A stretch of DNA of 64,000 bases, taken from contig CM060990.1 of the NCBI GenBank assembly GCA_030765065.1, positions 661,490,618 through 661,554,617 of the forward strand, read 5' to 3'. The stretch comes from Deroplatys truncata. Its lineage: Eukaryota > Arthropoda > Insecta > Mantodea > Mantidae. The notes beneath the pieces were generated by a model. It made no database searches, was not told the origin of the DNA, and saw nothing but the letters and a program-made list of their open reading frames with translations. Numbering within the stretch: position 1 is the stretch's first letter; each line of letters starts with the position of its first letter. Below, one piece after another: positions 1 to 64,000 of this stretch. The translations under genes and the position numbers were made by a program.

Positions 1-411
1 AATTAGTACAGTCGACTTCATGGAATCTTTCCGATTTAATATGCAGTGGTTTATGTTGGTAAGGAAATATGAAACCACCTCTTCCTCGCCCAACCCCACC
101 CCTTAATTAGTTATAGCACTTCACTTAATTTTTGTCTTACTCCCGCCTTCTTCCTTCGCTCCTGAGCCTGAAACCGATCTGTGCTCATAGATTAATTTTT
201 AAATGCCATACTTTGAGACATCAAAACAATACGACTCACTCGGGCTGCAGTGGACCGTCGTTGAAAAGCATGCATTCAGCCACTGAGGTTAAGCGTTTCC
301 GAACTCCACCCGTTTCGCCGCTCACCTTGTCCTGACCTTTGTTCGTAGGTATTTAGTATATTTCGGACTTTAATTCAAACCAATAAGAGAAAGGCTTACC
401 CAGGTCTGATG
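1..411. other. No gene seen; AT-rich intergenic sequence
   Basis: I see no coding signal here. A 67-codon open frame at 132-335 resembles no family I know and is of a length expected by chance. The stretch has a C-rich patch near 85-105 and ordinary AT-rich sequence elsewhere. Confidence 0.6.
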
Positions 412-480
412 TGGAACACAGATAAGGAGATTCTACCAACATTAAGCAAATACAAACACCATAGGAAACCAAAAGCATGG
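412..480 (+). repeat. Fragment of an interspersed repeat shared with 59546-59610
   Basis: The stretch from GGAACACA to CCAAAAGCAT can be aligned by eye with 59546-59610, including GAGATTCT, CCAACATT and CCAAAAGCAT, with several substitutions and short indels. A shorter shared word, ACCAATAAGAG, lies upstream of both copies (about 379 and 59345). This indicates two old copies of one dispersed repeat, one on each side of the satellite. I cannot name the family and see no coding capacity. Confidence 0.5.
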
Positions 481-630
481 GCACGTTTTCCTGCACTCGA
501 CTCTACATAAAATCAGTCAATCTCCCATGCATATGTATATAACTTCATGGTGAGAGAGCTGCATATAAATTGGTGTTGCAGTATTTCAACCGGTCCATTG
601 TGCACAACTGTGCGTATTTCTTGAGTTTAG

Positions 631-925
631 ACTAGTCGGCCACGATACGAGTGCGTTTGAAGGAGGCGCCACAGTTTTTGTTGACAATGCGCAACGTCAT
701 CAAGCCTAGGGATCAGAGAGGAATGAGGGGCAAGGCGATAAGGTAATGTACAGCTGCACAATGAAACGGTAGTACACCTGCAGGCCTCAGTGTCACTAGT
801 GAATGTAACTCGGAACTGCGGATTTTTTTTTTTTACCTGGCTGTGCTATCAATGTCCCGCATACTTGTTCTGTAACTGTTTAGTTCCTCTTCCAACCACA
901 CGCATTCATATCGTGGCCGACTAGT
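631..925. mobile_element. 295-bp non-autonomous element with terminal inverted repeats
   Basis: The left end (631-655, starting ACTAGTCGGCCACGAT) is the reverse complement of the right end (901-925), matching at 23 of 25 positions. The interior has a 12-base T run at 823-834 and no open frame. A second copy of the left two thirds lies on the other strand at about 50738-50926. That copy shares the words TTTTTGTTGA, CATCAAG, GCAGGCCTCAG and AACT.GGAACTGCG-like sequence. Two copies plus inverted ends support a MITE-like (miniature inverted-repeat) family. Because the ends contain the palindrome CTAG, I cannot fix the target-site duplication or the superfamily. Confidence 0.7.
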
Positions 926-1167
926 GAATGTCCAACTCTGTATATACTTTGTGGCTCTTTTAAAACAGATTTGTGTAGGGTATGCTACTTATCTCATCAC
1001 GCAGTGCGTGCTGTGTTGTACAAACAGAGCTATAATAAGGGAACAAAGCGCTTCTGCATTGATGATGCAGAATATTTTCTTCCTCTACATACAGATCATT
1101 CTCCTAAGTACAGGCTGTTACTTTCATTCCTAAAGCTTTTGGGAAACCTAAAAATGGCCAATTTGCC
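926..1167. other. No gene seen between two repeats
   Basis: Two short overlapping open frames start near 924 and 971 and end by 1204. They have no recognisable domain, and the second runs into the SINE, which argues against coding. Confidence 0.5.
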
Positions 1168-1345
1168 TGATTCACTTAGCCGAAGTGGTTATGTCACGGA
1201 GTAATGATTAGGAGCTCTGAAGTTCCAATCCCGCCAGAACTGTCCTCCTTGTCTGAGGTTTTCTCCTGGTTTTCCTCAGTCCTCATATCTGGTAAATACC
1301 GGGGAGGTACCCTAAACTAGGACTGAAAAGTTTCCTTTTCCTTTA
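1168..1345 (+). mobile_element. tRNA-derived SINE-like repeat, plus strand
   Basis: The head holds a box A-like sequence at 1177-1191 (TAGCCGAAGTGGTTA) and a box B-like sequence at about 1220-1232 (AGTTCCAATCCCG), spaced as in a tRNA gene. The body continues with TTTTCTCCTGGTTTTCCTCAG and ACCGGGGAGGTACC, a type of tail I associate with arthropod SINEs. The box-like words and the tail are visible directly; the family assignment is from memory. The ends are approximate and I found no clear target-site duplication. It is not a functional tRNA: the anticodon arm does not fold convincingly. Confidence 0.55.
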
Positions 1346-1704
1346 CTTCTTATTAAGGGACAAATTACAGTGACCGTTTTTATGATTCTAACTTACCTTG
1401 TACTGCAGTCTGTTTATGTTGAAGGAGAGAGGACGAATCCGGATGTAAACAACGGGCGCGTGCCTGCAGTGTTCGTACAGGTTGTAGCAAAAGAATGTAT
1501 CTGATATGCTGTACATGGCGATCTGTTAATGTTTTTATTCCGTTATAGAACACTACATTCTACATATATGCAAAGTGAATACTACATATTACAAAGTGCG
1601 CGTTCTCCAACTCTTTCAAAAGCTATATCGTGAGAAACTCCTTTCTACACCGCAAGAGGTAATAGATGCATACGAATATTGCACTTATATCACTGTCTGA
1701 AATA

Positions 1705-2888
1705 CACTATGTGATCTAAAGTATCCGGACACCCCCATAAACATACGTTGTTCATCTTAGCTGCATTGTGCTGCCACCTACTGCCTGGCACTCATTATCC
1801 GCGACCTCAGTAGTCATTAGACATCGTGAAGCAGCAGGATGGGACGCTCCGTGGAACTCACGGACTTAGAATGTGGTCAGGTGATTGGGTGTCGCTTGTG
1901 TCAGAAGTCTACGCTATATTTCCACACTCCTAAACATCCCTAGGTCCACTGTTTCTGATGTGATAGTGATGTGGAAACGTGAAGGGACATGTACAGCATA
2001 AAAGCGTCTGTTTACTGACAGAGACCGCCGACATTTGAAGAGGGTCTTAAAGAGTAATAGGCAGACATCTATCCAGACCGTCACACAAGAACTCCAAATT
2101 GCACCAGGAGGTGAGAAACCTTGGATTCCAAGGTCGAGCGGCTGCTCATAAGCCACACATCACCGGGAAAATGCCAAATAACGCCTCGCTTGGTGTAAGG
2201 AGCGTCAACATTACACAATTGAACAGTGGTAAAACGTTGTGGGAGTGATGAATCACGGTACACAATGTGGGAGGGTGTGGGTATGGCGAATGCCCGGTGA
2301 ACGTCATCTGCCAGCGTGTGTAGTGACAACAGTGAAATTCGGAGGTGGTAGTGTTATGGTGTGGTCGTGTTTTTCCTGGAGGGGGCTTGCACTCCTTTTT
2401 GTTTTGCGTGGCACGATCACAGCGCAGACCTACATTGATATTTTAAGCACCTTCTTACTTCGCACTGTTGAAGAGCAATTATACGGGGATGGCGATTGCA
2501 TGTTTCAACACGATCGAGCACCTGTTCATACTGCACGGGCTGTGGCGCAGTGGTTACACGACAATAACATCTGTAATGGACTGGCCTGCACAGAGTCCTG
2601 ACTTGAATCCTATAGAATACCTTTGGGATGTTTTGGAACGCCGACTTCGTGCCAGGCCTCACCAACCTACATCGATACCTCTCCTCAGTTCCGCACTCCA
2701 TGAAAAATGGGCCACTGCCCAAGAAACCTTCCAACACTTGATTGAAAGTATGCCTGCGAGAGTGAACGCTGTCATCAAGGCTAAGTGTGGGCCAACACCA
2801 TATTGACTTCCAGCATTACCGATGGAAGGCGCCGCGAACTTGTACGTCGTTTTCAGCCAGGTGTCCGGATGCTTTTGATCAGGTAGTA
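1705..2888 (+). mobile_element. Tc1-like DNA transposon, near full length, inactive
   Basis: The left end (1705 onward, including AAGTATCCGGACACC) and the right end (to 2888, including GGTGTCCGGATGC) are inverted repeats, matching at 20 of 22 bases in their inner part. TA dinucleotides lie outside both ends (1703-1704 and 2889-2890), as expected for the IS630-Tc1-mariner superfamily. The 1184-bp length suits a Tc1-like element with one transposase gene. The interior carries that gene on the plus strand, broken by frameshifts. Family rule: such elements move by cut and paste into TA. Sequence decay inside with well kept ends suggests it was moved by a transposase made elsewhere, or simply that it is not very old. 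Confidence 0.9.
1839..2806 (+). pseudogene. Tc1-like transposase pseudogene (DD34E type)
   Basis: A start-like ATG at 1839 opens a frame reading MGRSVELTDLECGQVIG, like the first helix-turn-helix of Tc1 transposases. A later piece near 2020-2110 reads RRHLKRVLKSNRQTSIQT, as in their DNA-binding region. The three catalytic acids are visible but in three frames: SDESRY with the first Asp at 2247, FQHDRAPVHTA with the second Asp at 2512, and SPDLNPIEYLWDVL with the Glu at 2615. The gap between the second and third is about 34 residues. The C-terminal piece runs to the stop after 2806, close to the right end of the element. At least three frameshifts and several lost codons make a functional product impossible. 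Other open frames in this interval, on both strands, are shadows. Confidence 0.9.
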
Positions 2889-2890
2889 TA

Positions 2891-3502
2891 TTTCTTACTC
2901 TGTTTGCGGAGCGGGAAGTCTTGCCCGCAACGGTATATTTCTTTACCCACCGTCTGTACTTAGGAAGCACGTGCCAAGAATTATGCTCTCTGCATCGATA
3001 ACTGATTATTATTTCACTTTAAGTACCATCAGCGTCCACCACTGGCGCTGTATGTGGTAAGAACGGAGGTTATATGCTACAAAAAAACTACTACTTATAT
3101 TTCTTTACACAACTGTACCTTACACTATAAAATACAATCCACATAGGACGAATCAACGCATGGATGCTGCCTCCCTCTTTCCTGTCCAATTTAATTCACT
3201 CCAGAGTGATTTTGGAAAACAACAAAGCAATCACGCTCTACTGAGCATTTTGAGGTAGAAAACTTGGTAGCTGTTAGCTACATTTGTTGTCAACAAGCTT
3301 TAACCTTAAGAAAATTATGGATTAATCCGCAAAAGAGCTTGCTAATTTGTATCTATGAGACTATGTAAAGAAAAGCGAACAAGAAGCTCTCGATCCGGAC
3401 AACCCTACTAAACAGGGAATTGAATCTAGGCTCACAACGTACATATTAGAACATAATGCTACACCTGCATTTCCACGGCGAATACAGACACGTGAAAGAT
3501 TA
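2891..3502. other. No gene seen; AT-rich intergenic sequence
   Basis: I see no open frame of note, no inverted ends and no tRNA-like sequence in this stretch. Confidence 0.5.
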
Positions 3503-4330
3503 TAGTATAGTCTATCTATCGCTGTAATTTTCTCGTTATATCTTGTTCACATAGTTTTACATTTAGTAGTTTTTCTGATATTTCTATGAAACTATTTAGA
3601 AGTAAGAAATATTCCCCCCATCGTCACTGTCGAGGACTTGGAGTAAATGCAACCCTATAGTGAAATTTCCAAAATCAGTAATTCTTAACCAATTGTTTAG
3701 AAAGTTTAACCAGATACTTGGAAATTTATCTTATAACTGAGTACAAAGTTTCACGCAACCAGTAATAAATACATGAGCGGTTATTAATTATTGTTCATAT
3801 AAATATTGTTAGTTATATAAAATAAAAACGTCACACTACTTAAGTTGGTATAATAAAATATTTCCTGAAGTTAACTAAAGATATCGCTAAAACACTCATA
3901 TCGACCTTTTTTACATCTTTGACTAGACAAAAAACAGAAAACTCCCACAAAAATGTTAATTATTTTACAATTTATAGAATATTACGTGGGAGTGATCATC
4001 ATATTTTAAAATAAAGCTTTTTTAATCTCTTTGTCTACGTTTTGTATTCATAGTTTGCAAATTTCAGAAATATCGGTGAAAAAGTAAATCGTGAGGGACA
4101 TTTTATGTACTAAAAAATATGGAAGATTGTTTTTCTTAGAAAATCAATTCTAATTATTTGTGTTTCTAGAGTTTTCATGGGGTCAATAAGTGCTCCATTA
4201 AGGTCACAAATGGAAAATATGTTGTTATAGGCTCTAAATTATTAGAAACAAGAGTGAAATTTCTAATTTTCAATCAAAATCTCGCCATGGGATTGCCTTA
4301 AAATTTAAAACGATAGCATAGACTATACTA
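3503..4330. mobile_element. Candidate AT-rich element bounded by about 20-bp inverted repeats
   Basis: TAGTATAGTCTATCTATCG at 3503-3521 is mirrored by CGATAGCATAGACTATACTA at 4311-4330, with one inserted base. The 828-bp interior is AT-rich and noncoding. A related word (ATAGTATAGTATCG) occurs near 4789. Length and ends would suit a MITE, but I see no clear target-site duplication, and AT-rich inverted repeats of this size can arise by chance. I therefore rate this as a candidate only. Confidence 0.35.
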
Positions 4331-4936
4331 CTTATCACCCTCACCACTCTCAAATAATTTTGCGGCTACTGTAGCTCACAGCGGAAGGCATAAACTCCGT
4401 GCACTATCGTGTATATCGCAATTGCTCCCTCAAACGTCTTGCTCTTGAAGCAGTTTGCTTGTTAGAAATAATCGGATAACAGGAGTACCTACCCGTCTCA
4501 CCACATACAATTGAATCGGTATCATAATGAATGTAAAAAAATTATTAATATAACATTAAAGCCACAACTGTATTACTCTCTTCGAATTATGTAGTACCTT
4601 TTGCTTCCACACAATTGCAAGAATAATGTTTGTGACATTCGCGAAACAGTTCACAATACATGGTGTTTTAAATTTAAAGCAAAGTTTTGAAATTAACGAA
4701 AAACGTTATTGCTGAAACATGGTTTCGGCGCAGTTTCCAAATAAAGTAGATAATTATTCCTTTTTTCATGGGCTGAATTTTATATAAATAGTATAGTATC
4801 GTTACTAATAGTAATGCATATATATGTAAGAGTTTTTGTTATTGAAATGCACTTGAAGCAAGGAGCACTTTAAGATGGTTTATTCAAAGTGTAGAAAAGA
4901 AATCAACACGAATTAGTGTACATACATATACATATA
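4331..4936. other. No gene seen; AT-rich intergenic sequence
   Basis: The stretch is AT-rich with short TA/CATA runs near 4920-4936, just outside the next transposon. I see no coding or RNA gene signal. Confidence 0.5.
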
Positions 4937-5663
4937 CAGTACCTTCGTTTTATGCCAAGGCCGCGGATCGCGCGAATGTGTGCTCTGCACATAGTCTACT
5001 ACACTGCGGGGTTTTCCATTCCGTAACTCCCGCGTTACTTACTCACGAGTGTTAGTAACATGTATGTAATCAGTACTAACCCTGTTATAAGTGTTGTTGA
5101 AAGTGATGTCCATCAGCGCGAAGACATTCTTGCCATGTTTGGATGAAATTACCATTCATACGCATAAGTTCTTGCGCAATTTTAATAATTTTTCCTTTTG
5201 TATTTTCCGTAAGTTCATCTATGGTGTGGAGATTGTTCCTATAAACTTCATTTTTAGGCTTTAGCGATCCCGTTGTTCTAAATTTACTGACCAAACATCT
5301 CAGTGTGTCTACATGGAACTGGATATTCAGAAAGTCGCTACTGAAATTGTCTCGCACCTTTCTACATGATTCAGTTTTCACATATGTATCGTACCTAAAG
5401 GTACGCTGTTCAAACGTGAATTTGTTGGCAGGCATTTCCCTGGACTAAGAGACATTCCTAAGGAAATCACACACAATACACGTATTGTCGAAATACTTCA
5501 CAACACGAAGACAAAGCAACGACTGAGACAGCTCACGGCTGATAAACGTACCCTTCACACGTCCTGCGCCGCCTCTGTGCAGTGGCATAATACCGAGGTC
5601 ACTGCCGTCTCGGCCGATACGCATTTAAGGCGGTTGTGGCCTTGGCGTAAAACGAAGGCACTG
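4937..5663 (-). mobile_element. Internally deleted mariner-like transposon with TA duplication
   Basis: The left end starts CAGTACCTTCGTTTTATGCC at 4937. The right end, read on the minus strand from 5663, starts CAGTGCCTTCGTTTTACGCC. About 25 of the first 28 bases agree. TA flanks both ends (4935-4936 and 5664-5665). The 727-bp element carries a minus-strand ORF (5085-5435) made only of the two ends of a mariner-like transposase. It is therefore a non-autonomous derivative, about 0.7 kb shorter than an element coding for a roughly 340-residue transposase. The leader of about 230 bp and trailer of about 150 bp fit that layout. Confidence 0.85.
5085..5435 (-). pseudogene. Mariner-like transposase remnant: N-terminal helix-turn-helix joined to C-terminal tail
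   Basis: The 116-residue open frame begins MPANKFTFEQRTFRYDTYVK and runs through FRTTGSLKPKNEVYRNN to about residue 68. That matches the N-terminal helix-turn-helix of insect mariner-like transposases annotated as DUF4817 (known from the family, not searched here). From about residue 70 it jumps to TIDELTENTKGKII and ends CLRADGHHFQQHL, which resembles the C-terminal end of the same proteins. The whole DDE/DDD catalytic core, roughly 230 residues, is missing between these parts, yet the join stays in frame. If made, the product could bind the element ends but could not cut DNA. Expression is not shown; it may simply be a young deletion derivative. Confidence 0.75.
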
Positions 5664-5930
5664 TATACATACATACTTACTGCAACTTTTTAATATAATC
5701 TGCTGTATATTATTTATTTTATGGGTTTTAAGAATTACTATAAATAGACATATGAAAAGTACAGTTTGTTAATTTAGTAGTACAATTGCAATGTGTTATA
5801 CACCTATTTCTTGCAAGCTCAAGACATTAATTAAAAGTGAGGTAAACTTAACCCATTCCCCAAAAATAACTAAACATTAGTTTCTATATTGCAAGAATAT
5901 TAGTACTAAAAATGCTAGTAGCAGAAAGCG

Positions 5931-6217
5931 CCGATGTCCTCTGTGGTGTAGTGGTTACCATGAACGAAGTCGCGGGTTCAAACCCAGCGGAGGGCGATGG
6001 ATTTTATTTTTTTTGGCGTAAAAATTCTTAGCATGGCTTCCTTTGGAAGGGAATAAAGCCGGTGGTCACGTGTCGTAGATTTACGGCACGTAAAAGAACC
6101 TCAAGAGATTAAACGACATCTGAGCAAAACTACCAGACTTTCACGCCCAATATAAAATGGAACGCTAAGGACAACAGTAGTTAAAGAGCGTCCATAAATA
6201 AAACTCCATTTAATTTA
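5931..6217 (+). mobile_element. tRNA-derived SINE with perfect 12-bp target-site duplication
   Basis: The direct repeat TAGCAGAAAGCG lies immediately before (5919-5930) and after (6218-6229) a 287-bp unit. Its head has a box A at 5944-5954 (TGGTGTAGTGG) and a box B at 5975-5985 (GGTTCAAACCC), the internal RNA polymerase III promoter of tRNA-like SINEs. The body contains GGCACGTAAAAGAACCTC near 6083. The end before the second repeat is AT-rich. A real tRNA gene is unlikely: the anticodon stem and the 3' acceptor pairing do not close, and the unit continues far past the T arm. The exact duplication shows insertion by target-primed reverse transcription and suggests a recent event. Confidence 0.9.
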
Positions 6218-6229
6218 TAGCAGAAAGCG

Positions 6230-7478
6230 AATCAAGTAGGATAGAACTCCTGAGGAAACTTCATAGTAAACCAAGTGTCAACACCAGTAGATACTTCCCT
6301 GCACCGTCACCCTGGCATTGCATTCTTCTGAACTGTGAACCGTCTAGCCGCAGTGTTAGCATACATTCAGATCATACGCAATGAAAAAACGCGTTGAGAA
6401 CAGCCACCATAACAGCCAGTGGATAATCCCAGGCTTACATAAACGGTGTACTGATTTGGAAGAGATGATTTCAGTTATTTTCAATGAGAAGAATTAAACG
6501 CTCTAGTTTACGAGACTCCAGTGAAATCGCGCATACAGTTTATAGTTATGGCATTAGTCACAATGATGCGATTCGAAATGAGATACGGATGTATGAAACT
6601 ATGCATGAGAATCGCATAGTAGTCCTGTTTGCGTTAAAGCCTGTGACCACTCAATTTCAGCAAATGTTGTCATATAGGAGTAAAATACTGGTAAATTGTG
6701 CACACGTAATTATATACATGCAAATAGTTATTTAAATAAATATAAACACACAACATAAATCAGACGAGCTGAACTCGTTCACCCTTCATTTAGTTTCGCA
6801 GATAAACGTTCGGTTCTTTCTATTAATGTTAACTGTTTATAGAATGTTTGTCAATGAAGGAAAACAGTTGGGATTTGTAAGTATAGTTTTCAGATGACAA
6901 GCATATAGCTCTTGACACTTCTCTTGGAAATACATCTGGATAATTTCATTAGGACATCAAATTCTACGAGTTAGGTACGTGTCCTTCAGTAATTTCATAA
7001 TTTTCAAAGCATCCCGTATCACTTTCTCTTCAGAAGTAATGCAAGCAAGTGCTCTGGCACCGTCGTGAAAAGAATCTGGCCAACAAAAGTTAAGTTTTGG
7101 TTTTAGGTTTTTCAATTTTTCAGAAATTTGCAATCTACAAGACGCTCTGAATGGAAATTTGTGTTAATTATAAGCAAACAATTCATAATTAACATTTATT
7201 GAAAATCTGTTACGATTTAATGCAAAGGTGTTAAACATTATTCACAGTTGATATAAGAAGTGAAGGCATTTTGAGATTAAAACTTAATAGGCGTCGGAGG
7301 CCTTATCTTCTCAATATTAAATTAGATAGGTTTATGCTCCTTTTATGACAAACACTGGACCGTTTATTTTAACCAAGTTTATGTTTATGTTGAGTTAATA
7401 TTCATAGAATTTAAACACTAGGACGATATAAAGCTGTTATTGAAGCTTAGAACAATATTGTTGACTTTTTCCACTTTT
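6230..7478. other. No gene seen; intergenic sequence before the satellite
   Basis: An 83-codon open frame at 6484-6735 begins MRRIKRSSLRDSSEIAHTVY. I do not recognise it, it has no visible signal peptide or domain, and its codons look like the neighbouring AT-rich DNA, so I treat it as chance. The rest is AT-rich. Repeat-like words (TTCTCACTGTCTCTTGCTTAAT) begin at about 7490. Confidence 0.5.
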
Positions 7479-9670
7479 AACTGCCACCACTAAGTTCTCA
7501 CTGTCTCTTGCTTAATATGACATAGATCAACAATACACATCTCAATAAGCTCTCACTGCGTCTTTCTTAGTGTCATCTAGTCCAGTTATTCATCATCACT
7601 TCCTTAATGCGATCTACTTCAACTATATGTCACTTCGTTAAAGCGATCTAGTTCAACTATTCCCAGGTAGTTCGTTAATGCAAACTAGTTCAACTATTAA
7701 CTGTTACCCAATTAATTTTTCACTATCTCTTCCTTAATGTGATGTAGTTCAACTATTGAAGGCAACTTCGTTAATGCGATCTAGCCCAAATCCTCAATGT
7801 TAGTTCTTAATGCAATCTATCTCAAATATTCACTGTCACGTCACTAAATTCTCACTCACTCTTCCTTAATTTAATATAGTTAAACTATTCACTGGTACTT
7901 CGATAACCCATTCTAGTTCAACAATTCACTGTCACGTCACTAATTTCTCAGTATCTCTTCCTTAATGTGCTCTAGTACAACAATTCGCTGTCACGCCACT
8001 AATTACTCACCACCTCTTTCATAACGTGATTTAGTTCAACAATTCACTGTCGGGTAATTCATTTCTCACTATCACCTCCTTAATGTGATCTAGGTCAACG
8101 ATTCAGTCTAAGTCCCTAATTTCTGACTCTCTCTTCCTTAATATGTTTAGTTCAGCTATTCCTTGCCAAGTCCTAATTTCTCACTACCCCTTCTTTAATT
8201 TGATATAGTTCAACTATTCCTTGCCAAGTCCCTAATTTCTCACTGTCTTCCTTAATGTTATTAGTCCAACTATGGACTGTCATGCCATTAATTTCTTACT
8301 CTCTCTTTCTTAAAATTAACTAGTTCAACTATTCATTGCCAAGGCCCTCATTTCTCACGCTTTTCCTTAATGTTATTAGTTCAACTACGCACTTTCACGC
8401 AATTAATTTATCACTCTCTGTTCCTTAATGTGATCTAGTTCAGCTATTCCATGCCAAGTGTCTAATTTATCACCACCCTTTCTTTAATTTGATATAGTTC
8501 AACTATTCACTGTCACTTCACTAATTTCTCACTTTCTCTTCCCTAATGCGATCTAGTTCAAGTGCTCATTGCCAAGTCCCTAATTCCTCACTATAATTTC
8601 CTTACTATCATCTAGTTCAACTACTCACCGGCACGTCATTAATTTCTCACATTTTCTTCCTCACTATGATATAGTTCAACGATTCATTGATAAGTCCCTA
8701 ATTTCTCACTCTCTTCCTTAACATGATCTAGTTCAACAATTCATTACCAATCCCTAATTAATAAATTTATCTTTCCTAATGTGATCTAGTTCATCTATTC
8801 ACTGCCAAAGCTCTAATTCCTCAATATATTTTCCTTAATGTAATCTATTTCAACTATTTATTCAAAAGTCCCTAATCTTTTCAGTCTCTCTTCCTTAATG
8901 TGATATAGTTCAACTGTTCACGGCCAATTCGTTAATGTAATCCAGCTCAACCATTCACTGTTACTTCATTAATGCTATCTAGTTCAACTATTCAATGTCA
9001 CTTCCTTAAAGCAATCTAGTTCAACTATTCACAGGTACTTCAATAAGATCTCACTGTGTCTATCTTAATGTGATTTAGTGCAACTGTCCACCGTAACCCC
9101 ACTAATTCCTTACCATCTCTTCGATAATGCGATTTAGTTAAACCATTTACTGTCACGTCACTAATTTCCCAATATCTCTTCCTTTCGGTGATATAGTTCC
9201 AACTATTCACTGTCACGTCCCTAATTGCATACGATCTCTGCCATAATGTGATACAGTTCAACTATTTATTGCAAAGTCCTTAATTTCTCAATATCTCTTC
9301 CGTAATGTGATCTAGTTCAATTATTCCTTAACAAGGCCTTAATTCCTCACTGTCTTTTCCTTAATGCGATTCCAGTTAAGCCATTCATTGTCAGAATGTT
9401 CAATTATTCACTTGTATTACGTTAATGCAATTCACTTCATCTATTCACTGCCACGTCATTATATTCTCACCATGTTCTCCTTAATGTGATATAGTGCATC
9501 CATTCATTGCCAAGTTCCTAATTCCTTACTCTCTTATTTATGGTGATATAGTTCAACCATTCATTATCACGTTACAAATTTCTCACTATCTCTTCTTTAG
9601 CATGATATAGTTTAACCATTTACTGTCACGTCACTAATTTCTCACTATCTCTTCCTTAATGTGATATAGC
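7479..9670. repeat. Left edge of the satellite: diverged, mostly 59-bp (type B) monomers
   Basis: Units are spaced about 59 bp, for example 7924 to 7983 and 9622 to 9681. They read GTCACTAATTTCTCAC then CTCTTCCTTAATGTGATA then TAGTTCAAC. Neighbours differ by many substitutions and short indels, and true 37-bp units are scattered among them. Array edges are usually the oldest and least homogenised part, so this may preserve the older form of the repeat; that is inference. Confidence 0.85.
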
Positions 9671-12600
9671 TCAATCATTCACTGTCGCGTCATTAATTTC
9701 ACACTATCTCTTACTTAATGTGATATAATTCAACTATTCATTGTCACTTCTTAATGCGATCCAGTTGAACTGTACCCTGTCACTTGGTTAATGCGATCCA
9801 GATCAACTATTCGCCTGTCACTTCGTTAATGCCATTTAGTTATACTATTCACTACCACCTCGTTAATATGATTAATTGATCTATTCACTGCCACCTCGTT
9901 AATACAATGCAGTTCAACTATTTAATTTCATTTCGTTAATAGGATCTTGTTCTAATATTCGCTGTCACTTCGTTATTAACATCCATTTTTACTATCCGCA
10001 GACACATCGTTAATATGATCTCATTCAATACACACTACCAGTTGGTTAATACTATCTAATTCAACTACTCGCTGTCATTTCGTTAATACCATCTAATTCA
10101 ACTACTCGCTGTCATTTCGTTAATACCATCTAATTCCACTATTCACTGTCACATCGTTAATACCATCTAATTCAACTATTTGCTGTCACTTCGTTAATAC
10201 CATCTAGTTCAACTATTCACTGTCACTTCGTTAATACCATCTAATTCAACTATTTGCTGTGACTTCGCCAATACCATCTAATTCAACTATTTGCTGTCAC
10301 TTCGTTAAAACAACCTAATTCAACTATTCACTGTCACCCCGTCAATACCATCTAATTCAACTATTTGCTGTCACTTCGTTAATACCACCTAATTCAACTA
10401 TTCACTGAAACTTCATAAATTCGATCTAGCTCAACTATACACCGTTACTTCGCTAATACCATCTAGCTCAACTATTCAAATTCACTCAGTTAATCCTATC
10501 TACGTCAAATATTAACTGTTACCTCGTTAATATGATATAGTTCAACTATTCACTGTCACTTCGTTAATAACATCTGGTTCAACTATTCACAGTCACTTAT
10601 TAATATCATCTAGTTCAACTATTCACTGCCACTTCGTTAATACCATCTAATTCAACTGTTTACTCTCACTTCGTTAATATCGCCTATTTTAACTATTCAC
10701 AGTCACTTCGTAAATTAGACCTAGTTCAAATATACACCGTTAATTCGTTAATACCATCTAGTTCAACTATTCACTATCACTTCGTTAATATCATCTAGTT
10801 CAACTATTCTGTATCATTTCGTTAATACCATCTAATTCAACTGTTTACTCTCACTTCGTTAATACCATCTAATTCAACTATTCACTCTCTAAAGCTTAAC
10901 TATTCCCTGGTACTTCGTAAATGCGATCTAGTTCAACTATTCATTGGTACTTCAGTACGATCTAACTGTCTATGCCCTAATGCAATTTAGTTCAATTATT
11001 CACTTTGACCCTAGTCGTCTCTTACTCTCATCGTTAATGCGATTTAGTTAATGCATTTACTGTCGCATCACTGATTTGTACCTATCTCTCCCTTAATGTG
11101 ATTTAGTTCAACCAATTACTGCCAAGTTCCTAATTTCTATATTTCTCTTAATTAATGTTATCTATCTCGAATAATTATTGTCAAGTCCTAATTTCTCACT
11201 CCCTTTCTTAATGTTTTTAGTTCCAATATGCACTGTCAATTATACACTTGTACTAAGTTAGCGCAATCTAGTTCAAATATTCACTGTCACGTTATAAATT
11301 TTCATCATGTGTTCCTTAATGTGATATAGCGCATCCGTTCATTGCCAAGACCCTAATTTCTTACTATCTCATTCTTAATGCTATTAGTTCAACAATTCAC
11401 TGTAACGTCACTAAATTTACACTATCTATTCCTTCATGTGATGTAGTTCAACCATTCACTGATACGTCACCAATTTCTCACTAATTCTTTCTTAATGTGA
11501 TACAGCTCAACTATTCACTGTCACTTCGTTATCGCAATCCAGAACAACTAATTGCTGTCACGTCGTTAATGCTATTTAGTTCAACTATTCTCTGTCACTT
11601 CGTTAATACCATTCAGTTCAACTACTCTGTCTCACTCCGATAATACCATCTAGTTCAACTGTTAATTGTCACTTCATTAATTCGATGTAGTTCAACTATT
11701 CACTATCAACACGATAACACAATCTTGCTTAAATATTCACTTTCACTTTGTTAATCCTATCTAGTTCAACTATTCACTGTCACACCGTTAATACAGTTTA
11801 ATGCAACTATTCACTGTCACTTCAATATCATCCGATTCAACTACTTGCTATCGCTTTGTTAATAGGATCTAGTTCTGCTATTCGCAGTCACTTCGTTAAT
11901 ACTATCTCATTCAATACACACTGTCAATTGGTTAATGCCATCTAATTCAACTATTCGCTGTCACTTCTTTAATACGAACAGATTTAACTATTCACCCTCA
12001 CTTCGTTAATACCATCTAATTCAACTTTTCGATTTCACCGCGTTTATACTATCTAATTCAACTATTCACTCTCACTTCGTTAATATCACCTATTTTAACT
12101 ATTCACCGTCACTCCGTAAATTCGATCTACTTCAAATATTCAACGCTACTTCGTTAATACCATCTAATTAAACTATTCGCTGTCACCTCGTTTATACTAC
12201 CTAATTCAACTATTCACTCTCACTTCGTTAATATCACCTATTTTAACCATTCACCGTCAATTCGTAAATTCGACCTAGTTCAAATCTACACCGTTACTTC
12301 GTCAATACCATCTTAATCAAATATTCACTATCACTTCGTTAATACCATCTAGTTCAACTATTCTGTCTCACTTCGTTAATACCATCCAGTTCAACTGTTC
12401 AATTCACTTCGTTAATTCGATTTAGTTCAGCTATTCAGTATCACCACGTTAATACAATTTTGCTCAAATATTCACTTTCACTTTGCTAATCCTATTTAGT
12501 TCAACTATTCTCTGTCACTTTGTTAATACGCTATAGTTCAACTATTCACTGTCACTTCGATAATACCATCTAATTCAACTATTCACTGTCACTTCGTTAA

Positions 12601-13380
12601 TACCATCTAATTTAAGTACTTGCTATCGTTTTGTTAATAGGATCTAGTTCTACTACTCGCTGTCACTTTGTTAATACGATCTAGTTCAACTATTCACTGT
12701 CACTTTGTTTATACGATCTATTTCAACTATTTACTGTCACTTCGTTAATACGATCTATTTCAAATATTCACTGTCACTTCGTTAAAACGATCTAGTTCTA
12801 CGATTCGCTGTCACTTCGTTAAGACGATCTAGTTCTACGATTCGCTGTCACTTCTTTAATATGATCTCATTCCATATACACTGCCACTTGGTTAAAACCA
12901 TCTAATTCAACTATTCGCTGTCACCTTCTTAACACCATCTAACTCAAATATTCACTTTCACTTGGTTAATACCAGATAGTTCAACTACTCATTGTCACTA
13001 CGTTAATATGATAATAGTTCAACCATTCACTGGTACTTTGTTAGTGTGCTGTATTTGAACTATTCACTGTCAGATCACTAAGTTCTCCGTTTCACTTCGT
13101 TAGTGCTATTTAGTTCAACTATTAACCGTTACGTCATTAATTTCTATATTTTCCTTAATTTGACATAGCTCAATTATGCACTGGTACTTTGTAAATGCGG
13201 TCTAGTTCAGCTATTCATTGGTAGTGCAATACGATCTCACGGTCTTTGCCCTAATGTGAATTATTTCAATTATTCACTTTATCCTAGTAGTTTCCTACTC
13301 CCTTCGTTAATGCGATTTAGTTAAACCATTCACTGTCACTTCACTAAATTCTCACTATCTCTTCCTTAATGTGATATAGC
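9671..13380. repeat. Higher-order repeat copy 1 (3710 bp, shortened)
   Basis: Copies are counted from the anchor TCAATCATTCACTGTCGCG, seen at 9671, 13381, 17762, 22587, 27336 and 32085. This copy is about 1 kb shorter than the 4749-bp form. The first 3 kb match copy 2 very closely over stretches such as 9671-10880 against 13381-14640. The part equivalent to the homogeneous core of later copies is largely missing. Confidence 0.8.
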
Positions 13381-16300
13381 TCAATCATTCACTGTCGCGT
13401 CATTAATTTCACACTATCTCTTACTTAATGTGATATAATTCAACTATTCATTGTCACTTCTTAATGCGATCCAGTTGAACTGTACCCTGTCACTTGGTTA
13501 ATGCGATCCAGATCAACTACTCGCCTGTCACTTCGTTAATGCCATTTAGTTATACTATTCACTACCACCTCGTTAATATGATTAATTGATCTATTCACTG
13601 CCACCTCGTTAATACAATGCAGTTCAACTATTTAATTTCATTTCGTTAATAGGATCTTGTTCTAATATTCGCTGTCACTTCGTTATTAACATCCATTTTT
13701 ACTATCCGCAGACACATCGTTAATATGATCTCATTCAATACACACTACCAGTTGGTTAATACTATCTAATTCAACTACTCGCTGTCATTTCGTTAATACC
13801 ATCTAATTCAACTACTCGCTGTCATTTCGTTAATACCATCTAATTCCACTATTCACTGTCACATCGTTAATACCATCTAATTCAACTATTTGCTGTCACT
13901 TCTTTAATACCATCTAGTTCAACTATTCACTGTCACTTCGTTAATACCATCTAATTCAACTATTTGCTGTGACTTCGCCAATACCATCTAATTCAACTAT
14001 TTGCTGTCACTTCGTTAAAACAACCTAATTCAACTATTCACTGTCACCCCGTCAATACCATCTAATTCAACTATTTGCTGTCACTTCGTTAATACCACCT
14101 AATTCAACTATTCACTGAAACTTCATAAATTCGATCTAGCTCAACTATACACCGTTACTTCGCTAATACCATCTAGCTCAACTATTCAAATTCACTCAGT
14201 TAATCCTATCTACGTCAAATATTAACTGTTACCTCGTTAATATGATATAGTTCAACTATTCACTGTCACTTCGTTAATACCATCTGGTTCAACTATTCAC
14301 AGTCACTTATTAATATCATCTAGTTCAACTATTCACTGCCACTTCGTTAATACCATCTAATTCAACTGTTTACTCTCACTTCGTTAATATCGCCTATTTT
14401 AACTATTCACAGTCACTTCGTAAATTAGACCTAGTTCAAATATACACCGTTAATTCGTTAATACCATCTAGTTAAACTATTTACTGTCACTACGTTAATT
14501 CCATCTAGTTCAACTATTCACTATCACTTCGTTAATGTCATCTAGTTCAACTATTCTGTATCATTTCGTTAATACCATCTAATTCAACTGTTTACTCTCA
14601 CTTCGTTAATACCATCTAATTCAACTATTCACACTCTAAAGCTTAACTATTCCCTGGTACTTCGTAAATGCGATCTAGTTCAACTATTCATTGGTACTTC
14701 AGTACGATCTAACTCTATATGCCCTAATGAAATTTAGTTCAATTATTCACTTTGACCCTAGTCGTCTCTTACTCTCATCGTTAATGCGATTTAGTTAATG
14801 TATTTACTGTCGCATAACTGATTTGTACCTATCTCTCCCATAATGTGATTTAGTTCAACCAATTACTGCCAAGTTCCTAATTTCTATATTTCTCTTAATT
14901 AATGTTATCTATCTCCAATAATTATTGCCAAGTCCTAATTTCTCACTCCCTTTCTTAATGTTTTTAGTTCCACTATGCACTGTCAATTATTCACTTGTAC
15001 TAGGTTAGCGCAATCTAGTTCAAATATTCACTGTCACGTTATAAATTTTCATCATGTCTTCCTTAATGTGATATAGCGCATCCGTTCATTGCCAAGACCC
15101 TAATTTCTTATTATCTCATTCTTAATGCTATTAGTTCAACAATTCACTGTAACGTCACTAAATTTACACTATCTATTCCTTCATGTGATGTAGTTCAACC
15201 ATTCACTGATACGTCACCAATTTCTCACTAATTCTTTCTTAATGTGATATAGCTCAACTATTCCCTGTCACTTCGTTATCGCAATCCAGAACAACTAATT
15301 GCTGTCACGTCGATAATGCTATTTAGTTCAACTATTCACTGTCACTTCGTTAATACCATTCAGTTCAACTACTCTGTCTCACTCCGATAATACCATCTAG
15401 TTCAACTGTTCATTGTCACTTCATTAATTCGATGTAGTTCAACTATTCACTATCACCACGATAACACAATCTTGCTTAAATATTCACTTTCACTTTGTTA
15501 ATCCTATCTAGTTCAACTATTCACTGTCACATCGTTAATACAGTTTAATACAACTATTTACTGTCACTTCAATACAATCCGATTCAACTACTTGCTATCG
15601 CTTTGTTAATAGGACCTAGTTCTGCTATTCGCAGTCACTTCGTTAATACTATCTCATTCAATGCACACTGTCAATGGGTTAATACCATCTAATTCAACTA
15701 TTCGCTGTCACTTCTTTAAATCGAACAGATTTAACTATTCACTCTCACTTCGTTAATACCATCTAATTCAACTTTTCGATTTCACCGCGTTTATACTATA
15801 TAATTCAACTATTCACTCTCACTTCGTTAATATCACCTATTTTAACCATTCACCGTCACTTCGTAAATTCGACCTAGTTCAAATCTACACCGTTACTTCG
15901 TCAATACCATCTTAATCAATTATTCTGTCTCACTTCGTTAATACCATCTAGTTCAACTGTTCACTGTTACTTCGTTAATTCGATTTAGTTCAACTATTCG
16001 GTATCACCACGTTAATACAATTTTGCTCAAATATTCACTTTCACTTTGCTAATCCTATCTAGTTCAACTATTCTCTGACACTTTGTTAATACGTTATAGT
16101 TCAACTATTCACTATCAGTTCGTTAATACCAGCTAATTCAAATATTCGCTGTCACTTCGAAAATACCATCTAATTCAACTATTCGCTGTCACTTTGTTAA
16201 TACCATCTAATTCAACTATATGCTGTCACTTCGTTAATACCATCTAATTCAAGTACTTGCTATCGTTTTGTTAATAGGATCTAGTTCTGCTACTCGCTGT

Positions 16301-17761
16301 CACTTCGATAATATGATCTCATTCAATATACACTGTCAGTTGGTTAATACCATCTAATTCAACTCTTCACTCTCACTTCGGTAATTCGATCTAGTTAAAC
16401 AATAGACCGTCACATCGTTAATATGATCTAGTTTAACTATTCACTGCTATCTCATTAATACCATTTAACACAACTTTTTAATTTCACTTCGGTATTCCTA
16501 TCTAGTTCAAAGATTCACCATTACATCGTTAATATGATATAGTTAAACTACTCACAGTCACTTCGTAAATACAATCCAGTTCAACTATTTGGTGTCACTT
16601 CGTTAATACCATCTAGTTAAACCATACATTGTCCCTTTGTTAATACAATCTAGTTAAACTAAACACTGTCCCTTTGTTAATACAATCTAGTTCAACTATT
16701 CACTGTCACCTCGTTAATACAATCTAGCTCACATATACACTGTCACTTTGTTAATACGATGTAGTTCAACTATTCACTGTCACTTCGTTAATACGATCTA
16801 GTTCAACTATTCACTGTCACTTCGTTAATACGATCTAGTTCAACAATTCACTGTCACTTCGTTAATACGATCTAGATTAACTATTTACTGTCACTTCGTT
16901 TATACGATGTAGTTCAACTATTTACTATTACTTCGTTAATACGATCTATTTCAACTATTCACTGTCACTTCGTTAATACGATCTAGTTCAACTATTCACT
17001 GTGACTTTGTTAATACGATCTAGTTCAACTGTTCACTGCCACTTCGTGAATACTATCTAGTTCAATTATACACTGTCACTTCGTTAATACGATGTAGTTT
17101 AACTATTCACTGTTACTTCGTTAATACCATCTAATGCAAATATTCACTGTTACTTCCTTACTACCATCTAATTAAATTATTCAAGGCCACTTCGTTAATA
17201 CGATCTAGTTCAACCGGTTGCTTTCACCTTGAAATTACGATTGAATTCAACTGTTTATCGTCACTTCGTTAATAGATACCGTCTAATTCAACTATTCGCT
17301 GTCACCTTCTTAACACCATCTAACTCAAATATTCACTTTCACTTGGTTAATACCAGATAGTTCAACTACTCATTGTCACTACGTTAATATGATAATAGTT
17401 CAACCATTCACTGGTACTTTGTTAGTGTGCTGTATTTGAACTATTCACTGTCAGATCACTAAGTTCTCCGTTTTACTTCGTTAGTGCTATTTAGTGCAAC
17501 TATTAACCGTTACGTCATTAATTTCTATATTTTCCTTAATATGATATATCTCAATTATGCACTGGTACTTCGTAAATGCGGTCTAGTTCAGCTATTCATT
17601 GGTAGTGCAATACGATCTCACGGTCTTTGCCCTAATGTGAATTATTTCAATTATTCACTTTATCCTAGTAGTTTCTTACTCCCTTCGTTAATGCGATTTA
17701 GTTAAACCATTCACTGTCACGTCACTAATTTCTCACTATCTCTACCTTAATGTGATATAGC
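13381..17761. repeat. Higher-order repeat copy 2 (4381 bp)
   Basis: It starts with the anchor at 13381. It has a type B tail at its start, a block of A units of the CCATCTAATTC subfamily, a type B block at about 14640-15300, mixed A units, a homogeneous run of CGATCTAGTTC units at about 16770-17040, and a closing type B block at about 17430-17760. This order is kept in later copies. It shares single-base variants with copy 1 more than with copies 4 and 5. Confidence 0.85.
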
Positions 17762-20700
17762 TCAATCATTCACTGTCGCGTCATTAATTTCACACTATCT
17801 CTTACTTAATGTGATATAATTCAACTATTCATTGTGACTTCTTAATGCGATCCAGTTGAACTGTACCCTGTCACTTGGTTAATGCGATCCAGATCAACTA
17901 TTCGCTGTCACTTCGTTAATGCCATTTAGTTATACTATTCACTACCACCTCGGTAATATGATCTAATCGAACTATTCATTGCCACGTCGTTAATACAATG
18001 CAGTTCAACTATTTAATTTCACTTCGTTAATAGGATCTTGTTCTAATATTCGCTGTCACTTCGATAATACCATCCATTTTTACTATCCGCAGACACATCG
18101 TTAATATGATCTCATTCAATACACACTACCAGTTGGTTAATACTATCTAATTCAACTACTCGCTGTCATTTCGTTAATACCATCTAAATCAACTACTCGC
18201 TGTCATTTCGTTAATACCAACTAATTAAACTATTCGCTGTCATTTCATTAATACCATCTAATTTAACTATTTGCTGTCACTTCGTCAATACCATCTAATT
18301 GAACTATTCACTGTCATTTCGTTAATACCATGTAATTCAACTATTTGCTGTCACTTCGTTAAAACCACCTAATTCAACTATTCACTGTCACTTCGTCAAT
18401 ACCATCTAATTCAACTATTTGCTGTAACTTCGTTAATACCACCTAATTCAACTATTCACTGTCATTTCGTTAATACCATCTAATTTAACTATTTGCTGTC
18501 ACTTCGTTAAAACCACCTAATTCAACTATTCACTGTTACTTCGTCAATACCATCTAATTCAAATATTTGCTGTAACTTCGTTAATACCACCTAATTCAAC
18601 TATTCACTGAACCTTCGTAAATTCGATCTAGCTCCACTATACACCGTTACTTCGCTAATACCATCTAGCTCAACTATTCAAATTCACTTAGTTAATCCTA
18701 TCTAATTCAAATATTAACTGTTACCTCGTTAATATGATATAGTTCAACTATTCACTTTCACTTCGTTAATACCATCTGGTTCAACTATTCACTGTCACTT
18801 CGTTAATAACATCTAGTTCAACTATTCACAGTCACTTTTTTAATATCATCTAGTTCAACTATTCACTGTCACTTCGTTAATACCATCTAATTCAACTGTT
18901 TACTCTCACTTCGTTAATATCGCCTATTTTAACTATTCACCCTCACTTCGTAAATTAGACCTAGTTCAAATATACACCGTTAATTCGTAAATACCATCTA
19001 GTTCAACTATTCACTGTCACTTCGTTAATTCCATTTAGTTCAACTATTCACTGTCACTTCGTTAATACAATCTGGTTCAACTATTCTGTATCATTTCGTT
19101 AATACCATCTAATTCAACTGTTTACTCTCACTTCGTTAATACCATCTAATTCAACTATTCACACTCTAAAGCTTAACTATTCCCTGGTACTTCGTAAATG
19201 CGATCTAGTTCAACTATTCATTGGCACTTCAGTACGATCTAACTGTCTATGCCCTAATGTAATTTAGTTCAATTATTCACTTTGACCCTAGTCGAGTCTT
19301 ACTCTCATAGATAATGCGATTTAGTTAATGCATTTACTGTCGCATCACTGATTTGTACCTATCTCTCCCTTAATGTGATTTAGTTCAACCAATTACTGCC
19401 AAGTTAATAATTTCTATATTTCTCTTAATTAATGTTATCTATCTCGAATAATTATTGTCAAGTCCTAATTTCTCACTCCCTTTCTTAATGTTTTTAGTTC
19501 CACTATGCACTGTCAATTATTCACTTGTACTAGGTTAGCGCAATCTAGTTCAAATATTCACTGTCACGTTATAAATTTTCATCATGTCTTCCTTAATGTG
19601 ATATAGCGCATCCGTTCATTGCCAAGACCCTAATATCTTATTATCTCATTCTTAATGCTATTAGTTCAACAATTCAATGTAACGTCACTAAATTTACACT
19701 ATCTATTCCTTCAAGTGATGTAGTTCAACCATTCACTGATACGTCACCAATTTCTCACTAATTCTTTCTTAATGTGATATAGCTCAACTATTCACTGTCA
19801 CTTCGTTATCGCAATCCAGAACAACTAATTGCTGTCACGTCGATAATGCTATTTAGTTCAACTATTCACTGTCACTTCGTTAATACCATTCAGTTTAACT
19901 ACTCTGTCTCACTCCGATAATACCATCTAGTTCAACTGTTCATTGTCACTTCATTAATTCGATGTAGTTCAACTATTCACTATCACCACGATAACACAAT
20001 CGTGCTTAAATATTCACTTTCACTTTGTTAATCCTATCTAGTTCAACTATTCACTGTCACATCGTTAATACAGTTTAATGCACCTATTCACTGTCACTTC
20101 AATACCATCCGATTCAACTACTTGCTATCGCATTGTTAATAGGATCTAGTTCTGCTATTCGCAGTCACTTCGTTAATACTATCTCATTCAATACACACTG
20201 TCAATTGGTTAATACCATCTAATTCAACTATTCGCTGTCACTTCTTTAATACGAACTGATTTAACTATTCATTCTCACTTGGTTAATACCATCTAATTCA
20301 ACTTTTCGATTTCACCGCGTTTATACTATCTAATTCAACTATTCACTCTCACTTCGTTAATATCACCTATTTTAACCATTCACCGTCACTTCGTAAATTC
20401 GACCTAGTTCAAATCTACGCCGTTACTTCGTCAATACCATCTTAATCAATTATTCTGTCTCACTTCGTTAATACCATCTAGTTCAACTGTTCACTGTCAC
20501 TTCGTTAATTCGATTTAGTTCAACTATTCGGTATCACCACGTTAATACAATTTTGCTCAAATATTCACTTTCACTTTGCTAATCCTATCTAGTTCAACTA
20601 TTCTCTGTCACTTTGTTAATACGTTATAGTTCAACTATTCACTCTCAGTTCGTTAATACCATCTAATTCAAATATTCGCTGTCACTTCGAAAATACCATC

Positions 20701-22586
20701 TAATTCAACTATTCGCTGTCACTTTGTTAATACCATCTAATTCAACTATATGCTGTCACTTCGTTAATACCATCTAATTCAAGTACTTGCTATCGTTTTG
20801 TTAATAGGATCTAGTTCAACTACTCGCTGTCACTTCGTTAATATGATCTCATTCAATATACACTGTCAGTTGGTTAATACCATCTAATTCAACTATTCAC
20901 TCTCACTTCGGTAATTCGATCTAGTTAAACAATAGACCGTTACATCGTTAATACGATCTAGTTTAACTATTCACTGCTATCTCATTAATACCATTTAACA
21001 CAACTATTTAATTTCACTTCGGTAATCCTATCTAGTTCAAAGATTCACCATTACATCGTTAATATGATATAGTTAAACTACTCACTGTCACTTGGTAAAT
21101 ACAATCCAGTTCAACTATTTGGTGTCACTTCGTTAATACCATCTAGTTAAACCATACATTGTCCCTTTGTTAATACAATCTAGTTCAACTATTCACTGTC
21201 ACCTCGTTAATACAATCTAGCTCACATATACACTGTCACTTTGTTAATACGATGCAGTTCAACTATTCACTGTTACTTCGTTAATACCATCTAATTCAAC
21301 TATTTTCCTTCACTTCGTTAGTACGATCTACTTCAACTATTCACTGTCACTTCGTTAATACGATCTAGTTCAACTATTCACTGTCACTTCGTTAATACGA
21401 TCTAGTTCAACTATTCACTGTCACTTCGTTAATACGATCTAGTTCAACTATTCACTGTCACTTCGTTAATACGATCTAGTTCAACTATTCACTGTCACTT
21501 CGTTAATACGATCTAGTTCAACTATTCACTGTCACTTCGTTAATACGATCTAGATCAACTATTTACTGTCACTTCGTTAATACGATCTATTTCAACTATT
21601 CACTGTCACTTCGTTAATACGATCTAGTTCAACTATTCACTGTGACTACGTTAATACGATCTAGTTCAATTATTCACTGTGACTTTGTTAATGCGATCTA
21701 GTTCAACTGTTCACTGCCACTTCGTTAATACGATCTAGTTCAATTATACACTGTCACTTCGTTAATACGATGTAGTTTAACTATTCACTGTTACTTCGTT
21801 AATACCATCTAATTCAACTATTCACTGTTACTTCCTTAATACCATCTAATTAAATTATTCAAGGCCACTTCGTTAATACGATCTAGTTCAACCGGTTGCT
21901 TTCACCTTGTTATTACGATTGAATTCAACTGTTTATCGTCACTTCGTTAATAGATACCGTCTAATTCAACTGTTCACTGTCACATCGTCAATAGCATACG
22001 ATTAAACTACATGCTATCACTTCGTTAAGACGATCTAGTTCTACTATTCGCTGTCACTTCTTTAATATGATCTCATTCAATATACGCTGCCACTTGGTTA
22101 AAACCATCTAATTCAACTATTCGCTGTCACCTTCTTAACACCATCTAACTCAAATATTCACTTTCACTTGGTTAATACCAGATAGTTCAACTACTCATTG
22201 TCACTACGTTAATATGATAATAGTTCAACCATTCACTGGTACTTTGTTAGTGTGCTGTATTTGAACTATTCACTGTCAGATAACTAAGTTCTCCGTTTCA
22301 CTTCGTTAGTGCTATTTAGTTCAACTATTAACCGTTACGTCATTAATTTCTATATTTTCCTTAATATGATATAGCTCAATTATGCACTGGTACTTCGTAA
22401 ATGCGGTCTAGTTCAGCTATTGATTGGTGGTGCAATACGATCTCACGGTCTTTGCCCTAATGTGAATTATTTCAATTATTCACTTTATCCTAGTAGTTTC
22501 TTACCACCTTCGTTAATGCGATTTAGTTAAACCATTCACTGTCACGTCACTAATTTCTCACAATCTCTACCTTAATGTGATATAGC
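17762..22586. repeat. Higher-order repeat copy 3 (4825 bp)
   Basis: Same internal order as copy 2. It is longer than copies 4 and 5, with extra alternating CCATCTAATTC/CCACCTAATTC units at about 18280-18600. From about 19200 on it follows copies 4 and 5 almost base for base. Confidence 0.88.
21362..21546. repeat. Homogeneous core: five identical 37-bp monomers
   Basis: GATCTAGTTC words start at 21362, 21399, 21436, 21473 and 21510, exactly 37 bp apart with no change in between. The next unit at 21547 carries TAGATC instead of TAGTTC. The same run with the same terminal variant occurs in copy 4 (26111 to 26296) and copy 5, so the whole cassette was amplified together. This is the best place to read the monomer consensus. 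Confidence 0.95.
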
Positions 22587-25500
22587 TCAATCATTCACTG
22601 TCGCGTCATTAATTTCACACTATCTCTTACTTAATGTGATATAATTCAACTATTCATTGTCACTTCTTAATGCGATCCAGTTGAACTGTACCCTGTCACT
22701 TGGTTAATGCGATCCAGATCGACTATTCGCTGTCACTTCGTTAATGCCATTTAGTTATACTATTCACTACCACCTCGTTAATATGATCTAATCGAACTAT
22801 TCATTGCCACGTCGTTAATACAATGCAGTTCAAATATTTAATTTCATTTCGTTAATAGGATTTTGTTCTAATATTCGCTGTCACTTCGTTAATACCATCC
22901 ATTTTTACTATCCGCAGACACATCGTTAATATGATCGCATTCAATACACACTACCAGTTGGTTAATACTATCTAATTCAACTACTCGCTGTCATTTCGTT
23001 AATACCATCTAATTCAACTACTCGCTGTCATTTCGTTAATACCAACTAATTCAACTACTTGCTGTCACTTCGTTAATATTATCTAGTTCAGCTATTCACT
23101 CCCACTTCGTTTATACCATCTAATTCAACTATTTGCTGTCACTTCGCCAATACCATCTAATTTAACTATTTGCTGTCACTTCGTCAATACCATCTGATTC
23201 AACTATTCACTGTCATTTCCTTAATACCATCTAATTCAACTATTTGCTGTCACTTCGTTAAAACCACCTAATTCAACTATTCACTGTCACTTCGACAATA
23301 CCATCTAATTCAACTATTTGCTGTCACTTCGTTAATACCACCTAATTCAACTATTCACTGAAACTTCGTGAATTCGATCTAGCTCAACTATACACCGTTA
23401 CTTCGCTAATACCATCTAGCTCAACTATTCAAATTCACTTAGTTAATCCTATTTACTTCAAATATTAACTGTTACCTCGTTAATATGATATAGTTCAACT
23501 ATTCACTTTCACTTCGTTAATACCATCTGGTTCAACTATTCACTGTCACTTCGTTAATAACATCTAGTTCAACTATTCACAGTCACTTTTTTAATATCAT
23601 CTAGTTCAACTATTCACTGTCACTTCGCTAATACCATCTAATTCAACTGTTTACTCTCACTTCGTTAATATCGCCTATTTTAACTATTCACCCTCACTTC
23701 GTAAATTAGACCTAGTTCAAATATACACCGTTAATTCGTTGATACCATCTAGTTCAACTATTCACTGTCACTTCGTTAATTCCATTTAGTTCAACTATTC
23801 ATTATCACTTCGTTAATACCATCTGGTTCAACTATTCTGTACCATTTCGTTAATACCATCTAATTCAACTGTTTACTCTCACTTCGTTAATACCATCTAA
23901 TTCAACTATTCACACTCTAAAGCTTAACTATTCCCTGGTACTTCGTAAATGCGATCTAGTTCAACTATTCATTGGCACTTCAGTACGATCTAACTGTCTA
24001 TGCCCTAATGTAATTTAGTTCAATTATTCACTTTGACCCTAGTCGAGTCTTACTCTCATAGATAATGCGATTTAGTTAATGCATTTACTGTCGCATCACT
24101 GATTTGTACCTATCTCTCCCTTAATGTGATTTAGTTCAACCAATTACTGCCAAGTTAATAATTTCTATATTTCTCTTAATTAATGTTATCTATCTCGAAT
24201 AATTATTGTCAAGTCCTAATTTCTCACTCCCTTTCTTAATGTTTTTAGTTCCACTATGCACTGTCAATTATTCACTTGTACGAGGTTAGCGCAATCTAGT
24301 TCAAATATTCACTGTCACGTTATAAATTTTCATCATGTCTTCCTTAATGTGATATAGCGCATCCGTTCATTGCCAAGACCCTAATATCTTATTATCTCAT
24401 TCTTAATGCTATTAGTTCAACAATTCAATGTAACGTCACTAAATTTACACTATCTATTCCTTCAAGTGATGTAGTTCAACCATTCACTGATACGTCACCA
24501 ATTTCTCACTAATTCTTTCTTAATGTGATATAGCTCAACTATTCACTGTCACTTCGTTATCGCAATCCAGAACAACTAATTGCTGTCACGTCGATAATGC
24601 TATTTAGTTCAACTATTCACTGTCACTTCGTTAATACCATTCAGTTTAACTACTCTGTCTCACTCCGATAATACCATCTAGTTCAACTGTTCATTGTCAC
24701 TTCATTAATTCGATGTAGTTCAACTATTCACTATCACCACGATAACACAATCGTGCTTAAATATTCACTTTCACTTTGTTAATCCTATCTAGTTCAACTA
24801 TTCACTGTCACATCGTTAATACAGTTTAATGCACCTATTCACTGTCACTTCAATACCATCCGATTCAACTACTTGCTATCGCTTTGTTAATAGGATCTAG
24901 TTCTGCTATTCGCAGTCACTTCGTTAATACTATCTCATTCAATACACACTGTCAATTGGTTAATACCATCTAATTCAACTATTCGCTGTCACTTCTTTAA
25001 TACGAACTGATTTAACTATTCATTCTCACTTGGTTAATACCATCTAATTCAACTTTTCGATTTCACCGCGTTTATACTATCTAATTCAACTATTCACTCT
25101 CACTTCGTTAATATCACCTATTTTAACCATTCACCGTCACTTCGTAAATTCGACCTAGTTCAAATCTACGCCGTTACTTCGTCAATACCATCTTAATCAA
25201 TTATTCTGTCTCACTTCGTTAATACCATCTAGTTCAACTGTTCACTGTCACTTCGTTAATTCGATTTAGTTCAACTATTCGGTATCACCACGTTAATACA
25301 ATTTTGCTCAAATATTCACTTTCACTTTGCTAATCCTATCTAGTTCAACTATTCTCTGTCACTTTGTTAATACGTTATAGTTCAACTATTCACTCTCAGT
25401 TCGTTAATACCATCTAATTCAAATATTCGCTGTCACTTCGAAAATACCATCTAATTCAACTATTCGCTGTCACTTTGTTAATACCATCTAATTCAACTAT

Positions 25501-27335
25501 GCTGTCACTTCGTTAATACCATCTAATTCAAGTACTTGCTATCGTTTTGTTAATAGGATCTAGTTCAACTACTCGCTGTCACTTCGTTAATATGATCTCA
25601 TTCAATATACACTGTCAGTTGGTTAATACCATCTAATTCAACTATTCACTCTCACTTCGGTAATTAGATCTAGTTAAACAATAGACCGTTACATCGTTAA
25701 TACGATCTAGTTTAACTATTCACTGCTATCTCATTAATACCATTTAACACAACTATTTAATTTCACTTCGGTAATCCTATCTAGTTCAAAGATTCACCAT
25801 TACATCGTTAATATGATATAGTTAAACTACTCACTGTCACTTGGTAAATACAATCCAGTTCAACTATTTGGTGTCACTTCGTTAATACCGTCTAGTTAAA
25901 CCATACATTGTCCCTTTGTTAATACAATCTAGTTCAACTATTCACTGTCACCTCGTTAATACAATCTAGCTCACATATACACTGTCACTTTGTTAATACG
26001 ATGCAGTTCAACTATTCACTGTTACTTCGTTAATACCATCTAATTCAACTATTTTCCTTCACTTCGTTAGTACGATCTACTTCAACTATTCACTGTCACT
26101 TCGTTAATACGATCTAGTTCAACTATTCACTGTCACTTCGTTAATACGATCTAGTTCAACTATTCACTGTCACTTCGTTAATACGATCTAGTTCAACTAT
26201 TCACTGTCACTTCGTTAATACGATCTAGTTCAACTATTCACTGTCACTTCGTTAATACGATCTAGTTCAACTATTCACTGTCACTTCGTTAATACGATCT
26301 AGATCAACTATTTACTGTCACTTCGTTAATACGATCTATTTCAACTATTCACTGTCACTTCGTTAATACGATCTAGTTCAACTATTCACTGTGACTACGT
26401 TAATACGATCTAGTTCAATTATTCACTGTGACTTTGTTAATGCGATCTAGTTCAACTGTTCACTGCCACTTCGTTAATACGATCTAGTTCAATTATACAC
26501 TGTCACTTCGTTAATACGATGTAGTTTAACTATTCACTGTTACTTCGTTAATACCATCTAATTCAACTATTCACTGTTACTTCCTTAATACCATCTAATT
26601 AAATTATTCAAGGCCACTTCGTTAATACGATCTAGTTCAACCGGTTGCTTTCACCTTGTTATTACGATTGAATTCAACTGTTTATCGTCACTTCGTTAAT
26701 AGATACCGTCTAATTCAACTGTTCACTGTCACATCGTCAATAGCATACGATTAAACTACATGCTATCACTTCGTTAAGACGATCTAGTTCTACTATTCGC
26801 TGTCACTTCTTTAATATGATCTCATTCAATATACGCTGCCACTTGGTTAAAACCATCTAATTCAACTATTCGCTGTCACCTTCTTAACACCATCTAACTC
26901 AAATATTCACTTTCACTTGGTTAATACCAGATAGTTCAACTACTCATTGTCACTACGTTAATATGATAATAGTTCAACCATTCACTGGTACTTTGTTAGT
27001 GTGCTGTATTTGAACTATTCACTGTCAGATAACTAAGTTCTCCGTTTCACTTCGTTAGTGCTATTTAGTTCAACTATTAACCGTTACGTCATTAATTTCT
27101 ATATTTTCCTTAATATGATATAGCTCAATTATGCACTGGTACTTCGTAAATGCGGTCTAGTTCAGCTATTGATTGGTGGTGCAATACGATCTCACGGTCT
27201 TTGCCCTAATGTGAATTATTTCAATTATTCACTTTATCCTAGTAGTTTCTTACCACCTTCGTTAATGCGATTTAGTTAAACCATTCACTGTCACGTCACT
27301 AATTTCTCACTATCTCTACCTTAATGTGATATAGC
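22587..27335. repeat. Higher-order repeat copy 4 (4749 bp)
   Basis: It is nearly identical to copy 5 (27336-32084) and of equal length. Differences I could see are few: TTAGATCTAG at about 25665 against TTCGATCTAG, a 2-bp loss at about 25499, and single substitutions near 22561, 22730 and 22812. Layout: type B start, CCATCTAATTC units, type B block at about 23920-24540, mixed A units, core run at about 26100-26300, type B end block from about 27000. Confidence 0.92.
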
Positions 27336-30300
27336 TCAATCATTCACTGTCGCGTCATTAATTTCACACTATCTCTTACTTAATGTGATATAATTCAACT
27401 ATTCATTGTCACTTCTTAATGCGATCCAGTTGAACTGTACCCTGTCACTTGGTTAATGCGATCCAGATCAACTATTCGCTGTCACTTCGTTAATGCCATT
27501 TAGTTATACTATTCACTACCACCTCGTTAATATGATCTAATCGAACTATTCATTGCCACCTCGTTAATACAATGCAGTTCAAATATTTAATTTCATTTCG
27601 TTAATAGGATTTTGTTCTAATATTCGCTGTCACTTCGTTAATACCATCCATTTTTACTATCCGCAGACACATCGTTAATATGATCGCATTCAATACACAC
27701 TACCAGTTGGTTAATACTATCTAATTCAACTACTCGCTGTCATTTCGTTAATACCATCTAATTCAACTACTCGCTGTCATTTCGTTAATACCAACTAATT
27801 CAACTACTTGCTGTCACTTCGTTAATATTATCTAGTTCAGCTATTCACTCCCACTTCGTTTATACCATCTAATTCAACTATTTGCTGTCACTTCGCCAAT
27901 ACCATCTAATTTAACTATTTGCTGTCACTTCGTCAATACCATCTGATTCAACTATTCACTGTCATTTCCTTAATACCATCTAATTCAACTATTTGCTGTC
28001 ACTTCGTTAAAACCACCTAATTCAACTATTCACTGTCACTTCGACAATACCATCTAATTCAACTATTTGCTGTCACTTCGTTAATACCACCTAATTCAAC
28101 TATTCACTGAAACTTCGTGAATTCGATCTAGCTCAACTATACACCGTTACTTCGCTAATACCATCTAGCTCAACTATTCAAATTCACTTAGTTAATCCTA
28201 TTTACTTCAAATATTAACTGTTACCTCGTTAATATGATATAGTTCAACTATTCACTTTCACTTCGTTAATACCATCTGGTTCAACTATTCACTGTCACTT
28301 CGTTAATAACATCTAGTTCAACTATTCAGTCACTTTTTTAATATCATCTAGTTCAACTATTCACTGTCACTTCGCTAATACCATCTAATTCAACTGTTTA
28401 CTCTCACTTCGTTAATATCGCCTATTTTAACTATTCACCCTCACTTCGTAAATTAGACCTAGTTCAAATATACACCGTTAATTCGTTGATACCATCTAGT
28501 TCAACTATTCACTGTCACTTCGTTAATTCCATTTAGTTCAACTATTCATTATCACTTCGTTAATACCATCTGGTTCAACTATTCTGTACCATTTCGTTAA
28601 TACCATCTAATTCAACTGTTTACTCTCACTTCGTTAATACCATCTAATTCAACTATTCACACTCTAAAGCTTAACTATTCCCTGGTACTTCGTAAATGCG
28701 ATCTAGTTCAACTATTCATTGGCACTTCAGTACGATCTAACTGTCTATGCCCTAATGTAATTTAGTTCAATTATTCACTTTGACCCTAGTCGAGTCTTAC
28801 TCTCATAGATAATGCGATTTAGTTAATGCATTTACTGTCGCGTCACTGATTTGTACCTATCTCTCCCTTAATGTGATTTAGTTCAACCAATTACTGCCAA
28901 GTTAATAATTTCTATATTTCTCTTAATTAATGTTATCTATCTCGAATAATTATTGTCAAGTCCTAATTTCTCACTCCCTTTCTTAATGTTTTTAGTTCCA
29001 CTATGCACTGTCAATTATTCACTTGTACGAGGTTAGCGCAATCTAGTTCAAATATTCACTGTCACGTTATAAATTTTCATCATGTCTTCCTTAATGTGAT
29101 ATAGCGCATCCGTTCATTGCCAAGACCCTAATATCTTATTATCTCATTCTTAATGCTATTAGTTCAACAATTCAATGTAACGTCACTAAATTTACACTAT
29201 CTATTCCTTCAAGTGATGTAGTTCAACCATTCACTGATACGTCACCAATTTCTCACTAATTCTTTCTTAATGTGATATAGCTCAACTATTCACTGTCACT
29301 TCGTTATCGCAATCCAGAACAACTAATTGCTGTCACGTCGATAATGCTATTTAGTTCAACTATTCACTGTCACTTCGTTAATACCATTCAGTTTAACTAC
29401 TCTGTCTCACTCCGATAATACCATCTAGTTCAACTGTTCATTGTCACTTCATTAATTCGATGTAGTTCAACTATTCACTATCACCACGATAACACAATCG
29501 TGCTTAAATATTCACTTTCACTTTGTTAATCCTATCTAGTTCAACTATTCACTGTCACATCGTTAATACAGTTTAATGCACCTATTCACTGTCACTTCAA
29601 TACCATCCGATTCAACTACTTGCTATCGCTTTGTTAATAGGATCTAGTTCTGCTATTCGCAGTCACTTCGTTAATACTATCTCATTCAATACACACTGTC
29701 AATTGGTTAATACCATCTAATTCAACTATTCGCTGTCACTTCTTTAATACGAACTGATTTAACTATTCATTCTCACTTGGTTAATACCATCTAATTCAAC
29801 TTTTCGATTTCACCGCGTTTATACTATCTAATTCAACTATTCACTCTCACTTCGTTAATATCACCTATTTTAACCATTCACCGTCACTTCGTAAATTCGA
29901 CCTAGTTCAAATCTACGCCGTTACTTCGTCAATACCATCTTAATCAATTATTCTGTCTCACTTCGTTAATACCATCTAGTTCAACTGTTCACTGTCACTT
30001 CGTTAATTCGATTTAGTTCAACTATTCGGTATCACCACGTTAATACAATTTTGCTCAAATATTCACTTTCACTTTGCTAATCCTATCTAGTTCAACTATT
30101 CTCTGTCACTTTGTTAATACGTTATAGTTCAACTATTCACTCTCAGTTCGTTAATACCATCTAATTCAAATATTCGCTGTCACTTCGAAAATACCATCTA
30201 ATTCAACTATTCGCTGTCACTTTGTTAATACCATCTAATTCAACTATATGCTGTCACTTCGTTAATACCATCTAATTCAAGTACTTGCTATCGTTTTGTT

Positions 30301-32084
30301 AATAGGATCTAGTTCAACTACTCGCTGTCACTTCGTTAATATGATCTCATTCAATATACACTGTCAGTTGGTTAATACCATCTAATTCAACTATTCACTC
30401 TCACTTCGGTAATTCGATCTAGTTAAACAATAGACCGTTACATCGTTAATACGATCTAGTTTAACTATTCACTGCTATCTCATTAATACCATTTAACACA
30501 ACTATTTAATTTCACTTCGGTAATCCTATCTAGTTCAAAGATTCACCATTACATCGTTAATATGATATAGTTAAACTACTCACTGTCACTTGGTAAATAC
30601 AATCCAGTTCAACTATTTGGTGTCACTTCGTTAATACCATCTAGTTAAACCATACATTGTCCCTTTGTTAATACAATCTAGTTCAACTATTCACTGTCAC
30701 CTCGTTAATACAATCTAGCTCACATATACACTGTCACTTTGTTAATACGATGCAGTTCAACTATTCACTGTTACTTCGTTAATACCATCTAATTCAACTA
30801 TTTTCCTTCACTTCGTTAGTACGATCTACTTCAACTATTCACTGTCACTTCGTTAATACGATCTAGTTCAACTATTCACTGTCACTTCGTTAATACGATC
30901 TAGTTCAACTATTCACTGTCACTTCGTTAATACGATCTAGTTCAACTATTCACTGTCACTTCGTTAATACGATCTAGTTCAACTATTCACTGTCACTTCG
31001 TTAATACGATCTAGTTCAACTATTCACTGTCACTTCGTTAATACGATCTAGATCAACTATTTACTGTCACTTCGTTAATACGATCTATTTCAACTATTCA
31101 CTGTCACTTCGTTAATACGATCTAGTTCAACTATTCACTGTGACTACGTTAATACGATCTAGTTCAATTATTCACTGTGACTTTGTTAATGCGATCTAGT
31201 TCAACTGTTCACTGCCACTTCGTTAATACGATCTAGTTCAATTATACACTGTCACTTCGTTAATACGATGTAGTTTAACTATTCACTGTTACTTCGTTAA
31301 TACCATCTAATTCAACTATTCACTGTTACTTCCTTAATACCATCTAATTAAATTATTCAAGGCCACTTCGTTAATACGATCTAGTTCAACCGGTTGCTTT
31401 CACCTTGTTATTACGATTGAATTCAACTGTTTATCGTCACTTCGTTAATAGATACCGTCTAATTCAACTGTTCACTGTCACATCGTCAATAGCATACGAT
31501 TAAACTACATGCTATCACTTCGTTAAGACGATCTAGTTCTACTATTCGCTGTCACTTCTTTAATATGATCTCATTCAATATACGCTGCCACTTGGTTAAA
31601 ACCATCTAATTCAACTATTCGCTGTCACCTTCTTAACACCATCTAACTCAAATATTCACTTTCACTTGGTTAATACCAGATAGTTCAACTACTCATTGTC
31701 ACTACGTTAATATGATAATAGTTCAACCATTCACTGGTACTTTGTTAGTGTGCTGTATTTGAACTATTCACTGTCAGATAACTAAGTTCTCCGTTTCACT
31801 TCGTTAGTGCTATTTAGTTCAACTATTAACCGTTACGTCATTAATTTCTATATTTTCCTTAATATGATATAGCTCAATTATGCACTGGTACTTCGTAAAT
31901 GCGGTCTAGTTCAGCTATTGATTGGTGGTGCAATACGATCTCACGGTCTTTGCCCTAATGTGAATTATTTCAATTATTCACTTTATCCTAGTAGTTTCTT
32001 ACCACCTTCGTTAATGCGATTTAGTTAAACCATTCACTGTCACGTCACTAATTTCTCACTATCTCTACCTTAATGTGATATAGC
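27336..32084. repeat. Higher-order repeat copy 5 (4749 bp)
   Basis: Base-for-base match to copy 4 over nearly its full length. A CA pair is lost at about 28328 (ATTCAGTCAC against ATTCACAGTCAC); copy 4 has its own 2-bp loss elsewhere, so both end up 4749 bp. Near-identity of two 4.7-kb units points to recent amplification or gene conversion. Confidence 0.92.
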
Positions 32085-32140
32085 TCAATCATTCACTGTC
32101 GCGTCATTAATTTCACACTATCTCTTACTTAATGTGATAT

Positions 32141-32152
32141 AATTCAACTATT
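32141..32152. other. Deletion junction within the higher-order repeat
   Basis: The sequence passes from the unit equivalent to 22643 (copy 4) directly to the unit equivalent to 23233, with AATTCAACTATT common to both. The missing 590 bp is close to sixteen 37-bp units (592). This is the expected product of exchange between out-of-step monomers. Confidence 0.85.
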
Positions 32153-33697
32153 TGCTGTCACTTCGTTAAAACCACCTAATTCAACTATTCACTGTCACTT
32201 CGACAATACCATCTAATTCAACTATTTGCTGTCACTTCGTTAATACCACCTAATTCAACTATTCACTGAAACTTCGTGAATTCGATCTAGCTCAACTATA
32301 CACCGTTACTTCGCTAATACCATCTAGCTCAACTATTCAAATTCACTTAGTTAATCCTATCTACTTCAAATATTAACTGTTACCTCGTTAATATGATATA
32401 GTTCAACTATTCACTTTCACTTCGTTAATACCATCTGGTTCAACTATTCACTGTCACTTCGTTAATAACATCTAGTTCAACTATTCACAGTCACTTTTTT
32501 AATATCATCTAGTTCAACTATTCACTGTCACTTCGCTAATACCATCTAATTCAACTGTTTACTCTCACTTCGTTAATATCGCCTATTTTAACTATTCACC
32601 CTCACTTCGTAAATTAGACCTAGTTCAAATATACACCGTTAATTCGTTGATACCATCTAGTTCAACTATTCACTGTCACTTCGTTAATTCCATTTAGTTC
32701 AACTATTCATTATCACTTCGTTAATACCATCTGGTTCAACTATTCTGTACCATTTCGTTAATACCATCTAATTCAACTGTTTACTCTCACTTCGTTAATA
32801 CCATCTAATTCAACTATTCACACTCTAAAGCTTAACTAATCCCTGGTACTTCGTAAATGCGATCTAGTTCAACTATTCATTGGTACTTCAGTACGATCTA
32901 ACTGTCTATGCCCTAATGTAATTTAGTTCAATTATTCACTTTGACCCTAGTCGAGTCTTACTCTCATAGATAATGCGATTTAGTTAATGCATTTACTGTC
33001 GCATCACTGATTTGTACCTATCTCTCCCTTAATGTGATTTAGTTCAACCAATTACTGCCAAGTTAATAATTTCTATATTTCTCTTAATTAATGTTATCTA
33101 TCTCGAATAATTATTGTCAAGTCCTAATTTCTCACTCCCTTTCTTAATGTTTTTAGTTCCACTATGCACTGTCAATTATTCACTTGTACTAGGTTAGCGC
33201 AATCTAGTTCAAATATTCACTGTCACGTTATAAATTTTCATCATGTCTTCCTTAATGTGATATAGCGCATCCGTTCATTGCCAAGACCCTAATTTCTTAC
33301 TATCTCATTCTTAATGCTATTAGTTCAACAATTCTCTGTAACGTCACTAAATTTACACTATCTATTCCTTCATGTGATGTAGTTCAACCATTCACTGATA
33401 CGTCACCAATTTCTCACTAATTCTTTCTTAATGTGATATAGCTCAACTATTCACTGTCACTTCGTTATCGCAATCCAGAACAACTAATTGCTGTCACGTC
33501 GTTAATGCTATTTAGTTCAACTATTCACTGTCACTTCGTTAATACCATTCAGTTCAACTACTCTGTCTCACTCCGATAATACCATCTAGTTCAACTGTTC
33601 ACTGTCACTTCGTTAATTCGATGTAGTTCAACTATTCACTATCACCACGATAACACAATCTTGCTTAAATATTCACTTTCACTTTGTTAATCCTATC

Positions 33698-34871
33698 TAG
33701 TTCAACTATTCACTGTCACATCGTTAATACAGTTTAATGCAACTATTCACTGTCATTCAATACCATCCGATTCAACTACTTCCTATCGCTTTGTTAATAG
33801 GATCTAGTTCTGCTATTCGCAGTCACTTCGTTAATACTATCTCATTCAATGCACACTGTCAATGGGTTAATACCATCTAATTCAACTATTCGCTGTCACT
33901 TCTTTAATACGAACAGATTTAACTATTCACTCTCACTTCGTTAATACCATCTAATTCAACTTTTCGTTTTCACCGCGTTTATACTGTCTAATTCAAATAC
34001 TCACACTCACTTCGTTAATATCACCTATTTTAACCATTCACCGTCACTTTGTAAATTCGACCTAGTTCAAATCTGCACCGTTACTTCGTCAATACCATCT
34101 TAATCAACTATTCACTATCACTTTGTTAATACCATCTAGTTCAACTATTCTGTCTCACTTCGTTAATACCATCTAGTTCAACTGTTCACTGTCACTTCGT
34201 TAATTCGATTTAGTTCAACTATTCAGTATCACCACGTTAATACAATTTTGCTCAAATATTCATTTTCACTTTGCTAATCCCATGTAGTTCAACTATTCAC
34301 TGTCACATCGTTAATACAGTTTAATGCAACTATTCACTGTCATTCAATACCATCCGATTCAACTACTTCCTATCGCTTTGTTAATAGGATCTAGTTCTGC
34401 TATTCGCAGTCACTTCGTTAATACTATCTCATTCAATGCACACTGTCAATGGGTTAATACCATCTAATTCAACTATTCGCTGTCACTTCTTTAATACGAA
34501 CAGATTTAACTATTCACTCTCACTTCGTTAATACCATCTAATTCAACTTTTCGTTTTCACCGCGTTTATACTGTCTAATTCAAATACTCACACTCACTTC
34601 GTTAATATCACCTATTTTAACCATTCACCGTCACTTTGTAAATTCGACCTAGTTCAAATCTGCACCGTTACTTCGTCAATACCATCTTAATCAACTATTC
34701 ACTATCACTTTGTTAATACCATCTAGTTCAACTATTCTGTCTCACTTCGTTAATACCATCTAGTTCAACTGTTCACTGTCACTTCGTTAATTCGATTTAG
34801 TTCAACTATTCAGTATCACCACGTTAATACAATTTTGCTCAAATATTCATTTTCACTTTGCTAATCCCATC
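33698..34871. repeat. Tandem duplication of a 587-bp segment
   Basis: Copy one is 33698-34284 and copy two is 34285-34871; both begin TAGTTCAACTATTCACTGTC and I see no difference within them. The third start, at 34872, leaves into different sequence (TAGTTCAACTCTTCTGTC). Copies 2-5 of the HOR have this segment once, so it arose in this copy and is recent. Confidence 0.9.
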
Positions 34872-36779
34872 TAGTTCAACTCTTCTGTCATTTTGTTAAT
34901 ACGTTATAGTTCAACTATTCACTGTCAGTTCATTAATACCATCTAATTCAACTATTCGCTGTCACTTCGATAATACCATCTAATTCAACTATTCGCTGTC
35001 ACTTCGTTAATACCATCTAATTCAAGTACTTGCTATCGTTTTGTTAATAGGATCTAGTTCTACTACTCGCTGTCACTTCGTTAATATGATCTCATTCAAT
35101 ATACACTCTCAGTTGGTGAAAATACCATCTAAATCATCTATTCACTCTCACATCGGTAATTCGATCTAGTTAAACAATAGACCGTTACATCGTTAATACG
35201 ATCTAGTTTAACTATTCACTGCTATCTCATTAATACCATTTAACACAACTATTTAATTTCACTTCATTAATCCTATCTAGTTCAAAGATTCACCATTACA
35301 GCGTTAATATGAAATAGTTAAACTACTCACTGTCACTTTGTAAATACAATCCATTTCAACTATTTGGTGTCACTTCGTTAATACCATCTAGTTAAACTAT
35401 ACACTGTCCCTTTGTTAATACAATCTAGTTCAACTATTCACTGTCACCTCGTTAATACAATCTAACTCACATATACACTGTCACTTTGTTAATACGATGT
35501 AGTTCAACTATTCACTGTTACTTCGTCAATACCATCTAATTCAACTATTTGCTTTCACTTCGTTAATACGATCTAGTTCAACTATTCACTGTCACTTCGT
35601 TAATACGATCTAGTTCAAGTATTCACTGTCACTTCGTTAATACGATCTAGTTCAAGTATTCACTGTCACTTCGTTATTACGATCTAGTTCAAGTATTCAC
35701 TGTCACTTCGTTATTACGATCTAGTTCAACTATTTACTGTCACTTCCTTTATACGATCTATTTCAAATATTTACTTTCACTTCGTTAATACGATCTATTT
35801 CAACTATTCACTGTCACTTCGTTAATACGATCTAGTTCAACTATTCACTGTGACTTCGTTAATACGATCTAGTTCAATTATTCACTGTGACTTCGTTAAT
35901 ACGATCTAGTTCAATTATTCACTGTGACTTTGTTAATACGATCTAGTTCAACTGTTCACTGCCACTTCGTTAATACGATCTAGTTCAATTATACACTGTC
36001 ACTTCGTTAATACGATGTAGTTCAACTATTCACTGTTACATCGTTAATACCATCTAATTAAACTATTCACTGTTACTTCCTTAATACCATCTAATTAAAT
36101 TAATCAAGGCCACTTCGTTAATACGATCTAGTTTTACCGGTTGCTTTCACCTTGTTATTACGATTGAATTCAACTATTTATCGTCACTTCGTTAATAGAT
36201 ACCGTCTAATTCAACTGTTCACTGTCACATCGTCAATACCATACGATTAAACTACATGCTATCACGTCGTTAAGACGATCTAGTTCTACTATTCGCTGTC
36301 ACTTCTTTAATATGATCTCATTCCATATACACTGCCACTTGGTTAAAACCATCTAATTCAACTATTCGCTGTCACCTTCTTAACACCATGTAACTCAAAT
36401 ATTCACTTTCACTTGGTTAATACCAGATAGTTCAACTACTCATTGTCACTACGTTAATATGATAATAGTTCAACCATTCACTGGTATTTTGTTAGTGTGC
36501 TGTATTTGAACTATTCACTGTCAGATCACTAAGTTCTCCATTTCACTTCGTTAGTGCTATTTAGTTCAACTATTAACCGTTACGTCATTAATTTCTATAT
36601 TTTCCTTAATATGATATAGCTTAATTATGCACTGGTACTTCGTAAATGCGGTCTAGTTCAGCTATTCATTGGTAGTGCAATACGATCTCACGGTCTTTGC
36701 CCTAATGTGAATTATTTCAATTATTCACTTTATCCTAGTAGTTTCTTACTCCCTTCGTTAATGCGATTTAGTTAAACCA

Positions 36780-37490
36780 CTTACTGTCGCATCACTGATT
36801 TCTCCCGATCACTCCCTTAATGTGATTTAGTTCAACCAAGGCCCTAATTTCTCAATCTCTCTTTAATTAATGTGATCTAGTTCGACTGTGCATTGCCATT
36901 TCTCTAATTTCTCACTCTCTTTCCTAATGTTTTTAGTTCCACTATGCACTATCAATTATTCACTTGAACTAGAATGTGCTAACCTAGTACATCTATTCAC
37001 CGTCACGTCATTAATTTTCAGCACGTCTTCCTTAATGTGATATAGTGCCTCCATTCATTGCCTAGTCCTAGTTTCTCAATCTCTCTTATTTATGGCGATA
37101 TATTTCAAACATTCACTTCCGCATCACTAATTTTTCACTGTCTCATCATTTATTTCTATCTAGCTCTTCAGAAATGTTATACATCTCAACCATTCATTGT
37201 CACGTGCCTAACGTTTCACTATCTCTTCCTTAATGTGATGTAGTTCTATCATCCACTGTCACGTCACTAAATTCTCATATTTGTTCCTCAATGTGATGTA
37301 GTTCAACCATTCACTGTCACGTCACTAAATTCTCATGTTTGTTCCTCAATGTGATGTAGTTCAACCATTCACTGTCACGTCACTAAATTCTCATGTTTGT
37401 TCCTCAATGTGATGTAGTTCTGTCATCTACTGTCACGTCACTAATTTCTCACTATCTCTTCCATAATGCGATATAGCTCAACAATTCTGA
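36780..37490. repeat. Type B block with a local 58-bp tandem repeat
   Basis: Monomers of the longer form fill this block. At 37261, 37319 and 37377 the word ACGTCACTAAATTCTCAT (or ACGTCACTAAATTCTCA) recurs exactly 58 bp apart, with GTTCCTCAATGTGATGTAGTTC in each, a local amplification of a one-base-shorter B unit. This marks the change between the two array domains. Confidence 0.85.
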
Positions 37491-39485
37491 CTCACTTCGT
37501 TAACACCATCTAGTTTAACTGTTTACTGTCACTTTAATACCATCTAATTTAACTATCCACTGTCACTTCGTAAATACAGTCTAATGAAACTATTCGCTGT
37601 GACTTCGTAAATACAGTCTAATGCAACTATTCGCTGTCACTTCAAGACCAAACGAATCAACTACTCGCTATTGCTTCGAGAATAGGATCCAGTTCTACTA
37701 TTCGCTGTCACTTAGTTAATATGACATCATTCAATATACGCTATCACTTGGTTAATACCATCTAATTCAACTATTCTCTGTCATTTCGCTAATATGATTT
37801 TATTCACCTACTCACTCTCGTTTCGTTAATACCACTTAATTCAACTATTCACTGTCACTTCATTAATACCACTTAATTCAACTATTCAATGTCACTTCGT
37901 TAATCATATCTAGTTCAAAGATTCACTGTTACTTCGTTAATACGATCTAGTTCTACTACTCACTGTCACTTCGTTAATACTATCTAGTTCAACTATTCAC
38001 TGTCACTTCGTTAATACGATCTAGTTCAACTATTCACTGTCACTTCGTTAATACGATCTAGTTCAACTATTCACTGTCACCTCGGTAATACGATCTAGTT
38101 CAACTATTAACTGTCACCTCGTTAATACGATACAGTTCAACTATTAACTGTCACCTCGTTAATACGATCTAGTTCAACTATTCACTGTCACTTCGTTAAT
38201 ACGATCTAGTTCAACTATTCACTGTCACTTCGTTAATACGATCTAGTTCATCTATTCACTGTCACTTCGTTAATACAATGTAGTTCAACTATTCACTGTC
38301 ACCTCGTTAATACGATCTAGTTCAAATATTCACTGTCACTTCGTTAATACAATCTTATGCAACTATTCACTGTCACTTCGATAATACCATCCAGTTCAAC
38401 TATTCACTCACACTTCGTTAATACCATCCAGTTCAACTATTCACTGTCACATCGTTAATCCTATCTAGTTCAAAGATTTACTGCTACTTCGTTACTATGA
38501 TATAGTTCAACTATTCACTGTCACTTCGTTAATACGATCGAGTTCAACTATTCACTGTCACTTCGATAATACGATATAGTTCAACTATTCACTGTCACCT
38601 CATTTATACCATTTATTTCAACTATTCACTGTCACTTCGTTAATACTATTTTATTCAACTATTTCCTGTAACTTCGTTAATACCATCTAGTTCAACTATT
38701 CCCTGTAACTTCCTTAAAACCATCTAGTTCAACTATTCCCTGTCACTTCGTTAATACCACCTATTTCACCTATTCACTATCAATTCGTTAATACCATATT
38801 ATGCAACTATTAGCTGTCACTTCGTTAATACCATCCAGTTCAACCATTCACTGTCACTTCGTTAATACGATCTAGTTCAACTATTCACTGTCACTTCGTT
38901 AATACGATCTAGTTCAACTATTCACTGTCACTTCGTTAATACGATCTAGTTCAACTATTCACTGTCACTTCGTTAATACGATGCAGTCCATCTATTCACT
39001 GTCACTTCGTTAATACGATGTAGTCCATCTATTCACTGTCACTTCGTTAATACGATGTAGTTCAACTATTCAATGTCACTTCGTTAATACGATCTAGTTC
39101 AACTATTTACTGTCACATCGTTAATACGATCTAGTTCAACTATTTACTGTCACTTCGTTAATACGATCTAGTTCAACTATTGTGGGTCACTTCGTTATGC
39201 CACCGAATTCAACTCTTCACTGTCACTTAAATACCATCTAATTCAACTATTCATCGTCATTCCGTTAATTCGATTTATTTCAACTGTACACTGTCATTTC
39301 GTGAGTATAGTGTAGTTCAACTATTCACTGTCAGTTTCTTGATACGATTTAATTCAATTATTCACGGTCACCTCATTTATACCATTTAGTTCAACTATTC
39401 ACTGTCACTTCGTTAATACGGTCTAGTTCAGCTATTCACTGTCACCTCGTTAATACGATCTAGTTTAACTATTCCCTGTCACTTA

Positions 39486-39550
39486 GTAAATAGGTGAACT
39501 AGATGGTATTAACGATCAATTCGTTAATACCATCTAGTTAAAATATTCAC
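39486..39550. repeat. Inverted-monomer hairpin, copy 1
   Basis: AACTAGATGGTATTAACGA (39497-39515) is the exact reverse complement of TCGTTAATACCATCTAGTT (39521-39539), with the 5-base loop TCAAT. An outer arm GTAAATA/TATTCAC pairs with one mismatch across a 4-by-4 internal loop. It looks like one monomer piece inverted next to its normal copy. Confidence 0.92.
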
Positions 39551-40667
39551 TATCACTTCGTTAATACCATTTTATTCAACCATTCACAGTCACTTCGTTA
39601 ACACCAGCTAGTTCAACCATTCACTATTACTTCGTTAATACCATCTAGTTCAACTATTCACTATCATTTCGTTAATACCACCTTATGCAACTATTCACTG
39701 TCACTTCGTTAATACCATTCAGTTCAACTATTCACCGCCACCTCGTTAATACGATCTAGTTCAACTATTCACTGTCACCTCGTTAATACGATGTAGTTCA
39801 ACTATTCACAGTCACCTTGTTAATATGTAGTTCAACTATTCACTGTTACTTCGTTAATACGATTTAGTTCAACTATTCAATCTCACCTCGCTAATCCTAT
39901 CTAGTTCAACTATTCACTGTTACGTAGTTAATACGATCTAATTTCAACTATTCACTGTCACATCGTTAATCCTATTTGGTTCAAAGATTCACTGTCACTT
40001 CGTTAATACGATGTAGTTCAACTATTCACTGCCACTTCGTTAATACGATCTAGTTCAACTATTCACTGTCACCTCGTTAATCCGATCTAGTTCAACTACT
40101 CACTGTCACCTCGTTAATCCGATCTAGTTCAACTACTCACTGTCGCTTCGTTAATACGATCCAGTTCAACTATTCACTGTCACTTCGTTAATACGATGTA
40201 GTTCAATTATTCACTGTCACCTCATTTATACCATTTAGTTCAACTATTCGCTATCACTTCGTTAATACCATCTTATTCAACTATTCGCTGTCACTTCGTT
40301 AATACCATCTTATTCAATTATTCCCTGTAACTTCGTTAATACCATCTTATTCAATTATTCCCTGTAACTTCGTTAATACCATTAAGTTCAACTATTCCCT
40401 GTCACTTCGTTATAACCATCTATTTAACCTCTTCACTATCAATTCGTTAATACCATCTTATGCAACTATTCACTGTCACTTCCTTAAAACGATCTAGTTC
40501 ATCTATTCACTGTCACTTCGTTAATACGATATAGTTCAACTATTCAATCTCACTTCGTTAATACGATCTAGTTCAACTATTCACTGTCACTTAGTTAATA
40601 CGGTCTAGTTCAGCTATCAACTGTCACCTCGTTAATACGATCTAGTTTAACTATTCCCTGTCACTTA

Positions 40668-40732
40668 GTGAATAGGTGAAATAGATGGTATTAACGATCA
40701 ATTCGTTAATACCATCTAGTTAAAATATTCAC
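40668..40732. repeat. Inverted-monomer hairpin, copy 2
   Basis: Same 65-bp structure as at 39486. The outer arm GTGAATA/TATTCAC (40668-40674 and 40726-40732) pairs fully. The inner arm has one mismatch (AAATAGATGG instead of AACTAGATGG). Confidence 0.92.
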
Positions 40733-42544
40733 TATCACTTCGTTAATACCATCTTATTCAACCATTCACAGTCACCTCGTTAACACCAGCTAGTTCAACC
40801 ATTCACTGTTACTTCGTTAATACCATCTAGTTCAGCTATGCACTATCACATCGTTAATATCATTTTATGCAACTATTCACTGTCACTTCGTTTATACCAT
40901 CTAGTTCAACTATTCACTGTCACCTCGTTAATACGATGTAGTTCAACTATTCACTGTTACTTAGTTAATACGATCTATTTCAACTGTGCACTGTCACTTC
41001 GTTAATACGATGTAGTTCAACTATTCACTCTCACCTCGTTAATCCTATCTAGTTCAGCTATTCACTGTCACTTCGTTAATACGATGTAGTTCATCTATTC
41101 ACTGTCGCTTCGTTTATACGATCTAGTACAACTATTCACTGTCACTTCGTTAATACGATTTAGTTCAACTATTCAATCTCACCTCGTTAATCCTATCTAG
41201 TTCAACTATTCAGTGTCACTTCGTGAATACGATCTAGTTCAACTATTCGTTGTCACTTCGTTAATACGATCTAGTTCAACTATTCATTGTCACTTCGTTA
41301 ATCCTATTTAGTTCAACTATTCACTGTTACTTAGTTAATATGATCTATTTCAACTGTGCACTGTCACTTCGATAATACGATGTAGTTCAACTATTCACTG
41401 TCACTTCGTTAATACGATCTCGTTCAACTATTCACTGTCACTTCGCTAATACGAAACTATTCACCGTTACCTCATTTTTACCATTTAGTTCAACTATTCA
41501 CTATCACTTCGTTAATACCATCTTATTCAACTATTCACTGTCACTTCGTTAATACCATCTTATACAACTATTCCCTATAACTTCATTAATACCATCTAGT
41601 TCATCTATTCCCTGTCACTTCGTTAATACCAATTATTTCACCTATTCCGTATCAATTCGTTAATACTATCTTATGCAACTATTCACTGTCACTTTGTTAA
41701 TACCATCCAGTTCAAATATTCACTGTCACTTTCTTAATCCTATTTTGTTCAACTATTCACTGTCACTTCGTTAATACGATCTATTTCAACTATTCACTGT
41801 CACTTCGTTAATACGATCTGGTTCAACTATTCACTGTCACTTCGTTAATACGATCTAGTTCAACTATTCATTGTCACCTCGTTAATCCTATCTAGTTCAA
41901 CTATTCAATGTCACTTCGTTAATACGATGTAGCTCATCTATTCGCTGCATCTTCGTTAATACGACGCAGTCCATCTATTCACTGTCACCTCGTTAATACG
42001 ATGTAGTTCAACTATTCACTGTCACTTCGTTAATACGATGTAGTTCAACTATTCACTGTCACTTCGTTAATACGATCTAGTTCAACTATTTACTGTCACT
42101 TCGTTAATACGATCTAGTTCAACTATATTACTGTCACTTCGTTAATACGATCTAGTTCAACTATATTACTGTCACTTCGTTAATACGATCTAGTTCAACT
42201 ATTGTGTGTCACTTCGTTATGCCACCGAATTCAAATCTTCACTGTCACTTAAATACCATCTAATTCAACTATTCATGGTCATTTCGTTAATTCGATTTAT
42301 TTCAACTGTACACTGTCAATTCGTGAGTATAGTCTAGTTCAACTATTCACTTTCAGTTTCTTGATACGATTTAATTAAACTATTCACTGTTACCTCATTT
42401 CTACCATTTAGTTCAACTATTCAATATCACTTCGTTAATACCATCTTATTGAACTATTCACTGTCACTTCGTTAATACCATCTTATTGAACTATTCACTG
42501 TCACTTCGTTAATACCATGTAGTTCAACTATTCCCTGTCACTTA

Positions 42545-42609
42545 GTGAATAGGTGAACTAGATGGTATTAACGATCAATTCGTTAATACCATCTAGTTAA
42601 AATATTTAC
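42545..42609. repeat. Inverted-monomer hairpin, copy 3
   Basis: Inner arms of 19 bp pair perfectly around TCAAT. The outer arm is GTGAATA against TATTTAC, giving one G-T style mismatch. Confidence 0.92.
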
Positions 42610-44271
42610 TATCACTTCGTTAATACCATATTATTCAACCACACATTGTCACCTCGTTAACACCAGCTAGTGCAACCATTCACTATTACTTTGTTAATAC
42701 TATCTAGTTCAACTATTCACTATCACTTCGTCAATACCATCTTATGCAACTATTCACTGTCACTTCGTTAATACCATCCAGTTCAACTACTCACTGTCAC
42801 TTCTTTAATACGATCTAGTTCAACTATTAACTGTCACCTCGTTAATACGATGTAGTTCAACTATTCACTGTCACTTCGTTAATCCTATCTAGTTCAACTA
42901 TTCACTGTTACGTAGTTAATACGATCTAATTTCAACTATTCACTGTCACTTCGTTAATACGATGTAGTTCACTGTCACTTCGTTAATACGATCTAGTTCA
43001 ACTATTCACTGTCACTTCGTTAATACGATCTAGTTCAACTACTCACTGTCACTTCGTTAATACGATCTAGTTCAACTACTCACTGTCACTTCGTTAATAC
43101 GATCTAGTTCAACTATTCACTGTCACTTCGTTAATACGATCTAGTTGAACTATCCACTGTCACTTCGTTAATACGATGTAGTTCATTTATTCACTCTTAC
43201 TTGGTTATTACGATATAGTCTATCAAATCACTGTTACTTGTTATTACGATGTAGTCCATCTATTCACTGTTACTTCGTTTATATGATATAGTTCAACTAT
43301 TCACTGTTGCTTAGCTAATACCATCTAATTCAATTATTCACGGCCACTTCGTTAATACGATCTGGTTCAACCAGTTGCTGTAGCTTTGTTATTACGATTG
43401 AATTCAACTATTCACTATCACTTCGTTAACACCATCTTATTCAAATATTCACTGTCACTTCGTTAATACTATCTTATTCAACTATCCCCTGTAACTTCGC
43501 TAATACCATCTAGTTCAACTGTTCGCTGTAACTTCGTTAATACCATCTACTTCAAATATTCCCGGTCACTTCGTTAATACCATCTATTTCACCTATTCAC
43601 TATCAATTCGTTAATACCATCTTATGCAACTATTCACTGTCACTTCGTTAATACCATCCAGATCAACTATTCACTGTCACTTCGTTATCACTATCTAGTT
43701 CAACTATTCACTGTCACTTCGTTAATACGATCTATTTCAACTATTCACCGTCACTTCGTTAATACGATGCAGTCCATCTATTCACTGTCACTTCGTTAAT
43801 ACGATGTAGGTCAACTATTCACTGTCACTTCGTTAATACGATCTAGTTCAACTATTTACTGTCACTTCGTTAATACGATCTAGTTCAACTATTTACTGTC
43901 ACTTCGTTAATACGATCTAGTTCAACTATTTACTGCCACTTCGTTAATACGATCTAGTTCAACTGTTTACTGTCACTTCGTTATGCCACCGAATTCAACA
44001 CTTCACTGTCACTTAAATACCATCTAATTCAAGTATTCATGATCATTTCCTTAATTCGATTTATTTCAACTGTACACTGTCAATTCGTGAGTATAGTCTA
44101 GTTCAACTATTCACTTCCAGTTTGTTGATACGGTTTAATTCAACTATTCACGGTCACCTCATTTATACCATTTAGTTCAACTATTCACTATCACTTCGTT
44201 AATACCATCTGATTCAACTATTCACTGTCACTTCGTTAATACCATCTAGTTCAACTATTCCCTGTCACTTA

Positions 44272-44336
44272 GTGAATAGGTGAACTAGATGGTATTAACG
44301 ATCAATTCGTTAATACCATCTAGTTAAAATATTCAC
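44272..44336. repeat. Inverted-monomer hairpin, copy 4
   Basis: Inner 19-bp arms and the outer 7-bp arms (GTGAATA/TATTCAC) both pair perfectly around the TCAAT loop. This is the best preserved copy and probably closest to the original rearrangement. Confidence 0.92.
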
Positions 44337-47300
44337 TATCACTTCCTTAATACTATCTTATTCAACTATTCCCTGTAACTTCGTTAATACCATCTAGTTC
44401 AACTATTCCCTGTCACTTCGTTAATACGATCTATTTCACCTATTCACTATCAATTCGTTAATACCATCTTATGCAACTATTCACTGTCACTTCGTTAATA
44501 CTATCCAGATCAACTGTTCACTGTCACTTTGTTATACCTATCTAGTTCAACTATTCACTGTCACTTCGTTAATACGATCTATTTCAACTATTCACCGTCA
44601 CTTCGTTAATACGATGCAGTCCATCTATTCACTGTCACTTCGTTAATACGATGCAGTCAATCTATTCACTGTCACTTCTTTAATACGATGTAGTTCAACT
44701 ATTCACTGTCACTTCGTTAATACGATATAGTTCAACTATTCACTGTCACTTCGTTAATACGATGTAGTTCATGTATTCACTGTCACTTCGTTAATACGAT
44801 GTAGTTCAACTATTCACTGTCACTTCGTTAACACCATTTAGTTCAACCATTCACTATCACTTCCTTAATACCATCTAGTTCAACTATTCACTGTCACTTC
44901 GTTAATACGATCTATTTCAACTATTCACTGTCACTTCGTTAATACCATCCAGTTTAAATATTCACTGTCACCTCGATAATACGATGTTGTTCAACTATTC
45001 ACTGTTACTTAGTTAATACGATTTATTTCAACTATTCACTTTCGCTTCGTTAATACGATCTAGTTCAACTATTCACTGTCGCTTCGTTATTACGATCTAG
45101 TTCAACTATTCACTGTCGCTTCGTTAATACGATCTATGTCAACTATTCACTGTCACCTCGTTAATCCTATCTAGTTCATCTATTCACTGTCACTTCGTTA
45201 ATACGATCTAGTTCAACTATTCACTGTCGTTTCGTTAATACGATCTAGTTCAACTATTCACTGTCACCTCGTTAATACGTTGTAGTTCAACTGTTCACTG
45301 TCACTTCGTTAATACGTTGTAGTTCAACTGTTCACTGTCACCTCGTTAATCCTATCTTGTTCAACAATTCACTGTCACTTCGTTAATACGATCTAGTTGA
45401 ACTATTCACTGTCACTTCGTTAATACGATCTAGTTGAACTTTTCACTGTCACTTCGTTAATACGATCTAGTTGAACTATTCACTGTCACTTCGTTAATAC
45501 GATCTAGTTGAACTATTCACTGTCACTTCGTTAATACGATGTAGTTCATATATTCACTCTTAGTTGGATATTACGATATAGTCTATCTAATCAGTGTTAC
45601 TTGTTTTTATGAAGTAGTCCATCTATTCACTGTTACTTCGTTTATATGATATAGTTCAACTATTCACTGTTGCTTAGCTAATACCATCTAATTCAATTAT
45701 TCACGGCCAATTCGTTAATACGATCTGGTTCAACCAGTTGCTGTAGCTTTGTTATTACGATTGAATTCAACTATTCACTATCACTTCGTTAATACCATCT
45801 TATTCAAATATTCACTGTCACTTCGTTAATACTATCTTATTCAACTATCCCCTGTAACTTCGTTAATACCATCTAGTTCAACTATTCCCTGTAACTTCGT
45901 TAATACCATCTAGTTCAATATTCCCTGTCACTTCGTTAATACCATCTATTTCACCTATTCACTGTCACTTCGTTAATACCATCCAGTTCAACTATTTACT
46001 GTCACTTCGTTATCACTATCTAGTTCAGCTATTCACTGTCACTTCGTTAATACGATGCAGTCAATCTATTCACCGTCACTTCGTTAATACGATGCAGTCC
46101 ATCTATTCTCTGTCACTTCGTTAATACGATGCAGTCAATCTATTCACTGTCACTTCGTTAATACGATGCAGTCAATCTATTCACTGTCACTTCGTTAATA
46201 CGATGTAGTTCAACTATTCACAGTCACTTCTTTAACACGATGCAGTCTATCTATTCACTGTCACTTCTTTAATACGATGTAGTCCATCTATTCACTGTCA
46301 CTTCGTTAATACGATGTAGTTCAACTATTTACTGTCACTTCGTTAATACGATCTAGTTCAACTATTTACTGTAACTTCGTTAATACGATCTAGTTCAACT
46401 GTTTACTGTAGCTTCGTTAATACGATCTAGTTCAACTATTTACTGTCACTTCGTTAATACGATCTAGTTCAACTATTTACTGTCACTTCGTTAATACGAT
46501 CTAGTAAAACTATTTACTGTCACTTCGTTATGCCACCGAATTCAACACTTCACTGTCACTTAAATACCATCGTATTCAACTATTCATGGTCATTTCCTTA
46601 ATTCGATTTATTTCAACTGTACACTGTCAATTCGTGAGTATAGTCTAGTTCAACTATTCACTGTCAGTTTGTTGATACGATTTAATTCAACTATTCACGG
46701 TCACCTTGTTTATACCATTTAGTGGAACTATTCACTATCACTTCGTTAATACCATCTTATTCATCTATTCAATGTCACTTCGTTAATACCATCTATTTCA
46801 CCTATTTACTATCAATTCGTTAATACCATCTTATGCAACTATTCACTGTCACTTCGTTAATACCATCCAGATCAACTATTCACTGTCACTTCGTTAATAC
46901 GATCTATTTCAACTATTCACCGTCACTTCGTTAATACGATGCAGTCCATCTATTCACTTTCACTTCGTTAATACGATGCAGTCCATCTATTCACTGTCAC
47001 TTCGTTAATACGATGCAGTCAATCTATTCACTGTCACTTCGTTAATACGATGTAGTTCAACTATTTACTGTCACTTCGTTAATACGATCTAGTTCAACTA
47101 TTCACTGTCACTTCGTTAATACGATGCAGTCCATCTATTCACTGTCACTTCGTTAATACAATGTAGTTCAACTATTCACTGTCATTTCGTTAACACCATC
47201 TAGTTCAACCATTCACTATCACTTCGTTAATACGATCTATTTCAACTATTCACTGTCACTTCGTTAATACCATCCAGTTTAACTATTCACTGTCACTTCG

Positions 47301-47365
47301 TTAATACGATGTAGTTCAACTATTCACTGTCACCTCGTTAATACGATGTAGTTCAACTATTCACT

Positions 47366-48320
47366 GTTACTTAGTTAATACGATCTATTTCAACTATTCA
47401 CTGTCGCTTCTTCAATACGATCTAGTTCAACTATTCACTGTCTCTTCGTTAATACGATCTAGTTCAGCTATTCACTGTCGTTTCGTTAATACGATCTAGT
47501 TCAACTATTCACTGTCACCTCGTTAATACGATGTAATTCAACTATTCACTGTCACCTCGTTAATACGATGTAGTTCAGAGCTATTCACTGTCACCTCGTT
47601 AATACGATGTAGTTCAGCTATTCACTGTCACCTCGTTAATACGATGTATTTCAACTATTCACTGTCACTTCGTTAATCCTATCTAGTTCAACTATTCACT
47701 GTCACCTCGTTAATACGATGTAGTTCAACTATTCACTGTTACTTAGTTAATACGATCTATTTCAACTATTCACTGTCGCTTCTTCAATACGATCTAGTTC
47801 AACTATTCACTATCACTTCGTTAATACGATCTAGTTCAGCTATTCACTGTCACCTCGTTAATAGGATGTAGTTCAACTATTCACTGTTACTTAGTTAATA
47901 CGATCTATTTCAACTATTCACTGTCGCTTCTTCAATACGATCTAGTTCAACTATTCACTGTCTCTTCGTTAATACGATCTAGTTCAGCTATTCACTGTCG
48001 TTTCGTTAATAAGATCTAGTTCAACTATTCACTGTCACCTCGTTAATACGATGTAATTCAACTATTCACTGTCACCTCGTTAATACGATGTAGTTCAGCT
48101 ATTCACTGTCACCTCGTTAATACGATGTAGTTCAACTATTCACTGTCACTTCGTTAATCCTATCTAGTTCAACTATTCACTGTCACCTCGTTAATACGAT
48201 GTAGTTCAACTATTCACTGTTACTTAGTTAATACGATCTATTTCAACTATTCACTGTCGCTTCTTCAATACGATCTAGTTCAACTATTCACTATCACTTC
48301 GTTAATACGATCTAGTTCAA
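47366..48320. repeat. Recent nested tandem duplications in exact 37-bp register
   Basis: The rare word CGCTTCTTCAATACG occurs at 47405, 47777, 47925 and 48258. Spacings are 372, 148 and 333 bp, that is ten units plus 2, four units, and nine units. The extra 2 bp is the AG insertion in GTTCAGAGCTATTC at about 47575. A block of about fourteen units was thus copied recently and then altered by further in-register exchange. Confidence 0.88.
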
Positions 48321-48840
48321 CTATTCACTGTCACTTCGTTAATACGATCTAGTTCAACTATTCACTGTCACTTCGTTAATACGATCTAGTTGAACTATTC
48401 ACTGTCACTTCGTTAATACGATGTAGTTCATCTATTCACTCTTACTTGGTTATTACGATATAGTCTATACAATCACTGTTACTTGTTATTACGATGTAGT
48501 CCATCTATTCACTCTTACTTCGTTTATATGATATAGTTCAACTATTCACTGTTGCTTAGCTAATACCATCTAATTCAATTATTCACGGCCACTTCGTTAA
48601 GACGATCTGGTTCAACCAGTTGCTGTACTTTTATTATTACGTTTGAATTCAACTATTTACTGTCACTTCGTTAATACCATCTAATTCAACTGTTCACAGT
48701 CACATCGTCAATAGCATCCGATTCAACTGCTTGCTATCACTTCGCTAATACGATGTAGTTCTACTATTCGCTGTCACGTCGTTATTATGATATCATTCAA
48801 TATACAGTGTCACTTGATTAATGCGAGCTAGTTTAACCAT

Positions 48841-49800
48841 TCACTGGTACTTTGTTAGTGTGCTCTATTTGAGCTATTCCTGTCAGATCACTAAGTTCTC
48901 ACTTTGATTTCGTTAGTGTTATTTAGTTCAACTATTAACAGTTACGTCATTAATTTCCAACTATCTCTTCCTTAATATGATATAGCTTAACTATTACTTC
49001 TACTTTGTAATTGCGGTCTATTTCAACTATTCATTGGTACTGCAATACGATCTCACGGTCTGTGCCCTAATGTGATTTACTTCAATTATTCACTTTGAAT
49101 CTACTAATTTCTTACTCTCTTCGTTAATGCGATTTAGTGAAACCATTTACTGTCGCAACACTGATTTCTCACTATCTTCCCTTAATGTGATTTAGTTCAA
49201 CCATTCACTGCCAAGTCCCTAATTTCTCAATCTCTCTTACTTAATGTGATCTAGTTCGATTATGCATTGCCAAGTCTCTAATTTCTCACTGTCTTTCTTA
49301 ATGCTTTTAGTTCCACTATGCACTGTCAATTATTTGCTTGTACTAGGTTAGCGCATTCTATTTCTTCTATTCACTGTCACGTCATTAATTTTCAGCATGC
49401 CTTCCTTAATTTGATATAGTGCATCCATTCATTGCCAAGTCCTAATTTTTCAATCTCTCTTATTTATAGCAATATAATTCAACAATTCACTTTCGCGTCA
49501 CTAATTTTTCACTATCTCTTCCTTAATGTAGTGTAGTTCTATCAACCACTGCCGTGTCACTAAATTCTCATATTTCTTACTTAATGTGATGTAGTTCAAC
49601 CATTAACTCTCACGTCACTAATTTCTCAATATCTCTTGCTTAATATGATATAGTTCAACCATTCACTGTCACGTCACTAATTTTTCACCATCTGTTCCCC
49701 CATGTGATGTATGTCAACCATTCATTGTCACGTCAGTAATTTGTCACTAACTCCTCCTTAATGTGATATACCTCAACTATTCGCTGTCACTTCATTAATG
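48841..49800. repeat. Right-hand type B block
   Basis: The 59-bp form returns here, with CGGTCTGTGCCCTAATGTG at 49056 matching the closing B block of the HOR copies (for example 36691). It is more diverged from them than they are from each other, so it is an older relative of that cassette. Confidence 0.85.
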
Positions 49801-50707
49801 CTATTTAGTTCAACTATTCACTGGCACTTCGTTAATACCATCTAGTTCAACTATTCTGACTCACTTCGTTAATACTTTCTAGTTCAACTGTTTACTGTCA
49901 CTTTATTAATTTCATCTTATTCAACTATACTGTCACTTCATGAATTCGATCTATTTCAACTATTGACTATCACCACGTTAATACAATCTTGCTCAAATAT
50001 TCACTTACACTTCGTTAATCCTATCTAGTTCAAATAATCACTGTCGCTTTGTTAATACGATATAGTTCAACTATTCACTGTCACTTCGTCAATACCACCT
50101 AATTCAACTATTCGCTGTCACTTCGTTAATACAGTCTAATGCAACGATTCGCTGTCACTTCAAGACCATCCGATTCAACTACTCGCTATTGCTTCGTTAA
50201 TAGGATCCAGTTCTACTATTCGATGTCACTTCGTTAATATGATCTCATTCAATATACACTGTCACTTGGTTAATACCATCTAATTCAACTATTCGCTTTC
50301 GCTTTCTTAATACGATATTATTCACCTATTCACTCTCACTTCGTCAATACCATCTAATTCAACTATTCGCTGTCACTTCGTTAATACGATATTATTCACC
50401 TATTCACTCTCACTTCGTAAATACCACCTAATTCAACTATTCACTGTCACTTTGTTAATTCAATTTAGTTCAACAATACACCGTTACTTCGTTAATACTA
50501 TCTAGTTCAACTATTCACTGTTACCTCGTTAATACCATTTAACTCAACTATTCAATTTCACCTCGTTAATCCTATCTAGTTCAAAGATTCACTGTTATCG
50601 TTACTATGATATAGTTCAACTATTCACTGCCATTTCGTTAATGCCATCTAAATCAACCATTCACCGTCATTTCCTTAATTCGATTTATTTCAACTATACA
50701 CTGTCAC
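49801..50707. repeat. Right edge of the satellite: diverged 37-bp monomers
   Basis: Units of the CCATCTAATTC, CAGTCTAATGC and CGATCTAGTTC kinds follow each other with many point changes. The pattern stops cleanly after CACTATACACTGTCAC-like sequence at 50707 and is replaced by unrelated DNA. Confidence 0.85.
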
Positions 50708-50737
50708 TGCATTGGAAGGATAATCAGCTAAAGAAAG

Positions 50738-50926
50738 CATTCGCAGTTCAGAGTTGCATTTACAAGCGTAGCTGAGGCCTGCAAATTTAGTGTTGCCTTC
50801 ATTGTACAACTGAACACTCCCCTATCGTCGTACCCCCCATTCCCCTCTTATTCCTGACCTTGATGACAAGTACATCAACAAAAACATTGTCGTCCTCTTC
50901 CAAGTGCACTCATATTGTGGCCGACT
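50738..50926 (-). mobile_element. Fragment of the same inverted-repeat element as 631-925
   Basis: Read on the minus strand, this starts AGTCGGCCACAATATGAGTG and continues with TTTTTGTTGA, CATCAAGG, TACAATGAA, GCAGGCCTCAG and AACTCTGAACTGCG, in the same order and spacing as 633-822. Only the left two thirds of the element are present. The missing right end would lie between here and the satellite, whose last unit is only about 30 bp away. The satellite may therefore have replaced or invaded it, or the fragment was truncated first. Confidence 0.75.
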
Positions 50927-51391
50927 GGTACTTAAATCGATATACGTGGCGTTTCAATACAGTGGATGCAGTAATTTCATGCATAAAGCTGCATAGAGAA
51001 ACTTATCTTCCAAAACCCATTAAAATCAAATTGAGAATACATCTTCATAAGGAAAGATCGATAAGTTACTTTATAACACGACTTTCTGATCAAAAAACAA
51101 AGGGTGTATTAAACTCTCATGCTGTTTCTACGCTTAGCGTTTAGATACAGCTAAACATAGAACCTAAAATAGGTTTAATATCATAAATTTAAAGTTATTA
51201 AGGTTTAAAACCCCTACAACTTAATATTTGGCTAACTTTCAGAAATACTCAGTTATTTCACAGCAGCTGTGCGAAGACTTGTCGGAAATTGAGTTAGATT
51301 TTAAACATTTAATGAATTGCAAGTCGCCTTTAGAGTACGATATCTCGCAGTTACGAGGTCACCTTGGAGGTTTATCGAGATGTGTAAATCA
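50927..51391. other. No gene seen
   Basis: A 94-codon open frame (50860-51144) starts inside the repeat fragment and ends here. It has no recognisable domain. I treat it as chance. Confidence 0.5.
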
Positions 51392-51694
51392 TCATCCTTA
51401 ACGAAATACCCTCCTCTTTGTAGGACTTATACCCAAAAGGACTTGTAAACCGATACCTTGAGTCAGCAGGCTCTCGAGGAGCAATAAATCTCTGGATTAT
51501 AGCATATCCAGGATGGGTGATCAGCCCAATGCTTGGTATGGCTGTGAAGAAGAAGGAAATGAAATTAGTAATGAAAGGAATGACGGGGTAACCCAGCATT
51601 GGCCTAGTGACCGAGAAAAGCCGCGAAGAAACATTCGGTCAGATTGGTCGGTCCTGGGTTGCACACGTTACCGCAGCGCCATCTCGCTCGGTCA
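51392..51694 (-). mobile_element. tRNA-derived SINE, minus strand, shortened head
   Basis: The body matches the SINE at 62319-62652 along its length: CTCTTTGTAGGACTTA, GCATATCCAGGATGGGTGATC, CTAGTGACCGAGAAAA and TTCGGTCAGATTGGTC are shared in order. The tRNA-like head (right side in plus coordinates) is about 35 bp shorter and reads CCGAGCGAGATGGCGCTGCGG on the minus strand, without a good box B. The possible target-site repeat (around 51379-51391 and 51695-51708, ending TAAATCA) is imperfect, so this copy is older than the other. Open frames here on both strands are chance. Confidence 0.8.
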
Positions 51695-52069
51695 GAATAT
51701 ATAAATCAAGAATTAAATGTGCTTTTGGATAGATTGTCAAGTTTTCACAGTAGCAGTACTTCGGTATGAAGAGCCGAGGTCCGCACCGCGGTAGAGGATT
51801 TTTAAAATCTAATTCAACCTTCCAGATGTTATAATCCAATATGTATATACTCCGAAAGCTATTTGCAAACGTATTCAACTACAAATAACTCCAAACCAAT
51901 TTAATTTCTTAGTTCCGAGTGTTTTCTGGAATCTACTATATTTCAACTACCATTAATAATGCATTTTAAATAAATTAAATTTTCCAGTAATATATCACTC
52001 ATGTACTCCTTATAAATTAATAGTCCTAGGATAGAAGTACAGGTCACAGCATGAAGGGGAAGTGGATAA
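51695..52069. other. No gene seen; AT-rich spacer
   Basis: AT-rich sequence with a few TATA-like runs. I see no repeat or coding match. Confidence 0.5.
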
Positions 52070-52487
52070 AGAAAATATGTGTTACACTCACAATACATTC
52101 TCTACTCTTGTACAAACTGTTTTTACAAACGCTTATTCTCCAACTACTTCCTATTAATCGAGATATCGAGATGTTAAACTTATTGCTAATTTTCTTGTAG
52201 GTGCCAGGAGAATATGGTAGGTTTTAAGCAATAGTAAAATATTTTAAGAGCTGGTTGCTATGTGGAGCATTACATTCTCGTTGCATGTCCAGGGCATAAA
52301 AAAAAGAACGAATTCCCATTTGAGAAAATGTATAGGTATTGCAAAATTCAAACAAATAACTATGAATATTTCGGAAATGCTAGAATCCACAAAAAATTGT
52401 GTCTATTTCCTACGGTTTACCAGTTATGCAAAAGCAATTCAGAATGAAGAGGACTTTTGGGGACATTCCAAGAAAATTCAAGATATA

Positions 52488-52931
52488 CAGGGTTATTTAA
52501 AGAGAAGTAACAGACTTTAAATATTTATTTCTAATGAACAATAGATAGCGACACATACAAAACATCATTGAATAGAGGAAAGTTCAAAGTTTTAAGCCCC
52601 ACCTATTAATTCCATTCAATTGCTAAAGCGGCGCTGTGTTTGTTTACGAGAAAATGGCGACGCCACAGGTATTTTTCGTTTTGTGTGCTGAATTATGCAA
52701 AGGGTGAATCCATTGTTTCATTGCAGCGTGCATTTCGTTGTAAGTTTAACAACGAACCGCCTCGTCATAAAAAATAACGCGTCCTCGCATAACAAATAGT
52801 GCTCATTTTGAACAAACAAAACAAAAGTTTGAACTTTCCTCTATTCAGTGATGTATTGCATGTGTCACCATCTATTGTCGTTCATTAGAAATAAATATTT
52901 AAAGTCTGTTCCTTCTTTTTGAATAACCCTA
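52488..52931 (+). mobile_element. 444-bp non-autonomous mariner-like element with about 107-bp inverted ends
   Basis: The left arm (52488-52594, starting CAGGGTTATTTAAAG) is the near-exact reverse complement of the right arm (52824-52931). Both contain AACAGACTTTAAATATTTAT and TGAATAGAGGAAAGTTCAAA. TA lies at each border (52486-52487 and 52932-52933). Copy C of the host repeat shows the empty site AGATATACATTT, which proves both the boundaries and the TA duplication. The middle holds a small piece of a mariner-like transposase N-terminus, so this is a deletion derivative of a larger element. Confidence 0.88.
52654..52777 (+). pseudogene. Fragment of a mariner-like transposase N-terminus
   Basis: An ATG at 52654 opens MATPQVFFVLCAELCKG and then hits a stop. 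One frame over, the sequence reads GESIVSLQRAFRCKFNNEPP before another stop. Together these match the start of the helix-turn-helix (DUF4817-type) of insect mariner-like transposases; that recognition is from memory of the family. One frameshift and loss of everything after about 40 residues leave no working protein. Its place between two inverted arms explains how the element arose. Confidence 0.72.
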
Positions 52932-53160
52932 TACATTTAATTTTTCATAAAAATATCTTATAATATGATATTTTAATCGAAATCGTTAGTTATTTTTAAG
53001 AAAATAAAAATTTTCAAAAGATGTTCTATGTAAAGAATAGCCTGGGGTGGTGAAATTTTCTTGAAAATCTTCCGTGTCGCATCTTTAAAAAATACTGAAC
53101 CTAAATACGAAGTTTGGTATTCATCCGACTTTTCGTTTTTGAGTTACGCTGTTCACAGAC

Positions 53161-53177
53161 GCACACACACACGCACC
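53161..53177. repeat. Short (CA)n microsatellite inside repeat copy A
   Basis: GCACACACACACGCACC; the matching place in copy C carries a longer GT/CT run on the opposite strand (56163-56215), while copy B lacks it. Confidence 0.85.
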
Positions 53178-53298
53178 TTTTTCTAAAAACGTTTTTTTTG
53201 GATTCAGGGGTCCTCAAAACTTGTATTTGCGGTGAAATCTCGATATCGAATTTTTGGATGGGATCAATACTTTCTCTTCTACGTAGATTAAGTAGAAG

Positions 53299-54908
53299 AA
53301 AAAACACACTATTGTTAAAAAATGAATTTTCATATTTTGTCTGTCTAGTCATTTCCTATATACCATACTTTTACTAACACAAAAGTGCAATTTCTTACGG
53401 ATACGTTTAATTATTTAGAAATAACTTGCAGTACAAATCTTGGAAAGGCGTTGGCTGAGCGCTTACGTCTCTCATAGCCATTCTCCAGTGATAGAACACT
53501 AGCCCTCTGCACTGTCCATTGTGCAACGGTTTAACTGCCGTTATCTTGGCTGTGCTTATGCTAATGAACACGGTAGAAGGGACTTTAGACAAAGAACGGG
53601 TTTCCGAGAGGAGTTTATATTCACTTATGTGTAAGACACTGTCTAGCACTGCGACTGTTTGCTTTCCGGCATCTTTAGTTCTTGTTAAGTACACGTTTTC
53701 TTGGGCATTATGGCTACTTGAATTAATTCCTCAATCGTTGGTTCAAAAGATACATATTGAGGCAGTATTTTTTAACACTTAAATGATAAGTCTAATTATA
53801 TAATATAAAATTAAATAACAAAGCAATATGTGTATAATAATATATAAAAGTATGTAACAGTCATTGTATTATGTTTATATTATTATGCACATGTATAATA
53901 ACGTTATGTGAATGTATTACGTAGTTTAACAATGTAGGAGCTGTGAGAATAAAAGTAAGCTGCCTTCTGTAGCAAACAGAATTATAAAGCAGAAGCCGAA
54001 AGTTGCTAACAATGCGGTAACCTTGAGGCAATAATGAATTGGAAAGTTTAATAAAGGCTACTAATAATTCTTGGAACAATAATAATGTAATATTTAAAAC
54101 AGTTTATAAATAGCCAATCAAAAACTAGAAAAGCTTTAAGTTAAATAAAAGTGTTCTATTGGAGTAGGCTTAGCCAGAGACTTGAAATAGAGTAAACGTA
54201 CGAATTTAGGCGGTAGACCTAGACGCTACAAGGAAGCGTTCCCGAGCAGTTCGATTTTATACGTATTCAATGTGAGACATAAAAATTCATTGCGGTAAGA
54301 ATAATAAAAAGTTTACGTGTTAAAAAGTGCAAATAACAATAATCTCACAGCTCTATAGTATGATATATCAGTGAAGTGTTATTTAATCGTAGGAAGGATT
54401 AATAAAAGATGTGGAGTAAAAAATTACATTTTGTATAAGCCTTCAGTCTTTAGCCGTACTACCCCTGCTAAGAGATGCGTGTTTCTGCAAATTACTACTG
54501 ACGCAGCCGAGGCATACATATATACTATTTAAATAAGCATTAAAAATACAAAGTTTATTTTTAAAGTGGGGGCAAAGGCCACCGGAAGGTTTGTATTGTA
54601 CGTGGGGCTGCAACTACTTAAAGTTTGGCGCCCAAAGAGTGCTGCAAATAATATAAAAGATATTCTATCTCAATATGCATCAATAAAATCACGCAAAGTA
54701 TTGTTTTCCACCTTACCGGAGACTAAATCGCAAAAGTTACAAAAAAATGACACTTTTAGCTTTTTGTAAAGTCTAATAATTTGGAACTTCCTCCTTCATT
54801 CCAGACGTATTTTATTAGTGTAGACACAATAATCATATTTTAAATATTTTAATGGTAATACGTCTGCCATTTTATACTCTGAATTCTGCGTCAATTCATA
54901 GAAAACTA
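53299..54908. other. No supported gene; one weak retroelement-like frame
   Basis: AT-rich sequence with short direct repeats around 53850-53910 (TATAATA and GTATAATAA words). Apart from the minus-strand frame at 53407-53694, I see nothing coding. A 67-codon frame at 54566-54769 is not recognisable. Confidence 0.5.
53407..53694 (-). pseudogene. Possible remnant of a LINE gag-like protein (weak)
   Basis: The 95-residue frame reads TRTKDAGKQTVAVLDSV early on and AVKPLHNGQCRGLVFYHW later. The order (a basic start, a short strand rich in V and L, then QCRG and FYHW) recalls the region before and at the first zinc knuckle of gag-like proteins of non-LTR retrotransposons (PRE_C2HC type). The next expected cysteines and histidine are not in place. 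There is no reverse transcriptase nearby. The likeness may be chance, and the plus-strand frame at 53519-53782 overlaps it. Confidence 0.2.
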
Positions 54909-55707
54909 TGTTGTACTCACACGGCTTTCTATACTCCATCTTGTACAAACTATTCTTACAAAATCTTATTCTTCTCCTACTTCATGTAAATCGAGATAAA
55001 CAACTGCAGAAATTATTTTAAAGCATGCTTCATTGTAGGCACAATGGGATTATGGAATGCGTAGGCTTTAAGCGATAATCAAATATTTTAAGAGCGGGCC
55101 TCTAAAGCCCCCTGTACACGATCTAAGTTTTCTTTCAATTCAAGAGTTTACAAGAAAAATTATTTTAAAATACAAACCAATTACAAGAAATATCTCGGAA
55201 GTCGGTTAAGTGTATAAAAAAATTATTAGACGTAAATTGTGTGTTTTAACGAGATCTACATTTTTTGTATAGCAAGATTCTATCTATCTCTTAGAATTTA
55301 CCAGTTATGCAAGTATCGTTCAGAATGGACAGTACTTCAGAGGCTATTCCCAGAAAATTCAAGAAATACATTTAATTTGTCCAGAAAATATCTTAAATAG
55401 TATTTTAATAAAATTCGTTAGAGCCATTTTTGAGAGAATCATAGTTTTCGAAAAGTTTTCTATATAAATGATAGTTTGAGTTGGGCAGATTTTCTTTAAA
55501 ATCCTCATGTCGCATCTTGGGAAGAAGGTGAACTTAAATACCAAGTTTGGTTTTTAACCGGCTTTTCATTTTTGAGCTACGTTGTTCACATACAACACAT
55601 TTTTGGGGGCTCAGGAGGCCTTAAAACAGGTATTTCCGGTGAAATTTCGACTCGAATTTTTGCGTGGAGTGCAATACTTCCTCTACTTACTATACGTGAT
55701 AGAGAAA
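54909..55707 (+). repeat. Unclassified interspersed repeat, copy B
   Basis: It aligns with copy A on the same strand from TGTACTCACA and CATCTTGTACAAACTA to GGTGAAATTTCGA and TTTTTGCGTGG. It has no transposon insertion and no CA run. At the place where copy A is split, it reads AAGAAATACATTTAATTTG, a second view of the unoccupied site. The minus-strand frame at 55359-55544 is chance. Confidence 0.8.
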
Positions 55708-56033
55708 ATAAAGAATAAAAGCTTCTGTACTGTTTGGAGTAGAGAGCTATGCATGTTTTAGCTTATCTTTTAGGGCAAACTTTACTCTACAAACTGTTAC
55801 CACTTCTAAATATGGCAAGTTCCGTATGCACGAAGATATGATTTTTGTTTTGTAAATATATGCCAAGTGATTTTTTTCCACTTTCACTTTTAACTATTTT
55901 CTGTCAAAGAAACTGTCTGATATAAATGACCTGTTTTCTAAGGAACTATTCAAGATAGCTAAATGAAATTCTTATATCAGTAAACCAACATCTTAATTAT
56001 GTTATTCATTTAATTTAGATCTACAATTTTTAC
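55708..56033. other. Spacer between two facing repeat copies; no gene seen
   Basis: About 325 bp of AT-rich sequence with no match to the neighbouring repeats. It would form the loop if copies B and C paired. Confidence 0.5.
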
Positions 56034-56905
56034 TTTCTCTACTACGTATAGTAAGTAGGGGAAGTATTGTATTCCACCCAAAATTTCGATACCGAGATTT
56101 CACCGGAAATACATGTTTTGAGACTCACTGAATCCAAAAAAAGCATTTTTGGAAACATTTCCGTGTGTGTGTCTGTATGTGTGTCTGTGTCTGTGTCTGT
56201 GTGTGTGTGTCTGTGAACAGCATAACTCAAAAACGAAGAGTCGGATAAACACCAAACTTGGTATTTAGGTTCAGTATCTTCCAGAGATGCGACACGAAGG
56301 TTTTCAAGAAAATCCCCCACCCCAGACTACCCTTTACATGGAACATTTTTCGAAAATTTTAATTTTCTCAAAAACGGCTCTAACGATTTTGATTAAAAAT
56401 CATATGTTTAAGATATTGTCATGATAATTAAAATGTATATCTCGAATTTTCTGGGAATGTCTCCAAAAGTATTCTTCATTATGAACGACTTTTTCATAAC
56501 TGGTAAACCATAAGAGACAGACAAAATTTTACTACACAAAAAATGTAGATCGCGTTAAAATACACAATTTATGTCATATACATTTCTTTTGTTGAGTGAA
56601 CCCTTTGCGAGATATTGCTTGTTATTCCCTTAAATTTTCCAATACTTATACTTTTTCTCAAATTCGTTATTCATTTTTTTATGTCCTGGACATGCAAAGA
56701 GAATGGAATGCGCCACATAGCAACCAGCGTTAAAATATTTGACTATCGCTTAAAACCTACCATATTCCCCTTGCATCTACAAGAAAATTATCAATAAGAT
56801 TGACATCTCGATATCTCCATTAACATGAAGTAGATGGAGAATAAGCGTTTGTAAAAATAGTTTGTACAAGAGTAGAGAAAGTCATGTGAGTGTAACACAT
56901 CAGAT
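56034..56905 (-). repeat. Unclassified interspersed repeat, copy C (opposite orientation)
   Basis: The minus strand follows copy A along its full length: GTGTTACACTCAC, CTTGTACAAACTATTTTTACAAACGCTTATTCTCC-type sequence, GGTAGGTTTTAAGC, GTTGCTATGTGG and GCATGTCCAGG are shared. At the insertion point of copy A, copy C reads AGATATACATTTTAATT without the transposon. The 92-residue minus frame at 56042-56320 translates part of the repeat, including the microsatellite as alternating T, D and H, and is not a credible protein. Confidence 0.82.
56163..56215. repeat. GT/CTGT microsatellite inside repeat copy C
   Basis: An irregular run of GTGTGT and CTGTGT words about 53 bp long, at the position of the short CA run in copy A. 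Confidence 0.9.
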
Positions 56906-59545
56906 TTTTTCTTATAGATTTTCAATAAAAAAATTTGTGTAGTTAAAAAAAAATCACAGCTTCCTTAATAAACCACATTACTGTATAAAAGTAATTCAGG
57001 GAAATAAGAAGACATGCATCTACTTTACGTAAAAATTAAATATGGTATTTACATAGTTTGAGATAATGGGTTGTAGCTGGAAACGTTGTTCCTCTGATTG
57101 TTGGCCTCTGCTGCAGTGTTTTTGTCTCCGGCTACTGCTGCTCATCGGCTGCTGTATTCTCCATCCTAATCATTACCTATCTAGCTAATTTCATGGGCTT
57201 TGGGTTTTCGTTGGTAAGGCAAATTAAAATACACTGCATTTCCCTTAAGAATGTGGTTTATTATCCAATAAATATTTATGGGCGGCTAGCTTTTCCCCAT
57301 TATAACAATTCCCACCATTATAATAATTTAGGAGCCTAATCTAACTGCACACGCTTCCCACCCATGCATCCGTCGTCCACAGAGTATCACTGTGTGTCGC
57401 CGAGATTCTATAAGAGAGAGTGAAAATCTGGGGCTTTCTTCCCCTTTTTATACCTAAGCCTAGTGACGCTTACCTCCACGCCTCAAAATGTAACGACGTT
57501 TCTAATTGGTCCTCAGACCGCGTTACCTTATTATGTATGAGAATATTCTGCTCTATCCGCGCAGGAAGCAGATCCAATATCTCTGTTTCTTTCCTTTCTC
57601 TATCTGTCTCTTTCTATTTCTCCTTACTGCTCCCTGTTCATTAGCTTTGTGAAAGGTGGGCTCTACCTAGAATTATCTTTTACCTGAATTAGCTAGCTCA
57701 CCTGTTCCTTACTTATGTAAGTTACAATCTGCTTTTGTGCAATTCTTGGTTGTTAAATATTCTAACATATTTCTTGGCGAATTATATTATTTACAATTCT
57801 TGTTTAATATTGATTTATATGTCTGTGTGTGTGTGGTATATCCCCTTTCAGAGCCATGAAATTAGGAAATTTAACAATGGGGAGATAGTTAAAATAACCA
57901 GAAATAAGGCCCTATTATTCTATTTTGAATTAAACTGTGGTTAGCGATTTTCAACTTAATGAACAGACAAGGGCCTTATACTTCTATTGTTTTACCAAAC
58001 AATTGCCTGCTGTACCAAAGCCAGAGTAAGTACATGCACTCCCGGTACACAATTAATGATGACCAAATTTAGACTCCCTTAAGCCCGCCAAGTTTTGCGG
58101 ACCCGTTCTGACTGCCACGTCTGATTGGAGTGTGTTGAAGTCTGCTGTCCAAGCAGCGTGATTACTACCGCTCTATCTCAAAGTCGTTCAGTGGAGCTAA
58201 AGTTATGATCTGTGCAAGCTAGAAAAATTAATGAACCAACTTTGAAAGAGATCGAGAATAAATTAAGTACGGAATATAAATTTGTATCTAAGAAGACTTA
58301 AGTTCGCCTTTAGGAACATTTCCTTGCGTTTACGTATAGGTATAAAACATGGCAACACAGTTAAGACAACGTTCATGTGCTCTTTATAGGAGAGGTTTTG
58401 TTGAAGTGCAGAAACTTGTAAAATTTAGCTTCTCAATATTGAGCTTAAAACATTTCTCTTGTAATGTATATATCCCCACCTTATTCCTAATCCTCTTCAG
58501 TTACATTGTAGACTCCTGTATGTTTATATTCACCTGCTACAAAAACAGATATTTAAGTAACTAAATTTTGAATTTCAACTCATTTTATTTGTGAAATAAT
58601 TAAAACTTGTGTATTACGAAAGAAAAGAAATTTATAATAATGAAGAATAACACTAAATGCTTATTTATATAAACAAATTCGTTTTGAAACCGAATTTAAA
58701 TCCTTTCCTGCTTATTTTAAGGCATTCGTATTAACAAAAAATACAGGTACAAATCAACATTAATTCTGTGTTGTGTGCCGACAAGAAAAGTACCCCAAAT
58801 GGACAGGCGCGATTTCCTTCTACATTGGTATATAGGTAGATGTTCGGTCGATAATATCACGGTAAGAGTCGCTCAGCTAGCTTTTTGGACTGTCGCGAGA
58901 TATCGTGAATCGAAACTTGTTTTTTTCCAACATTGCGCTAACATGAAAATCGTACAGAATAGGCACAGATCGTCTGATGTTACAGACGAAATATTGCTCC
59001 TTTTTTTGGATTTTTGGAGCGGACTCTAAGAGTGGGCAGAATGATGCCATCTACAATGATGAACTAACAAAGATGTTGCAGAACAAATGAATCGTGACTA
59101 TAATCATTCCTCATATACTTTTAGACAGCATGAAATTTTAATCTGAAGACTGGAAGAACTTTTCAGGAATAAAATACTAGCCATGGAAGCAACGCCAAAA
59201 ATATGGATACATTACTGAAAAAAGTAACGGACTTTTAGAAATATCCACGAAACAGTGTTCCGTGTTATGCACTGTGTGTATATGTGTGTGAAATGAATGT
59301 GCCTTCCATCCCTCATTCGGTTACATAGGTTAATGCTTGAATGCCGAACCAATAAGAGCCGGACTCATTCAGGGGCTAGTATGGACAGTCTATGGGAGGC
59401 ATATTGTTTCAACCATGCAGGTGACATACACAGATACTCCACCCCTTCATCGCCCAGCTAGGCCTGACTTCTCTTCATAGGGTAATGTTAGCGTATCGAA
59501 CTTCAGCTAAAAACAATTAGAGGATAGCCCACCTAAGGCAGGCGC
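56906..59545. other. No supported gene; mixed intergenic sequence
   Basis: I looked at four open frames (57420-57644, 57735-57944, 58349-58564, 58775-59029). The last, MPTRKVPQMDRRDFLLHWYIG to VARYRES, faintly recalls the first helix-turn-helix of a Tc1-type transposase, but no catalytic motif or inverted ends follow, so I do not call it. CCATGAAATTAG near 57854 is the reverse complement of CTAATTTCATGG near 57185, too short to define an element. GT runs lie near 57825 and 59276. Confidence 0.45.
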
Positions 59546-59610
59546 GGAACACAAATGAGATTCTGCCAACATTCAAGAATTGAAAATACTAAAATTAACC
59601 AAAAGCATCG
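59546..59610 (+). repeat. Fragment of an interspersed repeat shared with 412-480
   Basis: GGAACACAAATGAGATTCT, GCCAACATTCAAG and AACCAAAAGCAT align with the copy at 412-480 after small gaps. Both are on the plus strand. Confidence 0.5.
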
Positions 59611-62307
59611 ACAGTAATATTAACGCGTAAAGGTTACAAAAATATCTACCCTGTTAGTATGAACGTCAGAGATATCGGAGTCGTGGTGCATGTCAAAGGG
59701 TAACGCCTGAATTGAAATTTCGAATCTCGCGATAGCAGCAAAAACTACCGATATTTCTTGTTTTTATCGACCAAAAATCTATAGATACTGATTTACAAAC
59801 AGATCGGGCGTGTCCAGCTGGGGTACTTCCATTGTGAGAGGTTAGACGGGCAGGCCAAGTATCCCATAGTTTGCCCAAGTCGGGATGTGTCCGACTTGTA
59901 CGAGTGTATAGCAGCCTGCCCTAACAGATAAGCCATAATTCAGTCTAATTCTCAGGTAACCTCGGCAAGTTAAAAAGCGCTATTAGTACACCTCCAGTTG
60001 AATAGTATAATTCCATCATCTGTGATTACTGCTTGTGCTTTAGTTCACTACTCATTTCTTAAGTATAGACTTGTCACTAAATGTAGGCATTTCAAAGCCC
60101 AGGTCAGTTTTAGGTTCTAACTCTTTAACAACTACCACGATAGAGCATTCTCATTATAAAACTTTGTGCAGCAGTACTTTACCACATATTAGAAGTTCAG
60201 AAGACGTTTACACCCATCAGAGATTAGCATTAGAAAGCATGATTTGCACTATGAGCATTAAGAATACACAAGTAAAATTTAAGGAACATTATCAATTATT
60301 AAAAAACAGAAATCTTACCTTTAAAGATTCCCTTGCCGCAGTAAACAGCTAACTGGGAGATTTCAAATATGGTAGTGTTTATAATACATGCATAACTAAT
60401 GGAGCAGAAGAAATGGGCACTTACAGGAACGAAACACTACTTTTAAGGTGGAGTGGGAATACTGGTGCATCAATGTAAAAATGCTATATGGCAAATGTGA
60501 AGGAAGCTAGCTAGCCATGCAACGTTGCAATTTAGGTGCTTGAAGCCACGTGGTACCAGGCGGGAAGGTCTCGAGGCTTTCCCAAAACAAAGGAAATCGG
60601 CTGAAAATGACCAACAGAGACTCTCGAGTGAGAGTGGCAGAAATTGAAAATAGAGAGGCCGGGACAGAAACGGGAAATCTGAATCCGTCATGGAACAGAA
60701 GCGTGGAAGCTACGAGAGCACATATTCTCATACGAATTTGATGTAATCAGCATTGCTTTAAGATACCTTGGGAGAAATATAATTTTTAGCGGGGCATATA
60801 AATAAAGCGAAGCTCCGACAATCCGAAGACTACAAATCTACAATTTCCTCAGAGGGTAACTTCATGCCACTCAGACGGCCGAGGATATGAAGAAGCTGTT
60901 AGAAATTTAGAAAAGCAACATAGGTTGGGAGGTACAGCTTGATAGACAGGCCCTATAATCCAGTCAAATGATTTTGGGATAGAATTTACGGCTAGCTCAA
61001 ACAAGTGAGAGAATTAATTACAGTTAAACTGAACTTCAAACTTTTATTTTCGTCCCCTGTAGCCACTCATGAGAAGAGTTGAAAGCACAGGCCAACAGAG
61101 AAGCGATATAGGGTATTCGTTTACAGCAATTCAGCACCCACACCACAAGGAAGATGAGCAGCCGGAGGGTGGAGCAGGTTCGTCGCAAAGTGTGGCTTCA
61201 AATGCACAAGGGTCTCTTCATGTATAAAAGAATCATGTACTAATGCACTAAATGCTTGAAAAGCTTATAAAATACGAGAACTTGTGTTAATGCTTGAGGC
61301 TAAGGTGAGAAATTTAAATCGAAAAATAACCTTTCCGTTTCGACAATAAAATCAATCCAAAATTTCTAGAATTTCCTATTTCTCTAGCTTAATTTATCCA
61401 TTAAATCATCTTTACTATCTTGATATATTAAGTCGAGACTTCAAATGCATTTGCAATAAACGTTAATAGAAACGCAGTTTTCTACATCTCTCAAACTACT
61501 ACCGCTTTCTATTAGCTTCTGGATCGAATTTTAGCAGACTGTCCACGAACGAGTACTCCATTAACGTTTAATATTGTTTACACTTACTGGAAAGAACTAT
61601 GCTTGAAACATGACACAAATGAAAATAATTAAGTGTATTTGAAATTTATCAAACGAAAATCATTCCTTCTGCTAGCATGACTACAAAAGTGCTGAAATTT
61701 AGATCTCGGATATACTAAATCTGAGTATGTCATTGTTTTGTAACATTAGTAGACCTGCAATAACTGAGGTGGGAATATTAATGACGTTTTAATTACAGCT
61801 GTGCTTGAACAAGCGCGGTTATCATCAACACATATTTTACTTTTATTAACGGGAGTATGTTTTCACAGGTCCAGTAGTAGCATACCAAGTGTAAACTGTT
61901 CATTACGCCCTTCCACCAGACAAGCTCATATCTATTTAAAAGTGTGAAAACATTCCCCGGTAAATCAGCAAACTGCGTTTACTTTAATGCTCCGTTTACA
62001 GATTACCCTCACGTTTCGTATTCCCTATACAGGAAAAGGTTTGTTGAATTTAGAGTTCTAACTATGCATCTGTAACCCGTACTTTAACTAGAATTTTAAT
62101 ATAATCATTTTAACAAACTTAGAGTTTTAGGACAGACTGCTTAGATGTGAAGTCCTGGACAAGTTTATTATCAAGGTTACATTCCCTCAAACACTGAATA
62201 TTTTAGAAAAATTCGTGAGTATAATTATTAAGATTAAAATTTTAAACCATAAAGCCAGCAATGTACAGGATGAGTTAAGACTACGTTATTACTCAAATGG
62301 TAGGGCT
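59611..62307. other. No supported gene
   Basis: A 93-codon frame at 60071-60352 and overlapping frames on both strands at 60470-60741 have no recognisable domains. The latter sit in a locally GC-richer patch, which lengthens open frames by lowering stop density. No tRNA-like sequence or inverted ends were found. Confidence 0.45.
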
Positions 62308-62318
62308 CTACCATTGAT

Positions 62319-62652
62319 CTTCTTCTTTAACTACCTCTTTGTAGGACTTAGACACCCCAAGGACCTACAATTCCCATGTCTTACTCCTAGGAGCAAGAAA
62401 ACTCGAAATCATTGCATATCCAGGATGGGTGATCAACCCAATACCTGGTATGGTGATGAACAAAATGAAATATAGTGATCAAAGGGATGATGTGAAAATT
62501 CCGGGTCAAATTATCCTACCCAAAATTCGCCTAGCGACGGAGAAAACTCGCGAAAAAACTTTCGGTCAGATTGGTCAACTCCGGGGATTGAAACCCGGGA
62601 CCTCTCGAATGCGAGCCACATGCGCTATACGCTGAGTCATCCTGTTCGGCTC
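62319..62652 (-). mobile_element. tRNA-derived SINE, minus strand, with 11-bp target-site duplication
   Basis: CTACCATTGAT lies on both sides (62308-62318 and 62653-62663), bounding a 334-bp unit. On the minus strand the head reads GCCGAACAGGATGACTCAGC, with box A-like TGACTCAGCGTATAGCG, then box B-like GGTTTCAATCCCC. The body is shared with 51392-51694. The minus-strand 3' end is AAGAAG, a simple tail as expected after target-primed reverse transcription. The 86- and 68-codon plus frames that overlap it are chance. Confidence 0.9.
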
Positions 62653-62744
62653 CTACCATTGATGAAATGTAACAACCTACATGCGGTTGTCAACCTTTTC
62701 GCCATCATGCTCACCACTCAAAAACCAGCGATTAACAATAGCAT

Positions 62745-62985
62745 TTAAGGTCGGTCAGGAATGGATGTAACATCTCGTATCCGGTCCTTTAGGCCACTGA
62801 CGTTGCTCACTTTCCTGCTATACACAAGCTCCCTTGCCCAGAAACCGCAGGTGTCAAGACTAGAGATTGTGGCGGCCAGCACAGTGGTCTTCTGCGACCA
62901 ATCCATCGACCAGGAAATGTGTGGTCCAGATATGCACGAACAGAATGGGAATAATACGGTGGTGTGCCATCTTGTATTGCATATC
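62745..62985 (-). pseudogene. Mariner-like transposase relic, catalytic and C-terminal part
   Basis: On the minus strand from about 62977 the frame reads QDGTPPYYSHSVRAYL, which contains the second catalytic Asp region (QDGAPPH in the family), then GRWIGRRRPLCWPPQSLVLTP, the place of the WPPRSPDLTP motif. The SPD triplet is changed to SLV, so a key acidic position is lost. After a frameshift it continues ARELVYSRKVSNVSGLKDRIRDVT, like the C-terminal region. The family is the insect mariner-like group with a DUF4817-type N-terminus (from knowledge, not a search). No N-terminal part or inverted ends were found, so it is an old truncated copy. The minus frame at 62745-63056 covers only part of it. 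Confidence 0.75.
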
Positions 62986-64000
62986 AGATTTGTAGTGCAA
63001 CTTATAAAAACATGATGAGTGAAGTTGAGACAAACAACACAAAACACCAAAAACAATAACAGTCTAGTGAGTCAAATTGAGAAATAATGGATGCTAATTG
63101 TAGACAAAAGATCTATATAACACATGTTTGGAATATTTTTCATAACCACTTGTACATTTGAGTGGTATCAATTTTGACGTATCTTGTATAATAAAGTATG
63201 AAAATAAACGTTGCTACAATATTACTACAGCAGTAGTTTGCAGTCCTTCTGTACTGAGCAAGAAAATATCAAGAGAATAGAAGATGAAGTGCGATTAAGA
63301 CTTAACGAGATATACTTCTCTAAACCACAGAAGCAATAAAGATATATACTTAGGAATTTATACATTAACAACGATGAATGAAAATACGAGATGAAGTCTA
63401 GTATTCTCTACTTCAAATATTCTCCCATGTACTTAATGCATCTGTATTATACTACTTTTTTGACGTTTACAAATAATAAATAGCACTTATGCAAAAATAT
63501 AATTATTTTACTGACTGCACATGGGGTTTCCAAAGACAAGGTCGCTGCTGTATGAATTAAATCGTAAATAAATATCAACAAATAAAAGTGGAGTAAACAT
63601 CCAGTCAAGACTTAAATGGTAAATTAATCTAAAATAACTACATTCCATATTTGCAATAATAAATGTGTAGCAATTTAGAGGATTTAAAATATTTCATACA
63701 CATGCGTGCACTAAAATATGCAAAACACTCAAGTAGGTTAATTTTCTAAGTTATGAATGCAGGAAATTCCAATAAAATACTAAACAGCATAACAGAATGT
63801 CTAAATACCTGGTTGGAACATGCATAGAGAACAAAACAAATTCACATTCCTAATAAAATATTGTACTATAGTAAACTGTAGGAGAGGTTTTTTTTTCCGA
63901 TCTGGCAAACCATTAAGGAACAAGTATGAACATTTACAATATCCCACAGAGAGAACGAACTGGCCAAGGCCGAATCCGCACGGTGTATCATAAATATATT
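62986..64000. other. No gene seen; AT-rich intergenic sequence
   Basis: The stretch to the end of the window is AT-rich, with no long open frame, no tRNA-like sequence and no inverted ends that I could detect. It may include more of the decayed mariner-like element near 63000-63060. Confidence 0.45.

What the first reader, a model, noticed from the sequence alone, without database searches (positions are those of the whole stretch)
39486..44336. Four copies of a hairpin made by a partly inverted monomer
At 39486, 40668, 42545 and 44272 a 65-bp module has 19-bp inverted arms (perfect in three of four), a TCAAT loop, and outer 7-bp arms across a symmetric 4-by-4 internal loop. In an array where every other unit points the same way, this is the only orientation switch I see. 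It was then copied together with its surroundings. A strong cruciform at intervals of 1.2-1.9 kb could act as a break or exchange hotspot, or mark a loop in a transcript; function is inference.
Basis: partly seen in the sequence, partly recalled or inferred. Interest (0 to 1): 0.75.

Follow-up and report, generated by a model that had tools for sequence, protein, structure and literature searches.

The report
Tiny flipped segment copied in satellite
In a long tandem-repeat DNA array of a large, probably insect genome, a 32-base piece of one repeat unit was once flipped in place, which by itself creates a hairpin with the unit next door, and the array later copied it to four places; this is a well-preserved example of a known kind of mutation, with no sign of a function.

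Summary
The four hairpins are real. Each is a precise in-place inversion of 32 bp (30 without the ambiguous T/A edge) inside one 37-bp monomer type ("P"). P persists un-inverted at seven nearby places; copy 2 is the exact reverse complement of P at 43571-43602. Rare flanking tags exactly 32 bp apart occur nine times: five direct, four flipped. The hairpin is thus a by-product: a flipped unit faces forward neighbours on both sides, and copy 4 prefers its left one in DNA folding. Shared breakpoints and a private right neighbour point to one event, spread by the array's own duplications. It is not the only orientation switch: an independent 25-bp microinversion lies at 36966-36990. A flank-matched scan finds only these two events; with the four masked, reverse-only and complement-only controls give none. 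Four related arrays (16.0 kb) have none. Hairpins are no closer to homology switch points than other monomers (P = 0.78; weak test). A genome search with the 80-nt module lists four matches at 99-100%, all here. Best reading: microinversion by replication template switching (or break repair), then satellite amplification. New member of a known kind; no evidence of function.

The parts
39484..39515 (-). Copy 1 of the flipped 32-bp P segment (2 mismatches to the reverse complement of P at 43571-43602)
40666..40697 (-). Copy 2 of the flipped segment: exact reverse complement (32/32) of P at 43571-43602; its 'imperfect' arm is the base seen in the direct P units
42543..42574 (-). Copy 3 of the flipped segment (1 mismatch to the reverse complement of P)
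44270..44301 (-). Copy 4 of the flipped segment (1 mismatch); identical to copy 3
39521..39557 (+). Right-neighbour monomer of copy 1 with the private variant AGTTAAAATATT; supplies the right hairpin arm
   Evidence: AGTTAAAATATT occurs exactly at 4 places in the window, all next to the hairpins
40703..40739 (+). Right-neighbour monomer of copy 2 (same private variant)
42580..42616 (+). Right-neighbour monomer of copy 3 (same private variant, 1 further change)
44307..44343 (+). Right-neighbour monomer of copy 4 (same private variant)
38748..38779 (+). Un-inverted P segment, both tags, 1 mismatch to P at 43571
40407..40438 (+). Un-inverted P segment, both tags, 4 mismatches
41620..41651 (+). 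Un-inverted P segment, both tags, 4 mismatches
43571..43602 (+). Un-inverted P segment taken as reference, both tags; identical to the reverse complement of copy 2
44418..44449 (+). Un-inverted P segment, both tags, 1 mismatch
45933..45964 (+). Un-inverted P segment, left tag only (right side is the ordinary TCACTTCG), 1 mismatch
46780..46811 (+). Un-inverted P segment, right tag only, 1 mismatch
36966..36990 (-). Second, independent in-place microinversion (25 bp, one copy): 23/25 reverse-complement identity to paralogues at 14997, 19527, 33186 and 49340, 22/25 to those at 11250, 24278 and 29025
9726..50708 (+). Satellite array with a 37-bp period that carries the hairpins (Tandem Repeats Finder rows 9726-48857, about 1055 copies, and 49773-50708)

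Best explanation
A single microinversion flipped 32 bp of one P-type monomer in place, leaving length and the 37-bp register unchanged. Because the other units point forward, the flipped unit is automatically an inverted repeat of both neighbours, so a hairpin or cruciform appears as a by-product. The most likely mechanism is replication template switching: the polymerase jumps to the complementary strand about 32 nt ahead, copies it backwards and jumps back. Repair of a double-strand break is the close alternative, listed as a rival that shares everything but this step. The flipped unit was then carried to four places by the array's ordinary duplications and unequal exchanges. Shown by sequence: the in-place flip, its source type, shared breakpoints, shared flanks. 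Inferred: template switching as the physical mechanism (about 0.6), a single event, no function. The confidence given is for the flip and its amplification.
For: (1) The left tag TTCCC[T/G]GTCACT and the right tag TCAATTCG occur exactly 32 bp apart nine times in 9.7-50.7 kb: five with the segment direct, four flipped. (2) Copy 2 equals the reverse complement of P at 43571, 32/32; over the four copies the right neighbour as donor gives 28-29/32 and the left 26-29/32. (3) A scan for places where flanks match but the middle matches only when reverse-complemented gave 262 hits, and the rows visible in the cut output involve these four sites. With the four masked it gave 9 hits, all falling in the seven position bins listed, each of which involves 36966; reverse-only and complement-only controls gave 0 and 0. 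(4) All four copies share both breakpoints and a right neighbour with AGTTAAAATATT, exact only at these four places. (5) Flanking monomers are alike among the four sites. (6) 32 bp lies within the 17-33 nt range of 59 definite human-chimpanzee microinversions, 45 of them exact (PMC8755829, Results part 1 and Discussion part 1 read). (7) P has imperfect inverted ends, 7 of 9 matched, reached by 0.17% of the array's 32-mers (arm length chosen after looking).
Against: PMC8755829 found inverted repeats next to all 59 of its microinversions; here there is none outside the edges (5-6 matches in 15 for the six P contexts compared) and the inner-edge one is imperfect. The un-inverted P unit folds to 0 kcal/mol at 43567-43606 and -2.2 at 44414-44453, the latter a short local stem, so no stem-loop spanning the segment guided the flip. 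For copies 3 and 4 alone two non-P monomers (10745, 39632) fit as well as P at 43571 (31/32); for copy 1 the best is P at 46780 (31/32). Three of four copies carry a base that perfects the arm, while seven of seven direct P units and copy 2 carry the other, so an extra change is needed. P is a loose type: two of its seven members differ from the reference at 4 of 32 bases. The flanks are mosaic and give no clean tree, so 'one event' rests on shared breakpoints and neighbour. The scan allows no indels and tried lengths up to 45 only, so other inversions could be missed.
Confidence: 0.82

Rival explanations
1. Same flip and same later copying, but made by break repair: two breaks about 32 bp apart with the fragment rejoined the wrong way round, or microhomology-mediated break-induced replication. 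(Overlaps with the best explanation in all but this step.)
For: Junctions show only a 1-bp ambiguity (T/A) and no good inverted repeat; PMC8755829 proposes microhomology-mediated break-induced replication for microinversions with short or imperfect inverted repeats (abstract; Discussion part 1).
Against: A free 32-bp fragment would have to be held and rejoined without loss of bases; otherwise nothing here separates this from template switching.
Confidence: 0.28
2. Fold-back copying: the polymerase turned round and copied an adjacent monomer backwards, making the hairpin directly rather than flipping a P monomer in place.
For: Template switching is known to create perfect hairpins this way (PMC8794818, abstract and passages); three copies have perfect 19-bp arms.
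Against: The flipped segment matches the right neighbour at 28-29/32 and the left at 26-29/32, but P at 43571 at 30-32/32; the replaced unit has P's own flanking tags and the 32-bp spacing is unchanged.
Confidence: 0.08
3. The hairpin is a selected element: a cruciform that promotes breaks or exchange, or a structured part of a satellite transcript.
For: Four copies; strong predicted folds of the 67-nt module (DNA -19.0 to -23.3, RNA -31.0 to -37.4 kcal/mol on the + strand); three copies have the perfected arm.
Against: No enrichment of homology switch points at hairpins (weak test); copy 2 keeps a mismatch and the outer arm is imperfect in two copies; preferred partner differs between copies; a P monomer becomes a hairpin just by flipping; four related arrays have none; spacing is irregular (1182, 1877, 1727 bp).
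Confidence: 0.06
4. Assembly or sequencing artefact.
For: No raw reads could be examined here.
Against: Four copies in flanks that differ by substitutions plus an unrelated second flip; the contig is chromosome-scale (707 Mb).
Confidence: 0.03

Closest known systems
Definite microinversions, 17-33 nt, human versus chimpanzee (PMC8755829; abstract, Results part 1 and Discussion part 1 read)
   Same: In place, length kept, near-exact reverse complement; 32 and 25 bp are in the size range; the 25-bp event has near-perfect inverted ends (6 of 7).
   Different: The 32-bp event has only imperfect inner-edge inverted repeats, lies in a tandem array, makes a hairpin with both neighbours, and was multiplied to four copies.
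Template-switch mutations that create or mend hairpins (PMC8794818, PMC7954356: abstracts and passages); spacer inversion and arm homogenisation in yeast (PMC8604942: abstract only)
   Same: A reverse-complement copy yields a new stem; complete loop inversions are taken there as a sign of interstrand switching that turns sequence in place; the perfected arm in three copies resembles arm homogenisation.
   Different: Here the partner arm pre-existed as a tandem neighbour, and there are no ancestral or population data to order the events.
Macro-dyad symmetries of Tribolium satellite DNA (PMC13081366: abstract and passages)
   Same: Orientation change inside satellite arrays of an insect, with predicted hairpins at the inversion site.
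   Different: There inverted subarrays are several kb long and inversion sites are conserved over thousands of cases; here one 32-bp piece of one unit, at one locus.
Microinversion hotspots in birds (PMC3123225: abstract only)
   Same: More than one microinversion at a locus; no stem-loop linked to the events in those hotspots.
   Different: Non-coding loci compared between species, not a satellite array within one genome.

Membership tests
Definite microinversion (criteria of PMC8755829) | At least 15 nt, equal to the reverse complement of the homologous place with at most 1-2 differences | tested here: met
   32/32 (copy 2), 31/32 (copies 3, 4), 30/32 (copy 1) against P at 43571
Definite microinversion (criteria of PMC8755829) | In place: flanks and length unchanged | tested here: met
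   Rare left and right tags exactly 32 bp apart in 5 direct and 4 flipped cases
[quoted passage not shown]
   32-bp event: imperfect 7/9 ends inside the segment, none outside. 25-bp event: 6/7 ends, and its un-inverted paralogue at 14992-15026 folds to -4.0 kcal/mol
Replication template-switch mutation | Reverse-complement copy of nearby sequence explained by four switch points | tested here: met
   Pattern fits an in-place switch; any clean inversion would fit as well, so this does not single the mechanism out
Replication template-switch mutation | Arises during DNA replication | not testable with these tools
   Needs de novo events or mutants
Macro-dyad satellite symmetry (Tribolium type) | Kilobase-long inverted subarrays meeting at conserved inversion sites | tested here: not met
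   The orientation scan of 7.5-50.7 kb gives reversed stretches of 31 bp (four), 20 bp (36964) and 4 bp only
Recombination or break hotspot | Exchange junctions cluster at the element | tested here: inconclusive
   No enrichment: mean 1.5 monomers to the nearest homology switch against 1.19 for all monomers, P = 0.78; four sites and a noisy painting
Known structured RNA family (Rfam 15) | Match at or above gathering score | tested here: not met
   0 matches in the whole window

The most novel reading that the evidence does not exclude
Satellite arrays act as incubators for template-switch microinversions: a flip in one unit at once creates a hairpin with its tandem neighbours, later copying across the hairpin perfects the arm (three of four copies carry the perfecting base), and ordinary array duplication multiplies the module, giving a stepwise route from head-to-tail satellites towards arrays with built-in dyad symmetry. 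Two independent microinversions in one 43-kb array hint at a raised rate; the 16.0 kb of related arrays with none is too little to tell.
Probability: 0.15. Interest if true: 0.55.

Novelty: new member of a known kind. Interest (0 to 1): 0.3.

Why it matters
It explains a striking hairpin without invoking a function, because in a tandem array a flipped unit must form one. It also shows that a satellite can keep the un-inverted siblings, so a microinversion's breakpoints and source can be read to the base within a single genome. If such events prove common, satellites would be a good place to measure template-switch inversion rates and to see how dyad-symmetric satellites begin.

Tried and rejected
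Hairpin as exchange hotspot: each monomer of 37.5-50.7 kb was painted with its best homologous offset and the distance from hairpins to switches measured; no enrichment. The painting is smoothed over 7 monomers and noisy, so this is weak evidence.

Arm correction after the flip: copy 2 has the base of the direct P units, copies 1, 3 and 4 the arm-perfecting one. Immediate flanks group copy 1 with copy 2, so either two corrections or one correction plus one reversal is needed; equal parsimony, left open. A P progenitor that already had the perfecting base would need one step, but none of the seven direct P units has it.

Donor other than P: the neighbours and every 32-mer of 7.6-50.7 kb were compared; P wins alone for copy 2 (32/32), P at 46780 is best for copy 1, and two non-P monomers tie with P at 43571 for copies 3 and 4.

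Raised microinversion rate: four arrays of the same family elsewhere in the genome (C16:632.9 Mb, C13, C28, C72; 16,020 bases as cut, a little flank included) gave 0 in-place inversions and 0 in both controls. The only reversed segments in their orientation scan were the first 30 and first 13 bases of two cut-outs, which I read as flank. The smaller motif copies fetched on C6, C7, C9, C10 and C14 were not scanned. At the rate of this array fewer than one event would be expected in 16 kb, so this neither supports nor refutes a raised rate.

A 20-mer reverse-strand scan without a flank requirement was uninformative, because ordinary units find the flipped copies as partners. A 26-base monomer pattern has no exact match in the viral and prokaryote contig collections.

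Literature: seven searches. In the titles and abstract openings listed I saw no report of a microinversion multiplied inside a satellite array; the library is open-access only and lists were capped. Papers opened: PMC8755829 (abstract, Results part 1 of 2, Discussion part 1 of 2); PMC7954356, PMC8794818, PMC13081366 (abstract and passages); PMC8604942, PMC3123225 (abstract).
Full report
Setting. The window lies in a 4.29-Gb assembly of 818 contigs, at C16:661,490,618-661,554,617. About 7.5-50.7 kb of it is a tandem array, mostly of a 37-bp unit (about 1055 copies in 9726-48857) with 59-bp relatives. Flanking DNA holds a Tc1-like transposase fragment (Pfam DDE_3) and a DUF4817 helix-turn-helix domain, so I read it as insect-like nuclear DNA.

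Observation. All four modules exist where stated. The 43-bp core (19-bp arms plus TCAAT) matches at four places with at most one mismatch, against a mean of 0.00 in 100 shuffles. The 67-nt modules fold as DNA to -19.0, -20.4, -19.8 and -23.3 kcal/mol (z -8.6 to -12.5) and as + strand RNA to -31.0, -31.8, -35.2 and -37.4. The outer 7-bp arm is perfect only in copies 2 and 4.

What it is. Reading both orientations of the unit along 7.5-50.7 kb, the reversed stretches are these four (31 bp each by that method), one of 20 bp at 36964 and one of 4 bp at 9394. Each of the four sits between two rare tags. The left tag TTCCC[T/G]GTCACT occurs 11 times in 9.7-50.7 kb; left tag, any 32 bases, then TCAATTCG occurs nine times, with the segment direct at five and flipped at four. 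TCAATTCG preceded by any two bases occurs 14 times: 6 direct P units, 4 hairpins, 4 others. The direct form 'P' is TCGTTAATACCATCTATTTCACCTATTCACTA at 43571. Copy 2 is its exact reverse complement; copies 3 and 4 differ by one base and copy 1 by two. Direct P units lie at 38748, 40407, 41620, 43571, 44418, 45933 and 46780. Five have both tags, 45933 only the left and 46780 only the right; four differ from the reference by one base and two by four. From 38.7 to 44.4 kb direct and flipped units alternate. Neither neighbour explains the flipped sequence as well (28-29/32 right, 26-29/32 left). So 32 bp were inverted in place; the first T and last A are ambiguous, hence 30-32 bp.

Flank-matched scan. 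I looked over pairs of array positions for places where flanks agree but the middle agrees only after reverse complementing (ungapped; lengths 16-36 and 10-43). The unmasked scan gave 262 hits, of which the visible rows involve the four sites. With those masked, nine hits remained, all in the seven listed position pairs, each involving 36966-36990; reverse-only and complement-only controls gave 0 and 0. That second event is GAACTAGAATGTGCTAACCTAGTAC against GTACTAGGTTAGCGCAATCTAGTTC in paralogues at 14997, 19527 and 33186 (23/25 after flipping). A genome search with 161 bp around it lists eight matches of 157-161 bp at 84-100% identity, all in this array (itself included), and shorter or weaker ones, of which one lies elsewhere, at C16:144.47 Mb, 79% over 74 bp.

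Why a hairpin. A flipped unit among forward units is by construction an inverted repeat of both neighbours. With 40, 111 or 222 bases of flank on each side, DNA folding pairs copies 1 and 2 mainly with the right neighbour (probability 0.51-0.996), gives copy 3 a mixture and copy 4 the left neighbour (0.93-0.98). In RNA folding copies 1 to 3 go mainly right (0.67-0.999), and copy 4 left with 40 or 111 bases but right with 222. The direct P unit folds to 0 kcal/mol at 43567-43606 and to -2.2 (a short local stem) at 44414-44453, whereas the un-inverted paralogue of the 36966 event has a stem across the segment (-4.0). So the 25-bp event fits a classical stem-loop inversion and the 32-bp event less well: its inverted ends are imperfect (7 of 9; 0.17% of array 32-mers do as well, arm length chosen afterwards), with none outside the edges.

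One event, then copying. All four copies share both breakpoints and a right neighbour with AGTTAAAATATT, exact only at these four places in the window. Copies 1 and 4 share about 17 monomers to the left (84-100% per 37-bp block) but little beyond one monomer to the right; copies 1 and 2 share about seven to the right and three to the left; copy 3 shares both sides with copy 1 apart from a local shift. Similarity of the six adjacent monomers exceeds that at random sets of four sites (P = 0.0002). The differing extents mean patchwork duplication, as expected in a satellite, not one block copied whole.

Arm-perfecting base. Seven of seven direct P units and copy 2 have the base that leaves one mismatch in the arm; copies 1, 3 and 4 have the base that makes it perfect. 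This resembles the arm correction known for template switching, but copy 2 groups with copy 1 in its nearest flanks, so either two corrections or a correction and a reversal are required.

Genome-wide. The 80-nt module has 59 matches, and every listed row lies within the window; four cover all 80 nt at 99-100% (the four copies), while three others cover all 80 nt at only 77% and are ordinary array. The tool scores only best candidates and skips very common words, so this is not proof of absence, and the pattern search meant to check it did not complete. The monomer family exists elsewhere: 352 forward and 179 reverse matches with up to 3 mismatches, 0 for the backwards control, only the first places listed. 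Four other arrays, 16.0 kb in all, contain no in-place inversion.

Mechanism. In-place, length-preserving, near-exact flips of 17-33 nt are an established mutation class (59 in human versus chimpanzee, PMC8755829), explained there by template switching at longer inverted repeats or by microhomology-mediated break-induced replication. I give template switching about 0.6 and break-based repair about 0.3. Neither is demonstrated by sequence alone. [quoted passage not shown] two are seen. This is rough inference: the divergence is assumed, duplication is not corrected for, and the rates come from another lineage.

Function. Nothing found supports one. Hairpins are not nearer to homology switch points than other monomers (weak test), no RNA family matches, arms are not kept perfect, and spacing is irregular. 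The finding is a base-exact example of a known mutation type amplified by a satellite.

Noticed in passing
36966-36990: Second in-place microinversion (25 bp, single copy) in a 59-bp-type stretch; its un-inverted paralogues have GTACTAG...CTAGTTC ends that can form a stem.
   Followed up: yes
about 10000-36000: A much larger higher-order repeat: the commonest offset between 400-bp stretches more than 95% identical is 4749 bp (also 9498, 4530, 4161, 3747).
   Followed up: partly
G000 C16:632.897-632.903 Mb (L018, L019), C13:5.97 Mb (L025), C28:0.59 Mb (L027), C72:1.33 Mb (L028): Related tandem arrays with 36-, 37-, 53-, 59- and 60-bp units of the same motif; no in-place inversion in them.
   Followed up: partly
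L021, L022, L023, L024, L026 near their centres (C6, C7, C9, C10, C14): One or a few copies of the satellite motif in non-array surroundings that look partly shared by eye; the satellite may have started inside a dispersed element.
   Followed up: no
1699-2894: Tc1-like element with 35-bp inverted ends (86% complementary) and transposase reading split over two frames.
   Followed up: no
52483-52936: Short element with long inverted ends (57 and 56 bp, 91% and 89% complementary, 229 nt between the inner arms), like a non-autonomous DNA transposon.
   Followed up: no
52077-56900: Several large inverted-repeat pairs (up to 182 nt) right of the array; the stretch about 56.0-56.9 kb has relatives of 78-94% in the fetched regions of C6, C7, C9, C16 and C72, so it is a dispersed repeat.
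   Followed up: no
42432-42505: Two identical adjacent monomers (recent single-unit duplication), three and two units left of hairpin copy 3.
   Followed up: no
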